IMG/VR virus record: IMGVR_UViG_3300028394_000036
Span: 62,001-126,000 of that record
Source of the DNA: a virus
Strand: one strand, 5' to 3'
Length of the DNA stretch: 64,000 nucleotides
Position 1 is the stretch's first letter. Each line of letters opens with the position of its first letter. A model generated the notes under the pieces. The model saw nothing but the letters and a program-made list of their open reading frames with translations. It was not told the DNA's origin and searched no databases. Below are positions 1 to 64,000 of the stretch, in pieces. A program made the position numbers and the translations under genes.

Positions 1-259
1 TAAAAGCAAAATCACATACTTGATTATAATCTTGTCCAAATTCACTTCCCTCATACGTCTGAGGTTGACGGTTTATTAAGGCAGATATTTTCACAGGACT
101 ATGATATACCTTTTTATCAGATTCATTGTATATATTAGTTTTTGTATTATCTATTGACAATTTATACAACGCAACTTCCGTATCTATAATGTCAACAATA
201 AGTTCCATGTTAAACTTATGAACAAGTCCTGCGTCTCTTTGTCCGTGAAATAATGGCAT
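1..259 (-). CDS. Neck protein, gp14-like (3' part outside window)
   Basis: The gene starts with ATG at 259 and runs open to base 1, so only the first 86 codons are visible. The protein begins MPLFHGQRDAGLVHKFNMEL and continues with an acidic/hydrophobic segment (VDIIDTEVALYKL) and an 'INRQPQTYEG' stretch. I recall similar N-termini in gp14-type neck proteins of marine T4-like phages, where they help close the head and join the tail. It follows the neck-like gene upstream by only 3 nt, so the two are probably cotranslated. The neck assignment rests on position and recalled similarity, with no diagnostic motif. Confidence 0.5.
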   Translation of the reverse strand, partial: MPLFHGQRDAGLVHKFNMELIVDIIDTEVALYKLSIDNTKTNIYNESDKKVYHSPVKISALINRQPQTYEGSEFGQDYNQVCDFAF

Positions 260-262
260 AAA

Positions 263-1393
263 TTATCCTATATAAATTGCTAAAGGTGTGCCATTCAAAG
301 AAACATTCAAGTGTTCTGTTTCTGCTCTTTTTGCTTCTAACAATTTTGAACGTGTCATTGATTCTAAAATAGTTCTTAGTTCAGTAACAAGAGCTTGTTT
401 TTCTGCTGTTGCAGCAGAAAGTAAATCAGCAGAGTTTAGTGTTGTTTCACCATTTGGAATTGGAATATTACCATACTTACCACGAATATATCCTAACATT
501 TCTTTTGCTAGAGCAAGTGTATACGCAAATATCCATCGATGACCAACTGAATTTATACCCACATAGTTCATAAGCGAATACGGTGCATTTGAAATATCGG
601 ATACTTGACCGACTGGATATTTAAGTGGGTTTGACCGTTCTTCTTTTACTATGTATTCAATCCATAAAGTAAAATCTTTAATAGGAAGTGGAAATATTCT
701 AAGTTCATTATTTATTAATTCAAATGAGTAAGAAGATTTTCGCATCATATCGTTAAACTCAATCGCTTGAACCCGCAATAAATCTGCGTACATAGGCATC
801 AACGTAAAAGAAACACCAGTAGAATAAGCACCAAATCCGAATGTATCCAACATCGCTTGATTACCTAAATATGGATCATAGAAACGCATGGAAGCAGGTG
901 GTGCATAGTGATGAACTCGTTTTATTTCTATCGAACCAGTTGGTGCTGCAATGTCTCTTATCAACGTATTCAACTTATATTTCTGCTGATTTGTTTTTAC
1001 CGCTATTGAAGCAGTATGAAATGTTACATTTCCGTTAGTAAATGTTTCACTACCATACTCAGTTGCTAATTGAATCAACGGTCCCATATTAGTTGAAATA
1101 TTTCTATGAGTTAGATTCGATGCAGTAGGTGAACCCATGATACTCAACATATTTTGTTGAATATTATATTGATTAACGTGATTTGAATATTCTGCTACTG
1201 CTTCTTCAAAACAGGCATAAAAGTTTGCAGACTGTAATTCAATATCAACTAGTGGATAACCAAGTCTTTTAGCACACCAATCAGAAACGTTATCAGCGTC
1301 TGTACGAAAACTTGCCTCAGAATCAAAGTAACCAAAAGGCGTACTACCAGTTGTAAAACTAGATGAACCCGGCCAAATTGGAATTTCTGTCAT
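263..1393 (-). CDS. Neck-like structural protein (gp13-like, putative)
   Basis: A 376-aa soluble protein without signal peptide or membrane segment. The N-terminal part (about 30-110) is rich in aromatic and Asn/Gln residues (ELQSANFYACFEEAVAEYS), and the C-terminal 60 residues are helical (SADLLSAATAEKQALVTELR). The size and its place directly upstream of the gp14-like gene resemble the gp13-gp14 neck pair of T4-like phages, which form the collar between portal and tail. Its start abuts the stop of phoH, and only a weak GAGA precedes the ATG, so translational coupling is likely. The name is an inference from order and size. It could be another head-completion protein. Confidence 0.45.
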   Translation of the reverse strand: MTEIPIWPGSSSFTTGSTPFGYFDSEASFRTDADNVSDWCAKRLGYPLVDIELQSANFYACFEEAVAEYSNHVNQYNIQQNMLSIMGSPTASNLTHRNISTNMGPLIQLATEYGSETFTNGNVTFHTASIAVKTNQQKYKLNTLIRDIAAPTGSIEIKRVHHYAPPASMRFYDPYLGNQAMLDTFGFGAYSTGVSFTLMPMYADLLRVQAIEFNDMMRKSSYSFELINNELRIFPLPIKDFTLWIEYIVKEERSNPLKYPVGQVSDISNAPYSLMNYVGINSVGHRWIFAYTLALAKEMLGYIRGKYGNIPIPNGETTLNSADLLSAATAEKQALVTELRTILESMTRSKLLEAKRAETEHLNVSLNGTPLAIYIG

Positions 1394-2116
1394 TTACTTC
1401 TCGGTTTTTGTATCTTCAAAATATTGTAATATACTGTCAACAATAGGATGGCGATGATTTGTTTTTAATTCATATACCCCCAATCCTTCAATTTTATTCT
1501 TCATATTATATAAATATGGTAAACCAGAATCTTTCTTTTGTTTTAAGTCAATTTGATTTGCATCACCGGTAAGAATCATCTTAGAATTAACACCAAGTCT
1601 TGATAAAATCATCTCCATTTGTGCTTTAGTTACATTCTGTGATTCATCAACGATTACACATGAATTAACAAACGTTCTACCGCGAAGAAAACTTATAGGA
1701 GCAATTTCTATAACATCTTCTTGCATTAATTTTTCAATCTTTTGTTTACTATATAACATATTCATATTTGCTTGTATCGGAGATACCCATGGGTCCATTT
1801 TTTCTTTCATATTACCAGGTAAAAACCCAATGTCTTCATTTGAAACAGTAGGTCTTGTTATAATTATTTTTTCAACTTCACGATAGAAAAGATATTCCAA
1901 AGCTATTTGCGTTGCCAACAAAGTTTTTCCCGAACCTGCTTTTCCCACAAATACAGATATTGTATCGTTTAAAACACTTGATTTTATATTTTTCTGTTCT
2001 TCATTTAATTTTAATTGAAATTCTATCTTATTCTTTATTACCCGTCTTCCTTTTTTAATGCCAGAAGTATTTACACCAGTAATTTCTTCGTTGTGTTCAT
2101 CATGTGTAGTGGCCAT
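1394..2116 (-). CDS. phoH: PhoH-like P-loop ATPase
   Basis: A 240-aa PhoH family ATPase. A Walker A motif GKAGSGKT is at about 58-65, the family segment IIITRPTVSNEDIGFLPG at 84-101, a Walker B VIVDESQN at 154-161 and a sensor LTGDANQID at 182-190, all in the usual order. The family is very common in phages and is thought to act on RNA, but its role in infection is not settled. I chose ATG 2116 rather than GTG 2122 because an AGGAG lies 5 nt upstream of that ATG. The length is typical of a phage PhoH without extra domains. It sits between a membrane protein and neck genes, so it is expressed with late head genes. Family assignment is secure, the precise function is not. Confidence 0.95.
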   Translation of the reverse strand: MATTHDEHNEEITGVNTSGIKKGRRVIKNKIEFQLKLNEEQKNIKSSVLNDTISVFVGKAGSGKTLLATQIALEYLFYREVEKIIITRPTVSNEDIGFLPGNMKEKMDPWVSPIQANMNMLYSKQKIEKLMQEDVIEIAPISFLRGRTFVNSCVIVDESQNVTKAQMEMILSRLGVNSKMILTGDANQIDLKQKKDSGLPYLYNMKNKIEGLGVYELKTNHRHPIVDSILQYFEDTKTEK

Positions 2117-2124
2117 GCTCACTC

Positions 2125-2724
2125 CTATAATAATTTAGAAAGGGTTTCTCCTAATGCCTTAACATCTTCTTCGATTTTTGAAAAAACACTATCAAGTTTT
2201 TCAGTCTTATGTGTCCATTCAAAACCAACTAACGCTATTAATTCTTTACCTTTGTTGATTGGATATACGACTGCAGATTTTGAACCCCTCTGTAAAAAAA
2301 ATGCTTTGGTTATTAAATCATCAATATTATCCACATTTGGATAAACTGCCTTATGATTTACCACATCTTCTATAAACCTGGAATATAATGATATAGGTAA
2401 GTTTTGGTATTCTTTGAATTCTGTACTTACACCTTCTTCCAACGATTCAAATGAAGTTGAAATTTTAGACATTGATTTACCAGTTTGATATTTACCACCG
2501 TTATGACGTTGAAAAATAAATCCGCGTTGGCATTTATATTCAGTCAATAGTTGGTCAAGTATTGTTTGAATAAGTTTTGAATGGGTAATTTCTTGAGTAA
2601 GTTTTTTTTGTTTGTACTCACCATATTTGTATTTGAGAAACCACGAAAGTAACACACCTAACAGAGTTGCTGCAGATGATATGCCTAATCGTATTATGTC
2701 TATATATTCAATATGATTTTCCAT
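2125..2724 (-). CDS. Membrane-anchored GAF-like domain protein
   Basis: A 199-aa protein with one N-terminal membrane segment (about residues 10-29, LGISSAATLLGVLLSWFLKY) followed by a basic/charged helix and a soluble domain from about 45. The domain has RGFIFQRHNGGKYQTGKSM and, later, SAVVYPINKGKELIALVGFEW, a layout that resembles GAF-type sensor folds seen in phage proteins carrying an 'F-H-N-G' motif. N-in topology would place the domain in the cytoplasm. No catalytic residues are evident, so it may bind a small ligand or a host membrane factor. It follows a terminator and precedes phoH by 8 nt. The fold is a judgement from sequence pattern and the function is unknown. Confidence 0.5.
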   Translation of the reverse strand: MENHIEYIDIIRLGISSAATLLGVLLSWFLKYKYGEYKQKKLTQEITHSKLIQTILDQLLTEYKCQRGFIFQRHNGGKYQTGKSMSKISTSFESLEEGVSTEFKEYQNLPISLYSRFIEDVVNHKAVYPNVDNIDDLITKAFFLQRGSKSAVVYPINKGKELIALVGFEWTHKTEKLDSVFSKIEEDVKALGETLSKLL

Positions 2725-2744
2725 TTGTAATAAATAGAATTAAG

Positions 2745-2778
2745 CATAAAAAAAGGTAACGAATTAGCTACCTTTGTA
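2745..2778 (-). terminator. Rho-independent terminator
   Basis: Read on the minus strand, AAAGGTAGC pairs with GTTACCTTT (one G-T wobble) around a 6-nt loop, giving a stem at 2750-2775, followed by a run of seven T. It lies just after the stop of the 2796 gene and before the membrane protein gene, in the correct orientation to end transcription of the head-cargo unit. Confidence 0.75.
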
Positions 2779-2795
2779 AAATTTAATTTCATTAA

Positions 2796-3332
2796 TTACT
2801 GTTTTGTAAATATGTTGTCAAGTTCTTTTTCAAAGAAAGCACCGAGGTTTCCAAACTTAATAGAATATAAAATATCTTTTATTTTTTCTCGAATATCACT
2901 ATCCCACCAAATACGCTTTAATCGCATGAATGCAGCAAATAAACCTGGAGCATCCATTGCTACATGAAATCCAATTGAAGTTATAATAACAGCGAATACG
3001 GAATTAGCTATTTTTTGTTTTTTATCCATCGGAACTTTATCAAAGCCAGGTACACCAACGTTCAACATTCTCATAATATCATTTATATAAAATTGATGCA
3101 ATTTATCTGCACCAGTCCTCAGTAATTCTGCTGCTTTAGTTTTATCGCCAATACCAATTTCTTTTGAAATAAAATCTATACCGTCAGCAGTAACTCTTGC
3201 AACATCAGGTGCTGAAAGTGCAACCGCGGTAACTGTTAATGGATCAAATGAAAATTCCTTAACTAAATTAGAAGACTCCTCGACTTTTATTTCATCGAGG
3301 AGTTTCTTTAATTTTATGGTATTTTTATTCAT
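2796..3332 (-). CDS. Hypothetical virion protein with hydrophobic helices
   Basis: A 178-aa protein if the ATG at 3332 is used. A TTG at 3344, immediately after the previous stop, would add MQSK. Neither start has a clear ribosome binding site. The basic leader NTIKLKKLLDEIKVEESSN contains an (I/L)-x-E tripeptide (LDE) and is followed by a mostly helical body with hydrophobic stretches (SVFAVIITSIGFHVAM and GLFAAFMRLKRIWW). It directly follows the 448-aa hydrophobic polyprotein, is cotranscribed with it, and the unit ends in a terminator just downstream. I do not recognise the family. A role as a packaged or ejected membrane-active protein is an inference from composition and neighbours. Confidence 0.6.
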   Translation of the reverse strand: MNKNTIKLKKLLDEIKVEESSNLVKEFSFDPLTVTAVALSAPDVARVTADGIDFISKEIGIGDKTKAAELLRTGADKLHQFYINDIMRMLNVGVPGFDKVPMDKKQKIANSVFAVIITSIGFHVAMDAPGLFAAFMRLKRIWWDSDIREKIKDILYSIKFGNLGAFFEKELDNIFTKQ

Positions 3333-3344
3333 TTTTGATTGCAA

Positions 3345-4691
3345 TTATTCTGTAATAAATAATAAATTACCGTTCTGCATTTTAAATTCACCCTTTGGTG
3401 AATATGATTCTGCCTTAGGAGCAGCACCACCTGCTTTTTGAAGAAACGGAACAATATTAATTGCAATAGTTGCAATAGTCCATACCATCAAACAACTTTT
3501 TACTGTTTTTATAAGTGTCTCTGCTGCTAATATAATTGGACCAAGTCCTGGAATAAAGAAAGCAGCAATTGCAGGACCAGATGGTGTGATTGCCTTAACA
3601 GCAAGTTCTATAAGTTCGGAAAGAATACCACCAATTATTACAAATTTAAAAGCGCCAGGGCCACCTAATAACTTTACGGATTCGGAATATTTTGGTAACA
3701 CTTCTTTACCAACAGCAGCAGCAACTGTTTGTGCAATTTTTGCAATAGGAATAAACAATGCCTGTAATATTTTTACTGACCATTCAACTACACCTTTTAA
3801 GAAAGGATTTTTGATAGCACCTTCAATGTGAGAAAATCCACCACCTTCAGCGATGAATAATCTTCTTTCTGAACTGTTGAATAATTCATTAACAACATCA
3901 GAATTTGAAAGTAACTTGTTTCTTTCTTTGATTATATTCGCATTCATTTTACGAATAGATTCCATTGTTTTCAAATCTTCTAAACCACCTTCTGCCTTAG
4001 CTGGTTCAACTTTTACGTCTTCGGTGGGTGTTGCATTACCAGCAATCATATCCTTTTCCCATTCCGGAGCACCAAACCATTTGGTATAGAATGTTTTTGT
4101 TATGTAAGTGTTCGTATCTGTCATTTCTTTAACTTCTTTTAAGAAAGCATTTTTATCAGTTATCTTTGCAAGACCTTCTTTTGCACCGTCTGTGACTTTA
4201 GCAGATGCACCTTTTGCCTTATCTGCAAAAGAACCAAATGCCTTGACAAATCCATCTTTACAAGCACTTGCAACTTCTGTTACCAAATCTTTGAACTCGC
4301 TCCAAACCGCTTTTACTTTTGACCAACCACCGGAAAGTGCTTCTTTTGCTTTGTCACCAAGACCTTTAAGACCATCCCATATATCACCGAAGAAACCTTC
4401 AGACAATACTGCATCACCTTCAACTGATTCAACGATAGTCTTTACACTTTTATCAAGTTTCTTAATTGTTGATTCTGTTAATGTCTTTGTTTTTGTTTTT
4501 GAAAAAAGTATTCTAATAGCATTAGATTCATTTATTGTAAAAACATCACATTTCAATAATGAATTGATTACAGATTCATCTAATGCAGTAAATTTAATAG
4601 TATTAGCATTGATTTTTTGTGTCATTCTTTTTTCTGAAATAACTTCGTTCATAAGGTATTTCAAAGAATTTGTGTCTTTGATGGTTGCCAT
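3345..4691 (-). CDS. Putative head-packaged polyprotein with hydrophobic C-terminal third
   Basis: A 448-aa protein of unrecognised family. Two sites match the T4 gp21 cleavage rule: VLSE|GFF after residue 98 and FIAE|GGG after residue 282. Cleavage would give a 98-aa helical leader, a middle part rich in Lys/Ala/Gly helices (about 99-282), and a C-terminal part (283-448) with four hydrophobic stretches at roughly 300-330, 348-365, 372-392 and 398-418. The last six residues (LLFITE) end in I-T-E. The ATG is preceded by TTGGAG at good spacing. It lies right after the capsid gene and its terminator, so it has its own transcription start or depends on readthrough. The sequence shows the sites and hydrophobicity. 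Packaging and membrane insertion on ejection are inferences. Confidence 0.7.
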   Translation of the reverse strand: MATIKDTNSLKYLMNEVISEKRMTQKINANTIKFTALDESVINSLLKCDVFTINESNAIRILFSKTKTKTLTESTIKKLDKSVKTIVESVEGDAVLSEGFFGDIWDGLKGLGDKAKEALSGGWSKVKAVWSEFKDLVTEVASACKDGFVKAFGSFADKAKGASAKVTDGAKEGLAKITDKNAFLKEVKEMTDTNTYITKTFYTKWFGAPEWEKDMIAGNATPTEDVKVEPAKAEGGLEDLKTMESIRKMNANIIKERNKLLSNSDVVNELFNSSERRLFIAEGGGFSHIEGAIKNPFLKGVVEWSVKILQALFIPIAKIAQTVAAAVGKEVLPKYSESVKLLGGPGAFKFVIIGGILSELIELAVKAITPSGPAIAAFFIPGLGPIILAAETLIKTVKSCLMVWTIATIAINIVPFLQKAGGAAPKAESYSPKGEFKMQNGNLLFITE

Positions 4692-4733
4692 TATTGCTCC
4701 AATATAAAAATATATTTTTTTATTTACATAGTC

Positions 4734-4748
4734 TATAATAAATATAAC
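4734..4748 (-). promoter_or_regulatory. Recurrent AT-rich element upstream of the 448-aa gene
   Basis: A 15-nt plus-strand sequence TATAATAAATATAAC lies between the capsid-gene terminator and the next gene. The same 15 nt occur at 11992-12006, upstream of the gene at 11118-11960. Because it follows a terminator it is a reasonable place for a promoter reading leftward (minus-strand form GTTATATTTATTATA). There is no experimental support, and AT-rich sequence produces such matches easily. Confidence 0.35.
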
Positions 4749-4750
4749 AT

Positions 4751-4784
4751 AAAATAAAAAAGGAGTGATTTCTCACTCCTTTAA
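4751..4784 (-). terminator. Strong Rho-independent terminator after the capsid gene
   Basis: On the minus strand a perfect 10-bp stem AAAGGAGTGA / TCACTCCTTT closes a GAAA tetraloop (stem 4759-4782) and is followed by TTTTTTATTTT. It begins 25 nt after the capsid stop codon. This is the cleanest terminator in the window and would separate the highly expressed capsid gene from the genes downstream. Confidence 0.9.
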
Positions 4785-4806
4785 TTTTTCAACTAACTAT
4801 CTAATA

Positions 4807-6450
4807 CTAGATGTCACCTAAAGACTCGATTTGAATCAAACCGTAGAATTCAGGACGAACTATTTTCTTTGCATAGCGTGTCAACACGCCTTTTCTTGGT
4901 GTGAAGTTAGTTGGATCGTAAACCAATGGTGTCATTACAAGTGGAATATATGGTGCATAAACCGCGCCAGTTTCTAGGAATTGTGTTCCACGGAAACCAA
5001 CTAAGATTTGGTTTTCTAACATATATGGGTTCTTGTAAACTGTGATGCGGCCATTTAATTGACCAACTTTTTGTACACCCATTGCGAATTTCATACCTTC
5101 ACCATCAACTGCATAGCCAGGCATAGATTCAAGAATTGTAGCAACTTGTGGAGAACATACTAAGAAGTTTGCACCACCACGTAATGTTTTCTGATGAATT
5201 ATGTTTGATACTTTTTGAATCTTTGTACCTAATGTTTGGAACCAAGTTTGTTGGTTGAATGCAGAAGCTGCACCTTGTGCTGTTGAGTAGTCAGTAAATG
5301 TATTCAAATATGCATCATATGCTCGACCGATACGTGCTGACCATTTTTCTGTTGTTTGTGCATTCTTAATCAACATATCAAGAATTTCTAAGTCAATTTC
5401 TTGAGAGATATACTCAGATAACATAGAAGTTAATTCTGCTTCTGCGTCAATTGAGTGATATGCATTCAAATCTTGTGCGAATTCAGGTGTCCATACTGCT
5501 TTCAACTTACGTGTTTTAGCAACAATGGATTCTGAACGTAATTCTAAGTTGATCTCTGGAACACCTAAGTCTGAACCAGCTGCATTTTCTTCAAAGTCAC
5601 CACGAGTTGTTGCTGTAGGTTGCTTTTCGTATGCAATACCAACTGTTGCAGGAGCTGCTGATGCAGAAACAACAAAAGTAATTGTTGAATTATTGTTTGC
5701 TGTTGTTGTATATTGTGGGAAATAACCTAAGATGGTTGAACCACTAACTTTGAATGCGCGAACTGCTTCAAAATCAGGTGATGATAATGATGCAGACTGA
5801 ACAGTAATTGTCATGATTTTACCAGCTACAAGAGATGCAGAGTAAGCATTAAGAAATTCTGAATCATGTTGGTAAAGAGATGGTGTTGTTATTGATACAG
5901 AGCCAGTAACAAAATAAGATCCAGATGTATTTAATCCAGCCGCTTTATCTGCAAGGATACTTGCTTCATTGATTGAATAACCAAAGCGACCTGCACCATA
6001 AAGACCACCTGATGCATCAGCATCTTTTGCTTCTGCACCTGTCACACCAAATACAGAGTCAGTTTGTGAATCTTTACCTGCACCTGTTGTGAAGCCAGGT
6101 TGTGCTGTACCGTATTTAAAATCTAAGAAGAATACAAGACCAGATGGTAAGTTCATTGGTTGAACAGAAACAAAATCTTTCGCAGCAATTTCAGAGAAAA
6201 TACGGCGAACCAATGGAAGTGCAACACCTGCCCATTCTTCTGCGCCAGCTGCTGTACCTGTACGGTTTGATTCATCAATAAGTTGTTTTGCTTGGTTTTC
6301 TAAAAGAACTGCAATAGAGTTCTTTTCATAGTCATTGTTTAAGTTATCAAGTAAACCAGTCTTTGCCCATTTGTTGACAATTTGACGGTTTTCATTGATA
6401 AGTGCTTTGTGGGGACTCCCAGAAGCGTTTAATAAAGATTTTACACTCAT
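4807..6450 (-). CDS. 23: Major capsid protein, gp23-like
   Basis: A 547-aa HK97-fold capsid protein of the T4 type. The diagnostic stretch is WAGVALPLVRRIFSEI at about 73-88, followed by VSVQPMNLPSGLVFFLDFKY, matching the gp23 region where the mature protein meets its conserved N-arm. An LIDE|S site after residue 60 corresponds in place to the T4 cleavage at residue 65, so residues 1-60 are probably removed by the prohead protease. The C-terminal half has typical gp23 features (NFLVCSPQVATILESMPGY). The ATG follows ATAGGAAAAG. It lies directly downstream of the scaffold gene, as gp22-gp23 do in T4, and ends in a strong terminator. No separate gp24-like vertex gene is seen here. Confidence 0.97.
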   Translation of the reverse strand: MSVKSLLNASGSPHKALINENRQIVNKWAKTGLLDNLNNDYEKNSIAVLLENQAKQLIDESNRTGTAAGAEEWAGVALPLVRRIFSEIAAKDFVSVQPMNLPSGLVFFLDFKYGTAQPGFTTGAGKDSQTDSVFGVTGAEAKDADASGGLYGAGRFGYSINEASILADKAAGLNTSGSYFVTGSVSITTPSLYQHDSEFLNAYSASLVAGKIMTITVQSASLSSPDFEAVRAFKVSGSTILGYFPQYTTTANNNSTITFVVSASAAPATVGIAYEKQPTATTRGDFEENAAGSDLGVPEINLELRSESIVAKTRKLKAVWTPEFAQDLNAYHSIDAEAELTSMLSEYISQEIDLEILDMLIKNAQTTEKWSARIGRAYDAYLNTFTDYSTAQGAASAFNQQTWFQTLGTKIQKVSNIIHQKTLRGGANFLVCSPQVATILESMPGYAVDGEGMKFAMGVQKVGQLNGRITVYKNPYMLENQILVGFRGTQFLETGAVYAPYIPLVMTPLVYDPTNFTPRKGVLTRYAKKIVRPEFYGLIQIESLGDI

Positions 6451-6472
6451 TTTTTCTTTTCCTATAATAAAA

Positions 6473-7504
6473 TTATTTTAAACCTGCTAATTTGCGTAAA
6501 CGAGTTGCCATAACATCACCTTCATTCAAAATATTACGTGAAGGACGTGTACTTGCAATTGGTTTAGATGCAAAAGATTCTTTGATTTGTTTTGTAGTAC
6601 CTTTTGCTGTTTTTAATGCTTCCGAAAGTGTTGCGAATACTAACTTGACTTCACGAAGACTTGCTGCGCGGTCAAAGTTTTCAATTACTGTCATCTTTTG
6701 GCTTTCAGATAAAGAATGTTTTCTGAAAAGTTTGTTTGAGAACAATAACTTAGAATTTAGTAAATTAACCTCATTGATTTTTGAGCGAAGGAATTGAATA
6801 ACTGCATAAGCTTCACGAAGTTTAGCTTCTGCAACTTTTTCTTCTTCTTTTTCTTCTTCTTCCATTGCTGGTTCTTCGTCTTCTTCTTCACGAAGAGCAC
6901 GTAAAACTTCTTTGATGTCAACTTCTTCTTCTTCTGCTTCTTCAATAGGAGCTTCTGCTTCTTCTTCTTCACGAAGAGCGCGTAAAATCTCTTGGATTTC
7001 AGCAACTTCTTCTGTTTCTTCGTCTTCTTCTTCCACTAATTGAACCAACTTTTCTCCTTTCATTTGTGTTGATGCAGATGATGCTTTTGGAGCTGGTTTT
7101 TTATTGTCACCACCACCGATGTCAGACGATACTAAATCTTCTTCAAGTTGACGGATTATTTCCATCAAATCTTCGTCCATTGGTTCTTCTTCATCTTCTG
7201 CTTCTTCCATTGCTGGTTCTTCTTCTTCTGCTTCTTCCATTGCTGGTTCTTCAGTTTCTTCATCGCCTTCTTCCATTGCTGGTTCTTCTTCTTCGTCTGC
7301 TTCATTGTAGAAACCGTATTCTTCAACAGGTTCTTCTGTTTCTTCGGCTTCTGCTTCTTCAGAAAGTTTCTTAGAAAGCATAGACTGTAGACGAGGTGTG
7401 AACGCCTCTTCCAAAGCGAGTTTTGCGTTTGCAAGTGCTACTTCCTTAACGGCTTTAGCATCTGCGATTGCTTCTTTCAGTAAATCATTCATTAAAATCT
7501 CCAA
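6473..7504 (-). CDS. 22: Prohead scaffold/core protein, gp22-like
   Basis: A 343-aa protein placed exactly where T4 has its scaffold gene, between the protease region and the capsid gene. Residues about 50-230 are extremely acidic, with imperfect repeats of the type EEPAMEEAEEEE and two copies of EI(L)RALREEEE, and the C-terminal 110 residues are helical and basic (SLSESQKMTVIENFDRAASL, end ATRLRKLAGLK). Several (I/L)-x-E tripeptides (for example LMEI) are expected in a scaffold destroyed by the prohead protease during maturation. The ATG follows TTGGAG. The acidic tract gives long misleading open frames on the other strand. Identity rests on position, composition and tail helix. Confidence 0.85.
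   Translation of the reverse strand: MEILMNDLLKEAIADAKAVKEVALANAKLALEEAFTPRLQSMLSKKLSEEAEAEETEEPVEEYGFYNEADEEEEPAMEEGDEETEEPAMEEAEEEEPAMEEAEDEEEPMDEDLMEIIRQLEEDLVSSDIGGGDNKKPAPKASSASTQMKGEKLVQLVEEEDEETEEVAEIQEILRALREEEEAEAPIEEAEEEEVDIKEVLRALREEEDEEPAMEEEEKEEEKVAEAKLREAYAVIQFLRSKINEVNLLNSKLLFSNKLFRKHSLSESQKMTVIENFDRAASLREVKLVFATLSEALKTAKGTTKQIKESFASKPIASTRPSRNILNEGDVMATRLRKLAGLK
6840..7330 (-). repeat. Degenerate acidic codon repeats in the scaffold gene
   Basis: The plus strand shows long runs built from CTTCTTCTT and 'TTCCATTGCTGGTTCTTC' units, encoding repeated EEPAMEEAE on the minus strand. Copies are imperfect in sequence and spacing. Such repeats are prone to length change by slippage, and they have no coding meaning on the plus strand. 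Confidence 0.8.
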
Positions 7505-7511
7505 CTATTCT

Positions 7512-7592
7512 AGCGTTATTGTTAACGTCTAATTAATATAAAAATAGTATATGCCCCTATACGTTGAAGATATTGTTTAATTCTTCATAGGG
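7512..7592 (-). promoter_or_regulatory. Structured 5' leader of the scaffold gene
   Basis: In the 116-bp gap before the scaffold gene, CCCTATGAAGA (minus strand) can pair with TCTTC and ATAGGG across an unpaired AACGT, forming an interrupted hairpin at 7555-7592. Closer to the start, CGTTA-acaa-TAACG gives a small stem at about 7512-7529. The first hairpin is followed only by a broken T-rich stretch, so it may be a weak terminator after the 45-aa gene or a leader structure. Nothing else is visible in the gap. Confidence 0.4.
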
Positions 7593-7620
7593 TATTATAT
7601 TAAATAAGTATGGTGTATTA

Positions 7621-7758
7621 TTATTTTTTTATTTTTTTTGTAATTTTTTTTTCATCGGATGGGATACCAAGAATAGAACTAACATCAGAATCCGTATATA
7701 TGAATCGTATGTCTCTGTCTTTAGTATCGATTTTCTTTTCTTTTTTTTCATCAGCCAT
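7621..7758 (-). CDS. Small basic protein, 45 aa
   Basis: A short gene with ATG at 7758 inside the last codons of the ADP-ribosyltransferase gene (8-nt overlap, ATGGCTGA) and a TAA at 7621. The start has GTGGAG 8 nt upstream, the best argument that it is real. The product starts MADEKKEKKIDTKDRDIRFI, has a central hydrophobic YTDSDVSSILGIP, and ends in a lysine-rich tail. I do not recognise it. Charge and position among head genes would fit a small core or DNA-binding component, but that is only an inference. Confidence 0.65.
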   Translation of the reverse strand: MADEKKEKKIDTKDRDIRFIYTDSDVSSILGIPSDEKKITKKIKK

Positions 7759-8764
7759 TGTTTTGCTCCACTAATACTTTATAAATATTGCGGGTTTCGT
7801 TATATCCGTGGATTGTAAATTTACAATTTCTCGGTAGGGTAATTTCTGTTTCGTGACAGTAATCATTTATTTTACATGGTAATGTTAGTACAGATGAACC
7901 GGCTGGAATTAACATTTCAATAAGCGGTAATCTTTTTTCGTTCATACCTTCAGCAACCAATGGGTTTAATGAAGTTGAAACATATCCATTATCAATCCAA
8001 GTACCAGCACTCAATAGTTTTTGTAAAACATCATCATTTTCAACAGTTCTATACAACACTATATTAAAATCCAATCGTTGTAATTCTTCTCTGAATGCAA
8101 AGTCTAAATTATAAACCGTCATTCCTTGCATCGCATTCATATATTCTGGCATACGTGTATCATCTTTTTTAGGTTTGCCCATTTTAAGTTGTTGGCGTAT
8201 TTCTTTTTCAGAATCTAATTCAATTTGGGAACGAACTAATTCATTTATATCTTTAGTATTTTTATAGTAATATTGTAACGCTATTATAGTTTCGTTATTC
8301 AATACTTTTTTACTAATCAAATTACTTTTAGTAATCGCTATTGCTTGTACCTTTTTTGCTATCTTCTTTAATGTTGATTTTGCTTCTTCATCATCTTTCT
8401 TAGAAATGTTTAAATCATACGCATCTAAAATTTCTTCGTAATCATAACTTAAAAGTTTTTCTTGTGATTGTGGTGATATTGATGTAGATTTCTTTTTCCA
8501 ACTATCCGCTTCTACTGGACTTACTAAATCAACGGTTTTTAATCCAGTTGGTGTTTCTTCCTCTGATTTATCTTCCTTTTTTTCTTTATCTTCACCGCCT
8601 TCTTCAGCAGGTTCTTCTTCTGGCTTTTCTTCTTCTTTTGGCGTGGGTTCTTCTGCTGCAGGTGCTTCATCCTCTCCTTCTATTAAATAAGAAGAATTAG
8701 TCATATCTTCAATGATTTTCCGTATTTCTTCACGAATAATTTCTTCGATATAATGCGAGGTCAT
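7751..8764 (-). CDS. VIP2-like ADP-ribosyltransferase, probably head-packaged
   Basis: A 337-aa protein in three parts. Residues 1-29 form an amphipathic helical leader (YIEEIIREEIRKIIEDM) ending in YLIE|G, a T4 gp21-type site. Residues 30-80 are a Glu/Pro-rich linker. The C-terminal domain (about 190-337) carries the R-S-E signature of ADP-ribosyltransferase exoenzymes: R239 in VLYRTVEN, S263-T264-S265 in YVSTSLNP, and E305-x-E307 in ETEITLP. An ExE motif is typical of enzymes that modify arginine. T4 packages its transferase Alt in the head behind a similar cleavable leader and uses it on host RNA polymerase. The same scheme here is an inference. AGGAG precedes the ATG. The gene sits between S21 and the scaffold. 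Confidence 0.85.
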   Translation of the reverse strand: MTSHYIEEIIREEIRKIIEDMTNSSYLIEGEDEAPAAEEPTPKEEEKPEEEPAEEGGEDKEKKEDKSEEETPTGLKTVDLVSPVEADSWKKKSTSISPQSQEKLLSYDYEEILDAYDLNISKKDDEEAKSTLKKIAKKVQAIAITKSNLISKKVLNNETIIALQYYYKNTKDINELVRSQIELDSEKEIRQQLKMGKPKKDDTRMPEYMNAMQGMTVYNLDFAFREELQRLDFNIVLYRTVENDDVLQKLLSAGTWIDNGYVSTSLNPLVAEGMNEKRLPLIEMLIPAGSSVLTLPCKINDYCHETEITLPRNCKFTIHGYNETRNIYKVLVEQNNG

Positions 8765-8783
8765 TAAAAATACTCCTGCTATG

Positions 8784-9011
8784 TTAGATATTTTCTACGT
8801 CTAATTTTCGCTGTCTTCTAATAGCAGCGTTTCTTTTTTCAGCTTTTTTCTTTGATGGTTTAATATATTCCATACGATTTTTATATTCTTCAAGAATACC
8901 TGCTTCTTTTACTTTACGTTTGAATATTTTAATCATAACATCAACCGGCATACCTGTATTTTTTACTTTTACATGAGCCGAATTAGAGTGTGTATATACT
9001 CTATCATTCAT
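8784..9011 (-). CDS. rpsU: Ribosomal protein bS21 homologue
   Basis: A 75-aa basic protein whose whole length fits small-subunit ribosomal protein S21: after a 15-residue extension, VKVKNTGMPVDVMIKIFKRK matches the S21 start, then the helix KEAGILEEYKNRMEYIKPSK and the Lys/Arg tail KKKAEKRNAAIRRQRKLD. S21 sits near the 3' end of 16S rRNA on the 30S platform and affects initiation. Phage copies are known from metagenomes and some cultured marine phages and are thought to replace host S21 and favour phage mRNA. AAGGAAAG precedes the start. It is embedded among head genes, between the DUF3008-like and ADP-ribosyltransferase genes, so it would be made late. Confidence 0.92.
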   Translation of the reverse strand: MNDRVYTHSNSAHVKVKNTGMPVDVMIKIFKRKVKEAGILEEYKNRMEYIKPSKKKAEKRNAAIRRQRKLDVENI

Positions 9012-9023
9012 AACTTTCTTTCC

Positions 9024-9632
9024 TTATTGTTTATTAATCTCTTTTATCTCATAGAATTTACTGAGATTTTTACCTATATTCTCGTAAATTGATTCCAAAG
9101 TTCTTTGTAGTTTTACAATCTTTTGTGTTGTTTGTTCAAAAACTTTCACAGATTCTTTTAACTGCTTTGAACTTCTTCTATGAGAAACACCTTCAAACCA
9201 ATCACCAGATTCTTCAACCATATTTTTACTTGCGAATTCAACCATTCTTTTAATTTCAGACACAACTTCTGGTAGTTGTTTTGAACGATGAACTACTGCA
9301 CGATATTCATTGTATCTACCGATTGATTCTATATACATTCTTTTTTGTTCTGATGTAAGAACTTTTGTACTAAATCTCTCTTTCATTACTTCTTGAACAG
9401 CATCGGCAACTAATTGATTTAATTCTTCTTTTGTTAATGTTGTTTTACTTTCACCAACTTTTTTTGGAAGCCCTTTGTGTTTTGTTGCTGCAAACTTTTC
9501 AATATCTTTCTCAGTCATTGATTTTGCAAGTTGTTCAATAGATTTATTAACTTTTGAAGCAGGAATTTGACCACGTTTAACTGCTAAAGCAAGTCCCATT
9601 AATTTTTGTTGTTTTTGTGAAAGTGCGGGCAT
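9024..9632 (-). CDS. DUF3008-like protein
   Basis: A 202-aa protein beginning MPALSQKQQKLMGLALAVKR, followed by PASKVNKSIEQLAKSMTEKD and KHKGLPKKV, a pattern of the DUF3008 family found in many phages. The rest (about 70-202) is long helix with many charged residues and could form coiled coil. Of the two adjacent ATGs I prefer the second (9632), 7 nt from GGAG. The protease stop overlaps this start as ATGATG, so translation is coupled. Function is unknown. Location between protease and S21 suggests a head core protein or packaged factor. Confidence 0.75.
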   Translation of the reverse strand: MPALSQKQQKLMGLALAVKRGQIPASKVNKSIEQLAKSMTEKDIEKFAATKHKGLPKKVGESKTTLTKEELNQLVADAVQEVMKERFSTKVLTSEQKRMYIESIGRYNEYRAVVHRSKQLPEVVSEIKRMVEFASKNMVEESGDWFEGVSHRRSSKQLKESVKVFEQTTQKIVKLQRTLESIYENIGKNLSKFYEIKEINKQ

Positions 9633-10294
9633 CATTTATCTCCAAATATACATTCACAAATATTTCCAATTTCACAAATAATATTTGTAATATTGTTGTT
9701 AATACGTTGAATTTTAGGATCAATCTTAGAAATAGTTTCTAAACTAACACCCTCCCTAATCAAACCTTCGTTCTGATGACCATCTGCATACATGAATGCA
9801 CCTTGTGTGGATGGATTCGATACAAAGTCCCAACCTATTAATTCAAAGTCCTCTTGTACTTCAACTGTATTCTCACTTATTTCTTCAACCGAACCTAAAC
9901 CACGAGAAGAAATACCAAGGCGAATTCCTGCACCAAGCAGTTGTTTTAGAATGTTACCAGATGGGGTTGGGAGTATCTCTACTGTACCAATTACATCATT
10001 GCCTTTCCAATCTACACTCAATACATTATGAGAAACATTTCTTAAATTAATAACAGAAGAATCTGGATGATCTAACTCACCCAACGCTCTATTTTCTTTA
10101 ATATTTGTTTCAGCATATTTTTTTACTTCACGCATTAAAATCTTTTTTGGGTAAACTCTACCATTTTGATTTTTTACTTCTGCTCTTTGTAAAACACCCG
10201 AAACTATAACTTTACCATCGTTTTTCTTTTCAGATTCTGCAATCATTCTTGGACTTGCACTAAATAGTATAGTATCTACGAGTAATTGTTTCAT
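9632..10294 (-). CDS. 21: Prohead core protease, gp21-like
   Basis: A 220-aa serine protease of the T4 prohead type (herpesvirus-assemblin fold). The family landmarks are VSGVLQRAEVKNQNGRVYPK near residue 30, the catalytic His in ALGELDHPDSS and the catalytic Ser in RLGISSRGLGSV. It cuts scaffold, capsid and internal proteins after (I/L)-x-E. The protein carries such a site near its own N-terminus (RMIAE|SEKK after residue 20), consistent with self-processing. I chose ATG 10294, with AGGT 7 nt upstream, over the GTG nine bases earlier. It begins MKQLLV, like the packaged protein at 17165-17740 (MKQLIV). Confidence 0.95.
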   Translation of the reverse strand: MKQLLVDTILFSASPRMIAESEKKNDGKVIVSGVLQRAEVKNQNGRVYPKKILMREVKKYAETNIKENRALGELDHPDSSVINLRNVSHNVLSVDWKGNDVIGTVEILPTPSGNILKQLLGAGIRLGISSRGLGSVEEISENTVEVQEDFELIGWDFVSNPSTQGAFMYADGHQNEGLIREGVSLETISKIDPKIQRINNNITNIICEIGNICECIFGDK

Positions 10295-10295
10295 T

Positions 10296-10793
10296 TTAAG
10301 CACCTAATTCGTGTATTTTTTTACTAATTCTATTAATTCGTTCTGATATTTTTACAAGACGATTACGTGATTCTCCCCAAAGAGTTCTTTGATCAACCGC
10401 CATTTCTGTTTTTAATCGTGAAGCATGTTCTACTACTTTCTCAACTTCATACATAATTCTATTTATACTTTTAATAGAATCATTTATTTTTCTGTTTGTA
10501 GTTCTTGTTTCATCTTTACGGAATTCTTTATATGACGCTTCGTTCAACGCACCCATTGCTTGAACATAGGTAGATTCATAATTTCTTTTTTTAGTTTTTG
10601 GAACAAGTTTATATCCGTAAACTTCCGCAGTTTCTTTATTGTGTTCTTCAAAATCATCTTCATTAGCAGCAAATGCCTTTGGAGTTTCATATCCAGCCAC
10701 CATACCGGTTACACTAATTTCATCAAGTTCTTCCTGAAACTGTTTGAATTCTTCGGACTCTTTTATTTTATGTATGAAAGTGTTTACATTCAT
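10296..10793 (-). CDS. Conserved head-region protein with 'VAGYETPKAF' motif
   Basis: A 165-aa protein. Residues 1-27 are a charged helix ending in ELDE|ISVTG, which contains an (I/L)-x-E site. It is followed by GMVAGYETPKAFAA, a segment I recall from proteins encoded beside the protease in many marine T4-like phages. The C-terminal half (about 90-165) is helical with regular Arg/Lys spacing. Its stop touches the protease start. It may be a prohead core component corresponding in place to T4 gp67/gp68, but sequence alone does not show this. Confidence 0.6.
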   Translation of the reverse strand: MNVNTFIHKIKESEEFKQFQEELDEISVTGMVAGYETPKAFAANEDDFEEHNKETAEVYGYKLVPKTKKRNYESTYVQAMGALNEASYKEFRKDETRTTNRKINDSIKSINRIMYEVEKVVEHASRLKTEMAVDQRTLWGESRNRLVKISERINRISKKIHELGA

Positions 10794-10797
10794 GTGA

Positions 10798-11118
10798 TTA
10801 CCTAATCACTTGATTACGAACTAATGCGTATACAGTACCACTATCTACCGTAACACTACTCAATGATAGTTCATGAGCAGTTTGTGTTGTTGCTAGTGTA
10901 GCAAGTGCTACTGTTCCACCACCAGATAGAGATGCAGTTCCCGTAGTACTAGTTGCTACAATAACCCCACCAACGCCAAAATTAGAGCCAGTAAATGCAG
11001 TTGAACCAGTTGTACAAGTAATTGATTTAAACCATTTTCCTGGATTACCAAATCTTTCAAAATCAGATGCTTGTGAAGCAGGAAAATTATAAGGATGTAT
11101 TTCGTTTATGCCTGGCAT
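10798..11118 (-). CDS. Small beta-rich structural protein
   Basis: A 106-aa protein with a polar start (PGINEIHPYNFPASQASDFE) and then alternating small residues Thr/Ser/Gly/Val (FTGSNFGVGGVIVATSTTGT), typical of a beta-sandwich capsid decoration or head-fibre domain. There is no signal peptide or catalytic motif. The ATG has GGAGTAAATA upstream and overlaps the stop of the preceding gene. Between portal-side and protease genes, a head-surface role is plausible but not shown. Confidence 0.6.
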   Translation of the reverse strand: MPGINEIHPYNFPASQASDFERFGNPGKWFKSITCTTGSTAFTGSNFGVGGVIVATSTTGTASLSGGGTVALATLATTQTAHELSLSSVTVDSGTVYALVRNQVIR

Positions 11119-11960
11119 TATTTACTCCATGATAAATCGTCTATTAAACTGTAATAACGAAGAAGTGCAGATATATGGTTTTCTTCTACTTTCTTAATTG
11201 TTTTGTATTCATCTAAAAGGTTTATCACTTCTGTTAATTTTATCTTTAGTGATTTATCTTTTACTTTATTTATGTTTTTAGCAAATATTTTCTTTATACA
11301 AATAGCTTCAGTTTGTAGTAAAGACTTTAAATTGTTTGTATTACTAACATTTCCCATATATTCCCGCAAAAGAACTTTTTGTGATTCACTCAAATCACCA
11401 TATTTTTTGTTGAATTTCTCAACCAAATATGAGTAAGCAAGTAAGCGAATTTCTTTTGGTTCATTGACAATAGACAGATCGTCAGATATAAGTTTTTCTT
11501 TATTGTTTGATGTTATGTTTTCAAGTATTGTTATGCGATATTTAGTAAATTCAATTGGGTTATCAAATTCATTATTTTCAAATACCTGATAGATTGAAGC
11601 AAGTAATTTATAGTTTTGAACTTTTGTTTGAAAAAATGCATCAATATCAAAATTCTCTTTAATAGTTTTAATCAATTGATATTTTTCTTCACTCAATTTC
11701 TTTTTATTTAACCCACGTCTTGCTCTTAAAGCAGCATCTATAAGCATACCTGCCTTATTTTCTGATTTTAATCTTTCATCGCAAAGTGTTTTATATAACT
11801 TATATTCTTTTATAAGTTCAGTATGTCTGTTGAAATACTTCTTCAAAATCTGTATCGCTATTGATTCATTTGAAGAAATAATATCGGATGTTATTTGACG
11901 AGTTAATAGTTCAAATAACATCGCGGTATTTTTAAACTTTGAATGTTTTATTTTTTTCAT
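11118..11960 (-). CDS. Conserved protein between portal and protease genes
   Basis: A 280-aa, lysine-rich, all-helical protein beginning KKIKHSKFKNTAMLFELLTR. The phrase 'NTAMLFELLTRQITSDIIS' is one I recall from proteins placed after the portal in marine T4-like phages. There is no membrane segment and no enzyme motif. T4 has the small core proteins gp67 and gp68 in this interval, but this one is much larger. It may be a core or portal-assembly protein. The upstream gap carries a 15-nt AT-rich element also found at 4734-4748, so it may begin a transcript. Confidence 0.55.
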   Translation of the reverse strand: MKKIKHSKFKNTAMLFELLTRQITSDIISSNESIAIQILKKYFNRHTELIKEYKLYKTLCDERLKSENKAGMLIDAALRARRGLNKKKLSEEKYQLIKTIKENFDIDAFFQTKVQNYKLLASIYQVFENNEFDNPIEFTKYRITILENITSNNKEKLISDDLSIVNEPKEIRLLAYSYLVEKFNKKYGDLSESQKVLLREYMGNVSNTNNLKSLLQTEAICIKKIFAKNINKVKDKSLKIKLTEVINLLDEYKTIKKVEENHISALLRYYSLIDDLSWSK

Positions 11961-11991
11961 TTTTACTTATACCTAATAAATGTACACTTCA

Positions 11992-12006
11992 TATAATAAA
12001 TATAAC
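11992..12006 (-). promoter_or_regulatory. Second copy of the AT-rich element
   Basis: TATAATAAATATAAC on the plus strand, identical to 4734-4748, lies 31 nt from the start of the 280-aa gene and just below the portal stop. It is a candidate leftward promoter only by repetition and position. Confidence 0.3.
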
Positions 12007-12011
12007 AAAAA

Positions 12012-13877
12012 TCATAATTCATCTAATAAATTATTTTCATTCAACATATCTGGCTCAATTTCCTCTTTAACAGTTGGTTTAAGACTTTCCGAAATGATTT
12101 TTTTAGTCTTTATTTTTATTCCAGACATACTATTAATTAAATTTCCAAGGTCTTTATTTTCTAAAGAAAGTGGAGAACCAGATTTATTCTCTGGTCTTAT
12201 AGTTTTTGTTCTTGATAATGTTCTACCTAAATCTTTACTACCGATTGGATCTCTTCCCATTGGATGATTATCCGTTGCATAATTTAGATTTTTAGCAGGT
12301 CTACCAGCACCTGGCCATCCACCATCTGGAACTTCTACGTCATTTATTAATTTTCCACCACCTTTAATTTGCATACTAGCAATATCGTGTGGTGTACCAA
12401 ACGATTCTTTCGTTATAGCTGGATCATTTCCTTCACTTTCAATTTGTTTCTGACGGAAAGCATGTTTAATATCTTCGAGAACTTCATTTTTTTCAAATTC
12501 TGCCTCATCTTCCGAAAGATTGAATATGTTTGCATAAATATATTTCATTGAGAATAACTTCTTTTCAATTAAAGAACCGGCTAAATCAACACGTTCTTTC
12601 ATTAAAGCAACTTTTTCTTGTTCGTATATAATAGAAGGACCAGTTAAATTTAATTCAAAGTTTACCAAATCTGCATTCTCATAACCTTGTGCATACAAAT
12701 GGACAATCGCAATCTTGGTTAATTCAGAAACAACAATTCTTTGTATTCTTTCAATTGTTCTTGCAAAACGAATATCTAATGCGGCAAGTGTTGCTTTACC
12801 TTCCGCTTTTTCATCATATCCCAAAAACGGCTTTGGTACTTTAAGAGCAGCAAATAGTTTACTTTTAAGGTATTCCACATCCTCAATTGCTTGATATTGT
12901 AAACCAGCAAGAGTTTCAATAGAAGTACCAGATTGTCCACCACGAACTGGTAAGTAAAAATCTTCTAATAAGTTTTGCATATTGAAACGTAAATTATAAT
13001 CACCAGTTTGCTCATTCATAACCGGAGTTTTCTTCATACGATTCATAATGTTTTGCATATATTGATCAACTTCAGCGGGTGGAATATTACCAATATCAAC
13101 TTTGAATATACGTTTCTCAGGAGCTCTCATAATTCTATGAATTAACATAGCGTCTTCCATAAGAACTAATTGTTTATACAATTTTCTTCCACCTTCAATC
13201 ATTGATTTACCATACGGAAGATAATTTGTATCACCGAGTAAACGAAAATGAGCTATTTCATAATTTTGAAATTCACCCTTTCCAAGTGGACCCTCATATA
13301 TAAACTTAGTCATGTAAATATGTTCTGGATCTGTTCCTTCTTCACGTTGCATTTCATATGGAGAAAAAGGAACAACGTTAGTTACACCCAATTCATCTTT
13401 TACGTCCAAATACAAATAAAAATCCCCATACTTAACTAAATTACGAACCCATGGCCATAAGTTATATTCTATATTCAAAACATCATAAAAAAGATTTTTA
13501 AGTATTTTACGAATATTATCATTGTCAGTTTTTATAGTTAAAACATCACCTTGATCATTTTTTAGTGTACTCTCATCTGCGTAAATATCCAATGCAGAAG
13601 AAATTATTGCGTCGGTATCCATTGCTTCATAATCTGTATATAAGTCTATCTTAGTTGCTGAAAATGAGTTGTATTGATTGTAAACAGAAATAGGTGTACC
13701 ACGAGTACCATGTAGTCTACCGTAACGATCGATAACTTTTGAAGTATGAGGATTGCCATCCGCTTGATAACGAGCAGTATCCACTACTTTCAATTGTTTT
13801 CCACCAACATTGCGAACAACAACATTTGTAGAAAATAAAGTTTTAAGTCTATCAAATAATGATTTCTTTTCAGCCAT
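12012..13877 (-). CDS. 20: Portal vertex protein, gp20-like
   Basis: A 621-aa protein with the T4-type portal layout: an N-terminal segment with KVIDRYGRLHGTRG, the conserved stretch YEAMDTDAIISSALDIYADE, then PWVRNLVKYGDFYLYLDV, and the clip/stem region with RAPEKRIFKVDIGNIPPAEV and KVPKPFLGYDEKAEGKATLA. It forms the dodecameric ring through which DNA enters and leaves the head. The C-terminal 140 residues are polar and partly disordered. It lies between the terminase and the head-assembly genes, the same relative order as T4 17-20-21-22-23. A near-palindromic ATATTTATATAAATA precedes the gene. Confidence 0.95.
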   Translation of the reverse strand: MAEKKSLFDRLKTLFSTNVVVRNVGGKQLKVVDTARYQADGNPHTSKVIDRYGRLHGTRGTPISVYNQYNSFSATKIDLYTDYEAMDTDAIISSALDIYADESTLKNDQGDVLTIKTDNDNIRKILKNLFYDVLNIEYNLWPWVRNLVKYGDFYLYLDVKDELGVTNVVPFSPYEMQREEGTDPEHIYMTKFIYEGPLGKGEFQNYEIAHFRLLGDTNYLPYGKSMIEGGRKLYKQLVLMEDAMLIHRIMRAPEKRIFKVDIGNIPPAEVDQYMQNIMNRMKKTPVMNEQTGDYNLRFNMQNLLEDFYLPVRGGQSGTSIETLAGLQYQAIEDVEYLKSKLFAALKVPKPFLGYDEKAEGKATLAALDIRFARTIERIQRIVVSELTKIAIVHLYAQGYENADLVNFELNLTGPSIIYEQEKVALMKERVDLAGSLIEKKLFSMKYIYANIFNLSEDEAEFEKNEVLEDIKHAFRQKQIESEGNDPAITKESFGTPHDIASMQIKGGGKLINDVEVPDGGWPGAGRPAKNLNYATDNHPMGRDPIGSKDLGRTLSRTKTIRPENKSGSPLSLENKDLGNLINSMSGIKIKTKKIISESLKPTVKEEIEPDMLNENNLLDEL

Positions 13878-13938
13878 TTAGCACCTATTGTATTTATGTT
13901 TCTTATTTATATAAATATGTATTAAAAATAGTTAAACC

Positions 13939-15534
13939 TTATTTTATCAACCAAGTTAAATCTTCATCGTTTCCATTTACTTCCATTGACCAACCATTAT
14001 CGTTTCCGTTTCCAAAACCATACATTGGCTTGTGTATAGAATTCGCTTTACCAACATAATCCAAACTCATACGAGTTTGTGCCATACCTTCTTTTCTTAA
14101 TTTCATAGCGGTGTCTCGTACCCATAATCCTATTGCAAAAGACATTACTAAATCGTCATTATAACCACGCTGTGCTTCTGCTTTTGCACCATTCCAAATG
14201 AATACATATAATTCTTCAATTAACCTTCTTGAATGAACTATTGGACCCCTTTCTCTGAAGTATGTTTCTAATTTAGAAATTAGAAGTGGACGAGTTTTCG
14301 ATGACGTTGTAAAACCAGGAACCATATTTTGCTTTAATTTTAAGTCATAGCCTTTTGGTAATTGTACCGATGGGTCTACATAACCATCTTCACGGTACGT
14401 ATAATATAGGTTTCCATAATTTCTGTCAATTATTTGTTGAATTGCTGCCCAACCAACATTCGCATTTTCAACAACAAGTAATGCGTCATTATACTCAGTT
14501 GCTATTGAAACTAATGTATTACCATAAGATTTCGTGTCCAACTTGCCTTTATACTCAGCAACTTGTTCTAAACTTTCAACATCAATTACATGGAATGCGG
14601 AGTAATCGTTTCCGTCACCACGTGCAACGTCAGCAACTACAATATAATCTCTCGTTGGGTCTGGATATTTCCAAATCCATAATGCTTCTTCACCACCACG
14701 TTTTTCGAGTGGATCCATTGTATGTGTTTGCTCATACCATTGTACCAATTCCCCATCAACAACTGCACGTCCAGAAGCTAAGAAGTTCCCATCACATTCT
14801 TGTTTAGCCATGTTTGGACCAAGTAGTATATCTTGTTCATCTCGCCATTCTTGATCACGTTCGGGATGGAGTTGCCACAATAATTCTATTGGATTAAATC
14901 CACCCTGACCTAATTTTGCGTCTACCCATTTTTTATGATAAAAATTACCAACACCGTTTGGAGTAGAATTTATAATTGCAGATCCACCTGTTGAAAGAGT
15001 TTGTTGTGCGGAAGCCCATATTGGTTCAATCTCTTCAATAAACGCTGCTTCATCTATCACCAAAAGTGACAACGCTTCAGAACGTCCAGAGTCCGATGCA
15101 GCCGACGCGGCTTTAATCTGTGAACCATTATTAAAACGGAGTGATAATTTATTATCTTCTTGAACTCCTGTCTTTAACCAACTTGGTAAATTATCATACA
15201 TAACTCTAACTTTAGTTACCAAGTTTTTAGCTGTATCTTGTTTTGTAGCAATAACAAGAATATTTTTGTCATTATTAAATAACATCATCCAAAGCGAATA
15301 TCCAGCGATTAACGTAGAAATGCCTAACTGCCTTGACTTGAGTACAATGTTGTAACGGTGTTCATTGAATTCATGTAATACATCTTCTTGGAATGGGTAT
15401 AATTCAAATAACATTTTGCCACGAGTTGGATGTTGAATCTTTGCATATCGTTTCATAAAGTACGCAGGATTTTTAGCACATTTTGCATACTCGTCTTTTA
15501 CAATTTCTTTAAGATTCTTTGGAATACCACTCAT
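13939..15534 (-). CDS. 17: Terminase large subunit, gp17-like
   Basis: A 531-aa packaging motor. The ATPase part has the Q-like segment YPFQEDVLHEF (46-56), Walker A LKSRQLGIST (65-74) and Walker B LSLLVIDEAAFIEE near residue 153. The RNase-H-like nuclease part has VVADVARGDGNDYSAFHVID near 300, LVVENANVGWAAIQQI near 350, and GYNDDLVMSFAIGLW near 460, which together supply its acidic metal ligands. It is shorter than T4 gp17 and lacks an obvious N-terminal extension. No small terminase is in this window. Its start overlaps the stop of the upstream small gene by 4 nt. Confidence 0.96.
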   Translation of the reverse strand: MSGIPKNLKEIVKDEYAKCAKNPAYFMKRYAKIQHPTRGKMLFELYPFQEDVLHEFNEHRYNIVLKSRQLGISTLIAGYSLWMMLFNNDKNILVIATKQDTAKNLVTKVRVMYDNLPSWLKTGVQEDNKLSLRFNNGSQIKAASAASDSGRSEALSLLVIDEAAFIEEIEPIWASAQQTLSTGGSAIINSTPNGVGNFYHKKWVDAKLGQGGFNPIELLWQLHPERDQEWRDEQDILLGPNMAKQECDGNFLASGRAVVDGELVQWYEQTHTMDPLEKRGGEEALWIWKYPDPTRDYIVVADVARGDGNDYSAFHVIDVESLEQVAEYKGKLDTKSYGNTLVSIATEYNDALLVVENANVGWAAIQQIIDRNYGNLYYTYREDGYVDPSVQLPKGYDLKLKQNMVPGFTTSSKTRPLLISKLETYFRERGPIVHSRRLIEELYVFIWNGAKAEAQRGYNDDLVMSFAIGLWVRDTAMKLRKEGMAQTRMSLDYVGKANSIHKPMYGFGNGNDNGWSMEVNGNDEDLTWLIK

Positions 15535-15920
15535 TTAGTAACCAATATTATTGAAATCACAGTTGCGGCTCCACTCATAAACCACAATAATTTATTATCG
15601 TACCAACGTGGTTGTAATTCATCCACAGTTCTTTGTAGTGCATCGGATTGAATTCTACAAGCATCAAACGCTTTTTGGCGATTCGATAACATTAAATTAT
15701 ACCAATTAACTCTTGTTTTATGTAAATCAATCAAAGTGTCTTGTTCACTTACTATCAATTTCAAATAATCAATTGAATCCTTTAATGTCTGTATTTTATT
15801 AGCAAGAATTGTAATTTCTATTTTGTTGAAGCAAACAACAGAATCTATTTTTTTAATAGTTTCTTTTTCCTTAGAAAACATAATTGTAGTTGCAAATAAA
15901 AAAACTAATATATATTTCAT
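15531..15920 (-). CDS. Exported coiled-coil protein with C-terminal anchor (spanin-like?)
   Basis: A 129-aa protein with an N-terminal hydrophobic signal (about 2-16, KYILVFLFATTIMFS), a helical periplasmic-type middle with regular Leu/Ile spacing (about 30-105), and a C-terminal membrane segment (LLWFMSGAATVISIILV). This resembles the outline of spanins, which fuse inner and outer membranes at lysis, but there is no lipobox cysteine after the signal. It is paired with another membrane/coiled-coil gene 3 nt away, directly before the terminase. A lysis role is an inference. It could also be an envelope-associated exclusion protein. Confidence 0.5.
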   Translation of the reverse strand: MKYILVFLFATTIMFSKEKETIKKIDSVVCFNKIEITILANKIQTLKDSIDYLKLIVSEQDTLIDLHKTRVNWYNLMLSNRQKAFDACRIQSDALQRTVDELQPRWYDNKLLWFMSGAATVISIILVTK

Positions 15921-15923
15921 AAC

Positions 15924-16256
15924 TTACTCTTTTATAAAATTCTGAATGTACTTTGTTGCTGAATCTGGATTATTGATTTTCGGTGTTTTAAATATATAAA
16001 AGTTTTTCTTAATATATTTTACCTTCTCGGTTTGCGACTTTATAATCGAATCTAATCTATCAGAGTGTTCTTTTAGAATTATGTACTCCGCTTGATACAT
16101 TTGAATTACACCTTCCAAACTATCTTTTGTTTTTGTGTATTGTTTAATTTCTTCTGCTGAATTCTGTGTGTCCTTAAACATATAGAATACAAATAACAAA
16201 CCAACTAAAGTTGCAACTCCCTTTAGAATCCATTCTAATCTTTTATCTGCTTCCAT
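15924..16256 (-). CDS. N-terminally anchored coiled-coil protein (Rz-like?)
   Basis: A 110-aa protein with a short cytoplasmic start (MEADKRLEWI), one membrane helix (about 11-27, LKGVATLVGLLFVFYMF) and a helical coiled-coil outside domain. This is the topology of inner-membrane spanins (Rz). AAGG lies 7 nt upstream of the ATG. The neighbouring gene has a signal plus a C-terminal anchor, so the two could act together. No holin or soluble endolysin is visible next to them, which weakens the lysis-cassette reading. Family similarity cannot be checked by eye for such low-complexity proteins. Confidence 0.5.
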   Translation of the reverse strand: MEADKRLEWILKGVATLVGLLFVFYMFKDTQNSAEEIKQYTKTKDSLEGVIQMYQAEYIILKEHSDRLDSIIKSQTEKVKYIKKNFYIFKTPKINNPDSATKYIQNFIKE

Positions 16257-16258
16257 AA

Positions 16259-16603
16259 CTAACCTTCTGTATAAGTTGAAACCATTTTTGCCTTTCCACG
16301 TTCAGTTGAACCATATTTTCTTTTACGTGTTACTGCACTTTTCTTTTGTTTTGAAGTCATTGATGTTGCTTTACTTGCAGGTACACATTTTGGATATGCT
16401 CGCTTTCCACCTTTTCTTGACTTACTTCCAGCGGAATCACCACATGGTGGATGCCCACCTTTTTTGCTTTTACGTGAAATATCAATCCATTTTTCTTTAA
16501 ACCATTTGGAAAGGCCACCTTTTGGCTTCTTACCTTCCATTAAATAGTTTACCACATACTCACGTATTATTTTCTTTGTTATATTTTTTTGATTTTCATT
16601 CAT
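16259..16603 (-). CDS. Small basic virion protein with cleavable leader
   Basis: A 114-aa protein. Residues 1-23 form a helical leader (NITKKIIREYVVNYLME) ending in YLME|G, a gp21-type site. The mature part starts KKPKGGLSKWFKEKWIDISR and has PPCGDSAGSKSRKGGKRAYP, KCVPASKATSMTSKQKKSAV and a final RKRKYGSTERGKAK, a conserved small basic family with two Cys in P-C-G and K-C-V-P contexts that I recall from phages and large eukaryotic viruses (DUF5872-type, name uncertain). The charge fits DNA binding inside the head. It is next to another packaged-type basic protein. Confidence 0.7.
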   Translation of the reverse strand: MNENQKNITKKIIREYVVNYLMEGKKPKGGLSKWFKEKWIDISRKSKKGGHPPCGDSAGSKSRKGGKRAYPKCVPASKATSMTSKQKKSAVTRKRKYGSTERGKAKMVSTYTEG

Positions 16604-16621
16604 GTATATAAATATAAAGTT

Positions 16622-17161
16622 TTATATTATCCCAACCCAATCGCTAGTTAAATTCGTAGGAGGCGTTCCTGTAACAATCCCACTATAAGTTCCTTTAATT
16701 GTGGTTTGATGTTTTATCATTGCTGTAGTTAGAATACCTAAAAATCTATCAGTTATTCCCTGAATAAACGCAAATCGTAAATCGTTTGTAAGTGAACCAA
16801 TGTCACCTGGATAAGTTACTTTAGTTCCTTTTACTGGAATTGACATCGGTGCTAGTGCAGGTAATGGCGTAAATACGGCAGATGCCCAATATCCACATAT
16901 ACCTATTGCAAATAATTTATAAGTAATTTCTCCTGCAAATCCTCTACCATCAGACATATTTGCTGCAAACGCTTTATTAATAGAATCTTCTAAAAAACTT
17001 TTATTTGCAGAAACTAATTTTGAACCAAATATCGTACCACTCATACCAACATTAGACAAATTATATGCAGTTGCAAATAACTCAGCAAATTGAGTAGTAT
17101 CTTTGGGCAATGTACCTTCTATTGCTGGTTTTAATAGATTTTTAAATAATTCTTTATTCAT
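16622..17161 (-). CDS. Conserved hydrophobic phage protein
   Basis: A 179-aa protein with Gly/Ala/Pro-rich hydrophobic stretches (GICGYWASAVFTPLPALAPM and RFLGILTTAMI) separated by polar turns (VKGTKVTYPGDIGSLTNDLR). I recall related proteins in the head regions of marine myoviruses, usually annotated only as virion proteins. No motif gives a function. It is 3 nt from the basic protein gene upstream and 18 nt from the one downstream, within the run of candidate packaged proteins. Confidence 0.6.
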   Translation of the reverse strand: MNKELFKNLLKPAIEGTLPKDTTQFAELFATAYNLSNVGMSGTIFGSKLVSANKSFLEDSINKAFAANMSDGRGFAGEITYKLFAIGICGYWASAVFTPLPALAPMSIPVKGTKVTYPGDIGSLTNDLRFAFIQGITDRFLGILTTAMIKHQTTIKGTYSGIVTGTPPTNLTSDWVGII

Positions 17162-17164
17162 AAC

Positions 17165-17740
17165 TTATGTTTTATCTATTGCACCTTTGCCAGATGATGG
17201 CCACCCAAAACGGCATGACCAATATCTCGCTTTATCTCTTGGGCCAGGTGATTGACAATTGTGCCTTGAACGAAACGCTTTTCTACGAGTAGGGTTACTT
17301 TTCTTTATACGCATTGTTTTTTCACCGCCTTTTCCTTTATGTCCAAAGTTTACTTTTACTATATTTCCGTTTGGTTTTCTTACATAAACAGAAAATTTCT
17401 TTGGTCCACCTGGTGTTCTGAATGGTTTACCAAGTGAAACTTTTCTTCCACGGTATTTTGCTTCTGTTAAATTTTCTTTTGTACCTTCACCGAGTTTGAA
17501 ATGTAATTCAACAATTGAATCACTACAATCAGTTGCAAATCCTTCTAATGTATATTGCGGATTTTGAATAGTTTCCTTAACAGTTCTATATCCTCCGCCT
17601 GCTTTTTTGTATGCTTTTACTAATGCAGCGGAAGCATACGCACTTGGCCATACCTTAAATCTTTTTTTAACACGAGATTTTATACTAGAGTATAATTTCT
17701 TGTTAGTTGGTACTGCTCGCTCTACTATTAACTGTTTCAT
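17165..17740 (-). CDS. Two-domain basic virion protein joined by a cleavage site
   Basis: A 191-aa protein with the ATG at 17740, chosen because GGAG lies 6 nt upstream. An earlier ATG at 17791 has no such site. Residues 1-85 carry TNKKLYSSIKSRVKKRFKVW and PSAYASAALVKAYKKAGGGY, a small basic viral domain. An NLTE|AKYRGR site then separates the C-terminal domain: LGKPFRTPGGPKKFSVYV, KVNFGHKGKGG, and RRKAFRSRHNCQSPGPRDKA followed by RYWSCRFGW. The latter is a very common phage module near head genes, with conserved Cys, His and Trp. Cleavage by the prohead protease would release two basic proteins. Functions are unknown; packaging is an inference. Confidence 0.7.
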   Translation of the reverse strand: MKQLIVERAVPTNKKLYSSIKSRVKKRFKVWPSAYASAALVKAYKKAGGGYRTVKETIQNPQYTLEGFATDCSDSIVELHFKLGEGTKENLTEAKYRGRKVSLGKPFRTPGGPKKFSVYVRKPNGNIVKVNFGHKGKGGEKTMRIKKSNPTRRKAFRSRHNCQSPGPRDKARYWSCRFGWPSSGKGAIDKT

Positions 17741-18344
17741 TCTGTTCTCCATTTTCCAACTTTGCAATAAAGTTTTTTCTAAACTCTTCAAATTCCTTTT
17801 CTATTTTTTCTAATAATTCATCTTTACTTATTGGAACATTCCATTTTTCAGAATCACCGAAAGAATTAGCAAAATCTACTTTAGACAATTCCTCTGCTAC
17901 TACATTTTTATCTCTCTCTGCTTCAACTAACCACGCTAATGCGTTTTCTTTTACTTTTCTGTTTTCATATTCATCCCACTTACCTTCTAAACGAATTTTA
18001 TGTTCCATATCAATTGCACAATCAAAACACATTCCATGAATAGTTCTCATTTTTTCATCCAATCGCTTTGGCATTGAACAAGTACAAGTTTCTTTTGGAC
18101 AATTTTTGAATGTAGTTAAATACTGATGTAATTCTTGTTGCCATTGTTTTCCAAGTTTTACTTTGTATCCATTCTTTTGTTCCCATTCATTTCCATCAGA
18201 ATCAAACCATTTATCACCAACTTTTCTTGTTTCTGTATCTTCTAATTTTTCACCTACATAACCGATTTGAACTTTATTCTGACTATCGTGTTCACCTGCA
18301 AGAAGTTTTTTAACATCTTGTATATTCTCAATTTTTATTTCCAT
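17703..18344 (-). CDS. Cys-rich putative zinc-binding protein
   Basis: A 213-aa acidic protein. The middle has the pattern KNCPKETCTCSMPKRLDEK and then GMCFDCAIDMEHKIRLEG, giving two Cys clusters (C-x4-C-x-C and C-x2-C) that could bind zinc. Before it lies a conserved-looking RKVGDKWFDSDGNEWEQKNG, a segment I recall from marine phage proteins. The C-terminal part is a charged helix (KDELLEKIEKEFEEFRKNFI). Its end overlaps the start of the next gene by 38 nt. AAAAGG precedes the ATG. The zinc site is visible; the role is unknown. Confidence 0.6.
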   Translation of the reverse strand: MEIKIENIQDVKKLLAGEHDSQNKVQIGYVGEKLEDTETRKVGDKWFDSDGNEWEQKNGYKVKLGKQWQQELHQYLTTFKNCPKETCTCSMPKRLDEKMRTIHGMCFDCAIDMEHKIRLEGKWDEYENRKVKENALAWLVEAERDKNVVAEELSKVDFANSFGDSEKWNVPISKDELLEKIEKEFEEFRKNFIAKLENGEQNETVNSRASSTN

Positions 18345-18366
18345 AACATAACCTTTTATTACTTTA

Positions 18367-20658
18367 TTAACTTTTATCTATGATTTGATAAACTGTTTTT
18401 ATAAATCTTTTCTTAACTGGATCATTTGGGCTATTACCCATTTCCTTGAAAAACGCATTGTAATATTTTTTTAGTGCGTCTGATGCATCAGGTGGTATTT
18501 CATTGTATTGTAACATTTTCAATATTGATTTATCAGTTTCCATTGGAAAATTCGATCTCATTTGTTCTACAAATTCTTCTGCATGAGCACCAATTTCCAT
18601 AGTATCAGACAAATATGTTTTCCAAAAATTTGGATCATCTTGCGATAAACGATTATATGTGGTCGGCTTAATTGTAAAAGAATTTAAAAATTCCTTTACT
18701 CTTTGTACATAATGTATCAACTCATGTGCAATAGCAGGTAAAAATACTTTCTTAACAAATTCTGATATTATACTATCAACGGAAGTTTCAATTGAACCAC
18801 GCTTTGCAAGTTGTATCTTTACAAAGAATGGAACAAATTCAAGTGTGAAATATATTGCAAATTCCATATTATCCAAAGGGTTAGCACCAGAAGTCCCCAT
18901 CGAAGCACCGCCAGAGAACTCATCACTATTTGTAGAAAATTGTGTCAACTCAGAATTAAATTTTGTATAATTTATTTTATTGTTTAATTCATATTCTGAA
19001 TCAAAATCGGTATCAAGTAAATGTTCTATTTCCAAAGAGAATCCTGCATTTTCTTTATCTTTACCATTTTTAAGACAATACTGTAAAACTTTTGTTATTT
19101 CAGGAAATTTGGCATCAAGCGAACCTCCAAGTTCAATATTAACAGATTGTAATTTAATACTATTAGAAATTTTTTCACCATATTTTTTAATATAGTCTTC
19201 GTTTCTAATCCAACGGTTTACAATTGATGTAATATATTGTTGATTTTCAAGTCCAGATTCGGTTTTAGAAACTATAATACTCTTAAATCCATTAAAACTA
19301 GAATCTAATCGTATTAAATCAGCAATTTCCGTAAAAAGTTCTATGGCAACTGGTTCTATTTCTTTCAATAAACCAGTCGGTAATGTTGCTACTTCATTTA
19401 TTTGTTCTACTTCTTCTGTTATAACAGATTCAAATACTTTATCATATTTAATATCTTCAATAGTTATAGAATCATCATTAAATAATATATAATCATTCCA
19501 ATTATTACTTATCCTATTTTTTAAACCATCAACGCCATTATTAAATAAAAATAAAGAAGCGTATTTATCACCACCTAAAATTCTTGATAAAGTTTTGTAA
19601 AATAACCAACCACTATAAGCAAACTTAACAACTTCATCAGAATTTTTACCATACCCCTTAATTGATTCTACAATTTTATTAACTATATCTTCTTCAACTG
19701 GATTCTGTGTGTCTATTAAAACATATTCTTTTTTATCTTTAAAAAGTTTTACTTTATATAAGTAATCACCGTACTGATTGTGTGGTATATTATCAGAAAA
19801 ATAAAGCCCATATCCATATCTTTGTCTATTACTATCAACACTAACATTTGATATATCAAACTTATGAAGATTTTTTGAACTTCTGTGATAAGCTATTATT
19901 TCTTCTGTTATAACAGATTCATATACTTTATCCCAAAACTTTTTTGTTATCATGTGAAGTGGTCTTAACTCGCCTTTCTTTTTCTTTTTTACTTCAATCA
20001 TTTCACCGCGTTTTACATTCATTCTTGCAACAACTGTATTAAAAATCTGAGCATCAAACCAACCAAAAATAGAAATAAAACGAGATTTTAATTCTGTTAG
20101 TTTAGCAGTTCTATCACCCAATGCTTTTTGAATATTTTCTTGATTCATTTGTCCAAAGCTGGGTATATTATAAACAACATGATTTGTAATTACATAATAT
20201 AAATAAGGATTTTGAATATCTTTATAAGGTAAATTAGAAGCCTTATTATACTTAGTTAACCGCTTGAATTCATTTAATTTACCGATATTATCTTTTCCAA
20301 CTGCGTATATAACTACCGTATGTGTTGAATCGAAGTCTTCTAATAATTCAAGTGGATTATAAGGATTTGTTGTTTTAATAACATTCTTTACATTATGACG
20401 TTTCATTATAGCGTTTTTTTCTGCAAACGTAAGTGGTTTTCTAATAGCGTCTTGCATATCATCGGTAACAATATACACACTATCTGAACCAAATCTACGG
20501 CATAATCTATCATATTCTTCTTTATGGTGCAAAGCCATTGGATTAAAAGTACCTGGATATAAAACAATAATCTGTTTATCTACCAAATCATTTTCATTGA
20601 AGATAGCAAGATTCATTTCTTTTATTAATTGTAATACTTTATTTTTCACTTTATGCAT
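18367..20658 (-). CDS. Polyvalent protein: nucleotidyltransferase + ADP-ribosyltransferase + zinc peptidase
   Basis: A 763-aa three-domain protein. (1) Residues 28-240: a cytidylyltransferase-fold domain with GTFNPMALHH (36-45) in place of the usual G-x-F-x-P-x-x-x-GH, and KPLTFAEKNAIM downstream. (2) 254-409: an ART-like domain of the polyvalent-protein type, with AYHRSSKNLHKFD, then YGYGLYFSDN and QYGDYLYKVKL. (3) 417-763: a zincin-like domain with HELIH at 645-649 and a likely third ligand E688 in DTMEIGAHAEEF. The domains are separated by two copies of (W/Y)DKV(Y/F)ESVITEE at 243-253 and 406-416, each containing a possible prohead-protease site (ITE|E). Polyvalent proteins are thought to enter the cell with phage DNA and counter host defences. 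That role is inferred here. The start overlaps the next gene upstream by 8 nt. Confidence 0.8.
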   Translation of the reverse strand: MHKVKNKVLQLIKEMNLAIFNENDLVDKQIIVLYPGTFNPMALHHKEEYDRLCRRFGSDSVYIVTDDMQDAIRKPLTFAEKNAIMKRHNVKNVIKTTNPYNPLELLEDFDSTHTVVIYAVGKDNIGKLNEFKRLTKYNKASNLPYKDIQNPYLYYVITNHVVYNIPSFGQMNQENIQKALGDRTAKLTELKSRFISIFGWFDAQIFNTVVARMNVKRGEMIEVKKKKKGELRPLHMITKKFWDKVYESVITEEIIAYHRSSKNLHKFDISNVSVDSNRQRYGYGLYFSDNIPHNQYGDYLYKVKLFKDKKEYVLIDTQNPVEEDIVNKIVESIKGYGKNSDEVVKFAYSGWLFYKTLSRILGGDKYASLFLFNNGVDGLKNRISNNWNDYILFNDDSITIEDIKYDKVFESVITEEVEQINEVATLPTGLLKEIEPVAIELFTEIADLIRLDSSFNGFKSIIVSKTESGLENQQYITSIVNRWIRNEDYIKKYGEKISNSIKLQSVNIELGGSLDAKFPEITKVLQYCLKNGKDKENAGFSLEIEHLLDTDFDSEYELNNKINYTKFNSELTQFSTNSDEFSGGASMGTSGANPLDNMEFAIYFTLEFVPFFVKIQLAKRGSIETSVDSIISEFVKKVFLPAIAHELIHYVQRVKEFLNSFTIKPTTYNRLSQDDPNFWKTYLSDTMEIGAHAEEFVEQMRSNFPMETDKSILKMLQYNEIPPDASDALKKYYNAFFKEMGNSPNDPVKKRFIKTVYQIIDKS
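19411..19431 (-). repeat. ESVITEE element, copy in second linker
   Basis: One of three copies of a 21-nt sequence identical at every base, encoding ESVITEE and containing the perfect palindrome CTGTTATAACAG. The copy here and that at 19900-19920 are also alike on their left codons (DKV(Y/F)), which suggests a duplicated linker. Confidence 0.85.
19900..19920 (-). repeat. ESVITEE element, copy in first linker
   Basis: Same 21 nt as at 19411-19431 and 57467-57487, at the boundary between the nucleotidyltransferase and ADP-ribosyltransferase domains. Codons for Ser, Val, Ile and Thr are the same in all copies even though synonyms exist. Confidence 0.85.
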
Positions 20659-21103
20659 CCGGTGGATTTGGCCATTCTATTGAAAATGGGTTAGATTGGG
20701 TAGTTATATCACGTAATTCTTGACGATATATTTGCCATTCCGTTTGTTTTTGATTTACTAACGGTGAGTCTGCTAATTGTGTCCAATCAGACTCTAATAA
20801 TTTTTCGTTTCTAATATTTCTAATTGAATTCCATTGCACATTTATATTGTTTTGAATTTCTTCTTCGGTTTTGTTACGAACTTTTTGATACTCAACAACT
20901 TCTGTTTCTTCAATTACAATATCACTGCCGTCATAAACCTGGTTTCCGTTAATATTTGCAGTAACAAATCTATATGGATACCAACCGTATTGTTTTACAG
21001 TCTCAGAATCTAACACATGAAAATTGGAAATATTTGCCCAAATAGTAGGAAGTGGACTTGGATTGCCTATAATTTTATTGTTTTCTACTAATATATAATC
21101 CAT
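20651..21103 (-). CDS. Tail-fibre assembly chaperone-like protein
   Basis: A 150-aa protein. The C-terminal half IRNIRNEKLLESDWTQLADS followed by QTEWQIYRQELRDITTQ and NPFSIEWPNPPDA is the familiar 'R-x-x-L-x-x-(S/T)-D-W ... Y-R-q-x-L-R-D-I' pattern of tail assembly chaperone proteins often encoded beside fibre genes. The N-terminal part is a small polar domain. I start it at ATG 21103, with CGGAA upstream; a TTG at 21136 would add 11 residues. It is the last of the host-recognition cluster and overlaps the polyvalent-protein gene. It probably helps fold or attach a fibre, but which one is not clear. Confidence 0.7.
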   Translation of the reverse strand: MDYILVENNKIIGNPSPLPTIWANISNFHVLDSETVKQYGWYPYRFVTANINGNQVYDGSDIVIEETEVVEYQKVRNKTEEEIQNNINVQWNSIRNIRNEKLLESDWTQLADSPLVNQKQTEWQIYRQELRDITTQSNPFSIEWPNPPDA

Positions 21104-21161
21104 TGATAATTCCGATTTATTTGAAATATGATACAATTATAAATATGTATAATATTTTTTA

Positions 21162-21797
21162 TTATACTATTTTCTCCCATACCAAAAACTTTATGTCAAA
21201 TCTTCTTGGATACGGATGTTCTGCGACTAATCTGAATTTCTTTGATATTATTTCATCTACTTTTATACCGTCATCATCCCAATATATTAATCCAGAATTT
21301 TTTTCATCAATTCCAATTGGTATAAACCGTTTTTTCTCATTTACGGACATAAATTTACCACCCAATTTTAGAGAATTATAAATAAAATCAATATCTTGCT
21401 CCGGTGTTGGACTGTGTTGTATAACATATATTGCTGTAATTAAATCAAATTTATCTAAAAATTGTTTTTGTTTTTCATCTGATAACGGTGTATGTATAGG
21501 TATAAATTTTTTACTCTGTACATATTCTACTGCACTATTCAGCATAGGTTTACTAAAATCAAAACCATAAACTTCACACCCCAAATTACTTATAAGACCC
21601 TTTGGTATTCTACCAACACCACATCCAAAATCACCAACAACACAATAATTATAAGCATAAAAATTTTCTAATATCGTTCTAATAGTGACTTCTGTTTCCA
21701 TATCAAATTTATATGACACACCCGGTTCTGGTGAAAGACATATATCTTTAGCATGACCAATATCTCTCGGATAAAATGCTTCAATAACATAATTCAT
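21162..21797 (-). CDS. Class I SAM-dependent methyltransferase
   Basis: A 211-aa methyltransferase. The SAM-binding loop VVGDFGCGVGRIPKG (about 57-71), the acidic end of strand 2 (VYGFDFSKPML) and the motif after strand 4 (FDLITAIYVIQHSP) are clear, with KLGGKFMSVNE as motif post-strand 5. There is no DNA- or RNA-recognition domain, and the Gln-His in 'IQHSP' resembles small-molecule and sugar methyltransferases. It lies 3 nt from a glycosyltransferase gene, so the pair may modify a glycan, on host surface or on phage fibres. The substrate is unknown. Start context AAAAAGG. Confidence 0.88.
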   Translation of the reverse strand: MNYVIEAFYPRDIGHAKDICLSPEPGVSYKFDMETEVTIRTILENFYAYNYCVVGDFGCGVGRIPKGLISNLGCEVYGFDFSKPMLNSAVEYVQSKKFIPIHTPLSDEKQKQFLDKFDLITAIYVIQHSPTPEQDIDFIYNSLKLGGKFMSVNEKKRFIPIGIDEKNSGLIYWDDDGIKVDEIISKKFRLVAEHPYPRRFDIKFLVWEKIV

Positions 21798-21800
21798 ATA

Positions 21801-22811
21801 TTACCTTTTTAAAAAATCTTTCGTAGTATCAACCAATTCATTACGAATTTCCTCAAATATGTCTTCCCATACACCATATTTTTTTTGTTTAAATAGTGTA
21901 ACTGAGTTATACCAATTTGATTTATTTCCAGGAACTACCCACGTGTAATACGGCATTATAGGTGTAACAACCCATGTATTTATCCCCATAGCAGCTGATA
22001 GATGTGCAACAGATGTACATGATGTTATTATTAAATCACAATCGGCTATTATATTCGCAGTATCTTCCCAAGAATTCATTGCATTCCGCATATCAGCAAA
22101 TGGTAGTCCGTCTATACAATTTTCATCACGTTGTAATGAATAAAAAGTTGTATTTGGCGTATTATATAAATTTATCATTAATTCTGGTGGGAATCTTCTA
22201 TGTTGTTCATCTTCAAATTTAGAATTTCCACTCCAACGAATACCAACTTTTAATGTTTGTTCTTTTGCAAAAAGTTTTTTTGGATTTTTTGATGTGATAT
22301 ATGGTAATCCATCTAAATCGTCATATTGCATGTTTAATATATATGGAGCAGACATTGCAGGTATCCAATAGTCATAATAAATGCCTAATACGACTTCGTT
22401 ATCTATACAAATATATCCATGACGAGAAAATAATTCTTTTAATTCTGGCGTACATGATATTAAAACCCTTGCACCCATTTCTTTAAATATTTTAGCAAAA
22501 CGAAAGTTAAGAATTTGATCTCCATAACCACCCTCACACCTGAAAAGGAGTGTTTTATTTTCTAATGGTTCATCTTTCCAAATTTTACCCGATATTGCTG
22601 GTAAGCCAAATACATCAATGTATCTACCATAATTGAAATATTCAAAAGCTTTTTTCATATTACGATGACGCATTTCATGCCAACCTAAATTAAAAAGAAC
22701 TCTTAAATCATCTTGTGGCTGACTGCGTAGTATATCTTCGCTAATATCCACATTTCCATTTTGAGACGCTTGTAAAGCCATATCTAATGGATGCATTATT
22801 TTCTTTTCCAT
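21801..22811 (-). CDS. GT9-like glycosyltransferase with N-terminal TPR
   Basis: A 336-aa protein. Residues 1-70 look like a TPR pair (LDMALQASQNGNVDISEDIL, then NLGWHEMRHRNMKKAFEYFN). The rest resembles heptosyltransferase-type (family 9) enzymes: FRCEGGYGDQILNFRFAKIF near 95, KVGIRWSGNSKFEDEQHRRF near 190, FYSLQRDEN, and the nucleotide-sugar segment ADCDLIITSCTSVAHLSAAM near 260. I use the ATG at 22811, with AAGG 8 nt upstream. It is cotranscribed with the methyltransferase and follows fibre genes, suggesting glycan change linked to host recognition. No lipid A or heptose specificity can be read from sequence. Confidence 0.82.
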   Translation of the reverse strand: MEKKIMHPLDMALQASQNGNVDISEDILRSQPQDDLRVLFNLGWHEMRHRNMKKAFEYFNYGRYIDVFGLPAISGKIWKDEPLENKTLLFRCEGGYGDQILNFRFAKIFKEMGARVLISCTPELKELFSRHGYICIDNEVVLGIYYDYWIPAMSAPYILNMQYDDLDGLPYITSKNPKKLFAKEQTLKVGIRWSGNSKFEDEQHRRFPPELMINLYNTPNTTFYSLQRDENCIDGLPFADMRNAMNSWEDTANIIADCDLIITSCTSVAHLSAAMGINTWVVTPIMPYYTWVVPGNKSNWYNSVTLFKQKKYGVWEDIFEEIRNELVDTTKDFLKR

Positions 22812-22869
22812 ATACAAAACCTTTTATTAAAAAATACAATATAAAGATTTTTATCAAAAAAACAAAAAA

Positions 22870-25128
22870 TTATGATGTTATTGCAATTACAGTATCATAC
22901 GACCCACCAAAAGCAGCATCTTTTGATATAGATACGTTTGACCAATTTGTTAATGTTCCTATTTGAACAGGTGATGAACGACTTGTGATTCCACCATCAC
23001 CAAGTTGACCATTAGAACCATTCCCCCAAGCCCACATAGTTCCATTTGTTTTTATAGCTATTGTTGTTGAATTTGCTCCAGTATAAACCGTTGACCAATT
23101 TGTTAAAGTTCCTATTTGGACTGGTGATGAACGGTTTGTGGTTGTACCATCACCCAATTGACCATAAGAATTATTTACACCCCAAGCCCAAAGAGTGCCA
23201 TTCGTTTTTACACTCATGGTATATGAACCGTATGCACTCACCTTTGACCAATTTGTTAATGCACCAACTTGAACAGGTGATGAATATGTAACTGTGCTAC
23301 TCAATCCCAATCTACCATTAGCACCCGCTCCCCAAACCCAAAGAGTTCCGTCTGTTTTTACAGCAACTGTGTGACTGTAGCCACACGTTACTTCTGACCA
23401 ATTTGTTAATGTTCCTATTTGAACAGGTGATGAACGACTTGTGATTCCACCATCACCCAATCTACCATTAGAACCATTCCCCCAAGCCCAAAGAGTTCCG
23501 TCTGTTTTTACAGCCATGGTATAATCAGCCCCATGTGCTATTTTTGACCAATTTGTTAATGCACCAACTTGGACAGGTGATGAATATGTAACTGTGTCAG
23601 TATTACCCAATCCTAATTGACCATTTGCATTAGCATGACCCCATGCCCAAAGTGTACCATCTGTTTTTATAGCATGTCTCCAATCTGAGTTTGCATATAT
23701 TTTAGACCAATTCGTCAAAGTTCCTATTTGAACTGGAGATATGTATAGTTTATACGGAATAGAAGTGGTTTCAGTTCCTAATCCAGTAGCTTCACCCATA
23801 CCCCAAAGACTACCAGATGTATTTATAAAAAATGTTTTATTATTTCCATTTGATATAAATGAAATATTACTTATATTTGAAAGTTGTATTGGTGAAGAAT
23901 ATGATAAGGTTGTTAAAGCGTCATAACCAGCTGTTGATCCTCCACCGTAAACGTCACCCGTGGTTGTTAATGCTATAAATGGTCTATTAGTTGTTGTGAT
24001 TTGGTATCTTCTCATCGCTGCTACTTTTGACCAACTTGTTAAAGTTCCAATTTGAACAGGAGATGTATATTGAAATCGGGAAGTATTGTATACATTACTA
24101 GTTTCATCATACAAATAATCCGTACTCTCGCCATTAAAACCGTTAGTACCCCAAGCCCAAAGAGTGCCATCTGTTTTTACAGCCATCGTATGAGAATTAT
24201 CACACGTAATATTTGCAGTCCAATTCGTTAATGTTCCTATTTGAACGGGGGATGAACGACTTGAAAAATCTCCAATGCCTAATTGTCCAGAATTATTGTC
24301 ACCCCAAGCCCACAATGTACCATCTGTTTTTACAGCCATGGTATAAAAATGTCCACACGATACCGATAACCAATCTGTTAGTGTACCAACTTGGACAGGA
24401 GACGAATATGTTGTAATTGTCTCATCTCCCAATTGTCCAGAATTATTTTCACCCCAAGCCCACAATGTACCATCTGTTTTTATACCCATACTATAATTTA
24501 TTCCACATGATACTTTTGACCAATTCGTTAATGTACCAACTTGGACAGGAGATGATTTAGGTATTGTACTACTATCGCCACATTGTCCAACCGAATTTCT
24601 ACCCCAACCCCACAGAGTACCATTTGTTTTTACAGCCATGGTATGACTAGTTCCACACGATACATTTGACCAATTAGTTAATGTACCAACTTGAACAGGA
24701 GATGAATATGTTGTTACAGAATTTAATCCCAATCTACCATTTAAACCCGCTCCCCAAGCCCAAAGAGTTCCGTCTGTTTTTACAGCTATAGTATGCGATG
24801 AAGCTAATGCCACTTTTGACCAATTTGTTAATGCACCAACTTGAACTGGTGATGATATATTGGAGTTTGTATTATTGATACCTAACTGAGCATTGAAATT
24901 ACCACCCCACCCCCAAAGAGTACCATCTGTTTTTATAGCCATTCCAGTAAAATTAGAAGTAGTTATTACCGACCAATTACTAGAAGTGACTACTAATTTT
25001 AACCTTGCATATGTTGTGTTATAATCTAATTCACCATATCTTCCCAAACCCCACCCATATAATTTCGTAGTAGTTACTACGGGAACAGGAGGTGTTTTAG
25101 AAGCATTTATTATTATATTTTTAATCAT
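22870..25128 (-). CDS. RCC1-repeat double beta-propeller adhesin
   Basis: A 752-aa protein made almost entirely of RCC1 repeats of about 50 aa. I count 14, each with the core 'SPVQ(V/I)G-LTNWS-V...H(T)MAVKTDGTLWAWG..NGQLG'. Repeats 7 and 8 are the most degenerate, as expected where two seven-bladed propellers meet. The short N-terminus (MIKNIIINASKTPP) has no signal peptide, and no shaft or trimerisation region is seen. RCC1 propellers bind proteins or glycans. Located downstream of three fibre genes, it is probably a receptor-binding head carried by the tail. High DNA similarity between repeats makes copy-number change likely. AAGG precedes the ATG. Confidence 0.85.
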   Translation of the reverse strand: MIKNIIINASKTPPVPVVTTTKLYGWGLGRYGELDYNTTYARLKLVVTSSNWSVITTSNFTGMAIKTDGTLWGWGGNFNAQLGINNTNSNISSPVQVGALTNWSKVALASSHTIAVKTDGTLWAWGAGLNGRLGLNSVTTYSSPVQVGTLTNWSNVSCGTSHTMAVKTNGTLWGWGRNSVGQCGDSSTIPKSSPVQVGTLTNWSKVSCGINYSMGIKTDGTLWAWGENNSGQLGDETITTYSSPVQVGTLTDWLSVSCGHFYTMAVKTDGTLWAWGDNNSGQLGIGDFSSRSSPVQIGTLTNWTANITCDNSHTMAVKTDGTLWAWGTNGFNGESTDYLYDETSNVYNTSRFQYTSPVQIGTLTSWSKVAAMRRYQITTTNRPFIALTTTGDVYGGGSTAGYDALTTLSYSSPIQLSNISNISFISNGNNKTFFINTSGSLWGMGEATGLGTETTSIPYKLYISPVQIGTLTNWSKIYANSDWRHAIKTDGTLWAWGHANANGQLGLGNTDTVTYSSPVQVGALTNWSKIAHGADYTMAVKTDGTLWAWGNGSNGRLGDGGITSRSSPVQIGTLTNWSEVTCGYSHTVAVKTDGTLWVWGAGANGRLGLSSTVTYSSPVQVGALTNWSKVSAYGSYTMSVKTNGTLWAWGVNNSYGQLGDGTTTNRSSPVQIGTLTNWSTVYTGANSTTIAIKTNGTMWAWGNGSNGQLGDGGITSRSSPVQIGTLTNWSNVSISKDAAFGGSYDTVIAITS

Positions 25129-25137
25129 AGTATAACC

Positions 25138-27726
25138 TTATATATTTTGTCCACCGATAAAACCCATGAAGTTAGTTCCACTATTCAATGAAATAAAACC
25201 AAAAACATCTTTTTTACCGTTTGTACTTGTAAGTGTTGGTGCAGTACCGCCTGGCCACAATATCGATGCACCCCATGAAACAACTCTCGCTGTTCCATCT
25301 GCGGTAAATATCAACACAAATGAACCAGCATTATTTGCAGCGGGTGGATTTGAAATAGTTAATGTTGTTATATTAGCGTTAAGGGCAACATCAAATACAT
25401 TACCGTTTGCTAAATTCAAAGTTAATACACCAGGTGATGGTGCAATTGAAATTCCAGGTGTAGAAAAACGTTCTTCATAATCAATAAAGGTCGGTGTATT
25501 TAATGAGCCAGATAGAAATATACTACCCGATACCGTTACATTTTGAGTTAGTGTGTTTACAAACGATGCAGTTGATGCAAATGACGCTGAAGTTGCAAAT
25601 GATGAACTAACGGCATTCAATACATAAGAAGCGGTTGTTGCTGTTCCTTGTAAAGAACCAGTAAATGATGTTGCATTCACTATACCGTTTACAAGAATAG
25701 AACCAGTTGCAATTATTCCATTTGTTGCTGTTATCGATCCACTATTAACGACTAACGCTGTGTTGTTTACTAAATTAGTACCAGAAATTCTTACTGTTCC
25801 ACTATTAGTATATAAGTTAATAGACGATCCAGTTACCGTGATGTTGTTTCCTAGTGCGTATATACCAGTTGACAGACTTGCCGGTGAACTCGAATTTGCA
25901 TCAAATGTAATATAATTAACATTTGCAATTGAACCACTTACAAATACTGATCCACTAATTGTAACATTTTGAGTTAGTGTGTTTACATATGAAGCAGTTG
26001 TTGCAAATGATGCAGAAGTTGCAAATGAAGAACTCACACTATTACGTACATATGAAGCAGTTGTTGCAAATGATGCAGAGGTTGCAGTTGTTTCAGTACC
26101 GGGTAAAAGACTAGTTATTTCATTCGTAGTTGAATTATAATATAAAGAACCAGATGTATATGATGATGCTCGAATTGGAGCAACATAAAAGCTACCAGTT
26201 TGATTAGCAACATAGTTAATCGTATAACTTCCACTTGCATTTATTACAATTGTTTTTGCAGGTTGACTATTGTATCCGGCGTTACGTCCAATTGCAATAG
26301 AATTCTCACCCAATGACAAAACACCTGCTTGATAACCAATCGCAACAGAGTAATTACCTTGGGCTGAAGTACCAGCTTGATAACCAACAGCGGTTGATCC
26401 CGTACCCTCTGTTCCGGCTGCAGCACCAATTGCAACGCCATACTCACCCTGCGAAGTTGCGCCTGCTGCGTAACCCATTGCAACGGCAAAATTTCCTTGA
26501 GAAGAATTTCCTGCATTATAACCTATTGCAATAGAACTCGTACCATGTGAAGTTTGTCCAGCATTATGTCCAATTGCTATTCTGTTGCCATTTGCATCTG
26601 ATTGTACTTTTACGGTATTTGATAACTTAAATTCACCTGTATTTGGATTTATAGAAGTTGGAGTTGTTGTTGTATCTGCATATAAAGTTTTTCCAGAACC
26701 GGCTCCATCTACAAAAACTGGATAATAAACTGCATTAGTATTATCGTCGGTTATATTCATTGTACTTGGTGGTGGTACATTAAGTACATAAGACGCTGTT
26801 GTTGCAAATGAAGCAGACACTACCGTTCCACTTAAAAAAGATGCTGTTGATGAATTAGTTGCAAATGAAGCAGACACCACAGTTCCACTTAAAAATGATG
26901 CTGTTGATGCAAATGATGCTGAAGTTGCAGTTGTTGCAGTTCCTTGTAATGAACCAGTAAATGATGTTGCTTGTAGTGAACCAGTTATACCATACGAACC
27001 AGTAAGTTGTTTTGAATTTGTCCAAACGGAACCACTTCTAACCAATAAGTCACCATAAGAAGCGGTAGTTGATGTATCTAAAACATTATGCAGTTCATCT
27101 AATTGATAACCATTATCTATTTTTACAAATATAGAACCAACCGATGCATGAACTCGTTGAACAAAACCAACAATAACAGTATGGGTTGGAGAAACCGGTT
27201 TTGTTTGGGTATATCCACCATTCGTACTTAAATATAAAGTAGCACCCGCTGTTAAACCAATCGTATTTAATCCATTAACAACCCCATTTGTAGTAACGAA
27301 TCCTTCTGTTCCTGCAAGAATTGTCTCTGTTATCATACCAATAGTATTCCGTGAACCTTCTTCGGCTGAATTTCCTGCCCTCTTAACAGAAATTCGATTT
27401 CCTTGTGAACCTGAAATATAAACTATTTCACCATCATTAAGAGTTGTTGCTTCTGCATTGTAAACTCTTGCAACTTGTTCTTGTCCTAATTGGAGTGTTA
27501 CATTTCCACCTTTCAATCCTAAATCAAGTGTACCATCACCGTCATTCCAAACAAATCTACCAACTGCACCGGCAGCAGATGATGTTGTATAGAAGTTGAG
27601 ATTATCAACATTGTTTATAGATCCACTCATGGTAAGTGAACCGGATATTATAGAACCATTAGAAGCAGTTACAGACTGAAGATGTGCATGACTACCACTT
27701 GCTACGAGTTTTTTCCAATTAGACAA
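25138..27726 (-). CDS. Tail fibre with YadA-like head repeats
   Basis: An 862-aa fibre. It starts with a TTG at 27726, supported by CGGAG 6 nt upstream. The N-terminus SNWKKLVASGS matches that of the next fibre (ATWKKIIVSGS), so it is probably the tail-attachment piece. The middle has shaft repeats of the type TSASFATTASYV and, at about 390-500, six or more copies of a 14-aa (S)IAIGxNAGxxSQG repeat like the left-handed roll of trimeric adhesin heads. The C-terminus (FTADGTARVVSWGASILWPG and FGFISLNSGTNFMGFIGGQN) is a common phage fibre tip. No S74 domain. It likely acts as a trimeric receptor-binding fibre. Confidence 0.85.
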   Translation of the reverse strand: MSNWKKLVASGSHAHLQSVTASNGSIISGSLTMSGSINNVDNLNFYTTSSAAGAVGRFVWNDGDGTLDLGLKGGNVTLQLGQEQVARVYNAEATTLNDGEIVYISGSQGNRISVKRAGNSAEEGSRNTIGMITETILAGTEGFVTTNGVVNGLNTIGLTAGATLYLSTNGGYTQTKPVSPTHTVIVGFVQRVHASVGSIFVKIDNGYQLDELHNVLDTSTTASYGDLLVRSGSVWTNSKQLTGSYGITGSLQATSFTGSLQGTATTATSASFASTASFLSGTVVSASFATNSSTASFLSGTVVSASFATTASYVLNVPPPSTMNITDDNTNAVYYPVFVDGAGSGKTLYADTTTTPTSINPNTGEFKLSNTVKVQSDANGNRIAIGHNAGQTSHGTSSIAIGYNAGNSSQGNFAVAMGYAAGATSQGEYGVAIGAAAGTEGTGSTAVGYQAGTSAQGNYSVAIGYQAGVLSLGENSIAIGRNAGYNSQPAKTIVINASGSYTINYVANQTGSFYVAPIRASSYTSGSLYYNSTTNEITSLLPGTETTATSASFATTASYVRNSVSSSFATSASFATTASYVNTLTQNVTISGSVFVSGSIANVNYITFDANSSSPASLSTGIYALGNNITVTGSSINLYTNSGTVRISGTNLVNNTALVVNSGSITATNGIIATGSILVNGIVNATSFTGSLQGTATTASYVLNAVSSSFATSASFASTASFVNTLTQNVTVSGSIFLSGSLNTPTFIDYEERFSTPGISIAPSPGVLTLNLANGNVFDVALNANITTLTISNPPAANNAGSFVLIFTADGTARVVSWGASILWPGGTAPTLTSTNGKKDVFGFISLNSGTNFMGFIGGQNI

Positions 27727-27762
27727 AGGTAACTCCGTAAATTATATTAATACTTATAAATA

Positions 27763-27945
27763 TTACTTAATATATAATTGTTGAAGTTTATAAACCAAAT
27801 CATAAACAACTTGAACCTCGTTTCCCTTGAATGTACAATCGGAAACCAATTTTAGTAAAAACTCCAATTCCTCCTTGCTAAAGGGAGGAATCGGTGGTAT
27901 ATTATTATTTTGTTCTATTTTTTCGTTTCTATTAGCTAAGCCCAT
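27763..27945 (-). CDS. Small conserved protein, 60 aa
   Basis: A small gene between two fibre genes. The ATG at 27945 has AAAAGG six nt upstream, so I prefer it to the longer frame from 27999, which would run into the previous gene. The product has a polar N-terminus (GLANRNEKIEQNNNIPPIPP) and a helical end FSKEELEFLLKLVSDCTFKG followed by VVYDLVYKLQQLYIK. I recall this 'K-E-E-x-E-F-x-L-x-L-I/V' plus 'F-K-G' pattern in small proteins of many marine phages, usually in structural regions. Function unknown. Confidence 0.7.
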   Translation of the reverse strand: MGLANRNEKIEQNNNIPPIPPFSKEELEFLLKLVSDCTFKGNEVQVVYDLVYKLQQLYIK

Positions 27946-27983
27946 AAAAAACCTTTTAATTTTTTGTAACATAAATTTATTTA

Positions 27984-29372
27984 TTAAGAATATATCCAAA
28001 CACTATCATCAGCTGTGTTAATATACATCTCACCTTTACCATACTCTTGTGCACTAGGTGCGCCGGATGCAAGTTTAACAGTTGTTACATATTCCAATGC
28101 AGTAACTGATGTTGCATTTGTAGCAACACCTTTTGCAACTGCCCATCTACTGTCTCCAATATCATGGTACATTGCAGAACCAGATGCTAATGAACCCGAT
28201 GAAGCAACAATACCTGCATCAAGTCCTATTGCAGAACCAGATGCTAATAATATAAATTGGTCTTCAATATTAACATTAGTAACATTAAGATTAACTAGTG
28301 TTCCGTTAACTGTTAAATCACCGGGAACAACCAAATGATTACCAACGGTAGTTGTTGATGATGCATTTCCAATTGATACAGTAGTTGCATCGGAAGTACC
28401 AATTGCAATTGTTGTTGCATTTGATTGTAATATATTAAATGTACCTGCTGTTGCTGTTCTGATATATGCGCCATTAACAAAAAGTCCACCCGCTGTTGTA
28501 ACTGTACCGTCTGAAGGTTTAATTGTTAAGGTATTTGTAGCAACTTTAAGAGTTTCTGCACTTGTGCCTGTATTGTTTGTTACAAACGGTATCGGAAAAC
28601 TAGTAGCAGCTGCATCGGTAGTAGTATTTATGCTATTTGCATTCGTAGCAAATGAAGAACTAACGGCATTCAATACAAAAGATGCGGTTGATGCATTAGT
28701 TGCAAATGAAGAACTTACACTATTGAGTACATAAGATGCGGTTGATGCATTAGTTGCAAACGAAGAACTTACACTATTGAGTACATAAGATGCGGTTGAT
28801 GCATTAGTTGCAAATGAAGAACTAACGGCATTCAATACAAATGACGCTGTTGATGAATTAGTTGCAAACGAAGAACTTACACTATTGAGTACATAAGACG
28901 CTGTTGTTGCAAATGATGCAGAAGTTGCAGTTGTTGCAGAAGTTGCAGTTGTTGCAAATGATGCAGTACCTAGTAATGAACCAGTAAACGAGGTTGCACT
29001 AACAGATGTAAGACCGGTTATTGTACTTGCAAGTTGTAAAGAATCAGAAGATTCAACTGCTAAGTTAGTGCCTGCTAAATCAGTTAAAAGATTTCCATAG
29101 GTAGTAAATGAGTTAGTACCATCACTTGTGAAAAATTTATCACCGGATGTTAAATTTGTAATTTCAACAGTTGGAAATGTTGCGGTTGCTGTTACGCCGG
29201 TTATGTTAGTTCCATCGCCACTAAAAGAACCAGTGAAAGAACCCGTAAGTTTTGTTGCTGCCTGTGTAGTTCCAATTATTTGTGTTGAACCAACTAATAC
29301 CCCAATCGATGCAGTAACTTGTGCAAGCTCTGCATTACTACCCGATACTATAATTTTTTTCCACGTTGCCAT
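27984..29372 (-). CDS. Serine/alanine repeat tail fibre
   Basis: A 462-aa fibre. The N-terminus ATWKKIIVSGSNAELAQVTA is shared with the 862-aa fibre. Residues about 145-245 consist of five tandem 18-aa units (TASYVLNSVSSSFATNAS), a shaft. The C-terminal part has VSIGNASSTTTVGNHLVVPG and IEDQFILLASGSAIGLDAG, common in marine phage fibres, and ends GEMYINTADDSVWIYS. GGAG precedes the ATG. No chaperone or enzyme domain. It may be an alternative to, or a partner of, the fibre downstream that has the same attachment end. Confidence 0.8.
   Translation of the reverse strand: MATWKKIIVSGSNAELAQVTASIGVLVGSTQIIGTTQAATKLTGSFTGSFSGDGTNITGVTATATFPTVEITNLTSGDKFFTSDGTNSFTTYGNLLTDLAGTNLAVESSDSLQLASTITGLTSVSATSFTGSLLGTASFATTATSATTATSASFATTASYVLNSVSSSFATNSSTASFVLNAVSSSFATNASTASYVLNSVSSSFATNASTASYVLNSVSSSFATNASTASFVLNAVSSSFATNANSINTTTDAAATSFPIPFVTNNTGTSAETLKVATNTLTIKPSDGTVTTAGGLFVNGAYIRTATAGTFNILQSNATTIAIGTSDATTVSIGNASSTTTVGNHLVVPGDLTVNGTLVNLNVTNVNIEDQFILLASGSAIGLDAGIVASSGSLASGSAMYHDIGDSRWAVAKGVATNATSVTALEYVTTVKLASGAPSAQEYGKGEMYINTADDSVWIYS
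28640..28925 (-). repeat. 54-bp tandem repeats in fibre gene
   Basis: Five head-to-tail units of 54 bp encode TASYVLNSVSSSFATNAS with few changes; several stretches over 50 bp are identical between units. Related, more diverged units are found in the 862-aa fibre gene at about 25550-25650, 25970-26090 and 26780-26940. Confidence 0.85.
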
Positions 29373-29397
29373 TTAATTCTCCAAATTAAATTTTTTG

Positions 29398-30864
29398 TTA
29401 TATAAATAAATATGCGTTACTTGCAGAAATAACTAAACTTCCAGTAGAATTTATTACTGGTAATGAATTAGTAGACGGTAATACAAATGAACCGCTTATT
29501 GTAAGTGAGCCGGTAAACTCATGTGTATCATCGGTTGAATCCCCAAACTTGCTTGAACCCGATACTAATAGAGTTTGGTAATTAACTACCGATGAAGAAA
29601 CTACATACGTTCTTGCAGTTATAGTTCCACCAACAACTACGTTACCGTCAAAATTACCATTTGTTGCGTATAAAGTTGCAAATCTTGGTGAATCCGATTC
29701 TCCTAACCCAAGAACACTTCTTTGTCCAGAACCAGAAATTATATTTGTTCCAAATAAATGTGTTAGAGTTTGAGTGGAAGATGAAACTAAACCAATTGGT
29801 TTACTTAGAATATTATTCCAATAAACAGAACCACTTAACTCACCACTTGTAACAAATCCCAAATTACTAATTTGTTGTGATGAAGAAATTGCACCATCAA
29901 AGCTACCACTAAATAATGGAGCTACTATTGTTCCACGTGAAGTAAGTGAGCCACTTAGAAATAAAGAACCTGTGAACTGGTGTGTGTCATCTATTGTATC
30001 ACCGAATTGAGTTGAACCAGATGCTTTTATTGATTGAATATTAACGATGGATGATGAAATTACATAAGTTCTTGCAGTAAGTGTACCGTCTATGTAAGCG
30101 TTACCTAATAGTGTAAGTCCACTACCAGAAATATTGCCGAATGTAACATTATCGGAAGTACCCAAGCCAATTGAACTTCTTTGTGTGGATGATGATATAA
30201 TTCCAGTTCCGCCTAATACTTGAACAGAACTTGATACAATTCCACTTGGTTTATTTACAAGTCCATTCCAATCGGAAGAAGTTATAAATCCAAAATTTTG
30301 TATTTGTTGTGAAGATGATAATGTTCCAAGAGCAACAATATTTGTTAATCCACTACCATTACCAACGAATGTACCATATACAGAACCAGTTATGTAAACT
30401 GAACCCGTGAACTGATGTGTGTCATCCAAACTGTTACCGAATATGTTTGAACCACTACTGAATGATTGTGTTACATTGATTACTGATGATGATATTATAA
30501 GTTGCCTTGCAGTTAAATCACCAGTCAATGTTAAATTGTTGAATGTAGGTGAATCAGTTGTTGCAAGTCCAAGAACACTTCTTTGTGCAGAACTTGATAT
30601 TATACTAGTACCTACAAGGTTTTTAACTGTTTGTGCAGATGAAGATACAACACCACTTGGTAATGCTGCCGGTGAAATGGTTGTTAACTGAGAACCATCA
30701 CCTTTAAAATAATAGGCATCAACAGTTCCAGATACAGCTAAGTACGTAACAAGAGACCCAGTTCCATCGAGGAGTGTAGAATCATCGGTTGGGTCAGTCT
30801 GAAGCAGCCTATAATACGATTCAGATACGTAAAGGCTGGTTAAATCTCTTTGCATACTTGGCAA
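29398..30864 (-). CDS. Tail fibre with three long shaft repeats
   Basis: A 488-aa fibre beginning PSMQRDLTSLYVSESYYRLL. The start could be the TTG at 30864 or the ATG nine bases later; GAGAGAGAA lies upstream of both. Three repeats of about 130 aa each contain (I/V)VN...SGSxxFGDxxDDTHxFTGSxxxSGS and a following LGxxDSPxFxxL or similar. The final residues ASNAYLFI suggest the end inserts elsewhere or is trimmed. It has none of the WKK start seen in the other two fibres, so it may attach at a different place. No catalytic domain. Probably a structural shaft. Confidence 0.78.
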   Translation of the reverse strand: MPSMQRDLTSLYVSESYYRLLQTDPTDDSTLLDGTGSLVTYLAVSGTVDAYYFKGDGSQLTTISPAALPSGVVSSSAQTVKNLVGTSIISSSAQRSVLGLATTDSPTFNNLTLTGDLTARQLIISSSVINVTQSFSSGSNIFGNSLDDTHQFTGSVYITGSVYGTFVGNGSGLTNIVALGTLSSSQQIQNFGFITSSDWNGLVNKPSGIVSSSVQVLGGTGIISSSTQRSSIGLGTSDNVTFGNISGSGLTLLGNAYIDGTLTARTYVISSSIVNIQSIKASGSTQFGDTIDDTHQFTGSLFLSGSLTSRGTIVAPLFSGSFDGAISSSQQISNLGFVTSGELSGSVYWNNILSKPIGLVSSSTQTLTHLFGTNIISGSGQRSVLGLGESDSPRFATLYATNGNFDGNVVVGGTITARTYVVSSSVVNYQTLLVSGSSKFGDSTDDTHEFTGSLTISGSFVLPSTNSLPVINSTGSLVISASNAYLFI

Positions 30865-30895
30865 TTATTCTCTCTCATTAATTCCCATATAAATA

Positions 30896-33562
30896 TCAAT
30901 TATCTGAAACTAATAACCTTTTTTCTAATTCTTCTATTCTTTCCAAAAGATATTTTATTAATAAACTATGATACGCAGTTATTTGATCGGTATTAACAAC
31001 AAGTTGAGTATCTTTCGGTGAAATAAATCCGTCATTATCTACTGTTTCTTCTAATCCTGTTTTTGGAACAGCACCGACCATGTGCTCAAATCCTGTTTTT
31101 ATAAGTTGTTGAGCAGAATATCCTGTTTTTATTCCCTTATCTATTTCATCTTTCCATGTAAATTGAATTGAATCAACTTCGTTAATGAATCTAATTGCAT
31201 CTGCTAATTTAATTTTACCAATTATATTTTTAAGTCTTTCATCCGACGTTGCATTAAATTCAGATGCTTGAATACGAGCAGTTGCAGTTAATGAATATGG
31301 ATTTGTTCCAGAAGAAACTCCAGTTGATGTTGATGGAGAAAAACCTCCTATATATGAATAATATGCATATGCATATGTTGCATTAACACTACCAGTTATA
31401 GTTACATAATCGAATAAACCAGATCCAGTAAATGAACCTGTAAATGAACCGGTTGCGGTTGTAAGTTTAGAACCACTAGCATACACAACCAAATCAATAC
31501 CATCCCATTTTAAGTAAGAACTACTTATAGAACCACTATTACCGATTAACACAGTAGAATTACTTCCAACCGCATTAAACTTAAATGAGTCTGGATTAGA
31601 ACGGAATTCAAATCTGGAACCACTTTGATTAATCATCTGTACCGTTGCTTGTGGATAGCTAACACTTGAGTATGGATTTCCTTGCGTTATACTCCAACCA
31701 TAATTTGAAGCAGTTAGTGGATAAAGTGTTGCCCATTCTATTCCTTTGTATCCGTAAGAACTTATATAAGAACCAGATTTTGAACCTGATATATTACCGT
31801 ATAATTCTATACCACTTGAAGAATATGGTGCAACAAATGTAGAACCAGTAATTATATTATTATCACCAACAATGTATTGATTTCCACCCTCAATAAATAT
31901 ATTATTTACAGGCGAATCTATATTAGCCTCTTTGTAATCGTCATTAAAATACTTTATTACAAAATCCCAATATTCAGATTTATGATTTTGGTCAATCGGA
32001 ACATATAATGTAGTTCTATTTGGTGTAAATCCCCTATCTATAACTTCTTCAACTCGTATATTCTGCAATATAATTCCTTCACTTATAAGGAATTTTAGTA
32101 TTCCATTGCCATTATTAGCGGTATAAATTGGAATTGAAAAGTTTGATACAAAAGCAGAAAAATCATCGGTCGAAGTATCAACTCCCCCCAAATATTTTCC
32201 ATACTCAGTATCGGCAAAAGTTGCACTACCACTCATATAAACATTTAATGTAGGAGTAGTTGTTATTTCTTTATCTATTAAATAATCAAATTTTAATAAG
32301 TACAATGTGTCATTGTATAGATTAAAAGCACTACTTCCAGTCTGTTCTAACATAATATACTGACTTGATGATAGTTCAGTTGCAGTAGTTATTGTTATAC
32401 CACTAAATAAATTAGAAGAATAAAAAAATTTAGAAGCAGTTGGTGCAGAATTAATTGATGTTACATTCCAATAATCAATTGCAGATTTAGTTACCGATGT
32501 CTGAATACCCGCTCTTGTGAGATTTGTATAGTCTTTAAATTCACCTACATTGAAATCTATAAAATCCGATGAACTATCTATTAAAATATTATTTAGATTT
32601 ACTCTATAATCATATAAAGTCTTATAATCAGATGCAGGATTTATTTTGCTCTTCCCCATCACTTTTATTCTTGAAACATATCCAGTAGATGGTGTGAGAC
32701 CATCTATATCGATTTTAATATAATTTTTTATATTTTGTGTTACGTTTCTATCAGTTGATGATTTGTAGTAATTTAGAAGATACGGTTGATTATATGATTC
32801 AATTATATCATAATGTACACCGCTTTGTCCATAAACAACAGGACGAGAATCCAACTCCATCTGTGATGGTAGTTTCACAGAAACAACACTAGCACTATAA
32901 CTAAAACTATTAGTCGATTCTGTTATATTAGGAAGATGAGTATTTGATAGATTAGGAAAAGATAAAATACCATTTTCAAAATCTTTAGAAAATGATTGAG
33001 AAGTACAAAACAGAATATTTTTTCCATCCAAATACTGAAATGCAGCACTACCACTTACTATAATATTTTTATCAGAAGTAAATTTTTCTTCAAGTATAGA
33101 ATATTTTCTTTCACTCAATGATACGACTGGCTTGTATGTGTATATTATATCATTTCTATTCGGAGCGAGTAAATTTACATCAAGTTTATGAGTATAACGT
33201 ACTAATTTATTTTTATCCAATTTAAAGGCGTTTTTACGTGTACCAATAAAAGTTATAGTACATTCACCTACGCTAACATCTTGATACACATATGCAGAAA
33301 TTACATTAGATCCATTTATTTCCGCATAATATAAATTAGAATGATAGATGGTATTTCCGGAAGAATCTAAAATTTCAATTTCTATTGGATTTTCAGTTGA
33401 TAATGTTTTAAAGTTTGGGTTGTATTTTATTATATTTTTACCAGCTGTAAAATAGCTTGGAGTATATGTTATATTAAAAAATGTAGGAGAATTCAATTCA
33501 ATATCCTCGTAAGATACAGGTATTGCAATCAAACTTTTCTTTAATCTTTTATAATATATCAT
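30896..33562 (-). CDS. Tail fibre/spike with C-terminal S74 chaperone
   Basis: An 888-aa protein. The first 600 residues hold beta-rich domains without recognisable motif, followed by a short glycine/serine shaft (TGSFTGSFTGSGLFDY near 730). The last 110 residues are a peptidase S74 intramolecular chaperone: ATSDERLKNIIGKIKLADAI with the catalytic Ser of SDERLKN, then FTWKDEIDKGIKTGYSAQQL and a final coiled helix LLIKYLLERIEELEKRLL. The chaperone trimerises the fibre and then cuts itself off. The N-terminus (YYKRLKKSLIAIPVSYEDIE) may link it to the baseplate. It is the first of the fibre series after the DNA-processing genes. Confidence 0.88.
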   Translation of the reverse strand: MIYYKRLKKSLIAIPVSYEDIELNSPTFFNITYTPSYFTAGKNIIKYNPNFKTLSTENPIEIEILDSSGNTIYHSNLYYAEINGSNVISAYVYQDVSVGECTITFIGTRKNAFKLDKNKLVRYTHKLDVNLLAPNRNDIIYTYKPVVSLSERKYSILEEKFTSDKNIIVSGSAAFQYLDGKNILFCTSQSFSKDFENGILSFPNLSNTHLPNITESTNSFSYSASVVSVKLPSQMELDSRPVVYGQSGVHYDIIESYNQPYLLNYYKSSTDRNVTQNIKNYIKIDIDGLTPSTGYVSRIKVMGKSKINPASDYKTLYDYRVNLNNILIDSSSDFIDFNVGEFKDYTNLTRAGIQTSVTKSAIDYWNVTSINSAPTASKFFYSSNLFSGITITTATELSSSQYIMLEQTGSSAFNLYNDTLYLLKFDYLIDKEITTTPTLNVYMSGSATFADTEYGKYLGGVDTSTDDFSAFVSNFSIPIYTANNGNGILKFLISEGIILQNIRVEEVIDRGFTPNRTTLYVPIDQNHKSEYWDFVIKYFNDDYKEANIDSPVNNIFIEGGNQYIVGDNNIITGSTFVAPYSSSGIELYGNISGSKSGSYISSYGYKGIEWATLYPLTASNYGWSITQGNPYSSVSYPQATVQMINQSGSRFEFRSNPDSFKFNAVGSNSTVLIGNSGSISSSYLKWDGIDLVVYASGSKLTTATGSFTGSFTGSGLFDYVTITGSVNATYAYAYYSYIGGFSPSTSTGVSSGTNPYSLTATARIQASEFNATSDERLKNIIGKIKLADAIRFINEVDSIQFTWKDEIDKGIKTGYSAQQLIKTGFEHMVGAVPKTGLEETVDNDGFISPKDTQLVVNTDQITAYHSLLIKYLLERIEELEKRLLVSDN

Positions 33563-33571
33563 TTTTTTGTA

Positions 33572-36500
33572 CTACCAATTTATTTTTGAAAATCCATTCT
33601 CTTTCTTAATTTCTATCTGACTATCCACCATATCCCTAACAACATCAATATGGGATATTAGAATAACGAAATCAAACTGAGTTTTAAGATACTCTAAAAA
33701 CATAGAGAAACTCATTAAAACGCCAGAATCTAATGTTCCCAAACCTTCATCAATTGCTATAAAGTTTGGTCTTGGTAAAGAACAGACATTTATAAGTGCC
33801 GCTCTAATTGCTATAGATGAAATAAATTTTTCCATTCCACTAGTTAATTCAAGTGGCCAGAAGTTATCATCATCATACACTATATAAGTATTAATACTCT
33901 TACCATCTGTCTCAAAAATCACTTGAAAATCAACGATTTGAGATAAAATATTATTTGTTTCCGCTTGTATCTTCGGTAAAGCGTCACCTATGAGTGCGTA
34001 CGGAATACCGTTTCTATTTACACATTTCAAATAATAATCATAAGCGAGATATTCTGTTTCAAGTTCTTTTAATTTCTGAATCGATTCATTACAATCGTTT
34101 ATAATTCTTTCTTGTACTTTAATATCACCACTATAATCTATAATCTTTCCTTCAATTTGCTTTAACTCTTTAGTAAACATTAATTTAGAATTCTTAGAAT
34201 CTTCTATAATTTCCATCAGTAAGGAATTTGTTTTAATAGATTCTTCATTTTCTTTATATTTTAATATTCTATTTTGAACATTTACCAAATCTTCTTCAAA
34301 TCCTTTCAATGTTTCTTTATTACTATAAATATTTTTTTCTAAATTAAATACCGTTTTTTGATGAAAATGTTGATCGTTTTCTGACTTCTGTAATCTGTCT
34401 AGTTCAGTATAAACATTAGAATTTTTCTTGAATTCTTTTTCAAGTCCTTCAATTTCAGCAAGTAAATCATTTTTATCTTTATTTAATCCAATTAAACTTG
34501 ATTCTGCTTTCTTTGCATCTTGAACAAACACATTACCAAGACAGAATTTACATTTTGGATCGTACTGATGATTCTTTAAATTATTTACTTTATCTTCACA
34601 ATGTTGAATCTGAAGTCTTATATTTCTCAAATCGGATTCATTCTTAGAAAGTTTTAACCTAATTTCATCAACCATCTTTCTACGTTCTAACAAATCTTCT
34701 TTGTTGAACTCAGAAAGAATTAGCGTATATCTATCAAGACTTTCATTCGCACCTTTTAATTCATATTCAAGTGATTTCATACCGCGAATAGTTTCATCTA
34801 TTTTTCTATCAATTGAAATTTCTTTTTCTAAAAGTGTTTGTAATGAATTAGGCGATAAATTAGAATCTATTTGTATTAATTTATTTTCATTGTCTCTAAC
34901 TGTACTATTCAACTTTTCTATTTTTTCTTCAATTTCAGATTTTTCCGAATTCAAATTCAATAAAATTGTATTTGCTTCATCACGTTTTGCTTCTGCACTT
35001 AATATCTTTGTTGAATAATCCTGTTTACTAAACTCTTTAATAAGTGTACTTACACTTTTGGAATCATCGTTTGCTATTGTATGTAATTCTTCAAACAATT
35101 CTAAATCTAAAAACTGAGCAAGTAAGTCTTTACGTTCACGCTGTGCCTTATCAATAAAATTAGTATTGTTACCCTGAACAGACATTGCAGTTAAAATAAA
35201 GTCATCGTATGTCCCCAAATACTTTCTAATTATACGATTTGTATCGTCTCTGTCCTCACCATTGAGTGAAACTTTGTTCTCTCCATCTAAGTACCAAAAG
35301 TTCACTACAACCTTCACAGCACCCTTCTTGTCCTTAGTTGCAACCCTTTCAATGAAGTAATTACGTTCACCGATATTAAAACTAAGTTTACAGTTGAAGT
35401 TTTCTTTTTTATTATTCATTACCTGAATTGCTCTGTATGTTCTTGGACATTTATCAAAAATACAATACATAAGAGCGTCTAACACAGAAGATTTTCCACT
35501 TGCATTCGGTGCGAATAAACCATAAACACCATTCATAGAATCAAAGTTTACAGAATTACCTTCACCGTATGAAAACATATTATCAAACTTAAAATAGTTT
35601 GGAGTCCAAATTAAATTTCTAACAACATCACTATCATCAACTTGCTTGTTTACGTTTCTGTTTATTTCATAAATACGTTCTAACAATGCAGTATCAGTTG
35701 GTAACTTATTATTTTTAATGTAATCAGAAATTAATGTGTTCTGATATGCAATATCTCTAATATCACCTAATTTATTGTGTGAAGTATTTCCTGCTTCCGA
35801 TGAACCACCGACTCTTTGTACTTTAACATCAAGAACATTTGCTAATGATTTTATCTCGGTAATGACTTTATGAATGTCCGAATTAGATGTATTAATTGAA
35901 TGTAAGCGTACGTAATTATTTTTTGAAAATTCGTCTGGTAAGTTTTTAATTTTTCCATCTTCAACCTCAATTGTGTGGTAAGTAAAATCATTTTTTATTT
36001 CTACAAACTTCGATGTACCATTGGTTAAATTCCATTCAATTACACCGTGTTTTAAGTCTTCCCCAAAGTTTTGTTGTATAAGTGAACCTGGATAAGCAAA
36101 ACGTTTGTTTGAATCTAAATATTGAAATCTGTGAATATCACCAAAGAATCCATAGTCAAATCCCTCAAATAAATCAATAGTAACATCGGTATTATGTAAC
36201 TTCATACCTGTATCTGTTTCTGCTGCATTAATCGCACCATGATAAAGAACTATTTTCTTTCTACCGTTATCTTCTAAATCCGATGCTTTAATAAAGTTCT
36301 TAGTATCATCGAATACTGAATTTACCACAAAGTCTACGTTACCCATTGGATAAACGCCAGTTTCTTTGAAATAAAATAAATTATTATTGTTATTAAATGA
36401 ATTGAAAATTGGAGTTAAAGAATCCATTCGGTCTTTATTATTCAAGTTGCAATCGTGGTTTCCTGCTATAAAAAAAGTAGTTGCTATCTCAGATAAATTT

Positions 36501-36718
36501 AATAAAAAATTTCTCGTCATTTCTATCAGTTCTGGACTCATATCTGTTTTTGCGTGAACAATATCACCCGCAACATAAATCAAAGTATTTTTATGTTTAC
36601 TAACAGTTTCACGGCAATAATCGTATAATCTATTAAATACTATTTCATATTCTTCATGGCGTTTATAATTTCTAATATGTACATCAGCTATGTGTATAAC
36701 TCTATGTAAGTTAAGCAT
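33572..36718 (-). CDS. Fused Mre11-Rad50 (gp47-gp46) recombination nuclease
   Basis: A 1048-aa single polypeptide. Residues 1-340 are an Mre11/SbcD nuclease: IADVHIRNYKR (D12, H14), YVAGDIVH, IAGNHDCN, then VLYHGAI and FFGDIHRFQY, giving the metal ligands in order. Residues 375-1048 are a Rad50/SbcC ATPase: Walker A APNASGKSSVLDAL near 404, long coiled coils around a zinc hook PKCKFCLGN near 719, signature ELTSGMEKFISS near 954 and Walker B PNFIAIDEGLGTLDSG near 984. In T4 these are two proteins that resect DNA ends for recombination-dependent replication. All catalytic motifs of both are kept. It overlaps the primase end by 8 nt and has AAAGGA upstream. Confidence 0.95.
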   Translation of the reverse strand: MLNLHRVIHIADVHIRNYKRHEEYEIVFNRLYDYCRETVSKHKNTLIYVAGDIVHAKTDMSPELIEMTRNFLLNLSEIATTFFIAGNHDCNLNNKDRMDSLTPIFNSFNNNNNLFYFKETGVYPMGNVDFVVNSVFDDTKNFIKASDLEDNGRKKIVLYHGAINAAETDTGMKLHNTDVTIDLFEGFDYGFFGDIHRFQYLDSNKRFAYPGSLIQQNFGEDLKHGVIEWNLTNGTSKFVEIKNDFTYHTIEVEDGKIKNLPDEFSKNNYVRLHSINTSNSDIHKVITEIKSLANVLDVKVQRVGGSSEAGNTSHNKLGDIRDIAYQNTLISDYIKNNKLPTDTALLERIYEINRNVNKQVDDSDVVRNLIWTPNYFKFDNMFSYGEGNSVNFDSMNGVYGLFAPNASGKSSVLDALMYCIFDKCPRTYRAIQVMNNKKENFNCKLSFNIGERNYFIERVATKDKKGAVKVVVNFWYLDGENKVSLNGEDRDDTNRIIRKYLGTYDDFILTAMSVQGNNTNFIDKAQRERKDLLAQFLDLELFEELHTIANDDSKSVSTLIKEFSKQDYSTKILSAEAKRDEANTILLNLNSEKSEIEEKIEKLNSTVRDNENKLIQIDSNLSPNSLQTLLEKEISIDRKIDETIRGMKSLEYELKGANESLDRYTLILSEFNKEDLLERRKMVDEIRLKLSKNESDLRNIRLQIQHCEDKVNNLKNHQYDPKCKFCLGNVFVQDAKKAESSLIGLNKDKNDLLAEIEGLEKEFKKNSNVYTELDRLQKSENDQHFHQKTVFNLEKNIYSNKETLKGFEEDLVNVQNRILKYKENEESIKTNSLLMEIIEDSKNSKLMFTKELKQIEGKIIDYSGDIKVQERIINDCNESIQKLKELETEYLAYDYYLKCVNRNGIPYALIGDALPKIQAETNNILSQIVDFQVIFETDGKSINTYIVYDDDNFWPLELTSGMEKFISSIAIRAALINVCSLPRPNFIAIDEGLGTLDSGVLMSFSMFLEYLKTQFDFVILISHIDVVRDMVDSQIEIKKENGFSKINW

Positions 36719-37667
36719 TCAAAATCCTTTGTTTAATAATATCGTATGTATCGGTCTTCTTACTGTTACTCTTGATTAAAGTAAATGCGTTGAATCCAAC
36801 TTCGTTTACATCTTTTTCTTCTAAATTTACAATGTAAACATTTATTCCATTTCTAACTAAATAACTTGAAATGTTTAATGCATCTTTTCTTGCATCATTA
36901 TCCAAAGCAACAATTACTTTCGGTGGTTTACGTAGTAATATTTTCTCTTTCAATAAGTTTGACATTAGTTTGCCGAAAAGTGGTATAGTGTTATATCTGG
37001 CACTAATTGCGTCAAACACACCCTCGACTAAAGTTATTGGTTCATTCCAATTAATAAATGAATCAAAACCAATAACGTCTTTACTCCATTTTGGATTTTT
37101 ATATTTTAATGTATCTTCTTCAAAAATAGAACGAGAAACAAAAAAATTCAAATTGAAATTATCATCATACGATGGAACGATTATTCTACCAGAGTAAGAA
37201 CCATTTGGGCAATAACCAATATCATATCTAATCATATCGGTTCTACTGATTCCTCGTTTTTTCAAATAATTTATTGCCTGCTTTAACTGCATTTTAGTTT
37301 GTATGTCTTTTATTTTGCCGTATTCATACAAACGAATAGTTTCCGATGGAATACTCAACTGAATTTCTTTTGTTTGATTTTGGTCAGGAACATAAAGTTT
37401 TCTAATCTTTATAATTTTATCCAAATCAGTATAGTAAGACCTATCGACTTTTAATTTTTTGAATAGTGATGATATATTTCTACCCTTAGCGTTACTCACC
37501 CAACAATGCCATACATTTTGTCCATCGTTAGATGCACTTAAATCTATTTCTAATTTTGGTTTGTAATGGGAAATGAACGGAGAGAAAAAAGAGTAGTTAT
37601 TGCCAGAAGTTTTGCGTCCTTTACCAAGAACTTTTTCTAACAAATTGAGTAAATCATAATTTATCAT
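36711..37667 (-). CDS. DnaG-type primase with TOPRIM and degenerate zinc finger
   Basis: A 318-aa primase-like protein. The zinc-finger region is recognisable by layout (FFSPFISHYKPKLEIDLSAS then NVWHCWVSNAKGRNIS) but only one of the usual metal-binding Cys remains. The catalytic core has YLKKRGISRTDMIRYDIGYC (RNA polymerase basic region), SGRIIVPSYD, and the TOPRIM residues in LVEGVFDAISA (near 212) and IVALDNDARKDA (near 250). It would make primers for lagging-strand synthesis, as T4 gp61 does with a helicase that is not in this window. No helicase domain is fused. An inverted repeat lies upstream. Confidence 0.88.
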   Translation of the reverse strand: MINYDLLNLLEKVLGKGRKTSGNNYSFFSPFISHYKPKLEIDLSASNDGQNVWHCWVSNAKGRNISSLFKKLKVDRSYYTDLDKIIKIRKLYVPDQNQTKEIQLSIPSETIRLYEYGKIKDIQTKMQLKQAINYLKKRGISRTDMIRYDIGYCPNGSYSGRIIVPSYDDNFNLNFFVSRSIFEEDTLKYKNPKWSKDVIGFDSFINWNEPITLVEGVFDAISARYNTIPLFGKLMSNLLKEKILLRKPPKVIVALDNDARKDALNISSYLVRNGINVYIVNLEEKDVNEVGFNAFTLIKSNSKKTDTYDIIKQRILNA

Positions 37668-37696
37668 AACAACACTTTTTTATAGAATAGTTTATA

Positions 37697-37721
37697 TCAC
37701 AAATATAATAAAAATTTGTGA
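37697..37721 (-). promoter_or_regulatory. Inverted repeat upstream of primase gene
   Basis: TCACAAAT (37697-37704) and ATTTGTGA (37714-37721) form a perfect 8-bp inverted repeat with a 9-nt AT-only spacer, in the 57-bp gap between the endonuclease stop and the primase start. No T-run follows on the minus strand, so it is more like an operator or attenuating hairpin than a terminator. Confidence 0.5.
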
Positions 37722-37724
37722 CAA

Positions 37725-38132
37725 TTACAAACACTCATCCAACCATTCTTTTGGAATATCTTTCTTTGCCCACTTCCAACCTTTTTTATCACAATACTGA
37801 GCGTATGTGGTTTTACTTCCTTTGTATAACTTTGCATTTGGATTTTGAAATACAAATCGAATATCTATTTCTGAATACTGTTCAAATATTAAATCAAACT
37901 TTAATCTGTCAGTTTTTACCCAGCGACCTTTTGATTCAATATAAAGTTTATCACCTGTTTTCTTATTAAGAATAAAATCAGGAGTGTAGTTGTGTTTTGT
38001 TGCTGGTTGTATATAGGATATTTTATCCGTTTCATAACCAAATTCTTTTTTCGATTCTTGAAGTGAATCATTTATATTGTCTTCCAATCCACTTCTAAAA
38101 CCATTCTTTATTGCTACGGCATTTCTTTTCAT
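37725..38132 (-). CDS. T7 endonuclease I-like Holliday junction resolvase
   Basis: A 135-aa nuclease. NGFRSGLEDNI supplies the N-terminal acidic residue (E17), YTPDFIL supplies D52, and YIESKGRW supplies E66 and K68. This matches the spacing of E20, D55, E65 and K67 in T7 endonuclease I, a branched-DNA resolvase. The C-terminus (FVFQNPNAKLYKGSKTTYAQ, then CDKKGWKWAKKD) is also like the family. It would resolve branched DNA before packaging. T4 uses an unrelated enzyme (gp49), so this is a replacement within a T4-type genome. Its ATG overlaps the stop of the preceding gene as TAATG. Confidence 0.9.
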   Translation of the reverse strand: MKRNAVAIKNGFRSGLEDNINDSLQESKKEFGYETDKISYIQPATKHNYTPDFILNKKTGDKLYIESKGRWVKTDRLKFDLIFEQYSEIDIRFVFQNPNAKLYKGSKTTYAQYCDKKGWKWAKKDIPKEWLDECL

Positions 38133-39865
38133 TACATATCAAATCGTACAATAATATTCATATCAACATCTTTTCTTTTCTTTATTGGATTAGCCAGTTT
38201 AGCAAGAGCAACCAATTCGTTATTATCGGTATAAAGGCCAATTGTTGTAATATAAGGAGTGAAATATGATCCGGTAACGTAATCTTCAACATATATAGAT
38301 TCACTATCTTTATCTTTTCTAATAGAAGGATTCTGTGTAAAATTAAATTCAGATTTTCTTATTTTACAAATAATTTCAGATTGATAAAAAGTAGTTGTTC
38401 CTCTGAATTCGCCATCAAACCCATATGTATCGTTAGAATAATCAAGATTTCCAGTTTGTCCCATTAATGAATTTTTATATTTTGGTCTTGGATCCGATAC
38501 AACAACAAGTCCTTTTTTATAAAAAATATTACCAACTCGTGAAGTCTGATATGCATACCCATTTTGTAAGCTATTATTTGCAAGATAGCCAATTTCGTCT
38601 GCTGTTATAACTCTATTATATACACGTATCTCATCTAAAGAACCAGAAAAAGCAAAAGTATCTATACCGTTTCCACCCATGTAAAAATTATGAGTGTTCT
38701 GTATATTTCTTGTTATTTTACTATACTTGGATGCGTTTAATGAACCATCAACCCAAATTTGTAAATAACTTGCACTTTTTTGACAAACAACATGATGCCA
38801 AGAACGAGTTGCTAAAACACTTGATGTTAATTCACTTGTTTCTAATGCAGATGATTGTTTAAAGACTAATTTATACGGAGACGCAGAATTAGTATTTGTT
38901 ATTGCAATATCAAACGGATAACGATCAATTGATTTCGTAACATCTTTATTAGTATAAATTAGCCGTGTTTCATCTAATGTATCTATGTTTACAATTCTAT
39001 TTTTACTAAACAAAGAATTATATGTATTGATGTTATTAGACTGACTTATTGGTACATTTATCCAAAAACTAAAAGCAAAGTTTTTATCTTTACCAAAATT
39101 GAAATTTTTATGATTTTTTACTTCAAAATAGCCACCATCTAAAGCAACGGATACTCCACTTGACTGTGATGTGTCTGTTGTTGGTATTCCTGGTTGATAT
39201 GAGATTTTTTTAGGATATATAATATCTATATCATTTCTCAACGGGGAAGCATCTAGCAGATAATCTACATTTTTATTTCTAAAATAATAATCTCTATATT
39301 TTTCGTTAAATCCAACATACAATGAAAGGTAGCCATTATCAATGAATTTAGTTTCATCAAATGTTGTATCTCTTAAATTACCATAGCCATCATCGACCAA
39401 TGTATACTGATAAATAGAAGAAGTACTTTGGTTAGTTATTCTAAATGAGTTTTTTTGTATTCCTTCACCAAACACTTTCATCGGAATAGTCATCATAGAA
39501 CCAGATTCAGATAAATCGGTAAATGTATTGTAGTCTGTTATATTAGTTGGTAGTTTATTTTTATCATAATCAGTATAATAATTATGGTCCAAGTAATACC
39601 ATAGAACTTTTGGGTCAATACTTTGTGACACATAATGATTTTCGTATAATGAAGAAGAAATGTTCAGTATTCTTCCAATATATTTATGATTCTCTGGATA
39701 TAATACACGATAAACTTTTATACCCAACTTACTATACAAATAGGCAGAATTATCTAATGTATTTATTTTCCAAAATTTATTTGATTCAAATGGCGTAACC
39801 GTATAGTCCCCTCGCTTTAAGGACTTATTACATATACTTAAAATATTTCCAGTTTGGAATAGCAT
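38132..39865 (-). CDS. LamG-domain structural protein, paralogue A
   Basis: A 577-aa protein. Residues about 240-430 form a LamG/concanavalin-like domain: GGYFEVKNHKNFNFGKDKNF, FAFSFWINVPI, and near its end FSGSLDEIRVYNRVITADEI. This fold often binds sugars. The last 55 residues (SYFTPYITTIGLYTDNNELV then ALAKLANPIKKRKDVDMN) are the C-terminal module shared by four other proteins upstream. The N-terminal 200 residues have no recognised domain. It is the last of the five in transcription order. I read it as a tail or baseplate peripheral protein whose C-end docks on a common partner. Confidence 0.75.
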   Translation of the reverse strand: MLFQTGNILSICNKSLKRGDYTVTPFESNKFWKINTLDNSAYLYSKLGIKVYRVLYPENHKYIGRILNISSSLYENHYVSQSIDPKVLWYYLDHNYYTDYDKNKLPTNITDYNTFTDLSESGSMMTIPMKVFGEGIQKNSFRITNQSTSSIYQYTLVDDGYGNLRDTTFDETKFIDNGYLSLYVGFNEKYRDYYFRNKNVDYLLDASPLRNDIDIIYPKKISYQPGIPTTDTSQSSGVSVALDGGYFEVKNHKNFNFGKDKNFAFSFWINVPISQSNNINTYNSLFSKNRIVNIDTLDETRLIYTNKDVTKSIDRYPFDIAITNTNSASPYKLVFKQSSALETSELTSSVLATRSWHHVVCQKSASYLQIWVDGSLNASKYSKITRNIQNTHNFYMGGNGIDTFAFSGSLDEIRVYNRVITADEIGYLANNSLQNGYAYQTSRVGNIFYKKGLVVVSDPRPKYKNSLMGQTGNLDYSNDTYGFDGEFRGTTTFYQSEIICKIRKSEFNFTQNPSIRKDKDSESIYVEDYVTGSYFTPYITTIGLYTDNNELVALAKLANPIKKRKDVDMNIIVRFDM

Positions 39866-39866
39866 A

Positions 39867-41150
39867 TTAATTCAATCTCACTCTTATTTGAAATACGTGC
39901 TCATCATCTTTTGTTTTTAATATTGGCTTTGGTAATTTACCAATTGCAACCAATTCATTTTCAAAATTGTACAAACCGATAGTTGTAATATAAACTCTTG
40001 GATTTGAAGAAAAAGAATTATATTTTAATTTGTTAGTAGTAGAGTCTGTATAAGTTGGATTCGTTGAATAATTAAATTCGTTTCTGTCTACTCTACAAAA
40101 GTATGCTTCAGATATAGTTGTTGTTGTTGAACGTCCAAATAAAGATCCAGTTGTTTGTCTTACTACGTTTGGACTACATGAACCACTAATAGAAACAAAA
40201 AGTTTTCTCATATTATCACCATCGATAGATGCAGTAACGGTATTAAAAGAACATGATGTATCTAATACAGTACCGTCTAATATAACAAAGCCAAGCCTTG
40301 GAAAAATCATTCCCCATGCATCATCAGTTGACTCGCCATAAACACCATCGATTAATGAACCAGAAACTAAATAATAATAATCTCTTATTTCACCTTCGTT
40401 TAATGTTTGCTCAGAACCGTCTCCACTATCATCAATCAATGAATAAATAACACTTGAAGAAGGATTTGCATAAAAATTACTTCCAGTATTTACTAGTTGA
40501 TTTGCACTCGAAGATAATGGTGATAATAATAATTCAAAATTACCTGGATCTAATCTATCTTTGATTAAATTAGTATCGAAATTTAATACATAAAAATAAT
40601 CACCATTCTTATCATTCTTAAACTTAAATTTTCCCTTATTTGTATCAAAGCAATTCAACATATATTGTCTATATAAGGATTTAGCAGGTACTAAATCTGT
40701 CCATTTATCTATTATGTACGATGAACCAGATCCAGAAATATGAGCGTAACATACATCGAGTATATGTTCTGCATTTATAGTATTTGGATTTTCTGAATAA
40801 ACTGGTAAATAATATTTTGAATGACTATAAGGTGTTGAACCAGTAAAAAAATTATTTATTTTTTCAGAATAGCACTCAAACAAACCTGCAGACTTATATC
40901 TAAGAATAGGTTTACTATAATCGGTTTCAGTAGATATTCGTTTATATACTAAATTGTTAGTAACCGTATTTTCAGTAGAACTAATCGGCACAGTAGGTGT
41001 GGGTGGTTTTATAGTAAACGATACACCAGTACTATTAATTAATATCTGAATGTATTCCCGTGAAGGAAATCCATTTGAAATCTGAAACAGTAAATATTCT
41101 TCTATCAGTTGGAGTGTTTTTTTATTTATTTCAAAGCTATGCTTTTGCAC
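39867..41150 (-). CDS. Structural protein, paralogue B (GTG start)
   Basis: A 427-aa protein with a GTG start, preceded by a strong AAAGGGG 6 nt upstream, the clearest non-ATG initiation in this part. The N-terminus is a helix (EINKKTLQLIEEYLLFQISN), then a proline-rich linker and a paralogue domain with FDTNLIKDRLDPGNFELLLS and FPRLGFVILDGTVLDTSCSF. The C-terminus (VYITTIGLYNFENELVAIGK then PKPILKTKDDEH) is the shared module. No enzyme motif. It probably sits at the tail periphery with the other paralogues. Confidence 0.72.
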   Translation of the reverse strand: MQKHSFEINKKTLQLIEEYLLFQISNGFPSREYIQILINSTGVSFTIKPPTPTVPISSTENTVTNNLVYKRISTETDYSKPILRYKSAGLFECYSEKINNFFTGSTPYSHSKYYLPVYSENPNTINAEHILDVCYAHISGSGSSYIIDKWTDLVPAKSLYRQYMLNCFDTNKGKFKFKNDKNGDYFYVLNFDTNLIKDRLDPGNFELLLSPLSSSANQLVNTGSNFYANPSSSVIYSLIDDSGDGSEQTLNEGEIRDYYYLVSGSLIDGVYGESTDDAWGMIFPRLGFVILDGTVLDTSCSFNTVTASIDGDNMRKLFVSISGSCSPNVVRQTTGSLFGRSTTTTISEAYFCRVDRNEFNYSTNPTYTDSTTNKLKYNSFSSNPRVYITTIGLYNFENELVAIGKLPKPILKTKDDEHVFQIRVRLN

Positions 41151-41153
41151 AAA

Positions 41154-41504
41154 TCACCCCTTTAAAAATTTAGAAAAAAGTATTGGGGTATTGATTCGTG
41201 TGTTTGGTAACTCATCATTAATAGATGTATTTAATATAGTTGTATCAACACTTTCAATTTGTCTATCCAACTTTTGCTGTGCTTCTTTAATTAAACGTAT
41301 ATAATACTGAGCAACATTCATTTTATTAGAATTGTTACTAATATGAAATAAGTGGTTTGGTGTTTTATTGTTTGAATCCACCGATAATATAGATAAAAAT
41401 AATTGCTTAGTATATTCTGAAATATCATTACTATCAACCACTGGTGGAAAATCTGACATCATTGATCCAGACATAATATCGATTATTTCTGTTTCGGTTA
41501 TCAT
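41154..41504 (-). CDS. Hypothetical small structural-region protein
   Basis: A 116-aa acidic and polar protein (ITETEIIDIMSGSMMSDFPP, then a helix MNVAQYYIRLIKEAQQKLDR). I do not recognise it. It lies between two paralogous structural genes with gaps of 1-3 nt, so it is cotranslated with them and may be a chaperone or linker. There is no membrane segment or motif. Confidence 0.6.
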   Translation of the reverse strand: MITETEIIDIMSGSMMSDFPPVVDSNDISEYTKQLFLSILSVDSNNKTPNHLFHISNNSNKMNVAQYYIRLIKEAQQKLDRQIESVDTTILNTSINDELPNTRINTPILFSKFLKG

Positions 41505-41505
41505 G

Positions 41506-44500
41506 TTACCAATTCAATCTTATTTTTATTAAAATATCGTTTTCTTTTGTTTTCTTAATAGGTTTACTCAACTTTGCAATAGCCAATAATTCTCTGTCTT
41601 TATTATAAAGACCAATCGTTGTAATGTAAGTCATAGGATCATTTATAAAACACGCATTCTTTATTTTACCTATGTTAGCAGAGTCATCATAAGTATATGT
41701 TGGATTGTTACTATAATTAGAATCACTATTTGCAACTCTCACGAAGTAATGATTTGTAGTTTTTCGTGTAACACTTCTTGCTTGCATTGGATAACCCATT
41801 GCAGCAGCACCACTTATTGAAGTAAATAACTTATAAGAATTGTCACCTAAAATATTACTACCAGTAACAGTATTAAATGTCAAATAAGAATTTAATTTAG
41901 AAGAATCTAATACTATAACACCGAGATTTGGATATACTTTACCATAAGTTGTAATCGCTAAGTTAGTATATATACTACCAGTACCACTAGAATGTACACC
42001 AGAACTTATACTTCCACTAACAATATCATAATAAGTTGTTTCTGTGTCTGAACATACCGTATCACCAAGTATTTCTGATGAATTATCTATAAGTGATAAT
42101 ATAATTGGAGTTGAACCTGAAACTTTAACCTTACTACCAGTATGTTGTGAATTCACTATTCCACTACCAGAAAGTGCAGCTAAATTTATTTGAAAATTAC
42201 CAACATTTAATTGATCGCTTATTCCGTTTCTGTTAAAGTTTATAACGTAAATATCATTGGGTGTTTCAAGTGTTCCACTATTATAGAATGAATAATATTT
42301 TTCTGTAGATTCCATTGATAACAATCTATATTGAGAATATATCGCTCTCGATACACTATCACGATTATTATATCCAGTTGCTAAAGAACCAGATCCATTG
42401 TGATTACCGTAAGTAACAGCAAAATAAGGCGTCTTACCACACGTATCACAATCAGTTACTTCATAATAATATGCCGTTGAAGCAGTATATTGTGTTGAAC
42501 TTGTATAATAACAATCAAGTGACGCTGAAGCACCAAACAATCCACGCTTAGTGTCTTTAACCACCGCAGTTAAAACGTCAGTACCAAATAAAAATGGATG
42601 TTGTACTTTATTTGCTTTATCAAAGCAATCGTCTTTTTGTCTTGTTGCACCTGTCAATTCTTGACCGTCTGTTAATCCGTATGGATTTCTTGCTATATCA
42701 GTTGGTGCGGTTGGTTTAGTAGCTCTCTTTCTTTCTTTCTTACGTTTATAGTATCCGTCACCTAAAATTGGGTGATCGTACGATAATGCTGGATAAGTAA
42801 GGTAATTTGTTCTGACTTCAATCTCTGTACATCCACATGGATTAGTTGGATCTGTCTTATATTCAGTTTCAAAGTCTTTTGTTATAAATTGTTCACACTC
42901 ACCAAATGGATTAAATTGAATACTATCATACGCAATAAACGTACCGTCATCTGGCTGTCTGGATGGTATATTCAAAGCCATAACAACTTCATCTAATGCG
43001 TAATAATAACCATCAGTTGTTGTTAAAAATTTACCAGTATCGCTCTTTAATGCAACAATTGGAATTGAGTTTGGTAACTTACCATTTAATGCATCTAACA
43101 TATACTGATAACCAATATCAGACTCTTTTCTATATGGAAGTTCTTGCTCAGTTATTCTACACTTTATTTTAAAAATACGAATTCTTTTTCTTTTTACTCC
43201 ACGTTGAAATCTAGATAAAATACCAGTTAAACATGGATTTGTTGGTAAAGCTATTCTTGTTTGAATTAAAGAACCATCATCAAACGCTTCAAACGCTAAG
43301 TAAGGAGAATATCTTGTAATACCTTCATTGTAAATTGCAAGCATTAATCCAGTATCATCTACATAACCAGGAGTACCATCTCTCTTTTTGATAAGACCGG
43401 CAATGATAGGATAATCAACATAGCTAGATTCAAAAGTCTCGTTCGATAACTCAGAATATACTGCCCAATATTCTCTATTGGCACAGTCGTTAGAAGTAGC
43501 AGGTGGAACACCACTACCCCCACCACCTTGTGTTGCTGTACAATCAGATACACCAGACGCTCCTGTGCATTTAGCGTAAACAGCACCATTCTCTGTTTCG
43601 ACTAGCAACCCACCACCAAACGCATTAGCATCTTTCTTTATGTCTGTGTCTGCCAAATATACTGCTTGATTCAATAAGTGTTCTAACTTACCCATAGCAC
43701 CGGAATTTACTATATCTGTCTTCCATTGATGTGTGTGATCTATTTCTCTAATCTTTGCATCAAATGTAAAACTTTTAGGACTTGCAGCGAGCCATGCTGC
43801 ACAATCTGTTTTCCAGCCATCTACAACAGGATTATTATTAACAAATACTTTTATATTATTTTTTAAGTTTTCATTTATATATTCTAAATCATTGAAGCCA
43901 GCAGCGTCAGTAACATTTAATGCTGTATTTATACCGGCGGATACTTCATCAAAATCATAATAATACTGCCAAGTAATTCTATCTTTATTTGGATTGCCTG
44001 GACAAGCATCCTGTTTGTAAGCGATTTTAGAAGTTGCTACTATTTTATCGGTTGCAATCAGTTCTGGAGTTGGGAATAAATTTTGACCTGATGTAGAACA
44101 ACATCTCCAAATATCAATATATAATTGACAAGGTCCAGGTATTGTTACTCCACTAATAGAAGCTTTCTGTGTAGTTTGCTTTTGTTTCACCGTAAACGTA
44201 TATCTACATGCAGCAACACCAGTTGTGGAAACAGCACCAGTTGTGGAAACAGCTCCAGTTGTGGAAACAGCACCAGTTGTAGAAGCAGCACCAGTTGTAG
44301 AAGCAGCACCAGTTGTAGAAGCAGTACTAGTTGTTGTACTAGTTGTTGTTGTAGCTACGTATAATGCAGGAGCATTTAAAAAATTTGAAATTAGTCTTTT
44401 AGTTTCGTCATACGATCTAATACGTAATGTATCATTAGTACCCGCTATTCCTGCTGGAGATGTCAATTCAGGAGAATTTATTATATTAACGTACTTGTCA

Positions 44501-44955
44501 TATAATGTGGCACCAGAAATTACTCTTCCAAACAATAATATTGATTTAGTTGTATTTGCTTTCAAATAAGTAGAGAATGAACCAAGAGTCTGTGCTACTA
44601 AATTTTCATTATCACCTACAATTCCAGCTGATTTAGTTCGCCAATATTCGTCATAATCAGCCAATAATGATGCTAAAGGAAGCCAAGCGTACGAATCTCT
44701 CACTATAATGTTAAGAGTGTTTCCCTGACCATCATCTGGTGTATATCCCTGTGTAAAATTTTCAAATGTTTTCGCTTGGTCAAACTGTGTAAGCCAGTTT
44801 AGATAATTGGTGTTAAATCCACCCGTTGTTTCTATAGTGGGCCATGTAGTATACTTTGGAAAAGTAGAATATGGTTGATTAGCACCATAATAATTTAATG
44901 CACTAAGTATACTATTGGTGAAACCATCAAAACTACAACAACTATAAATGGCCAT
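41506..44955 (-). CDS. Large structural protein, paralogue C with TTGAxS linker
   Basis: An 1149-aa protein, the largest of the five paralogues. Residues 1-205 form a unique N-terminal domain (CCSFDGFTNSILSALNYYGA), followed by TTTSTTTSTASTTGAAST-type repeats, a Cys-containing middle (about 250-800, for example CSTSGQNLFPTP and PCGCTEIEVRTNY), and a C-terminal paralogue part from about 830: AIYSQYRLLSMESTEKYYSF, FNRNGISDQLNVGNFQINLA, and the module TYITTIGLYNKDRELLAIAK. The middle probably adds extra domains absent from the others. AAGGA precedes the ATG. It is likely a peripheral tail or baseplate component. No catalytic motif is identified. Confidence 0.72.
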   Translation of the reverse strand: MAIYSCCSFDGFTNSILSALNYYGANQPYSTFPKYTTWPTIETTGGFNTNYLNWLTQFDQAKTFENFTQGYTPDDGQGNTLNIIVRDSYAWLPLASLLADYDEYWRTKSAGIVGDNENLVAQTLGSFSTYLKANTTKSILLFGRVISGATLYDKYVNIINSPELTSPAGIAGTNDTLRIRSYDETKRLISNFLNAPALYVATTTTSTTTSTASTTGAASTTGAASTTGAVSTTGAVSTTGAVSTTGVAACRYTFTVKQKQTTQKASISGVTIPGPCQLYIDIWRCCSTSGQNLFPTPELIATDKIVATSKIAYKQDACPGNPNKDRITWQYYYDFDEVSAGINTALNVTDAAGFNDLEYINENLKNNIKVFVNNNPVVDGWKTDCAAWLAASPKSFTFDAKIREIDHTHQWKTDIVNSGAMGKLEHLLNQAVYLADTDIKKDANAFGGGLLVETENGAVYAKCTGASGVSDCTATQGGGGSGVPPATSNDCANREYWAVYSELSNETFESSYVDYPIIAGLIKKRDGTPGYVDDTGLMLAIYNEGITRYSPYLAFEAFDDGSLIQTRIALPTNPCLTGILSRFQRGVKRKRIRIFKIKCRITEQELPYRKESDIGYQYMLDALNGKLPNSIPIVALKSDTGKFLTTTDGYYYALDEVVMALNIPSRQPDDGTFIAYDSIQFNPFGECEQFITKDFETEYKTDPTNPCGCTEIEVRTNYLTYPALSYDHPILGDGYYKRKKERKRATKPTAPTDIARNPYGLTDGQELTGATRQKDDCFDKANKVQHPFLFGTDVLTAVVKDTKRGLFGASASLDCYYTSSTQYTASTAYYYEVTDCDTCGKTPYFAVTYGNHNGSGSLATGYNNRDSVSRAIYSQYRLLSMESTEKYYSFYNSGTLETPNDIYVINFNRNGISDQLNVGNFQINLAALSGSGIVNSQHTGSKVKVSGSTPIILSLIDNSSEILGDTVCSDTETTYYDIVSGSISSGVHSSGTGSIYTNLAITTYGKVYPNLGVIVLDSSKLNSYLTFNTVTGSNILGDNSYKLFTSISGAAAMGYPMQARSVTRKTTNHYFVRVANSDSNYSNNPTYTYDDSANIGKIKNACFINDPMTYITTIGLYNKDRELLAIAKLSKPIKKTKENDILIKIRLNW
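44217..44345 (-). repeat. 18-bp tandem repeats encoding TTGA(V/A)S
   Basis: Six to seven copies of an 18-bp unit (plus-strand ACCAGTTGTGGAAACAGC and close variants) encode a flexible Thr/Gly/Ser linker in the 1149-aa protein. The outer copies differ by a few bases, the inner ones are nearly identical. Confidence 0.9.
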
Positions 44956-44965
44956 AATATATTCC

Positions 44966-46069
44966 TTAGTAATCTAATTTAACTTTAATAATAACTTCTC
45001 TATCAAATGATTTTTGAATTGGTTTACTTAATTTTGCAATAGCAAGTAAGTTTCCTGAATCATCGTATAAACCGATAGTAGTTATATAAACTTTTGGATC
45101 TTCTCTCATTCGTTGGAATTTTATTTTGTAATTTGAATCCAAGAAACTTGAATTTGTGGTGTAATTATATTCATTGGAATATATTCTAACAAAATAATAT
45201 GCAGAAGAAACCACTTCACTCGTTCTACCTTGAAATGAATGTGTAGTTGGACTATAAGCAATAGCACCACTTACAGAATTAAAGAAACGATAAGCACTAT
45301 TATCACCCCACATAGATCCAGTATATGTATTTTGAGATACAGTTGGAACGTAAGACCGAGATGTGTAATATGAAGCAGAAGCATCGAGTGCTTTACCATT
45401 TAATACAATAACACCATTATCTGGATAGAATAAACCCCAAGGTGTATTTGCATATGTACCAGTATAAAGACCGTCTTTCAAACTACCACTACGAACACTA
45501 TACACTCTACCGCCCTGTTGAGCCAACGCTGTAGTTGAAGTACCAGAATCATCTATTAAAGTAATAATATCAGCGTTGGATGCTATACTAGCAGAACCCT
45601 TTCCAGTCAATTTAGAGAGTGACAACTGCCATGTATTTGTATCCATTCTATCTTTAAATCTTGAACGGTTTACATTTACAACATATATATGTTCCGATGT
45701 TTGAATTGTACCATCGTTGTACGGAAACTCAAATAAATCAACACCAGAGTTAAGAAGTAATCTTTTATATTGTGAATAAATTGCTCTCGTGGGGTAATCA
45801 TAATCTGAAACATTGTAAGAACCAGTAGAAGAACCACTACCTGGATAATCACCATACGTAAGACTAAATTGAGACTCAGAACCTTGTATATACGATTGTG
45901 TATTGTAAACTTCATAGAAGTATCTTTTTTGAGTATTGGATTGTTCAGAACTCGTATAAACACTATACAAACCAAATGAATTACCAGACCATAACGGAGC
46001 TGAAACCAATTCTCTTGCACTTATATTTTTTGCATTATCTGTAAACGACTTATAAGTATAATTTGCCAT
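44966..46069 (-). CDS. Structural protein, paralogue D
   Basis: A 367-aa protein with the same outline as the next gene: N-terminal NYTKSF-like start (ANYTYKSFTDNAKNISAREL), FSLTYGDYPGSGSSTGSYNV, RAIYSQYKRLLLNSGVDLFE, NVNRSRFKDRMDTNTWQLSL, and the C-terminal module KVYITTIGLYDDSGNLLAIA. It is almost exactly as long as its neighbour, which supports tandem duplication. AAAAGG is directly upstream of the ATG region. No function can be read beyond a repeated structural subunit. Confidence 0.75.
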   Translation of the reverse strand: MANYTYKSFTDNAKNISARELVSAPLWSGNSFGLYSVYTSSEQSNTQKRYFYEVYNTQSYIQGSESQFSLTYGDYPGSGSSTGSYNVSDYDYPTRAIYSQYKRLLLNSGVDLFEFPYNDGTIQTSEHIYVVNVNRSRFKDRMDTNTWQLSLSKLTGKGSASIASNADIITLIDDSGTSTTALAQQGGRVYSVRSGSLKDGLYTGTYANTPWGLFYPDNGVIVLNGKALDASASYYTSRSYVPTVSQNTYTGSMWGDNSAYRFFNSVSGAIAYSPTTHSFQGRTSEVVSSAYYFVRIYSNEYNYTTNSSFLDSNYKIKFQRMREDPKVYITTIGLYDDSGNLLAIAKLSKPIQKSFDREVIIKVKLDY

Positions 46070-46074
46070 ACCTT

Positions 46075-47178
46075 TTAATACTCCAATTTAACAGTAATTG
46101 ATAATTCGGTATTTGGTGTTTTTAATACTGGTCTACTCATCTTACCAACTGCCACTAAGTCATAACCGCCAGTATTATTCTGTACGTACAAACCAATAGT
46201 TGTTATGTAAACTTTAGGAGCATCTACAAATCTTGTATTAAGAATTTTACCTTGCGTAGTAGACAGTTGACTCACATACGTAGGATTATTAGTATGATTG
46301 AAAGAATCAGTTGGTATGGTTACAAAGTAATATAATTCATTTTTGTTTTTAACTGACCTTGCGGTAAATCCAACTGGTGAAGAAACTGCCGCTGCACCAC
46401 TTATTGCTGTAAACAATTTATAAGCATTATCACCTGCAATGTTACTACCAGTAACCGTATTAAAAGAAGCAGATTGATTTAATTTTTCTGCTGATATTAA
46501 TAGTGTTCCTTGACTTGGAAATACTTTACCATAATAATGTGGGTTAGTAGAGTTATATATACCGTTGGTTAAACTACCACTAACTAAATGTCTTACAATT
46601 GAAGTTTGAGATGGGTATTCACTTGCATCGTTCAAGTCATTAGAATCATCTATCAATGATATATACTTTTGTGTTGCACCTGAACCTGAAACTTTAACCT
46701 TACTGCCAGTATGTTGTGAATTCACTATTCCACTACCAGAAAGTATTGCTATATTTACTTGAAAATTACCTGGATCTAATTTATCACCAAATTTATCTCT
46801 ATTAATGTTAATAGCATAAAAATCGGTCATTGCAGCACCATTAGAACTAGACATAATTAGTCCAGTTTCATTGCCGTCTAAACACAATAATTTATATTGT
46901 GAATAAATTGCTCTAGCTGCAGTATCATTTACATCACCACCTTGATTTATAGAACCAGAACCACTAACATGACCGTATGCTACTGAAAACATTCTTTCAT
47001 CGTTACATGATAATGAAGCAGATCCCCATACTTCATAATAGTATTCAAGTGATGCTGTATTTTGTGTTGAACTTGTAAAAAAAGTTAGAAGTTCGCCAGT
47101 ATTAGTTTCCCATAAACCACGGGCATAAGCAATTGTTTTTGCCGAAGGCGCTTTTCTAACTGAACCAAAATAACTCAT
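46075..47178 (-). CDS. Structural protein, paralogue E
   Basis: A 367-aa protein, first of the five paralogues in transcription order. Segments FSVAYGHVSGSGSINQGGDV, RAIYSQYKLLCLDGNETGLI, NINRDKFGDKLDPGNFQVNI and KVYITTIGLYVQNNTGGYDL match the others. A stretch LSGSGIVNSQHTGSKVKVSG is identical in the 1149-aa protein, and its DNA is nearly identical too. I recall this family in baseplate regions of marine T4-like phages. It probably forms a repeated tail or baseplate ornament. Confidence 0.75.
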   Translation of the reverse strand: MSYFGSVRKAPSAKTIAYARGLWETNTGELLTFFTSSTQNTASLEYYYEVWGSASLSCNDERMFSVAYGHVSGSGSINQGGDVNDTAARAIYSQYKLLCLDGNETGLIMSSSNGAAMTDFYAININRDKFGDKLDPGNFQVNIAILSGSGIVNSQHTGSKVKVSGSGATQKYISLIDDSNDLNDASEYPSQTSIVRHLVSGSLTNGIYNSTNPHYYGKVFPSQGTLLISAEKLNQSASFNTVTGSNIAGDNAYKLFTAISGAAAVSSPVGFTARSVKNKNELYYFVTIPTDSFNHTNNPTYVSQLSTTQGKILNTRFVDAPKVYITTIGLYVQNNTGGYDLVAVGKMSRPVLKTPNTELSITVKLEY

Positions 47179-47225
47179 AGTGTATATCCATTTATAACTA
47201 AATCAATAAAATATTATTTTTAATT

Positions 47226-47870
47226 TTAAGCAACTGCTTGTATTGTAACAGGAACAACAACTCTTGAACCGTAGATATTATGTGTAATAATAATTTTAGT
47301 TGTTTTTGGTGTAGAGAATGTTGTTGAATCATACGCTGCTTTTAATTTGACTAACGGAGTACTAGTAACATTTGACCAAGTTTTTGATAAACCAGATGTT
47401 CGCCCTGCTCCAATTTCCGTTATATCTAAGTATGTAGTGTCTAACAATTGTATGGTGTACGGTCCTTGTGGAACAGGTGCACCAGGCGATGAAGACCATT
47501 GTTTTGTTGAAACAGTCATTATTTGCTCTGGAATACTTTGGGTGCCAGAACCAACAATTAAAGTTACAGATGTTGGTGCAACTTCCAAATAAGGAATACT
47601 CTCAGTTCCTGCATCTAATGTAATAAGTTTATATTTCATAGATTGTGTTTCATCGGGAACGGCTTCTGTTATCGGAAGATTTTCAATAACAACACCCATT
47701 TTTGCATCACCAAGTGGATGATTCTGATTCCAAAGATCGTAATCAATCTCATCATCGGCTAAAGCAAATTGTGTTATATTAAATGCGTTACCACCCTGTG
47801 CGAGTAACTCTCTGCCTTTTTTTGTAAGAATTGCGTCTACTGTAACCGTAGTGTTGTTTAAATATCCCAT
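47226..47870 (-). CDS. Conserved tail/baseplate protein
   Basis: A 214-aa protein starting GYLNNTTVTVDAILTKKGRE followed by LLAQGGNAFNITQFALADDE and IDYDLWNQNHPLGDAKMGVV, a very conserved-looking N-terminus that I recall from structural proteins of marine myoviruses, where it precedes 'DETQ-MKYKL'. The C-terminal 120 residues are beta-rich and Ig-like (TLIVGSGTQSIPEQIMTVST). A strong AAAAGGAG lies upstream of the ATG. It follows the giant tail protein after a 100-bp gap, so it probably starts a new transcript. Exact position in the virion unknown. Confidence 0.75.
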   Translation of the reverse strand: MGYLNNTTVTVDAILTKKGRELLAQGGNAFNITQFALADDEIDYDLWNQNHPLGDAKMGVVIENLPITEAVPDETQSMKYKLITLDAGTESIPYLEVAPTSVTLIVGSGTQSIPEQIMTVSTKQWSSSPGAPVPQGPYTIQLLDTTYLDITEIGAGRTSGLSKTWSNVTSTPLVKLKAAYDSTTFSTPKTTKIIITHNIYGSRVVVPVTIQAVA

Positions 47871-47906
47871 TTGAAACTCCTTTTTATAAAACTTGTTTAG
47901 TACTAC

Positions 47907-47915
47907 TATAAATAT
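47907..47915 (-). promoter_or_regulatory. Candidate promoter element in 100-bp gap
   Basis: TATAAATAT on the plus strand (ATATTTATA on the coding strand) lies 37 nt upstream of the gene at 47226-47870, in one of the longest gaps. The same 9-mer precedes several other genes. Nothing else, including a terminator hairpin, is visible in 47871-47970. Confidence 0.3.
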
Positions 47916-47970
47916 AAGAAATAAAACAAAATAAATTATTTTCTAAGATTTTTATTTATGTTTAATTTCA

Positions 47971-50900
47971 TTAAATTTGTTTCTTTCTTTTCAGATATTG
48001 ACACCTACCTATATCCAATGTTGGATAATATTCTGCCCATAAAGTTTCACATGGTAATAGTAAAACGATAACCGGTGACGGATCATTTAAAATAAACGAA
48101 TTACCATCATATCCAGTAGGTTTCCACATAGGAAATGAAACAGAAGTATATGTTACCTTGCAGCCTTCAAATCTGTTTCTTCTCTGAGGTGTTGGGTAAT
48201 TGTTAGGATTCATTAGACTCGAAGTTACATAATCAAATGAATTCCAATTTGAAGCAGCAATATCGATTGGTTCTGTAAAATAGAATTTGAATGCATCGTA
48301 ATAATTATCTTGCCTATATGATTGTATAGATTCAAAATATGCAGTTGCCTTTGAAACATCATTATCAGTAAAATACCAATTACCATTATTATATGTTGCA
48401 TTTTGTCTTGCATAAGTATTACCAAATGTAGCGTCTATTATACCAGAATAATTATAAGAATTAAAACTACCCACCAAATTAACAACATTTGATATTGTTG
48501 TAGAATATTGATTATATTCAAAAGCCAAAGATTTTTGAGACACATTTATAGTAGGATTAAATATTTGATATGTTCCAATTAAAGTATCTGATTGTTTATA
48601 CATCGTACTTACTATATTTTGTATGTCAGCACTTGATGTTAGTTCAGTATTAATTTCTGTTTCTATATCATCAAATTGAGTATCAAATTCAGTTATAATA
48701 TCAATTTCACCATCAAAATCTTTTATGTCAGATTCATTAACATCAAATCCAATTAAAACAGAAGTAATTTTTGATGTAACTTCCGATGTTGGTTTTGGTG
48801 TTTTAACCAATTCAGTAGTTTCATGTACAAATTTTTCAGGAGACTCAGCAGTAAAATCACGATATGTACTTACTTTCGAGCGTTCTAATATATTTGGCTC
48901 TATGACTAACCCAAGAATCTCTTGAACTCTTGCAGGCAATGTTTGACGTATTTGATCGAATATACTAAAATCATATATAGAAATTAAATTTATGTATGAG
49001 TTTATATCATTTTTGTTTTTATATTTTTTCCAATATTCACTTGCAAACCATTTTAACTTTGGATATTCATCTTTTTTTACGTTTTCATATTCACCAAAAT
49101 AATCGTCTATCCAAGTATTACCGATTGCAGAATAAATATCTTCATTTATCATAGTTTGTGGTGAAAACGCAACCATTAATTTATTTGAATCTAAAGAATA
49201 TCTATCAAATGAAGTTAATGCAACAGAGTTTTCTGGCTGTAAAGGTCCAATTAACGTAGCGGAATCAATACGCACTTTTTCAGAAAATGGTGTATTTGAA
49301 CCAACAGTTGCAACAGCCATATTGTAACTTTCAACTATAGATTCAAATGAACTCGAAGTAAATCCATAAAGATTAGCAGATTTTGAAGAGCTATAAAAAG
49401 TTGATTTATCACTATTTGGGTGATTACTTTGTATACTTGAAGTTGCTGCAGCATCAAACGGTTTCCAAAATTTGAACTGTGCTTGTAAATCGTAAAACGA
49501 TGAAGTTGGTGTATTACCGTTATATGACCTTGCAGACAAAACATGATCATCAAATGCTGATGATGTTAACTGATTTGTCCAGTATCTTAATTCATAAATA
49601 GAACCAGATAAAATATTATTTGTTTGTGGATTTGATCCAGAACCAATAAATAATTGTCCATCGGATGACCAGGCTCTGTTATAACTTCCACTTAAACTTC
49701 CACTAACAATAATAGAAGCGGATGCTTCAACTGCTAATTTTCCATATTTTGATGTTTTTAAAAAGAAATCATATTTTTGATTGGAAGCGGTTAAATCGGT
49801 TGATACACTTCTTCTAATCATAATGTTTAACGGAACATCATCATACAGATATTGGTCTGTAATTGAAGCAGATTTATATGCACTGGCCCCATCGTGCATA
49901 TGGAAAGTTAAACTTCCTTTTTCTGGATCTGTACCATTTTTGTTTATACTAACATACCAATCTAATCTACTACCTGATTGTTTTTGAAGAACAGTTTGAA
50001 TCGGATCGTTTTGATAAGCATAATTTATTTCTGGATCCATTTTCCAACGAAATGTTAAAGTATCTGGATATTGCCAACTACCATATTCGTTACTTACACG
50101 TTCCCATGGAACTCTTACATATTGAGTTTGAGTTGGTAATGGATATGAACTATGAAAGTTTAGATAATAAGTATATTTTGGAACTTCATACCGTGGAGTA
50201 ATACCTAAATCTGCATTATCTGGACCACCAAATTCTCTTATAGTTAATATTGTTTCCGGGATACCATAGGCAGACAGTAAAGCTCGTATCGATCTCGCAG
50301 TACCTTTTGTTTTGTATATGTAAGGTAAATTATTAAATATTCTACGCCAAACTTCTTTTGTACGGTCTTCTTCAGATCTAGATAAATTTTTATCTATTGT
50401 TGTTGAATTAGTCCAAATTGGATCACCACTACCACTCAATCCAAGTCCATATTCCCATAAATCTTTTGTTTGTGTACCACTATTTAATGTCCAACCTAAA
50501 TTTTTAGTTACTTCGTATATTAAATCCTGAGATAAGCCATCTTTCGGATGTTGTTCTCTTAAATTTTTCTTTAACAAATGATTTGTATAAAAATACATAA
50601 TATCAAAATGCTGACCAATCATATTTACAAATGTTATAAATTGATCGTTATCATTTGATTCTCGTATATGTTCTGGAATTGCAAAAAGTAAACTATTATA
50701 ATTATTTTTATCATAATCAGTTGCTACTTCTAAAAGAGAAGAGTACCAATCATCTACTGTACTCGATGTTATTGGATATAATTTATATTTACCTTCAACT
50801 GTAGCTATTGAATAATCACTACCTGTTACTTCATATTTTGGATATGGAGTTATAGAAGATGAATTTTGTGAAGTATAATAGTTACTACCAGTTGTTTCAT

Positions 50901-52008
50901 AATATAACCACTTTTCAAAATCATCAAACGCACTTACTAATTTATCACGTAATACTTTAACTTTTACTTTATTAACTTCAAGTGAACCAGTATAACTGTT
51001 CAAGTTACTTAGTTGTGTATTATATGATTCTACTAATTGTAATTTATATACAAAATTTTCTACTCTACCTTCTGCCGAAGAATAAAAAACAAAATTTTCA
51101 AATTCTCTAAAATTCAAATTCAATTTAATAGAAGAGCCAGAATTAATATATTTGTTTAATAGTTCCTGCGACGTTTGCGCGTTTGTATCTAATAATTCAT
51201 TCCAAGATTTATAGTCAGTTTCAGATGTAGTCCAATATCCGTAATCAACTTCAAAGTTTGGACCAGAAATAAATTTAGGTAATGCTAACTTTTCCTCACG
51301 TATTCTAACCACATTGTCTATATATGGCTTCATAATTTCAATTGAAAGCCAGCACTCAAAGTATAAATCTAAATCACTTGGTAATTCATCTAAAAGTTTA
51401 ACATAGAAGTAGTCCGTGTTTCCGTCTGATGTTACATTTACAACACTTAATATATTATTTTGACCAAAATTAAGAATAACAGGAGAAATATATTTTGTGC
51501 CAGACATATATTGTAAAACAAAAGATGCTAAATTATCTCTTGAAACTTTATCTTCTGGATTTGTCAATGTTAATCGTAATTCTTTTCTGTTTGGTGAAAT
51601 GTCAGAAATAAATAATCTATTTACTTGTTCATTGGTATTATTACTAGAATACCCAATAAGATTTCTAAAAAAATTATAAACAATTTTATAAGTACCAGGA
51701 ACAATTTTAGCTCGTTCTAAATGTTTATGAACATCCAACAAAACATAATTTCGAGATGACCCATCTATTATTTTATTTTGAATTGAATAGTCTGCGTTAT
51801 ATAAAGTGTCAACATAAGCGCCATTATGTAAAAATACATGAAATTCAACATTAGTATTAGGAGTAGTTGGATCTTCTACATTAGATATACTTTCAAATTT
51901 AGGTATAATTATTTTCCCATTCAATCTATTTACATTGAATCTATTACCACGAATTGGATCGCTAGTAGATAGTATTTGACTTATGTTTTTATAGATAAAA
52001 GTTGGCAT
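47971..52008 (-). CDS. Giant baseplate protein with tail-protein-I and LamG-like regions
   Basis: A 1345-aa protein. A central region (about 440-640) resembles phage tail protein I: ITFVNMIGQHFDIMYFYTNH, DLIYEVTKNLGWTLNSG, and RTKEVWRRIFNNLPYIYKTK followed by GTARSIRALLSAYGIPETIL. After it, about 660-900, comes a LamG-like domain (TLTFRWKMDPEINYAYQNDP and SGSIYELRYWTNQLTSSAFD). The N-terminal 430 residues contain beta-rich repeats and the C-terminal 400 are mixed. Such long proteins in T4-like phages sit in the baseplate wedge (gp7-like position). The gp7 equation is from order only. Confidence 0.75.
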   Translation of the reverse strand: MPTFIYKNISQILSTSDPIRGNRFNVNRLNGKIIIPKFESISNVEDPTTPNTNVEFHVFLHNGAYVDTLYNADYSIQNKIIDGSSRNYVLLDVHKHLERAKIVPGTYKIVYNFFRNLIGYSSNNTNEQVNRLFISDISPNRKELRLTLTNPEDKVSRDNLASFVLQYMSGTKYISPVILNFGQNNILSVVNVTSDGNTDYFYVKLLDELPSDLDLYFECWLSIEIMKPYIDNVVRIREEKLALPKFISGPNFEVDYGYWTTSETDYKSWNELLDTNAQTSQELLNKYINSGSSIKLNLNFREFENFVFYSSAEGRVENFVYKLQLVESYNTQLSNLNSYTGSLEVNKVKVKVLRDKLVSAFDDFEKWLYYETTGSNYYTSQNSSSITPYPKYEVTGSDYSIATVEGKYKLYPITSSTVDDWYSSLLEVATDYDKNNYNSLLFAIPEHIRESNDNDQFITFVNMIGQHFDIMYFYTNHLLKKNLREQHPKDGLSQDLIYEVTKNLGWTLNSGTQTKDLWEYGLGLSGSGDPIWTNSTTIDKNLSRSEEDRTKEVWRRIFNNLPYIYKTKGTARSIRALLSAYGIPETILTIREFGGPDNADLGITPRYEVPKYTYYLNFHSSYPLPTQTQYVRVPWERVSNEYGSWQYPDTLTFRWKMDPEINYAYQNDPIQTVLQKQSGSRLDWYVSINKNGTDPEKGSLTFHMHDGASAYKSASITDQYLYDDVPLNIMIRRSVSTDLTASNQKYDFFLKTSKYGKLAVEASASIIVSGSLSGSYNRAWSSDGQLFIGSGSNPQTNNILSGSIYELRYWTNQLTSSAFDDHVLSARSYNGNTPTSSFYDLQAQFKFWKPFDAAATSSIQSNHPNSDKSTFYSSSKSANLYGFTSSSFESIVESYNMAVATVGSNTPFSEKVRIDSATLIGPLQPENSVALTSFDRYSLDSNKLMVAFSPQTMINEDIYSAIGNTWIDDYFGEYENVKKDEYPKLKWFASEYWKKYKNKNDINSYINLISIYDFSIFDQIRQTLPARVQEILGLVIEPNILERSKVSTYRDFTAESPEKFVHETTELVKTPKPTSEVTSKITSVLIGFDVNESDIKDFDGEIDIITEFDTQFDDIETEINTELTSSADIQNIVSTMYKQSDTLIGTYQIFNPTINVSQKSLAFEYNQYSTTISNVVNLVGSFNSYNYSGIIDATFGNTYARQNATYNNGNWYFTDNDVSKATAYFESIQSYRQDNYYDAFKFYFTEPIDIAASNWNSFDYVTSSLMNPNNYPTPQRRNRFEGCKVTYTSVSFPMWKPTGYDGNSFILNDPSPVIVLLLPCETLWAEYYPTLDIGRCQYLKRKKQI

Positions 52009-52016
52009 ACTCTATA

Positions 52017-52733
52017 TTAACCCCCCTTTGATATTGCATCGTTTAATGATGGTAAGTTGGAAGATTTTCTTATTCTATCAGTTTCTAATGTAATTTGTTC
52101 GAGTGATGTGTTAACTTCTTTTGCAAAACCAGAGAAGTTGTCTTTGAATGCGTCCGCTTGATTTGTAACATCATTACTTAATTTATCAAGAGTGTCTTCT
52201 TGTTGTTTCTGTAACTCTACGTTTATATCTGAGAGTTTATCTATTCCAACGCCTAAACGTGTTAATTCCACTCCCCATTCTTTCATAGAAGCCATGTATT
52301 TAGTTTCTTCATTATATAAACCTTCAATATGAAGACTCTTTCTTTTAATATCGTCTTGTAGGTCTGATATTTTATTTTTAAGTGCAGCAATAGAATTATC
52401 ATTATCTTTTATAAGATTAGCCAAATTAGAGAATAATTCATTCTTAGCAATATTTGTTATGTCTGCAATATCATTTCGTGTAAGATTACCTAATAATCCA
52501 GGTTGAGTATATAAAACTTTTTCATAATCTTTAAGTAGTGTTAATGCTCTCTCTTCTGCAGTTATTGCAGATGGCATACTATCAAACTCAGATTTAATTA
52601 TACGTCTAAAATCCGTTGTTAAAAATCTTTGATCAACAACTGGAATTTCTAATTGTCCACTATTTTGTTTACCACTATTAGCAGAGTAATTTATTATTTT
52701 ATTCGTTCCAACTTCTCTAACTAATTCACTCAT
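52017..52733 (-). CDS. Coiled-coil baseplate-region protein
   Basis: A 238-aa protein. After a polar N-terminus (VGTNKIINYSANSGKQNSG) the region about 85-220 is long helix with coiled-coil character (KNKISDLQDDIKRKSLHIEG, DINVELQKQQEDTLDKLSND), ending SLNDAISKGG. AAGG lies 7 nt upstream of the ATG. It overlaps the upstream gene by 4 nt and is followed by the giant baseplate gene 8 nt later. It probably acts as a rod or connector between baseplate parts. No family recognised. Confidence 0.65.
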   Translation of the reverse strand: MSELVREVGTNKIINYSANSGKQNSGQLEIPVVDQRFLTTDFRRIIKSEFDSMPSAITAEERALTLLKDYEKVLYTQPGLLGNLTRNDIADITNIAKNELFSNLANLIKDNDNSIAALKNKISDLQDDIKRKSLHIEGLYNEETKYMASMKEWGVELTRLGVGIDKLSDINVELQKQQEDTLDKLSNDVTNQADAFKDNFSGFAKEVNTSLEQITLETDRIRKSSNLPSLNDAISKGG

Positions 52734-53902
52734 CGTGTTACCTTAAAGTAGTAATTATTATCAAATAATTGTACTGTATTTCCACTATTCATTTCAGTTT
52801 TTACAACTACTCTATAAAATCGTTCTGGTTGAAATGAATCCATCCATAAGTTAAAGTAACTACTTGTCCCATCGCAACTTATTTTAGAACCAGATATATC
52901 AAACGGTAAAATTATCTCATCTGTATGTGCATCTCTTACTTCATAGTATGAGGATGATGGTAAATGATAGTTTATTGTTTGATATGATTGAGTTGTATAA
53001 TTTTTTTCTGGATATTTTTTATTTGCATAAATTCTTATTTTAGCTTTTTCGGTTTGTGCATAAAATTTGTTAAGTTTAACATTTATATTTAAACCGTCAT
53101 CTGAAACTGGTTTTAAACTTCCAGTAATAAATATAGAATCATCCCACACCACATTTAGACGTGGAACATATATTGTATTACTATCTGTTCCAAAAAATTT
53201 AAGTCCAACTATACTATCCCGTAAACTTTCAATTTCATCACTAAACTTAATAAGTATACCGTCATTTTCAAAACGTCCAGATCCAGTAATCCATTTTTTA
53301 ACGATGTTTGTAACATTCATATAAACATCAGAAGTTTGAAATGAAAACGATTGAGTACATTCTAAATTATCATAATCCCACCAAGTACCACCCCCCTCGT
53401 TTGTAAAATAAGAAGAAGTAACATCTGCTGCAAGGTTTACACCAAATAAAATATTAGCGTCAACCCAAGTCATTGAAAGATTATCCCATTCAAAATTTTT
53501 AATTGTAGGTGGAATATCCCATTCAGTACCTACTGTCTTTGATGTTCTGTATTTCCAAGAAACACCATTTGTAGTAATTGGATTATTTCCCCATCTGCCA
53601 GTTCCATTGGTCCATGATGAACTAAGTGGATATGCGTAAATAGTATATTCTTGTGGTATTTCTCGCACATCCGCTGTTACTAATGACAGGTAGTATTTAG
53701 CGTTACTTGATATTTTACCCAAATTTACATTTGCTTCTATATTCGATACGTCAAATTTTAGTAAAGCTCTTGTATTATATATAGAAGAACCAGATGTAAT
53801 AGACTCATGTGATATTTCCAACATAGAATCTATACCCGTATTCATATCTATAGATTTTTCATATATAGTGGCGTCTCTTTGTGCAAAAATTGAATATATC
53901 AT
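52730..53902 (-). CDS. DNRLRE-like beta-rich structural protein
   Basis: A 390-aa protein. The first 260 residues resemble DNRLRE/CBM96-type domains: FAQRDATIYEKSIDMNTGID, SMLEISHESITSGSSIYNTR, ALLKFDVSNIEANV, later SSSWTNGTGRWGNNP, GTWWDYDNLE, VTNIVKKWITGSGRFENDGI and IPRLNVVWDDS-like VPRLNVVWDDSIF. The remaining part is a beta domain (KIRIYANKKYPEKNY). Such domains can bind carbohydrate or give structure. It overlaps both neighbours by 4 nt, in the baseplate wedge operon. Confidence 0.7.
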   Translation of the reverse strand: MIYSIFAQRDATIYEKSIDMNTGIDSMLEISHESITSGSSIYNTRALLKFDVSNIEANVNLGKISSNAKYYLSLVTADVREIPQEYTIYAYPLSSSWTNGTGRWGNNPITTNGVSWKYRTSKTVGTEWDIPPTIKNFEWDNLSMTWVDANILFGVNLAADVTSSYFTNEGGGTWWDYDNLECTQSFSFQTSDVYMNVTNIVKKWITGSGRFENDGILIKFSDEIESLRDSIVGLKFFGTDSNTIYVPRLNVVWDDSIFITGSLKPVSDDGLNINVKLNKFYAQTEKAKIRIYANKKYPEKNYTTQSYQTINYHLPSSSYYEVRDAHTDEIILPFDISGSKISCDGTSSYFNLWMDSFQPERFYRVVVKTEMNSGNTVQLFDNNYYFKVTR

Positions 53903-55788
53903 CCGAATGCCCTCGACCTACCAATTATATCATTATTGGGGTATTTTATTTCAAAAATAGATGGATCTAATGATGGAAAAAGTATTCCATTTTTTGTTGC
54001 TTGGTCAATATTATAAGCATGTGGAGAATAACCCAATGTTTGATCATATAAAGTTTTAAACTTAACATTTACAACAGTTTGAACCCCTTCGACTTTATCT
54101 ATCTCGGTATATACATTGCTTATAACAATTGGCTGATTTATTTGCCATTTTTTAACATCAAAATACTTTTTTAAAGTATCTATACAATTTAATACAACAC
54201 GATTACTATTTTCATCAGGTAAAGTTATTATATCAAATTCAATACCGATATTTATTATATAAGCGTCACGTAAATTTATAGCGTCTGTTAATATTCTGTG
54301 ATGATTAAGATAAGTTTTTAAGTTTTCTTTAGTTGCATCATTCACAGGAATAAGTTTATTATTACCATCATATCCCAACGTATAAAAATTCAATCCAAAA
54401 TTATTTTCAATTCTATCACTATTATAAATAGATTCACGAGTTAGTTGTGTGTCTTTTGTAATATATGCTTTTGCAATAGAACCATATTTTTGCGGTAAAC
54501 TATATGCTCTTATTATATAATCTTCTTTTGTTACAGCACGATTTTGTGAAGCAAAATGGGCTAAAGCGTTTTGACGAATTTCATTTATTTCTTCAGATAT
54601 TTTAGCTCCAGTTGCAGGCTTAGGATTTGTTACTGCTAAACTACCAACACATTGAAAACTAAGATTTGCGTCCAAACCAGTTTCATCTACAACAAGTGTT
54701 CTTGAAACAATATTGGTAATAACTTCACTTGAAACATTGTCTGTTATACCAGCACCAGTTGTATAATAAATAGTCAATGTTGTATTATTGGGTGCTAATC
54801 CATAAGTCTTGGTATATAAAAAGTTTGAAGGATCAATATCTGGAGAATAGTTTGGAGCAATTCCATTTAATGAACTACCAACTAAATCTGGATTTGGTAT
54901 TAATAGTTCATCATCCAAATCAGCAACACCTGCACCGAATTGTATACTAAATTTACCTTCCGCGGTTTGTCTTGATGTAAAGCGTCTTGAGACTTTTCTT
55001 AATTTAAGTAAATATGGAGTCTCTGTTCTGTATTGACTTAAACTCTTATCGTTTCTTGTTATGTTTGGAGTTGGTTCAAAAATAGTATCCATCGCTAAGT
55101 AAGGAACATGATGCCATTTATTACCGTCTGAATCCATTGCATATAAAATTTCAATTAAATTTGGTTCATCCAAAACAACTTTATCATATGGTTTTGGTTC
55201 ATTAAATATAAATTCAGTTGAATTTAATTTTCCAGATACAACTTTTGTTGATTTTTTAAGTAACCAAAATAATATCTCACCTGTACCTTCATCCACCTCA
55301 TATGGAGTAACTTCAGTTGGACTAAAACTACTACTAAACTTAAAATCCAAATAATCAATTGTTCTGAATTGTGTTTTTGCATTATTATTAACATCAACTA
55401 ACATTCCTGGTTCGATTGCAAATGCGTAAGTATAATCTGGAACTATATTACCGTTAATTTGAATCGATGGTAATATCTGAAATACATCAAGAAGTGTATT
55501 TGAAGCAACTCGATTCTTAGGCATATAACCTAACGATTGTGCTATGTTTAAAATATTTTCTTTTTCGGAAGCATGTAATATTAATGATTCTTGTAAAGTA
55601 ACATCAGTATAATATGACAATACATCACCAACGTATGCTGCCATTTCTAAAAAAAGCATACCAGGTGACGTTTCGTTAAAATCTTGATAACTATCTGGAA
55701 AATAATTCTTTGTAAAATCAATCAAGTTTTGTTTTAACGAACCGAAATCTCTAGATAAATATCTAATATCCTTGCGTACCAAATCACT
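53899..55788 (-). CDS. 6: Baseplate wedge protein, gp6/J-like
   Basis: A 629-aa baseplate wedge protein. The N-terminal stretch KDIRYLSRDFGSLKQNLIDF and the conserved NETSPGMLFLEMAAYVGDVL, SYYTDVTLQESLILHASEKE, then ILNIAQSLGYMPKNRVAS, are typical for the gp6/J family of contractile tails. The C-terminal part has NRAVTKEDYIIRAYSLPQKY and the long DAINLRDAYIINIGIEFDII stretch. It forms the iris-like ring that changes state on contraction. I use ATG 55788, with AAGAGG upstream. The longer frame from 55821 has no site. The start overlaps the gp25 stop. Confidence 0.92.
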   Translation of the reverse strand, partial: SDLVRKDIRYLSRDFGSLKQNLIDFTKNYFPDSYQDFNETSPGMLFLEMAAYVGDVLSYYTDVTLQESLILHASEKENILNIAQSLGYMPKNRVASNTLLDVFQILPSIQINGNIVPDYTYAFAIEPGMLVDVNNNAKTQFRTIDYLDFKFSSSFSPTEVTPYEVDEGTGEILFWLLKKSTKVVSGKLNSTEFIFNEPKPYDKVVLDEPNLIEILYAMDSDGNKWHHVPYLAMDTIFEPTPNITRNDKSLSQYRTETPYLLKLRKVSRRFTSRQTAEGKFSIQFGAGVADLDDELLIPNPDLVGSSLNGIAPNYSPDIDPSNFLYTKTYGLAPNNTTLTIYYTTGAGITDNVSSEVITNIVSRTLVVDETGLDANLSFQCVGSLAVTNPKPATGAKISEEINEIRQNALAHFASQNRAVTKEDYIIRAYSLPQKYGSIAKAYITKDTQLTRESIYNSDRIENNFGLNFYTLGYDGNNKLIPVNDATKENLKTYLNHHRILTDAINLRDAYIINIGIEFDIITLPDENSNRVVLNCIDTLKKYFDVKKWQINQPIVISNVYTEIDKVEGVQTVVNVKFKTLYDQTLGYSPHAYNIDQATKNGILFPSLDPSIFEIKYPNNDIIGRSRAFG

Positions 55789-56287
55789 CATTATATATAG
55801 CCTCTTGTATGGACAACCCACCAGTTTCAGATATAAATATCTTAATGGGTAAATATATTGTAGTTCCTATTATATTAACCGAAAATTTTATACTAACCGC
55901 ATGGTCTGGTTCAGAAACTCTTCCATCGTCGGTTAAGTCTAACTTTATTGTTAGATTTTCAACAGTTAAAAATGGCATCCATTCTGTGAATGCCGATATT
56001 ATCTCATTTTTTAAACTTGTTATGAACGTATCTTCATCTGTAATATTTTCAAAAAGTATAGCACGTAAATTTGTCCCAAACGTAGGTGACATATATCGTT
56101 CACCTTTTGCTGTTAATAAAAGATTTCTGACATTTGATAATATTTGTACACGGTTTGTTGTACTTTGAAAAAAGACACCAGCTGGATTATTAAATGGTAG
56201 TGTAACACCGATGTATTTAGTTCCAGAATCGTTTCCAGTAAGAGATGTTGTAACAGATTCTTGCCGTTTTCTTCTATAAATTGACAA
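55784..56287 (-). CDS. 25: Baseplate wedge protein, gp25-like
   Basis: A 167-aa protein of the gp25/W family, which joins the sheath to the baseplate. The landmark is IQILSNVRNLLLTAKGERYM-like RVQILSNVRNLLLTAKGERY, then SPTFGTNLRAILFENITDED and a short C-terminal domain VSIKFSVNIIGTTIYLPIKI. It is longer than T4 gp25 (132 aa) because of an N-terminal extension SIYRRKRQESVTTSLTGNDS. It is followed directly by gp6, an order conserved in contractile-tail phages. Confidence 0.92.
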   Translation of the reverse strand: MSIYRRKRQESVTTSLTGNDSGTKYIGVTLPFNNPAGVFFQSTTNRVQILSNVRNLLLTAKGERYMSPTFGTNLRAILFENITDEDTFITSLKNEIISAFTEWMPFLTVENLTIKLDLTDDGRVSEPDHAVSIKFSVNIIGTTIYLPIKIFISETGGLSIQEAIYNE

Positions 56288-56290
56288 TTG

Positions 56291-56722
56291 TTATCTCCCT
56301 TTCTTTTCATCTATTTTTTTCATTAAATCAGAATAATTTCTTGTTAACGCATTCATAACATCGTCTGGTACTTCATTTGGTTCAACTCCTTGTGGAATAG
56401 CACCGTGTTTATTACTTCCAAACGATTTCGCCATGTCAGATGTGAAATGAAGTTCGTCTTCAATATCATAACTCTCTTGTAAACTCCTACGAGTTTCTTC
56501 TAATAAATCATGTATAGAGTTAAAATTAGTCTTTTTTTGTTTTTTTATATCAGAAGTTAAATTAGATTTTTGAACTGTCTGATGTAAATCCATTCCATGC
56601 TGTAATTCTTTTATTTGACTTTTTTTACTTAACTGAGTTGAATTCATTTTTTTATCGATGGCATATTCAACCTCTTCTCTTATGATCTGCCGTATCGTAT
56701 TAAAAAATTTAGACGTTTCCAT
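56291..56722 (-). CDS. Conserved helical protein beside gp25
   Basis: A 143-aa protein with an amphipathic N-terminal helix FFNTIRQIIREEVEYAIDKK, similar in style to the leaders of the ADP-ribosyltransferase (IIREEIRKII) and the 114-aa basic protein (KKIIREYVV), but without an immediate (I/L)-x-E-G site. The rest is polar and helical (IHDLLEETRRSLQESYDIED), and ends in Lys/Arg. AAGG is near the ATG. I recall similar proteins before gp25 in marine T4-like phages. Role unknown; it may be a baseplate assembly factor. Confidence 0.6.
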   Translation of the reverse strand: METSKFFNTIRQIIREEVEYAIDKKMNSTQLSKKSQIKELQHGMDLHQTVQKSNLTSDIKKQKKTNFNSIHDLLEETRRSLQESYDIEDELHFTSDMAKSFGSNKHGAIPQGVEPNEVPDDVMNALTRNYSDLMKKIDEKKGR

Positions 56723-56770
56723 AAAACTACCTTTTGTTTATTTAACATTTCATATAAATAGAAAAAATTA

Positions 56771-58651
56771 TTATTTCTCAACTATATCGTCATATATACT
56801 TTTCAGAGCAGAATTTAATTTTCCTGTATTTTTTGATGTAATTTTTTTATAGTAATCGTTTACTGCAGGAGTTCTTCTAAATTTACCATTCAATTGTGAT
56901 ATTACTTTTTGTGGTTGTCCAGTAGGAGTACATTTTAATAGTCCAAATAGTCCATCTTCACCAAATTTCCAAATAGTAGTAACTTTAACTGTCATATCAG
57001 TTCCGTTTGCAGCAATACCACCATTTGTATTTCCACCCATGTGAACACACGTACCATCTGGATTTAAGAATATCAACATTTCCACGTGACCACCTTTACT
57101 TACAATAGCTGTTTCCCACCCACAAGTTAATAAGTGCCGTATTAAAGCAAGTCCTTCTTTAGTCATACCATTCGCAGTATAGTGATATTCTTCCCAAAAA
57201 AAGCAAACAATTGGATCTGGTAAATATTTTTCATAAACTGTTATTGGTAACTTTGGTCCAGAAAGTGTTGTTGTTTGTTTTATCTTATAATCCAATAAAA
57301 TCGGATCACCTGGTCCAGTTGTACCATCTGGATTTGTAATTGTAGTTTCCTGATACTGATCAAGTAGGGTTGGGTCGGTAGATAAACCATCTTCATCTAT
57401 TTGTCCTTCTACTTTTTGTCCTCTTTTAGTTTTTTTTCCAACTTTTAAATTTTTTGTTAGAATTTTTTCTTCTGTTATAACAGATTCTTGCGCTTCTGTT
57501 TTGAAATAGAATGCTCTAGCTCTAACAGCATCCGCACTTGATCTACCAGCAAAAGAAATTTTATCAAAACCAGGTACTAATTGTTCTTTACCATTTATTA
57601 TACAAGCAGGTACTCCTGCAAAACCACCGCCTTCTGGAAATGGTATTTTTTTTGAATGATTCCATCCCGCTCCATTACCTGCTGCAGCTCCTGTTACAGA
57701 TGTACCTTTAAATGCTTTATATTTACCGGCTCTAACATAAAAATTAGTAGAAAGTCCGCACCACCAAGGTTCATCTGCCCAAGTTGCATTTTTACCATGT
57801 TTACCACCATACGTTCCAATTGTAAATTCACCACCCTTATTATATACAGACATAGTCATCATCATCAATTGTTCGGTATTTTCTTGTCCAACATAAGGTA
57901 CTATTGGATTCCATATACCAGTCTCTGGAAAGTTTAGAAATAACGGAACATCTATAACACCCTGTGGTCCCTGTGTAAATCCAGTTGCTCCACTATATAA
58001 AGTAGTTTCCGAAGCATTAAATTTATATGGAACAAAAAATTGAATTGGTCCAGCCCATTGTTCTAATTCCCATTTTGGAAAGCCCGAACCTTGCGGGTTC
58101 GCGTTAACGCCTCGATACGCCCAATATTTTCCACCTAATTTTCTATCGACTCCATAAACTTTTTTTACCCAAGGATTACCCGCAAGACTCACATTCTGCC
58201 ATATAAAATTCCAATTAGCAACTTGGTAATTTGTAACACTTGTACCTGCTGGTGGTTGAGTATTACTTCTTGATAATTCTATACTTTTTTGGTCAGTCAT
58301 TGCAGCACTTTGTTCAACATTTTCATCCGCCTTTGCAGGTGTTGTATTGGATTTTTCCTTAGCTTCATTTTTTTCATTTGGTGTAACAACAGGTGGTGTA
58401 ACAACAGGTGGTGTAACAACAGGTGGCGTAACAACAGGTGGTGTAACAACAGGTGGTGTAACAACAGGTGGTGTAACAACAGGTGGTGTAACAACAGGAG
58501 TTGGTGTTGGTGTAGGTGTTACAGTAGTTCCTTGACCTACATTACTATCACCACCTCTATCTGGATCGTAATCTATTAATATAGTTTTTCTTTCAGAATT
58601 ACTAACACTTGGATTTTCATCTTCAACATCATACAATATAAGATCTGCCAT
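56771..58651 (-). CDS. CHAP/NlpC-like cell wall hydrolase with proline-rich linker
   Basis: A 626-aa protein. Residues 1-42 are an acidic N-terminus; 43-91 a VTPPV repeat linker; then a large domain. The cysteine-peptidase features are WADEPWWCGLSTNFYVRAGK (C298) and, much later, SKGGHVEMLIFLNPDG (H522) with MGGNTNGGIAANG (N541). The C...GHV...(E/G)GNTN pattern is that of CHAP-type peptidoglycan hydrolases. About 100 more residues than usual separate Cys and His, including ESVITEE at 389-395. By location it would be a tail-associated lysin at the baseplate hub, replacing the lysozyme of T4 gp5. The family call is moderate; cleavage site role is inferred. Confidence 0.6.
   Translation of the reverse strand: MADLILYDVEDENPSVSNSERKTILIDYDPDRGGDSNVGQGTTVTPTPTPTPVVTPPVVTPPVVTPPVVTPPVVTPPVVTPPVVTPPVVTPNEKNEAKEKSNTTPAKADENVEQSAAMTDQKSIELSRSNTQPPAGTSVTNYQVANWNFIWQNVSLAGNPWVKKVYGVDRKLGGKYWAYRGVNANPQGSGFPKWELEQWAGPIQFFVPYKFNASETTLYSGATGFTQGPQGVIDVPLFLNFPETGIWNPIVPYVGQENTEQLMMMTMSVYNKGGEFTIGTYGGKHGKNATWADEPWWCGLSTNFYVRAGKYKAFKGTSVTGAAAGNGAGWNHSKKIPFPEGGGFAGVPACIINGKEQLVPGFDKISFAGRSSADAVRARAFYFKTEAQESVITEEKILTKNLKVGKKTKRGQKVEGQIDEDGLSTDPTLLDQYQETTITNPDGTTGPGDPILLDYKIKQTTTLSGPKLPITVYEKYLPDPIVCFFWEEYHYTANGMTKEGLALIRHLLTCGWETAIVSKGGHVEMLIFLNPDGTCVHMGGNTNGGIAANGTDMTVKVTTIWKFGEDGLFGLLKCTPTGQPQKVISQLNGKFRRTPAVNDYYKKITSKNTGKLNSALKSIYDDIVEK
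57467..57487 (-). repeat. ESVITEE element, copy in the CHAP-like gene
   Basis: Third copy of the 21-nt sequence found at 19411-19431 and 19900-19920, identical at all positions. Here it lies in the insertion between the catalytic Cys and His regions. Flanking codons are unlike the other two. Confidence 0.85.
58382..58500 (-). repeat. 15-bp tandem repeats encoding VTPPV
   Basis: Eight head-to-tail copies of a 15-bp unit (plus-strand GGTGTAACAACAGGT) with one base change (GGC for GGT) in the fourth. They encode a rigid proline-rich spacer. Copy number may vary by slippage or recombination. Confidence 0.95.
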
Positions 58652-58671
58652 TAATTTCTCTGTTTTTTACA

Positions 58672-61191
58672 TTAAGGATTAACTTCAGGACATTTATCAT
58701 CACCTATATAACCCCAAGGAAATTCTACCGTATAACCCTGATCATCTGGTTTCAATGATACAAAATAATTTTTATTCTCCGTGTTCCAAATTTTTTGACG
58801 TGCATTTGCTCTTTGATTATTTTGATTTCTACCTTGGCCAGAGCAAATAACATACGTATACGTTTTATCACCAATAGTGTACGTACTAATATCTGGTTTT
58901 TTAACATCATCCTTACCGATGGAAGGATACGATGTTTGTTCATTAAATACACCACCATCGAGAATTAACTTTCCACCAATTTCAATTATTCGATAATCAC
59001 CCGACTCTAAACCACCATTTTTAACACTTCTATCAATACCAGCACTATATCTATCAAATTTTTTAATATTTCCAGTAATGTAACAATCACCATCAATTAA
59101 TGTAGGTAAATATGATAATGTTTTTAACTCTGCATTTTTACATTCAAAGTTTCTACACGAAATATTTGCAAGTGTTGTTGGAAACTGTGTTATAGGATTA
59201 CTACTACAAATAAAATCACCATAATTTCCGTTTCTATCTCCAAGCATTATTGGATGACCTTCTAATGAAGTTAATTTATTATTTTGACAATTAAAACCAC
59301 TAACCCCTTTTGAAAAAATCTGCGTCATTCCTGTTAATGATGTTAATAGATTTTCAGAGCAATCGAATATGCCACCACCTAATGTTTGAAGTGACTCACC
59401 ACCACTAAAACTTGTCAATCTGTTACCAGAAATATCATATACAACACCGTTACTAATTGCATTTTTTGAAATATCAACACCAGTAACTTCTTTTGGTCCA
59501 AATTTTAATCCTGTTCCACTACCTAATTTATTATCATTTGCCCAAAATGCAAAACATTTTTCTGGTCCACCCGCTAAAGATTCTAGCTCATTTTTTGAAC
59601 AATTAAATACACTTCCAACTACTTTAGGCGCTCCGTCTAAAGATTTTAAACCAATACCACTACAATCAAAAACAGAATCAACAACACCAAACTTAAATGG
59701 AAGTTTACCATCCGATGTAAGTGCCGCTACTGTAAATTTTATATCACCTTTCCAATCAACCGAACCATCTGATTGTATAATACCTGTATTTGCTCCTGTT
59801 ATAATAGCTTTCTTTTCTATTAAACTTTTTATTAAATCTGCAATAGATTTATCACCTTGTATCTCGTCAACTGTTGTTTTTGGTGGATCAGTCGTTTTAG
59901 TAGATGGTTCTGGTGCGGGCGCAGCACCTACTTTGTCTCTCCATTCTGGATCACTTCCACCAAGTACTTCGGGTACAGACCCCAAACTATCTTTCAATTC
60001 TGAATATGGATCTTTTGTTATAGTAGTATCTTCATGCATTGCTTGTATAGTATCCGCTCCCAACGCCAGTTCGTCATATGCTTCAGTCATTAATGCAGAA
60101 TTACCAAATCCACCTTGCCCACTTTCATCTTTTATCCTATCCCAATTTTTTGCTTTTTCTATAATTGAATTTTTTAATGAAATCGCTTGTTTCATAGAGT
60201 CTTCAAATTTTCTAGCTTTATTAATTGTCTCTGATAATTTTTTTACACCATCTTTTTTTGGATCTGAATCTGGAATAAAACCAAGTCCAACTGCAATAAT
60301 TTTTTGTAATTTTGGGTCAAGTTTATCAAAATTTCTCCAGCTACTTGCACCAGGTGCAAATTCATTTAAGAAATCTTCACGAAAAGTAGATACTGCTTCA
60401 TCAAAAACACTTTTGGCACTTAAATTAGATTTACCTGTAGCAACATCAGTTAATTTACCAGATACTTTAACTATGTTACCGAGATATGATTCTTTAACGC
60501 CCAAACTTCGTGCAAGTTTAGTTTTAAGTTCAGGTGGTAATGAATCATACGCTTTTGGACCGTTTTTAGTCAAATCATATAAGTTTTTAGTTACGGCAAA
60601 AACTTCCCAATATTTTGCTATTTCAAGTGGAGTTATTCCAAATTGACCACCTGCCTGTACAATAAGTGCTTGTAACGGTTTTGGTAAAGCACCAAAATTA
60701 ATAGTATCAAAAATTTCCATAAATTGAACACGCTTGTATTTATCATATACAGATAATGCGTTTTTACTAGCTCCAAGAATACTGTTTACTGTATTTTTTG
60801 TTTTCTCTGAATCAGTTCTTGATACATAATTAGTTGCCGTGTCTATCGTTACATCACCTGAATTGACTAAATCATTAAAAGCAGATTCTAATGTAATATC
60901 TTGTACATATTTCAACTTTCCAAAATACGAAGAAAGTGGTGGTGTATTAAAGTCAAAACCTTCAATATTTGGTAAGTCTTTTTTATTTCCAGAAAGAATA
61001 GCGAGTAATGCTTCTTTAGGCAGGGGTTTTCCCAATGTAGTACTAACAGAAATTAATTCCAACAAAGCTGCTTTTGCCGATTCTTTTGGATCAATTACCG
61101 TTTTAGTTGAAGAAGATGCTGGTGGTACTTCTGGTTCTGCATCATCATTTCGTTTTACTACATAATCTGGATCATTTGAGTCTATCGGCAT
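58672..61191 (-). CDS. Leucine-rich-repeat tail-region protein
   Basis: An 839-aa protein. Residues about 165-240 form a helical unit (LPKPLQALIVQAGGQFGITP, then LPPELKTKLARSLGVKESYL) that is repeated in the BIG2 protein upstream. Residues about 500-710 are leucine-rich repeats of the type 'FDCSxNxLTSLxG' (VFDCSGIGLKSLDGAP, SVFNCSKNELESLAGG, GIFDCSENLLTSLTGM, GFNCQNNKLTSLEG), about nine turns of 20-25 aa. The C-terminus (YTYVICSGQGRNQNNQRANA) looks like a small beta domain. LRR units usually bind proteins. It lies between the hydrolase and the BIG2 gene, so it may be a hub-associated adhesion protein. Its role is unknown. Confidence 0.7.
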   Translation of the reverse strand: MPIDSNDPDYVVKRNDDAEPEVPPASSSTKTVIDPKESAKAALLELISVSTTLGKPLPKEALLAILSGNKKDLPNIEGFDFNTPPLSSYFGKLKYVQDITLESAFNDLVNSGDVTIDTATNYVSRTDSEKTKNTVNSILGASKNALSVYDKYKRVQFMEIFDTINFGALPKPLQALIVQAGGQFGITPLEIAKYWEVFAVTKNLYDLTKNGPKAYDSLPPELKTKLARSLGVKESYLGNIVKVSGKLTDVATGKSNLSAKSVFDEAVSTFREDFLNEFAPGASSWRNFDKLDPKLQKIIAVGLGFIPDSDPKKDGVKKLSETINKARKFEDSMKQAISLKNSIIEKAKNWDRIKDESGQGGFGNSALMTEAYDELALGADTIQAMHEDTTITKDPYSELKDSLGSVPEVLGGSDPEWRDKVGAAPAPEPSTKTTDPPKTTVDEIQGDKSIADLIKSLIEKKAIITGANTGIIQSDGSVDWKGDIKFTVAALTSDGKLPFKFGVVDSVFDCSGIGLKSLDGAPKVVGSVFNCSKNELESLAGGPEKCFAFWANDNKLGSGTGLKFGPKEVTGVDISKNAISNGVVYDISGNRLTSFSGGESLQTLGGGIFDCSENLLTSLTGMTQIFSKGVSGFNCQNNKLTSLEGHPIMLGDRNGNYGDFICSSNPITQFPTTLANISCRNFECKNAELKTLSYLPTLIDGDCYITGNIKKFDRYSAGIDRSVKNGGLESGDYRIIEIGGKLILDGGVFNEQTSYPSIGKDDVKKPDISTYTIGDKTYTYVICSGQGRNQNNQRANARQKIWNTENKNYFVSLKPDDQGYTVEFPWGYIGDDKCPEVNP

Positions 61192-61292
61192 AAATTGATT
61201 CCACGTTAAAAAACTATATAAACACTTTCTAAAATAAATATAAAAAGATTTTTAATTCAGCTAATATCGTAATAACTATAAACGTTTTATTT

Positions 61293-62762
61293 TTATCTAA
61301 TAGCCTGTTTTATTGTTGTTAGTTTTTGTTCATCAGTCTTTCCTACAAATTCTCGAAGATTTATAGTAGTTGTCCCAACGATAAATACATCATCTTCCCA
61401 TGCAAATCCATTACCGTCATCCACCGTGTACATCCTATCAATTGGATAATTTTTTGTTATGTATTGTTCGCCATTGGGTGTCATAATATACTGAATATAC
61501 TCTACTACCGTACCTTTACTTCTATTTCTTTTTTCATATATAACCCGAACCGTCTCACGAATTTGTTCGAGTGGCTTTGCTTCTGCTTTTGCTGCTGCTT
61601 CTGCTTCTGCTACTGCTTTTGCTGCTGCTTCTGCTTTTGCTGCTGCTTCTGCTTTTGCTTTTGCTGCTATTTCTTCTGGCGTTGTTTCAGGTGTTGCCGG
61701 TGGTGTATAAATCAGTTTGCCATCTTTATCTGTTTTATAAGAAATACTATTACCATCAATACCAGTAGTTGTAGTCAACGCACTACCATCTTCAAAAACA
61801 GTTTTTTTAGTAGTAACACCGTTTTCCTTAGTAGTTGTAGTCGTTGAACCATCTGAATTTTTAGTTATAATTGGTCCAGTTGGTGGTCCATTTCCTACTG
61901 CTTGTTTAAATAAATCACCACTAATCAACGCTTGTATATCTGGATCAAGATCTTCAATACTTCCTTTTCCATATTCACGTAACATAAATTGTGTAAGTCC
62001 GTCCCAATCTTCAGCAGCTACTAATTCTTCAACAGTTGCTAATTTTTTTATAATAACAACAATTCGTTTTATTGTTTTGGGGTTTGTTCCTAATGCAGAA
62101 GCAATAATAGCTTGAGTCGATGGTGGTAAGTCATTATAAACAGTTAAATCTTTCAATGATGATATTATTTGTGCTTTTGTTATTGCATTTTTTGCAGTAA
62201 CATAAGTTCTATATAATCTCACAGATGTTGCTAATATGGGTAATATATCTCTTGAAGGTAAACCAATTAATTTAGCGAATACATCTTTTTCTGCATTTTT
62301 TTCTCTTTTTTGTAATGTCTCCACATCCTCTTTAGATATAGGATTTGAGCCAGATGGATTCAAATAATTTTCAACATAATTTACACCAGTACCAACTTGC
62401 CCTGCACTCCATTCATATGCACCCGCTACAAACCCACCAAGTGTACCCATTGCGGTTTCAATATACTTTTCTACTGATTCCATGTACGGTGTTATAACAC
62501 CACCGTCACCAAAAAATGAACCAGCCATGACAGTAACCACACAAGTTATAGTAGTTCCACTACCATCGGTTGCTGTTATATTTGCAGTACCATTTATTAT
62601 AGATGTAATTGTAGCACTATTTCCAGTTTCACTTGCTTTAATAACAGCAACCGATAGATTATCAGATTTCCATTCTATTGTACCAGTTCCACCCGAAGTT
62701 TCTATCTTCTGAGTTTTTCCTGCTTCCATAGATATTTTATCTAAACTAAGTTTTAGTGCCAT
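61293..62762 (-). CDS. BIG2 (Ig-like) domain tail-region protein
   Basis: A 489-aa protein. Residues 1-80 form a bacterial Ig-like BIG2 domain (LSLDKISMEAGKTQKIETSG, TIEWKSDNLSVAVI, GTANITATDGSGTTITCVVT). Then comes a helical domain (about 140-300) with FAKLIGLPSRDILPILATSV and LPPSTQAIIASALGTNPKTI, like that of the LRR protein. A low-complexity AKAEAAAKAEAAAKA helix is at about 380-410, and the last 75 residues (IRETVRVIYEKRNRSKGTVV) form a small domain. The gene follows the hub-like protein and would be cotranscribed with it. It is probably a baseplate or hub accessory protein. No enzyme motif. Confidence 0.68.
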   Translation of the reverse strand: MALKLSLDKISMEAGKTQKIETSGGTGTIEWKSDNLSVAVIKASETGNSATITSIINGTANITATDGSGTTITCVVTVMAGSFFGDGGVITPYMESVEKYIETAMGTLGGFVAGAYEWSAGQVGTGVNYVENYLNPSGSNPISKEDVETLQKREKNAEKDVFAKLIGLPSRDILPILATSVRLYRTYVTAKNAITKAQIISSLKDLTVYNDLPPSTQAIIASALGTNPKTIKRIVVIIKKLATVEELVAAEDWDGLTQFMLREYGKGSIEDLDPDIQALISGDLFKQAVGNGPPTGPIITKNSDGSTTTTTKENGVTTKKTVFEDGSALTTTTGIDGNSISYKTDKDGKLIYTPPATPETTPEEIAAKAKAEAAAKAEAAAKAVAEAEAAAKAEAKPLEQIRETVRVIYEKRNRSKGTVVEYIQYIMTPNGEQYITKNYPIDRMYTVDDGNGFAWEDDVFIVGTTTINLREFVGKTDEQKLTTIKQAIR

Positions 62763-62790
62763 ATTACTTCTCTATTTAATAAATTATATA

Positions 62791-64000
62791 TTAATTATCT
62801 ATTATAGAATCTAACACATCCACTTTAATAGTTTCTTGTTCTTCAATAGCCATGTTATAACCTATAATTTCGTCAACGTTATAAGAATTTTCATCCTCTT
62901 CAATACCATCTAATAAACTAGCAGGCTTATCCCCTTCTTTCCCAAACTTACTAGGTTTTACATATTTATTAGTTTTTCTATTTTTTGCTTCTTCTTGATC
63001 CACTCCAGACGGTCCACCTGGATTTTCATTTACGAACGCTTGTTTACTTGGTAGTCTTTCTAAATCGGATAATAGAGTAGCTAACTGAGAATTAGCGACT
63101 GCAAAGTCTCCTGAATTTACTGGTGTACCAGATGGTCCAACTCCAGTTGGGTGCGTTTGAACTTGAATAGCACTAATAACATTTTGTAATACAATACATA
63201 AATCTGCCAACCATTGTATAGTTCTATTACCCAATAGAATAGGAGAAACCGCATTTAAACCTAAACTTATTTTATTGGATTCCAATTCAACTACTTGTTT
63301 GCCATCTAATGAAATTCCTTTTTCAGAAGAAAATCCTATACCTTCCTTACTAAATCCAATTATCTCTTGTCTTTTTGCATTAAGAACAATTCTATCACTA
63401 GAAATAAGAACCTGATTTCCACCCAACTCATTTTTTTCGTATAATGAAACTTGTTTATTTTTTATAGATGGTGAATAGGTTGAACTTGGGGTAAATTTAA
63501 GATATTGACCAGATGTTAACCATATTGATGCATCATCCACGTCTGGATTTTCTATAATAAATTCATTAAAAGGTGTAGACTTTGGATTTGTTCCATTTGA
63601 AATTATTAATATTGGATTTCCAGTTTCACCTAATCCTTTTTTCCAATGTGGTCTTTGTGGGTAGATTCTACGTTCATCTATTGTTGAACCAAACCGTATA
63701 GATTGACCCCACCTTCCTTCTATTATAATGTCACCAGAATAAGGTTGTATTGGATATACATCCAATCGTTCTGCAAACGCTTTATCTATTGTATTATCAA
63801 CTGCTAATCTTGTTTTAACTTTATTTAAAATACCAACTCTTGATTCCTCTCTTGCCGTTGCATTATAAGGTTGTGTAGTAGTAAGATATGAAGTTGCACC
63901 AGGTAGTCCGTTATGATGAACAGAACTTTGTATTGATATTGGATTAGTGTAATAATATTCTTGTGATGTACCGATTGCACTATTATATGCAGTTGGTCCT
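62791..64000 (-). CDS. Baseplate hub/spike-like protein (5' part outside window)
   Basis: The reading frame is open from 64000 to the stop at 62791. A TTG at 63765 could be read as a start, but the frame continues without stop for 78 more codons to the window edge (… ATAREESRVGILNKVKTRLA), so the gene is cut. The visible part has PIQPYSGDIIIEGRWGQSIR followed by FGSTIDERR, ILIISNGT, and GISLDGKQVVELESNKISLG, similar in style to gp5/baseplate-V OB-fold and spike proteins of T4-like marine phages. No lysozyme motif is in the visible part. Hub identity is inferred. Confidence 0.65.
   Translation of the reverse strand, partial: GPTAYNSAIGTSQEYYYTNPISIQSSVHHNGLPGATSYLTTTQPYNATAREESRVGILNKVKTRLAVDNTIDKAFAERLDVYPIQPYSGDIIIEGRWGQSIRFGSTIDERRIYPQRPHWKKGLGETGNPILIISNGTNPKSTPFNEFIIENPDVDDASIWLTSGQYLKFTPSSTYSPSIKNKQVSLYEKNELGGNQVLISSDRIVLNAKRQEIIGFSKEGIGFSSEKGISLDGKQVVELESNKISLGLNAVSPILLGNRTIQWLADLCIVLQNVISAIQVQTHPTGVGPSGTPVNSGDFAVANSQLATLLSDLERLPSKQAFVNENPGGPSGVDQEEAKNRKTNKYVKPSKFGKEGDKPASLLDGIEEDENSYNVDEIIGYNMAIEEQETIKVDVLDSIIDN

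Follow-up and report, generated by a model that had tools for sequence, protein, structure and literature searches.

A stretch of viral DNA of 64,000 nucleotides (IMG/VR record IMGVR_UViG_3300028394_000036, positions 62,001 to 126,000, hereafter the window) contains, next to fibre genes, a gene made of RCC1 repeats. Two questions are raised by this locus: (i) what does an RCC1 protein do for a phage; and (ii) how does its number of blades change in the course of evolution. The RCC1 fold by itself reveals no function (Ran exchange, chromatin binding). A sequence-only reading of the window had described a whole RCC1 gene of 14 blades, two of them degenerate in the middle, i.e., two seven-blade propellers, together with near-identical DNA repeats of about 150 bp that would allow blades to be exchanged and receptor binding to be diversified.

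The gene is a single ORF whose coordinates, strand and content are as first read (Table 1). Its 752-aa product is RCC1 almost end to end, as seen with Pfam PF00415 (E 4.3e-107, 351 bits vs. a cut-off of 21.7) and with the RCC1-like domain PF25390 (E 4.7e-133). The NCBIfam scan gave no useful match for this protein or for the product of the neighbouring TPR/GT9-like gene (hereafter GT). When the protein is cut at the SPVQ boundary, 14 blade boundaries span aa 41-718, i.e., 13 full units plus the N- and C-terminal halves, which would form blade 14. The 14 boundaries thus mean 14 blades if these two halves pair. Units 7 and 8, in the middle of the protein, are degenerate, in agreement with the first description.

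The tandem DNA repeats have the expected period, ~150 nt (150-189 nt). Their identity is much lower than had been claimed: units in register are 45-80% identical and the longest exact common stretch is 36 nt, so that «near-identical» is wrong for the window gene. In free register, the best ungapped pair of 150-nt blocks reaches 81%, and one 132-nt pair, off the unit register, reaches 90%. Other in-gene tandem repeats of the window are found at 44217-44334 (18 nt, 94% match), 58379-58498 (15 nt, 98%) and 61574-61668 (24 nt, 83%).

An AF2 model of the window protein was built from a 27-sequence alignment (window protein plus 26 relatives) and has a pLDDT of 81.8 and a pTM of 0.59. An alignment-free model, built on the single sequence, was discarded (pLDDT 32). 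With VIA-align, the alignment-based model matches UVR8 (PDB 6xzl) with Z 48.3 (1.9 A, 336 residues, model range 48-410) and HERC2 RLD2 (7q40, chain A) with Z 48.0 (1.8 A, 348 residues, range 20-752). Both are seven-blade RCC1 rings; they differ from the window protein in being single rings, from eukaryotic proteins with unrelated roles. Structure prediction, which had been put forward as a check, is consistent with two seven-blade RCC1-like rings.

The path of the chain through these rings can be drawn in two ways. On the one hand, the match ranges of the model suggest a nested path, i.e., one ring at about residues 42-411 and another closed by both ends of the protein. On the other hand, two relatives suggest rings in tandem: L009 has a stretch («Ig-like» by reading of the sequence) inserted between strands 2 and 3 of unit 7, and the Pro-rich linker of L107 occupies the same position, i.e., where two tandem rings would meet. 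The 7+7 arrangement holds under both paths; pLDDT is low around the joint. The two propellers are supported by boundary counts, by the linker position in relatives and by the model. Among 38 multi-propeller proteins, the joint unit is the phase with the lowest repeat score in 18, which makes it the commonest phase, far from universal.

Table 1. Features of the RCC1 locus (positions in the window; the limits of propellers 1 and 2 apply if the rings are in tandem).
Feature	Position	Strand	Comment
Tail assembly chaperone (Phage_tail_APC)	20651..21136	-	
Methyltransferase, 211 aa	21162..21797	-	present in part of relatives
TPR/GT9-like protein, 338 aa	21801..22817	-	relatives directly downstream of RCC1 genes; putative class, from relatives
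RCC1 gene	22870..25128	-	752 aa, single ORF, 14 blade boundaries
Propeller 2, aa 396-752, if rings in tandem	22873..23943	-	boundaries, model, relatives' linkers
Degenerate unit 8, aa 412-463	23740..23895	-	
Degenerate unit 7, aa 356-411	23896..24063	-	joint between rings
Propeller 1, aa 20-395, if rings in tandem	23944..25071	-	boundaries, model, relatives' linkers
N-terminal peptide, aa 1-19 (starts MIKNIIINASKTPPVP...)	25072..25128	-	putative docking peptide
Upstream fibre gene, 862 aa	25138..27726	-	YadA-head repeats and C-terminal tail-fibre tip domain
Fibre tip domain, aa 766-858	25153..25431	-	phrog_9017-like; forms fusions with RCC1 in L029 and L163

Blade boundaries were counted in the complete ORFs longer than 250 aa of loci L001-L121; a further 36 loci were left uncounted except L123, which was read. 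The count is a multiple of seven in 100 of the 118 distinct complete RCC1 ORFs: 61 ORFs have 7 boundaries, as expected for single rings, 28 have 14, three have 21, six have 28, one has 42 and one has 49. For ORFs with nine or more boundaries, 39 of 49 are multiples of seven (binomial 2e-24, assuming evenly spread counts and independent ORFs, whereas these ORFs are not independent); when the ORFs are clustered at 60% identity, this holds for 25 of 34 clusters. The same is found for 45 of the 52 distinct complete proteins of the GT slot, whose genes contain 1, 2, 3, 4, 6, 7 and probably 8 propellers. For ten of the 49 ORFs with nine or more boundaries, the count as it stands does not divide by seven. 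L050 has 55 counted boundaries with one double-length gap (106 aa), and 56 is likely; L033 also has a double-length gap, and L069 begins at a contig edge. The counts of L007, L008 and L021 have no such account. It should be added that L011:1872 scores 21 with two irregular spacings: it is included in the 100 of 118 and in the 39 of 49, and was dropped from the joint-phase and propeller-matching analyses; the latter also left out L008, L021, L033 and L108:3901. The comparison of blade number among relatives, another check proposed at the outset, thus gives one to about eight propellers; blade number is not constant and falls mostly on multiples of seven.

These counts bear on the exchange or copying of single blades via near-identical 150-bp repeats, which would diversify binding. 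The tandem 150-nt period and the 132-nt pair at 90% would fit such a process, but window units do not exceed 80% identity in register and counts fall in sevens. Moreover, 35 pairs whose GT identity is 93% or more were listed, and in 31 of them the RCC1 lengths lie within 28 aa of each other, which is shorter than one blade. Of the four remaining pairs, three (L055, L056 and L057, each vs. L061) oppose a six- and a seven-propeller gene on repeat contigs and amount to one comparison; the fourth involves the contig-edge ORF L069. In L055 (42 boundaries) and L061 (49), GT is 97.4% identical and the difference is one propeller: the first five propellers pair off one to one along the gene, and propeller 6 of L055 is equally similar to propellers 6 and 7 of L061 (0.58). 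One pair favours a change at a smaller scale: L092:1870-3735 and L112:363-2462 are 99-100% identical around the gene and differ inside the repeats (12 vs. 13 boundaries plus a broken unit), but this difference may be either a real sub-propeller event or a misassembly. Exchange of single blades is very unlikely on these grounds; it is unsupported for the window gene, and most changes in copy number involve whole propellers.

The diversification of receptor binding is plausible. The dN/dS of RCC1 is higher than that of GT in 11 of 11 pairs (0.53, 0.73 and 0.55 vs. 0.07, 0.09 and 0.08 for the first three pairs), i.e., the RCC1 protein changes faster than its neighbour. The values for RCC1 stay below 1 and could reflect weak constraint. 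In six pairs, the changes are densest at positions 35, 38, 48, 18 and 37 of the unit, and rare at P2, G6, W11, W31, W33, G34 and G42. These variable loop positions suggest that the window protein may bind a receptor.

The fibre gene lies 10 bp upstream of the window RCC1 gene and its product ends, on the C-terminal side, with a phrog_9017 tail-fibre domain. A 54-nt repeat (5.1 copies, 28638-28911) is also found within a protein of the fibre region. An HMM of the tip domain was run over loci L001-L121, redundant contigs included, and found 63 ORFs: an RCC1 gene follows 50 of them immediately and 4 at a greater distance, 2 contain RCC1 themselves as a fusion (both on L029), and 7 have no downstream RCC1, one of which (L009) overlaps an over-long RCC1 call. 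Since RCC1 or GT served as the query to retrieve the loci, this adjacency is in part a product of selection, unlike the fusions. L163 adds two more fusions of the tip domain to RCC1, one of them with 14 boundaries, leading to four fused ORFs on two contigs. Other tail or fibre-like regions occur in RCC1 ORFs: the tail domain DUF2460 within the same ORF as RCC1 repeats (L033:6888-10871), a collagen-like plus Ig region (L038), a TIG region (L035) and a fibre-like beginning (L034), «collagen-like» and «fibre-like» being readings of the sequence. RCC1 is thus genetically linked to fibre genes by adjacency and by four fused ORFs, and the phage origin and fibre neighbourhood first reported are upheld and strengthened by the fusions. 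Judging from the fusions and the slot, some phage RCC1 proteins at least would be parts used in host recognition. The N-terminus MIK[ND]I...K is common to many slot proteins, from 14 to 55 counted boundaries.

A quite different role has been proposed in print. Eukaryotic RCC1 binds nucleosomes, and PHROGs labels RCC1 as «chromosome condensation», filed under DNA metabolism. Phage RCC1 proteins are already known from virions, where they are read as DNA-packaging proteins. Mass spectrometry of GAP32 virions detected its RCC1 protein, and several such proteins are encoded by 121Q and PBEC04 (PMC5259590). phAPEC6 has eleven RCC1 proteins, for which the authors suggest DNA ordering (PMC7247149), and W70 has three (40-43 kDa), found in virions by mass spectrometry and read by the authors as possible DNA-packaging proteins (PMC11370258). 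In a comparison of fEgEco12 and Ecwhy_1, which belong to one species, two proteins named for chromosome condensation rank with the most divergent (PMC13070987). W70, GAP32, 121Q and phAPEC6 are comparable to the present phages in having RCC1 proteins, in several copies per genome. The W70 proteins differ in their single-propeller size and in their DNA-packaging reading, and the available parts of these papers describe neither fusions to fibres nor a series of propellers. The proteins of W70 and GAP32 are distant relatives of the window protein, for which mass spectrometry attests presence in the virion and not a position within it. The virion of phage CBB also contains a propeller protein (CBB_552, PMC5259590), but it is Kelch, not RCC1.

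A role of the window protein inside the head, where it would order or condense the phage DNA as proposed for phAPEC6 and W70, has little probability. The name given by PHROGs, the proposals of these authors and the binding of nucleosomes in eukaryotes are in its favour, but RCC1 is fused to fibre domains and occupies a slot between fibre and chaperone, and its dN/dS is high relative to its neighbour. The window protein has 40 K+R vs. 35 D+E and the family a median net charge of +1 (n=100 proteins), i.e., no clear basic DNA-binding character, though the pI of the window protein is 8.6. Among the matches listed in searches of open-access papers, none describes RCC1 at the tip of a fibre or blade counts in sevens.

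The gene order is kept in relatives: fibre with tip domain, RCC1, TPR/GT9-like enzyme, sometimes a methyltransferase, and tail-assembly chaperone. The window TPR/GT9-like protein itself has no Pfam match. Glyco_transf_9 matches 6 of its 12 phage relatives, weakly (best E 0.03), and a sulfotransferase domain is present in 3 of the 12, i.e., in the longer GT genes of L006, L019 and L028. In the bacterial control set, Glyco_transf_9 matches 5 of the 6 relatives scanned, 3 of them above the cut-off. The search of solved structures with a profile of the GT alignment gave mostly weak TPR matches.

The GT-profile scan was restricted to the best 80 of 585 relatives. RCC1 is directly upstream of GT in 65 of these 80; in the remaining loci, GT is at a contig edge (8), or RCC1 is elsewhere (6) or absent (1). 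When distinct GT of this best 80 are considered (n=71), the corresponding values are 59, 7, 4 and 1. In the bacterial-genome control, RCC1 is found in 6 of 80 loci, the other 74 being without RCC1. These six loci are the most similar to the GT query (36-47%) and may be phage contigs in bins. The RCC1-GT pair thus marks a phage clade.

Such a conserved GT9-like partner, the sulfotransferase domain of three relatives and the 26% Ser+Thr of the window RCC1 protein would also fit a glycan module: the enzyme would decorate the adhesin or the fibre (or the host surface), and a sugar coat, not bare loops, would govern binding. This is rather unlikely, though less so than the two rival readings above, since the protein is only weakly assigned to GT9 and may modify the host surface instead. 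Among the papers listed for phage-encoded glycosylation of virions, none was of use here.

The whole set is also found in a cultured cyanophage, Synechococcus phage BUCT-ZZ01 (ON615601.1), where a GT homologue (41% identical) directly follows an RCC1 gene with 14 boundaries and the fibre has the same tip domain at its end. It differs by a short hypothetical ORF between fibre and RCC1, and its annotation mentions merely a BNR repeat and hypothetical proteins. The terminase of the window (13939-15534) most resembles that of Microcystis phage Mel-JY01 (63.6%), then those of Flavobacterium immuto phages (54%). Neither Mel-JY01, the nearest isolate by terminase, nor the immuto phages gave a match in the RCC1 or GT searches; the lack of a match in Mel-JY01 implies that the module is dispensable or replaceable. 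Elsewhere in the window, a 1048-aa ORF (33572-36718) matches both SbcC-like and SbcD-like PHROGs.

Taken together, the window RCC1 protein is probably a virion adhesin of two seven-blade propellers at the fibre tip, in a family that expands by whole propellers and not by single blades. The adhesin would most likely be docked at the tip of the adjacent upstream fibre, perhaps via its short N-terminal peptide, and the exposed blade loops would bind the host surface. Lineages would gain or lose whole propellers in one slot, from one to about eight, which would alter how many binding faces there are, and of which kind, without opening any ring. It is an even call whether this can be extended to a general picture, i.e., fibre tips in which one to about eight closed seven-blade propellers are strung together, with whole rings added or removed in a fixed slot beside a dedicated sugar- (sometimes sulfate-) transferring enzyme, the N-terminal docking peptide remaining much the same. 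RCC1 as a host-recognition part would correct the annotation of many phages. The propeller series would offer a natural test of how a repeat protein changes size with each ring closed, and a test of propeller number against host range.
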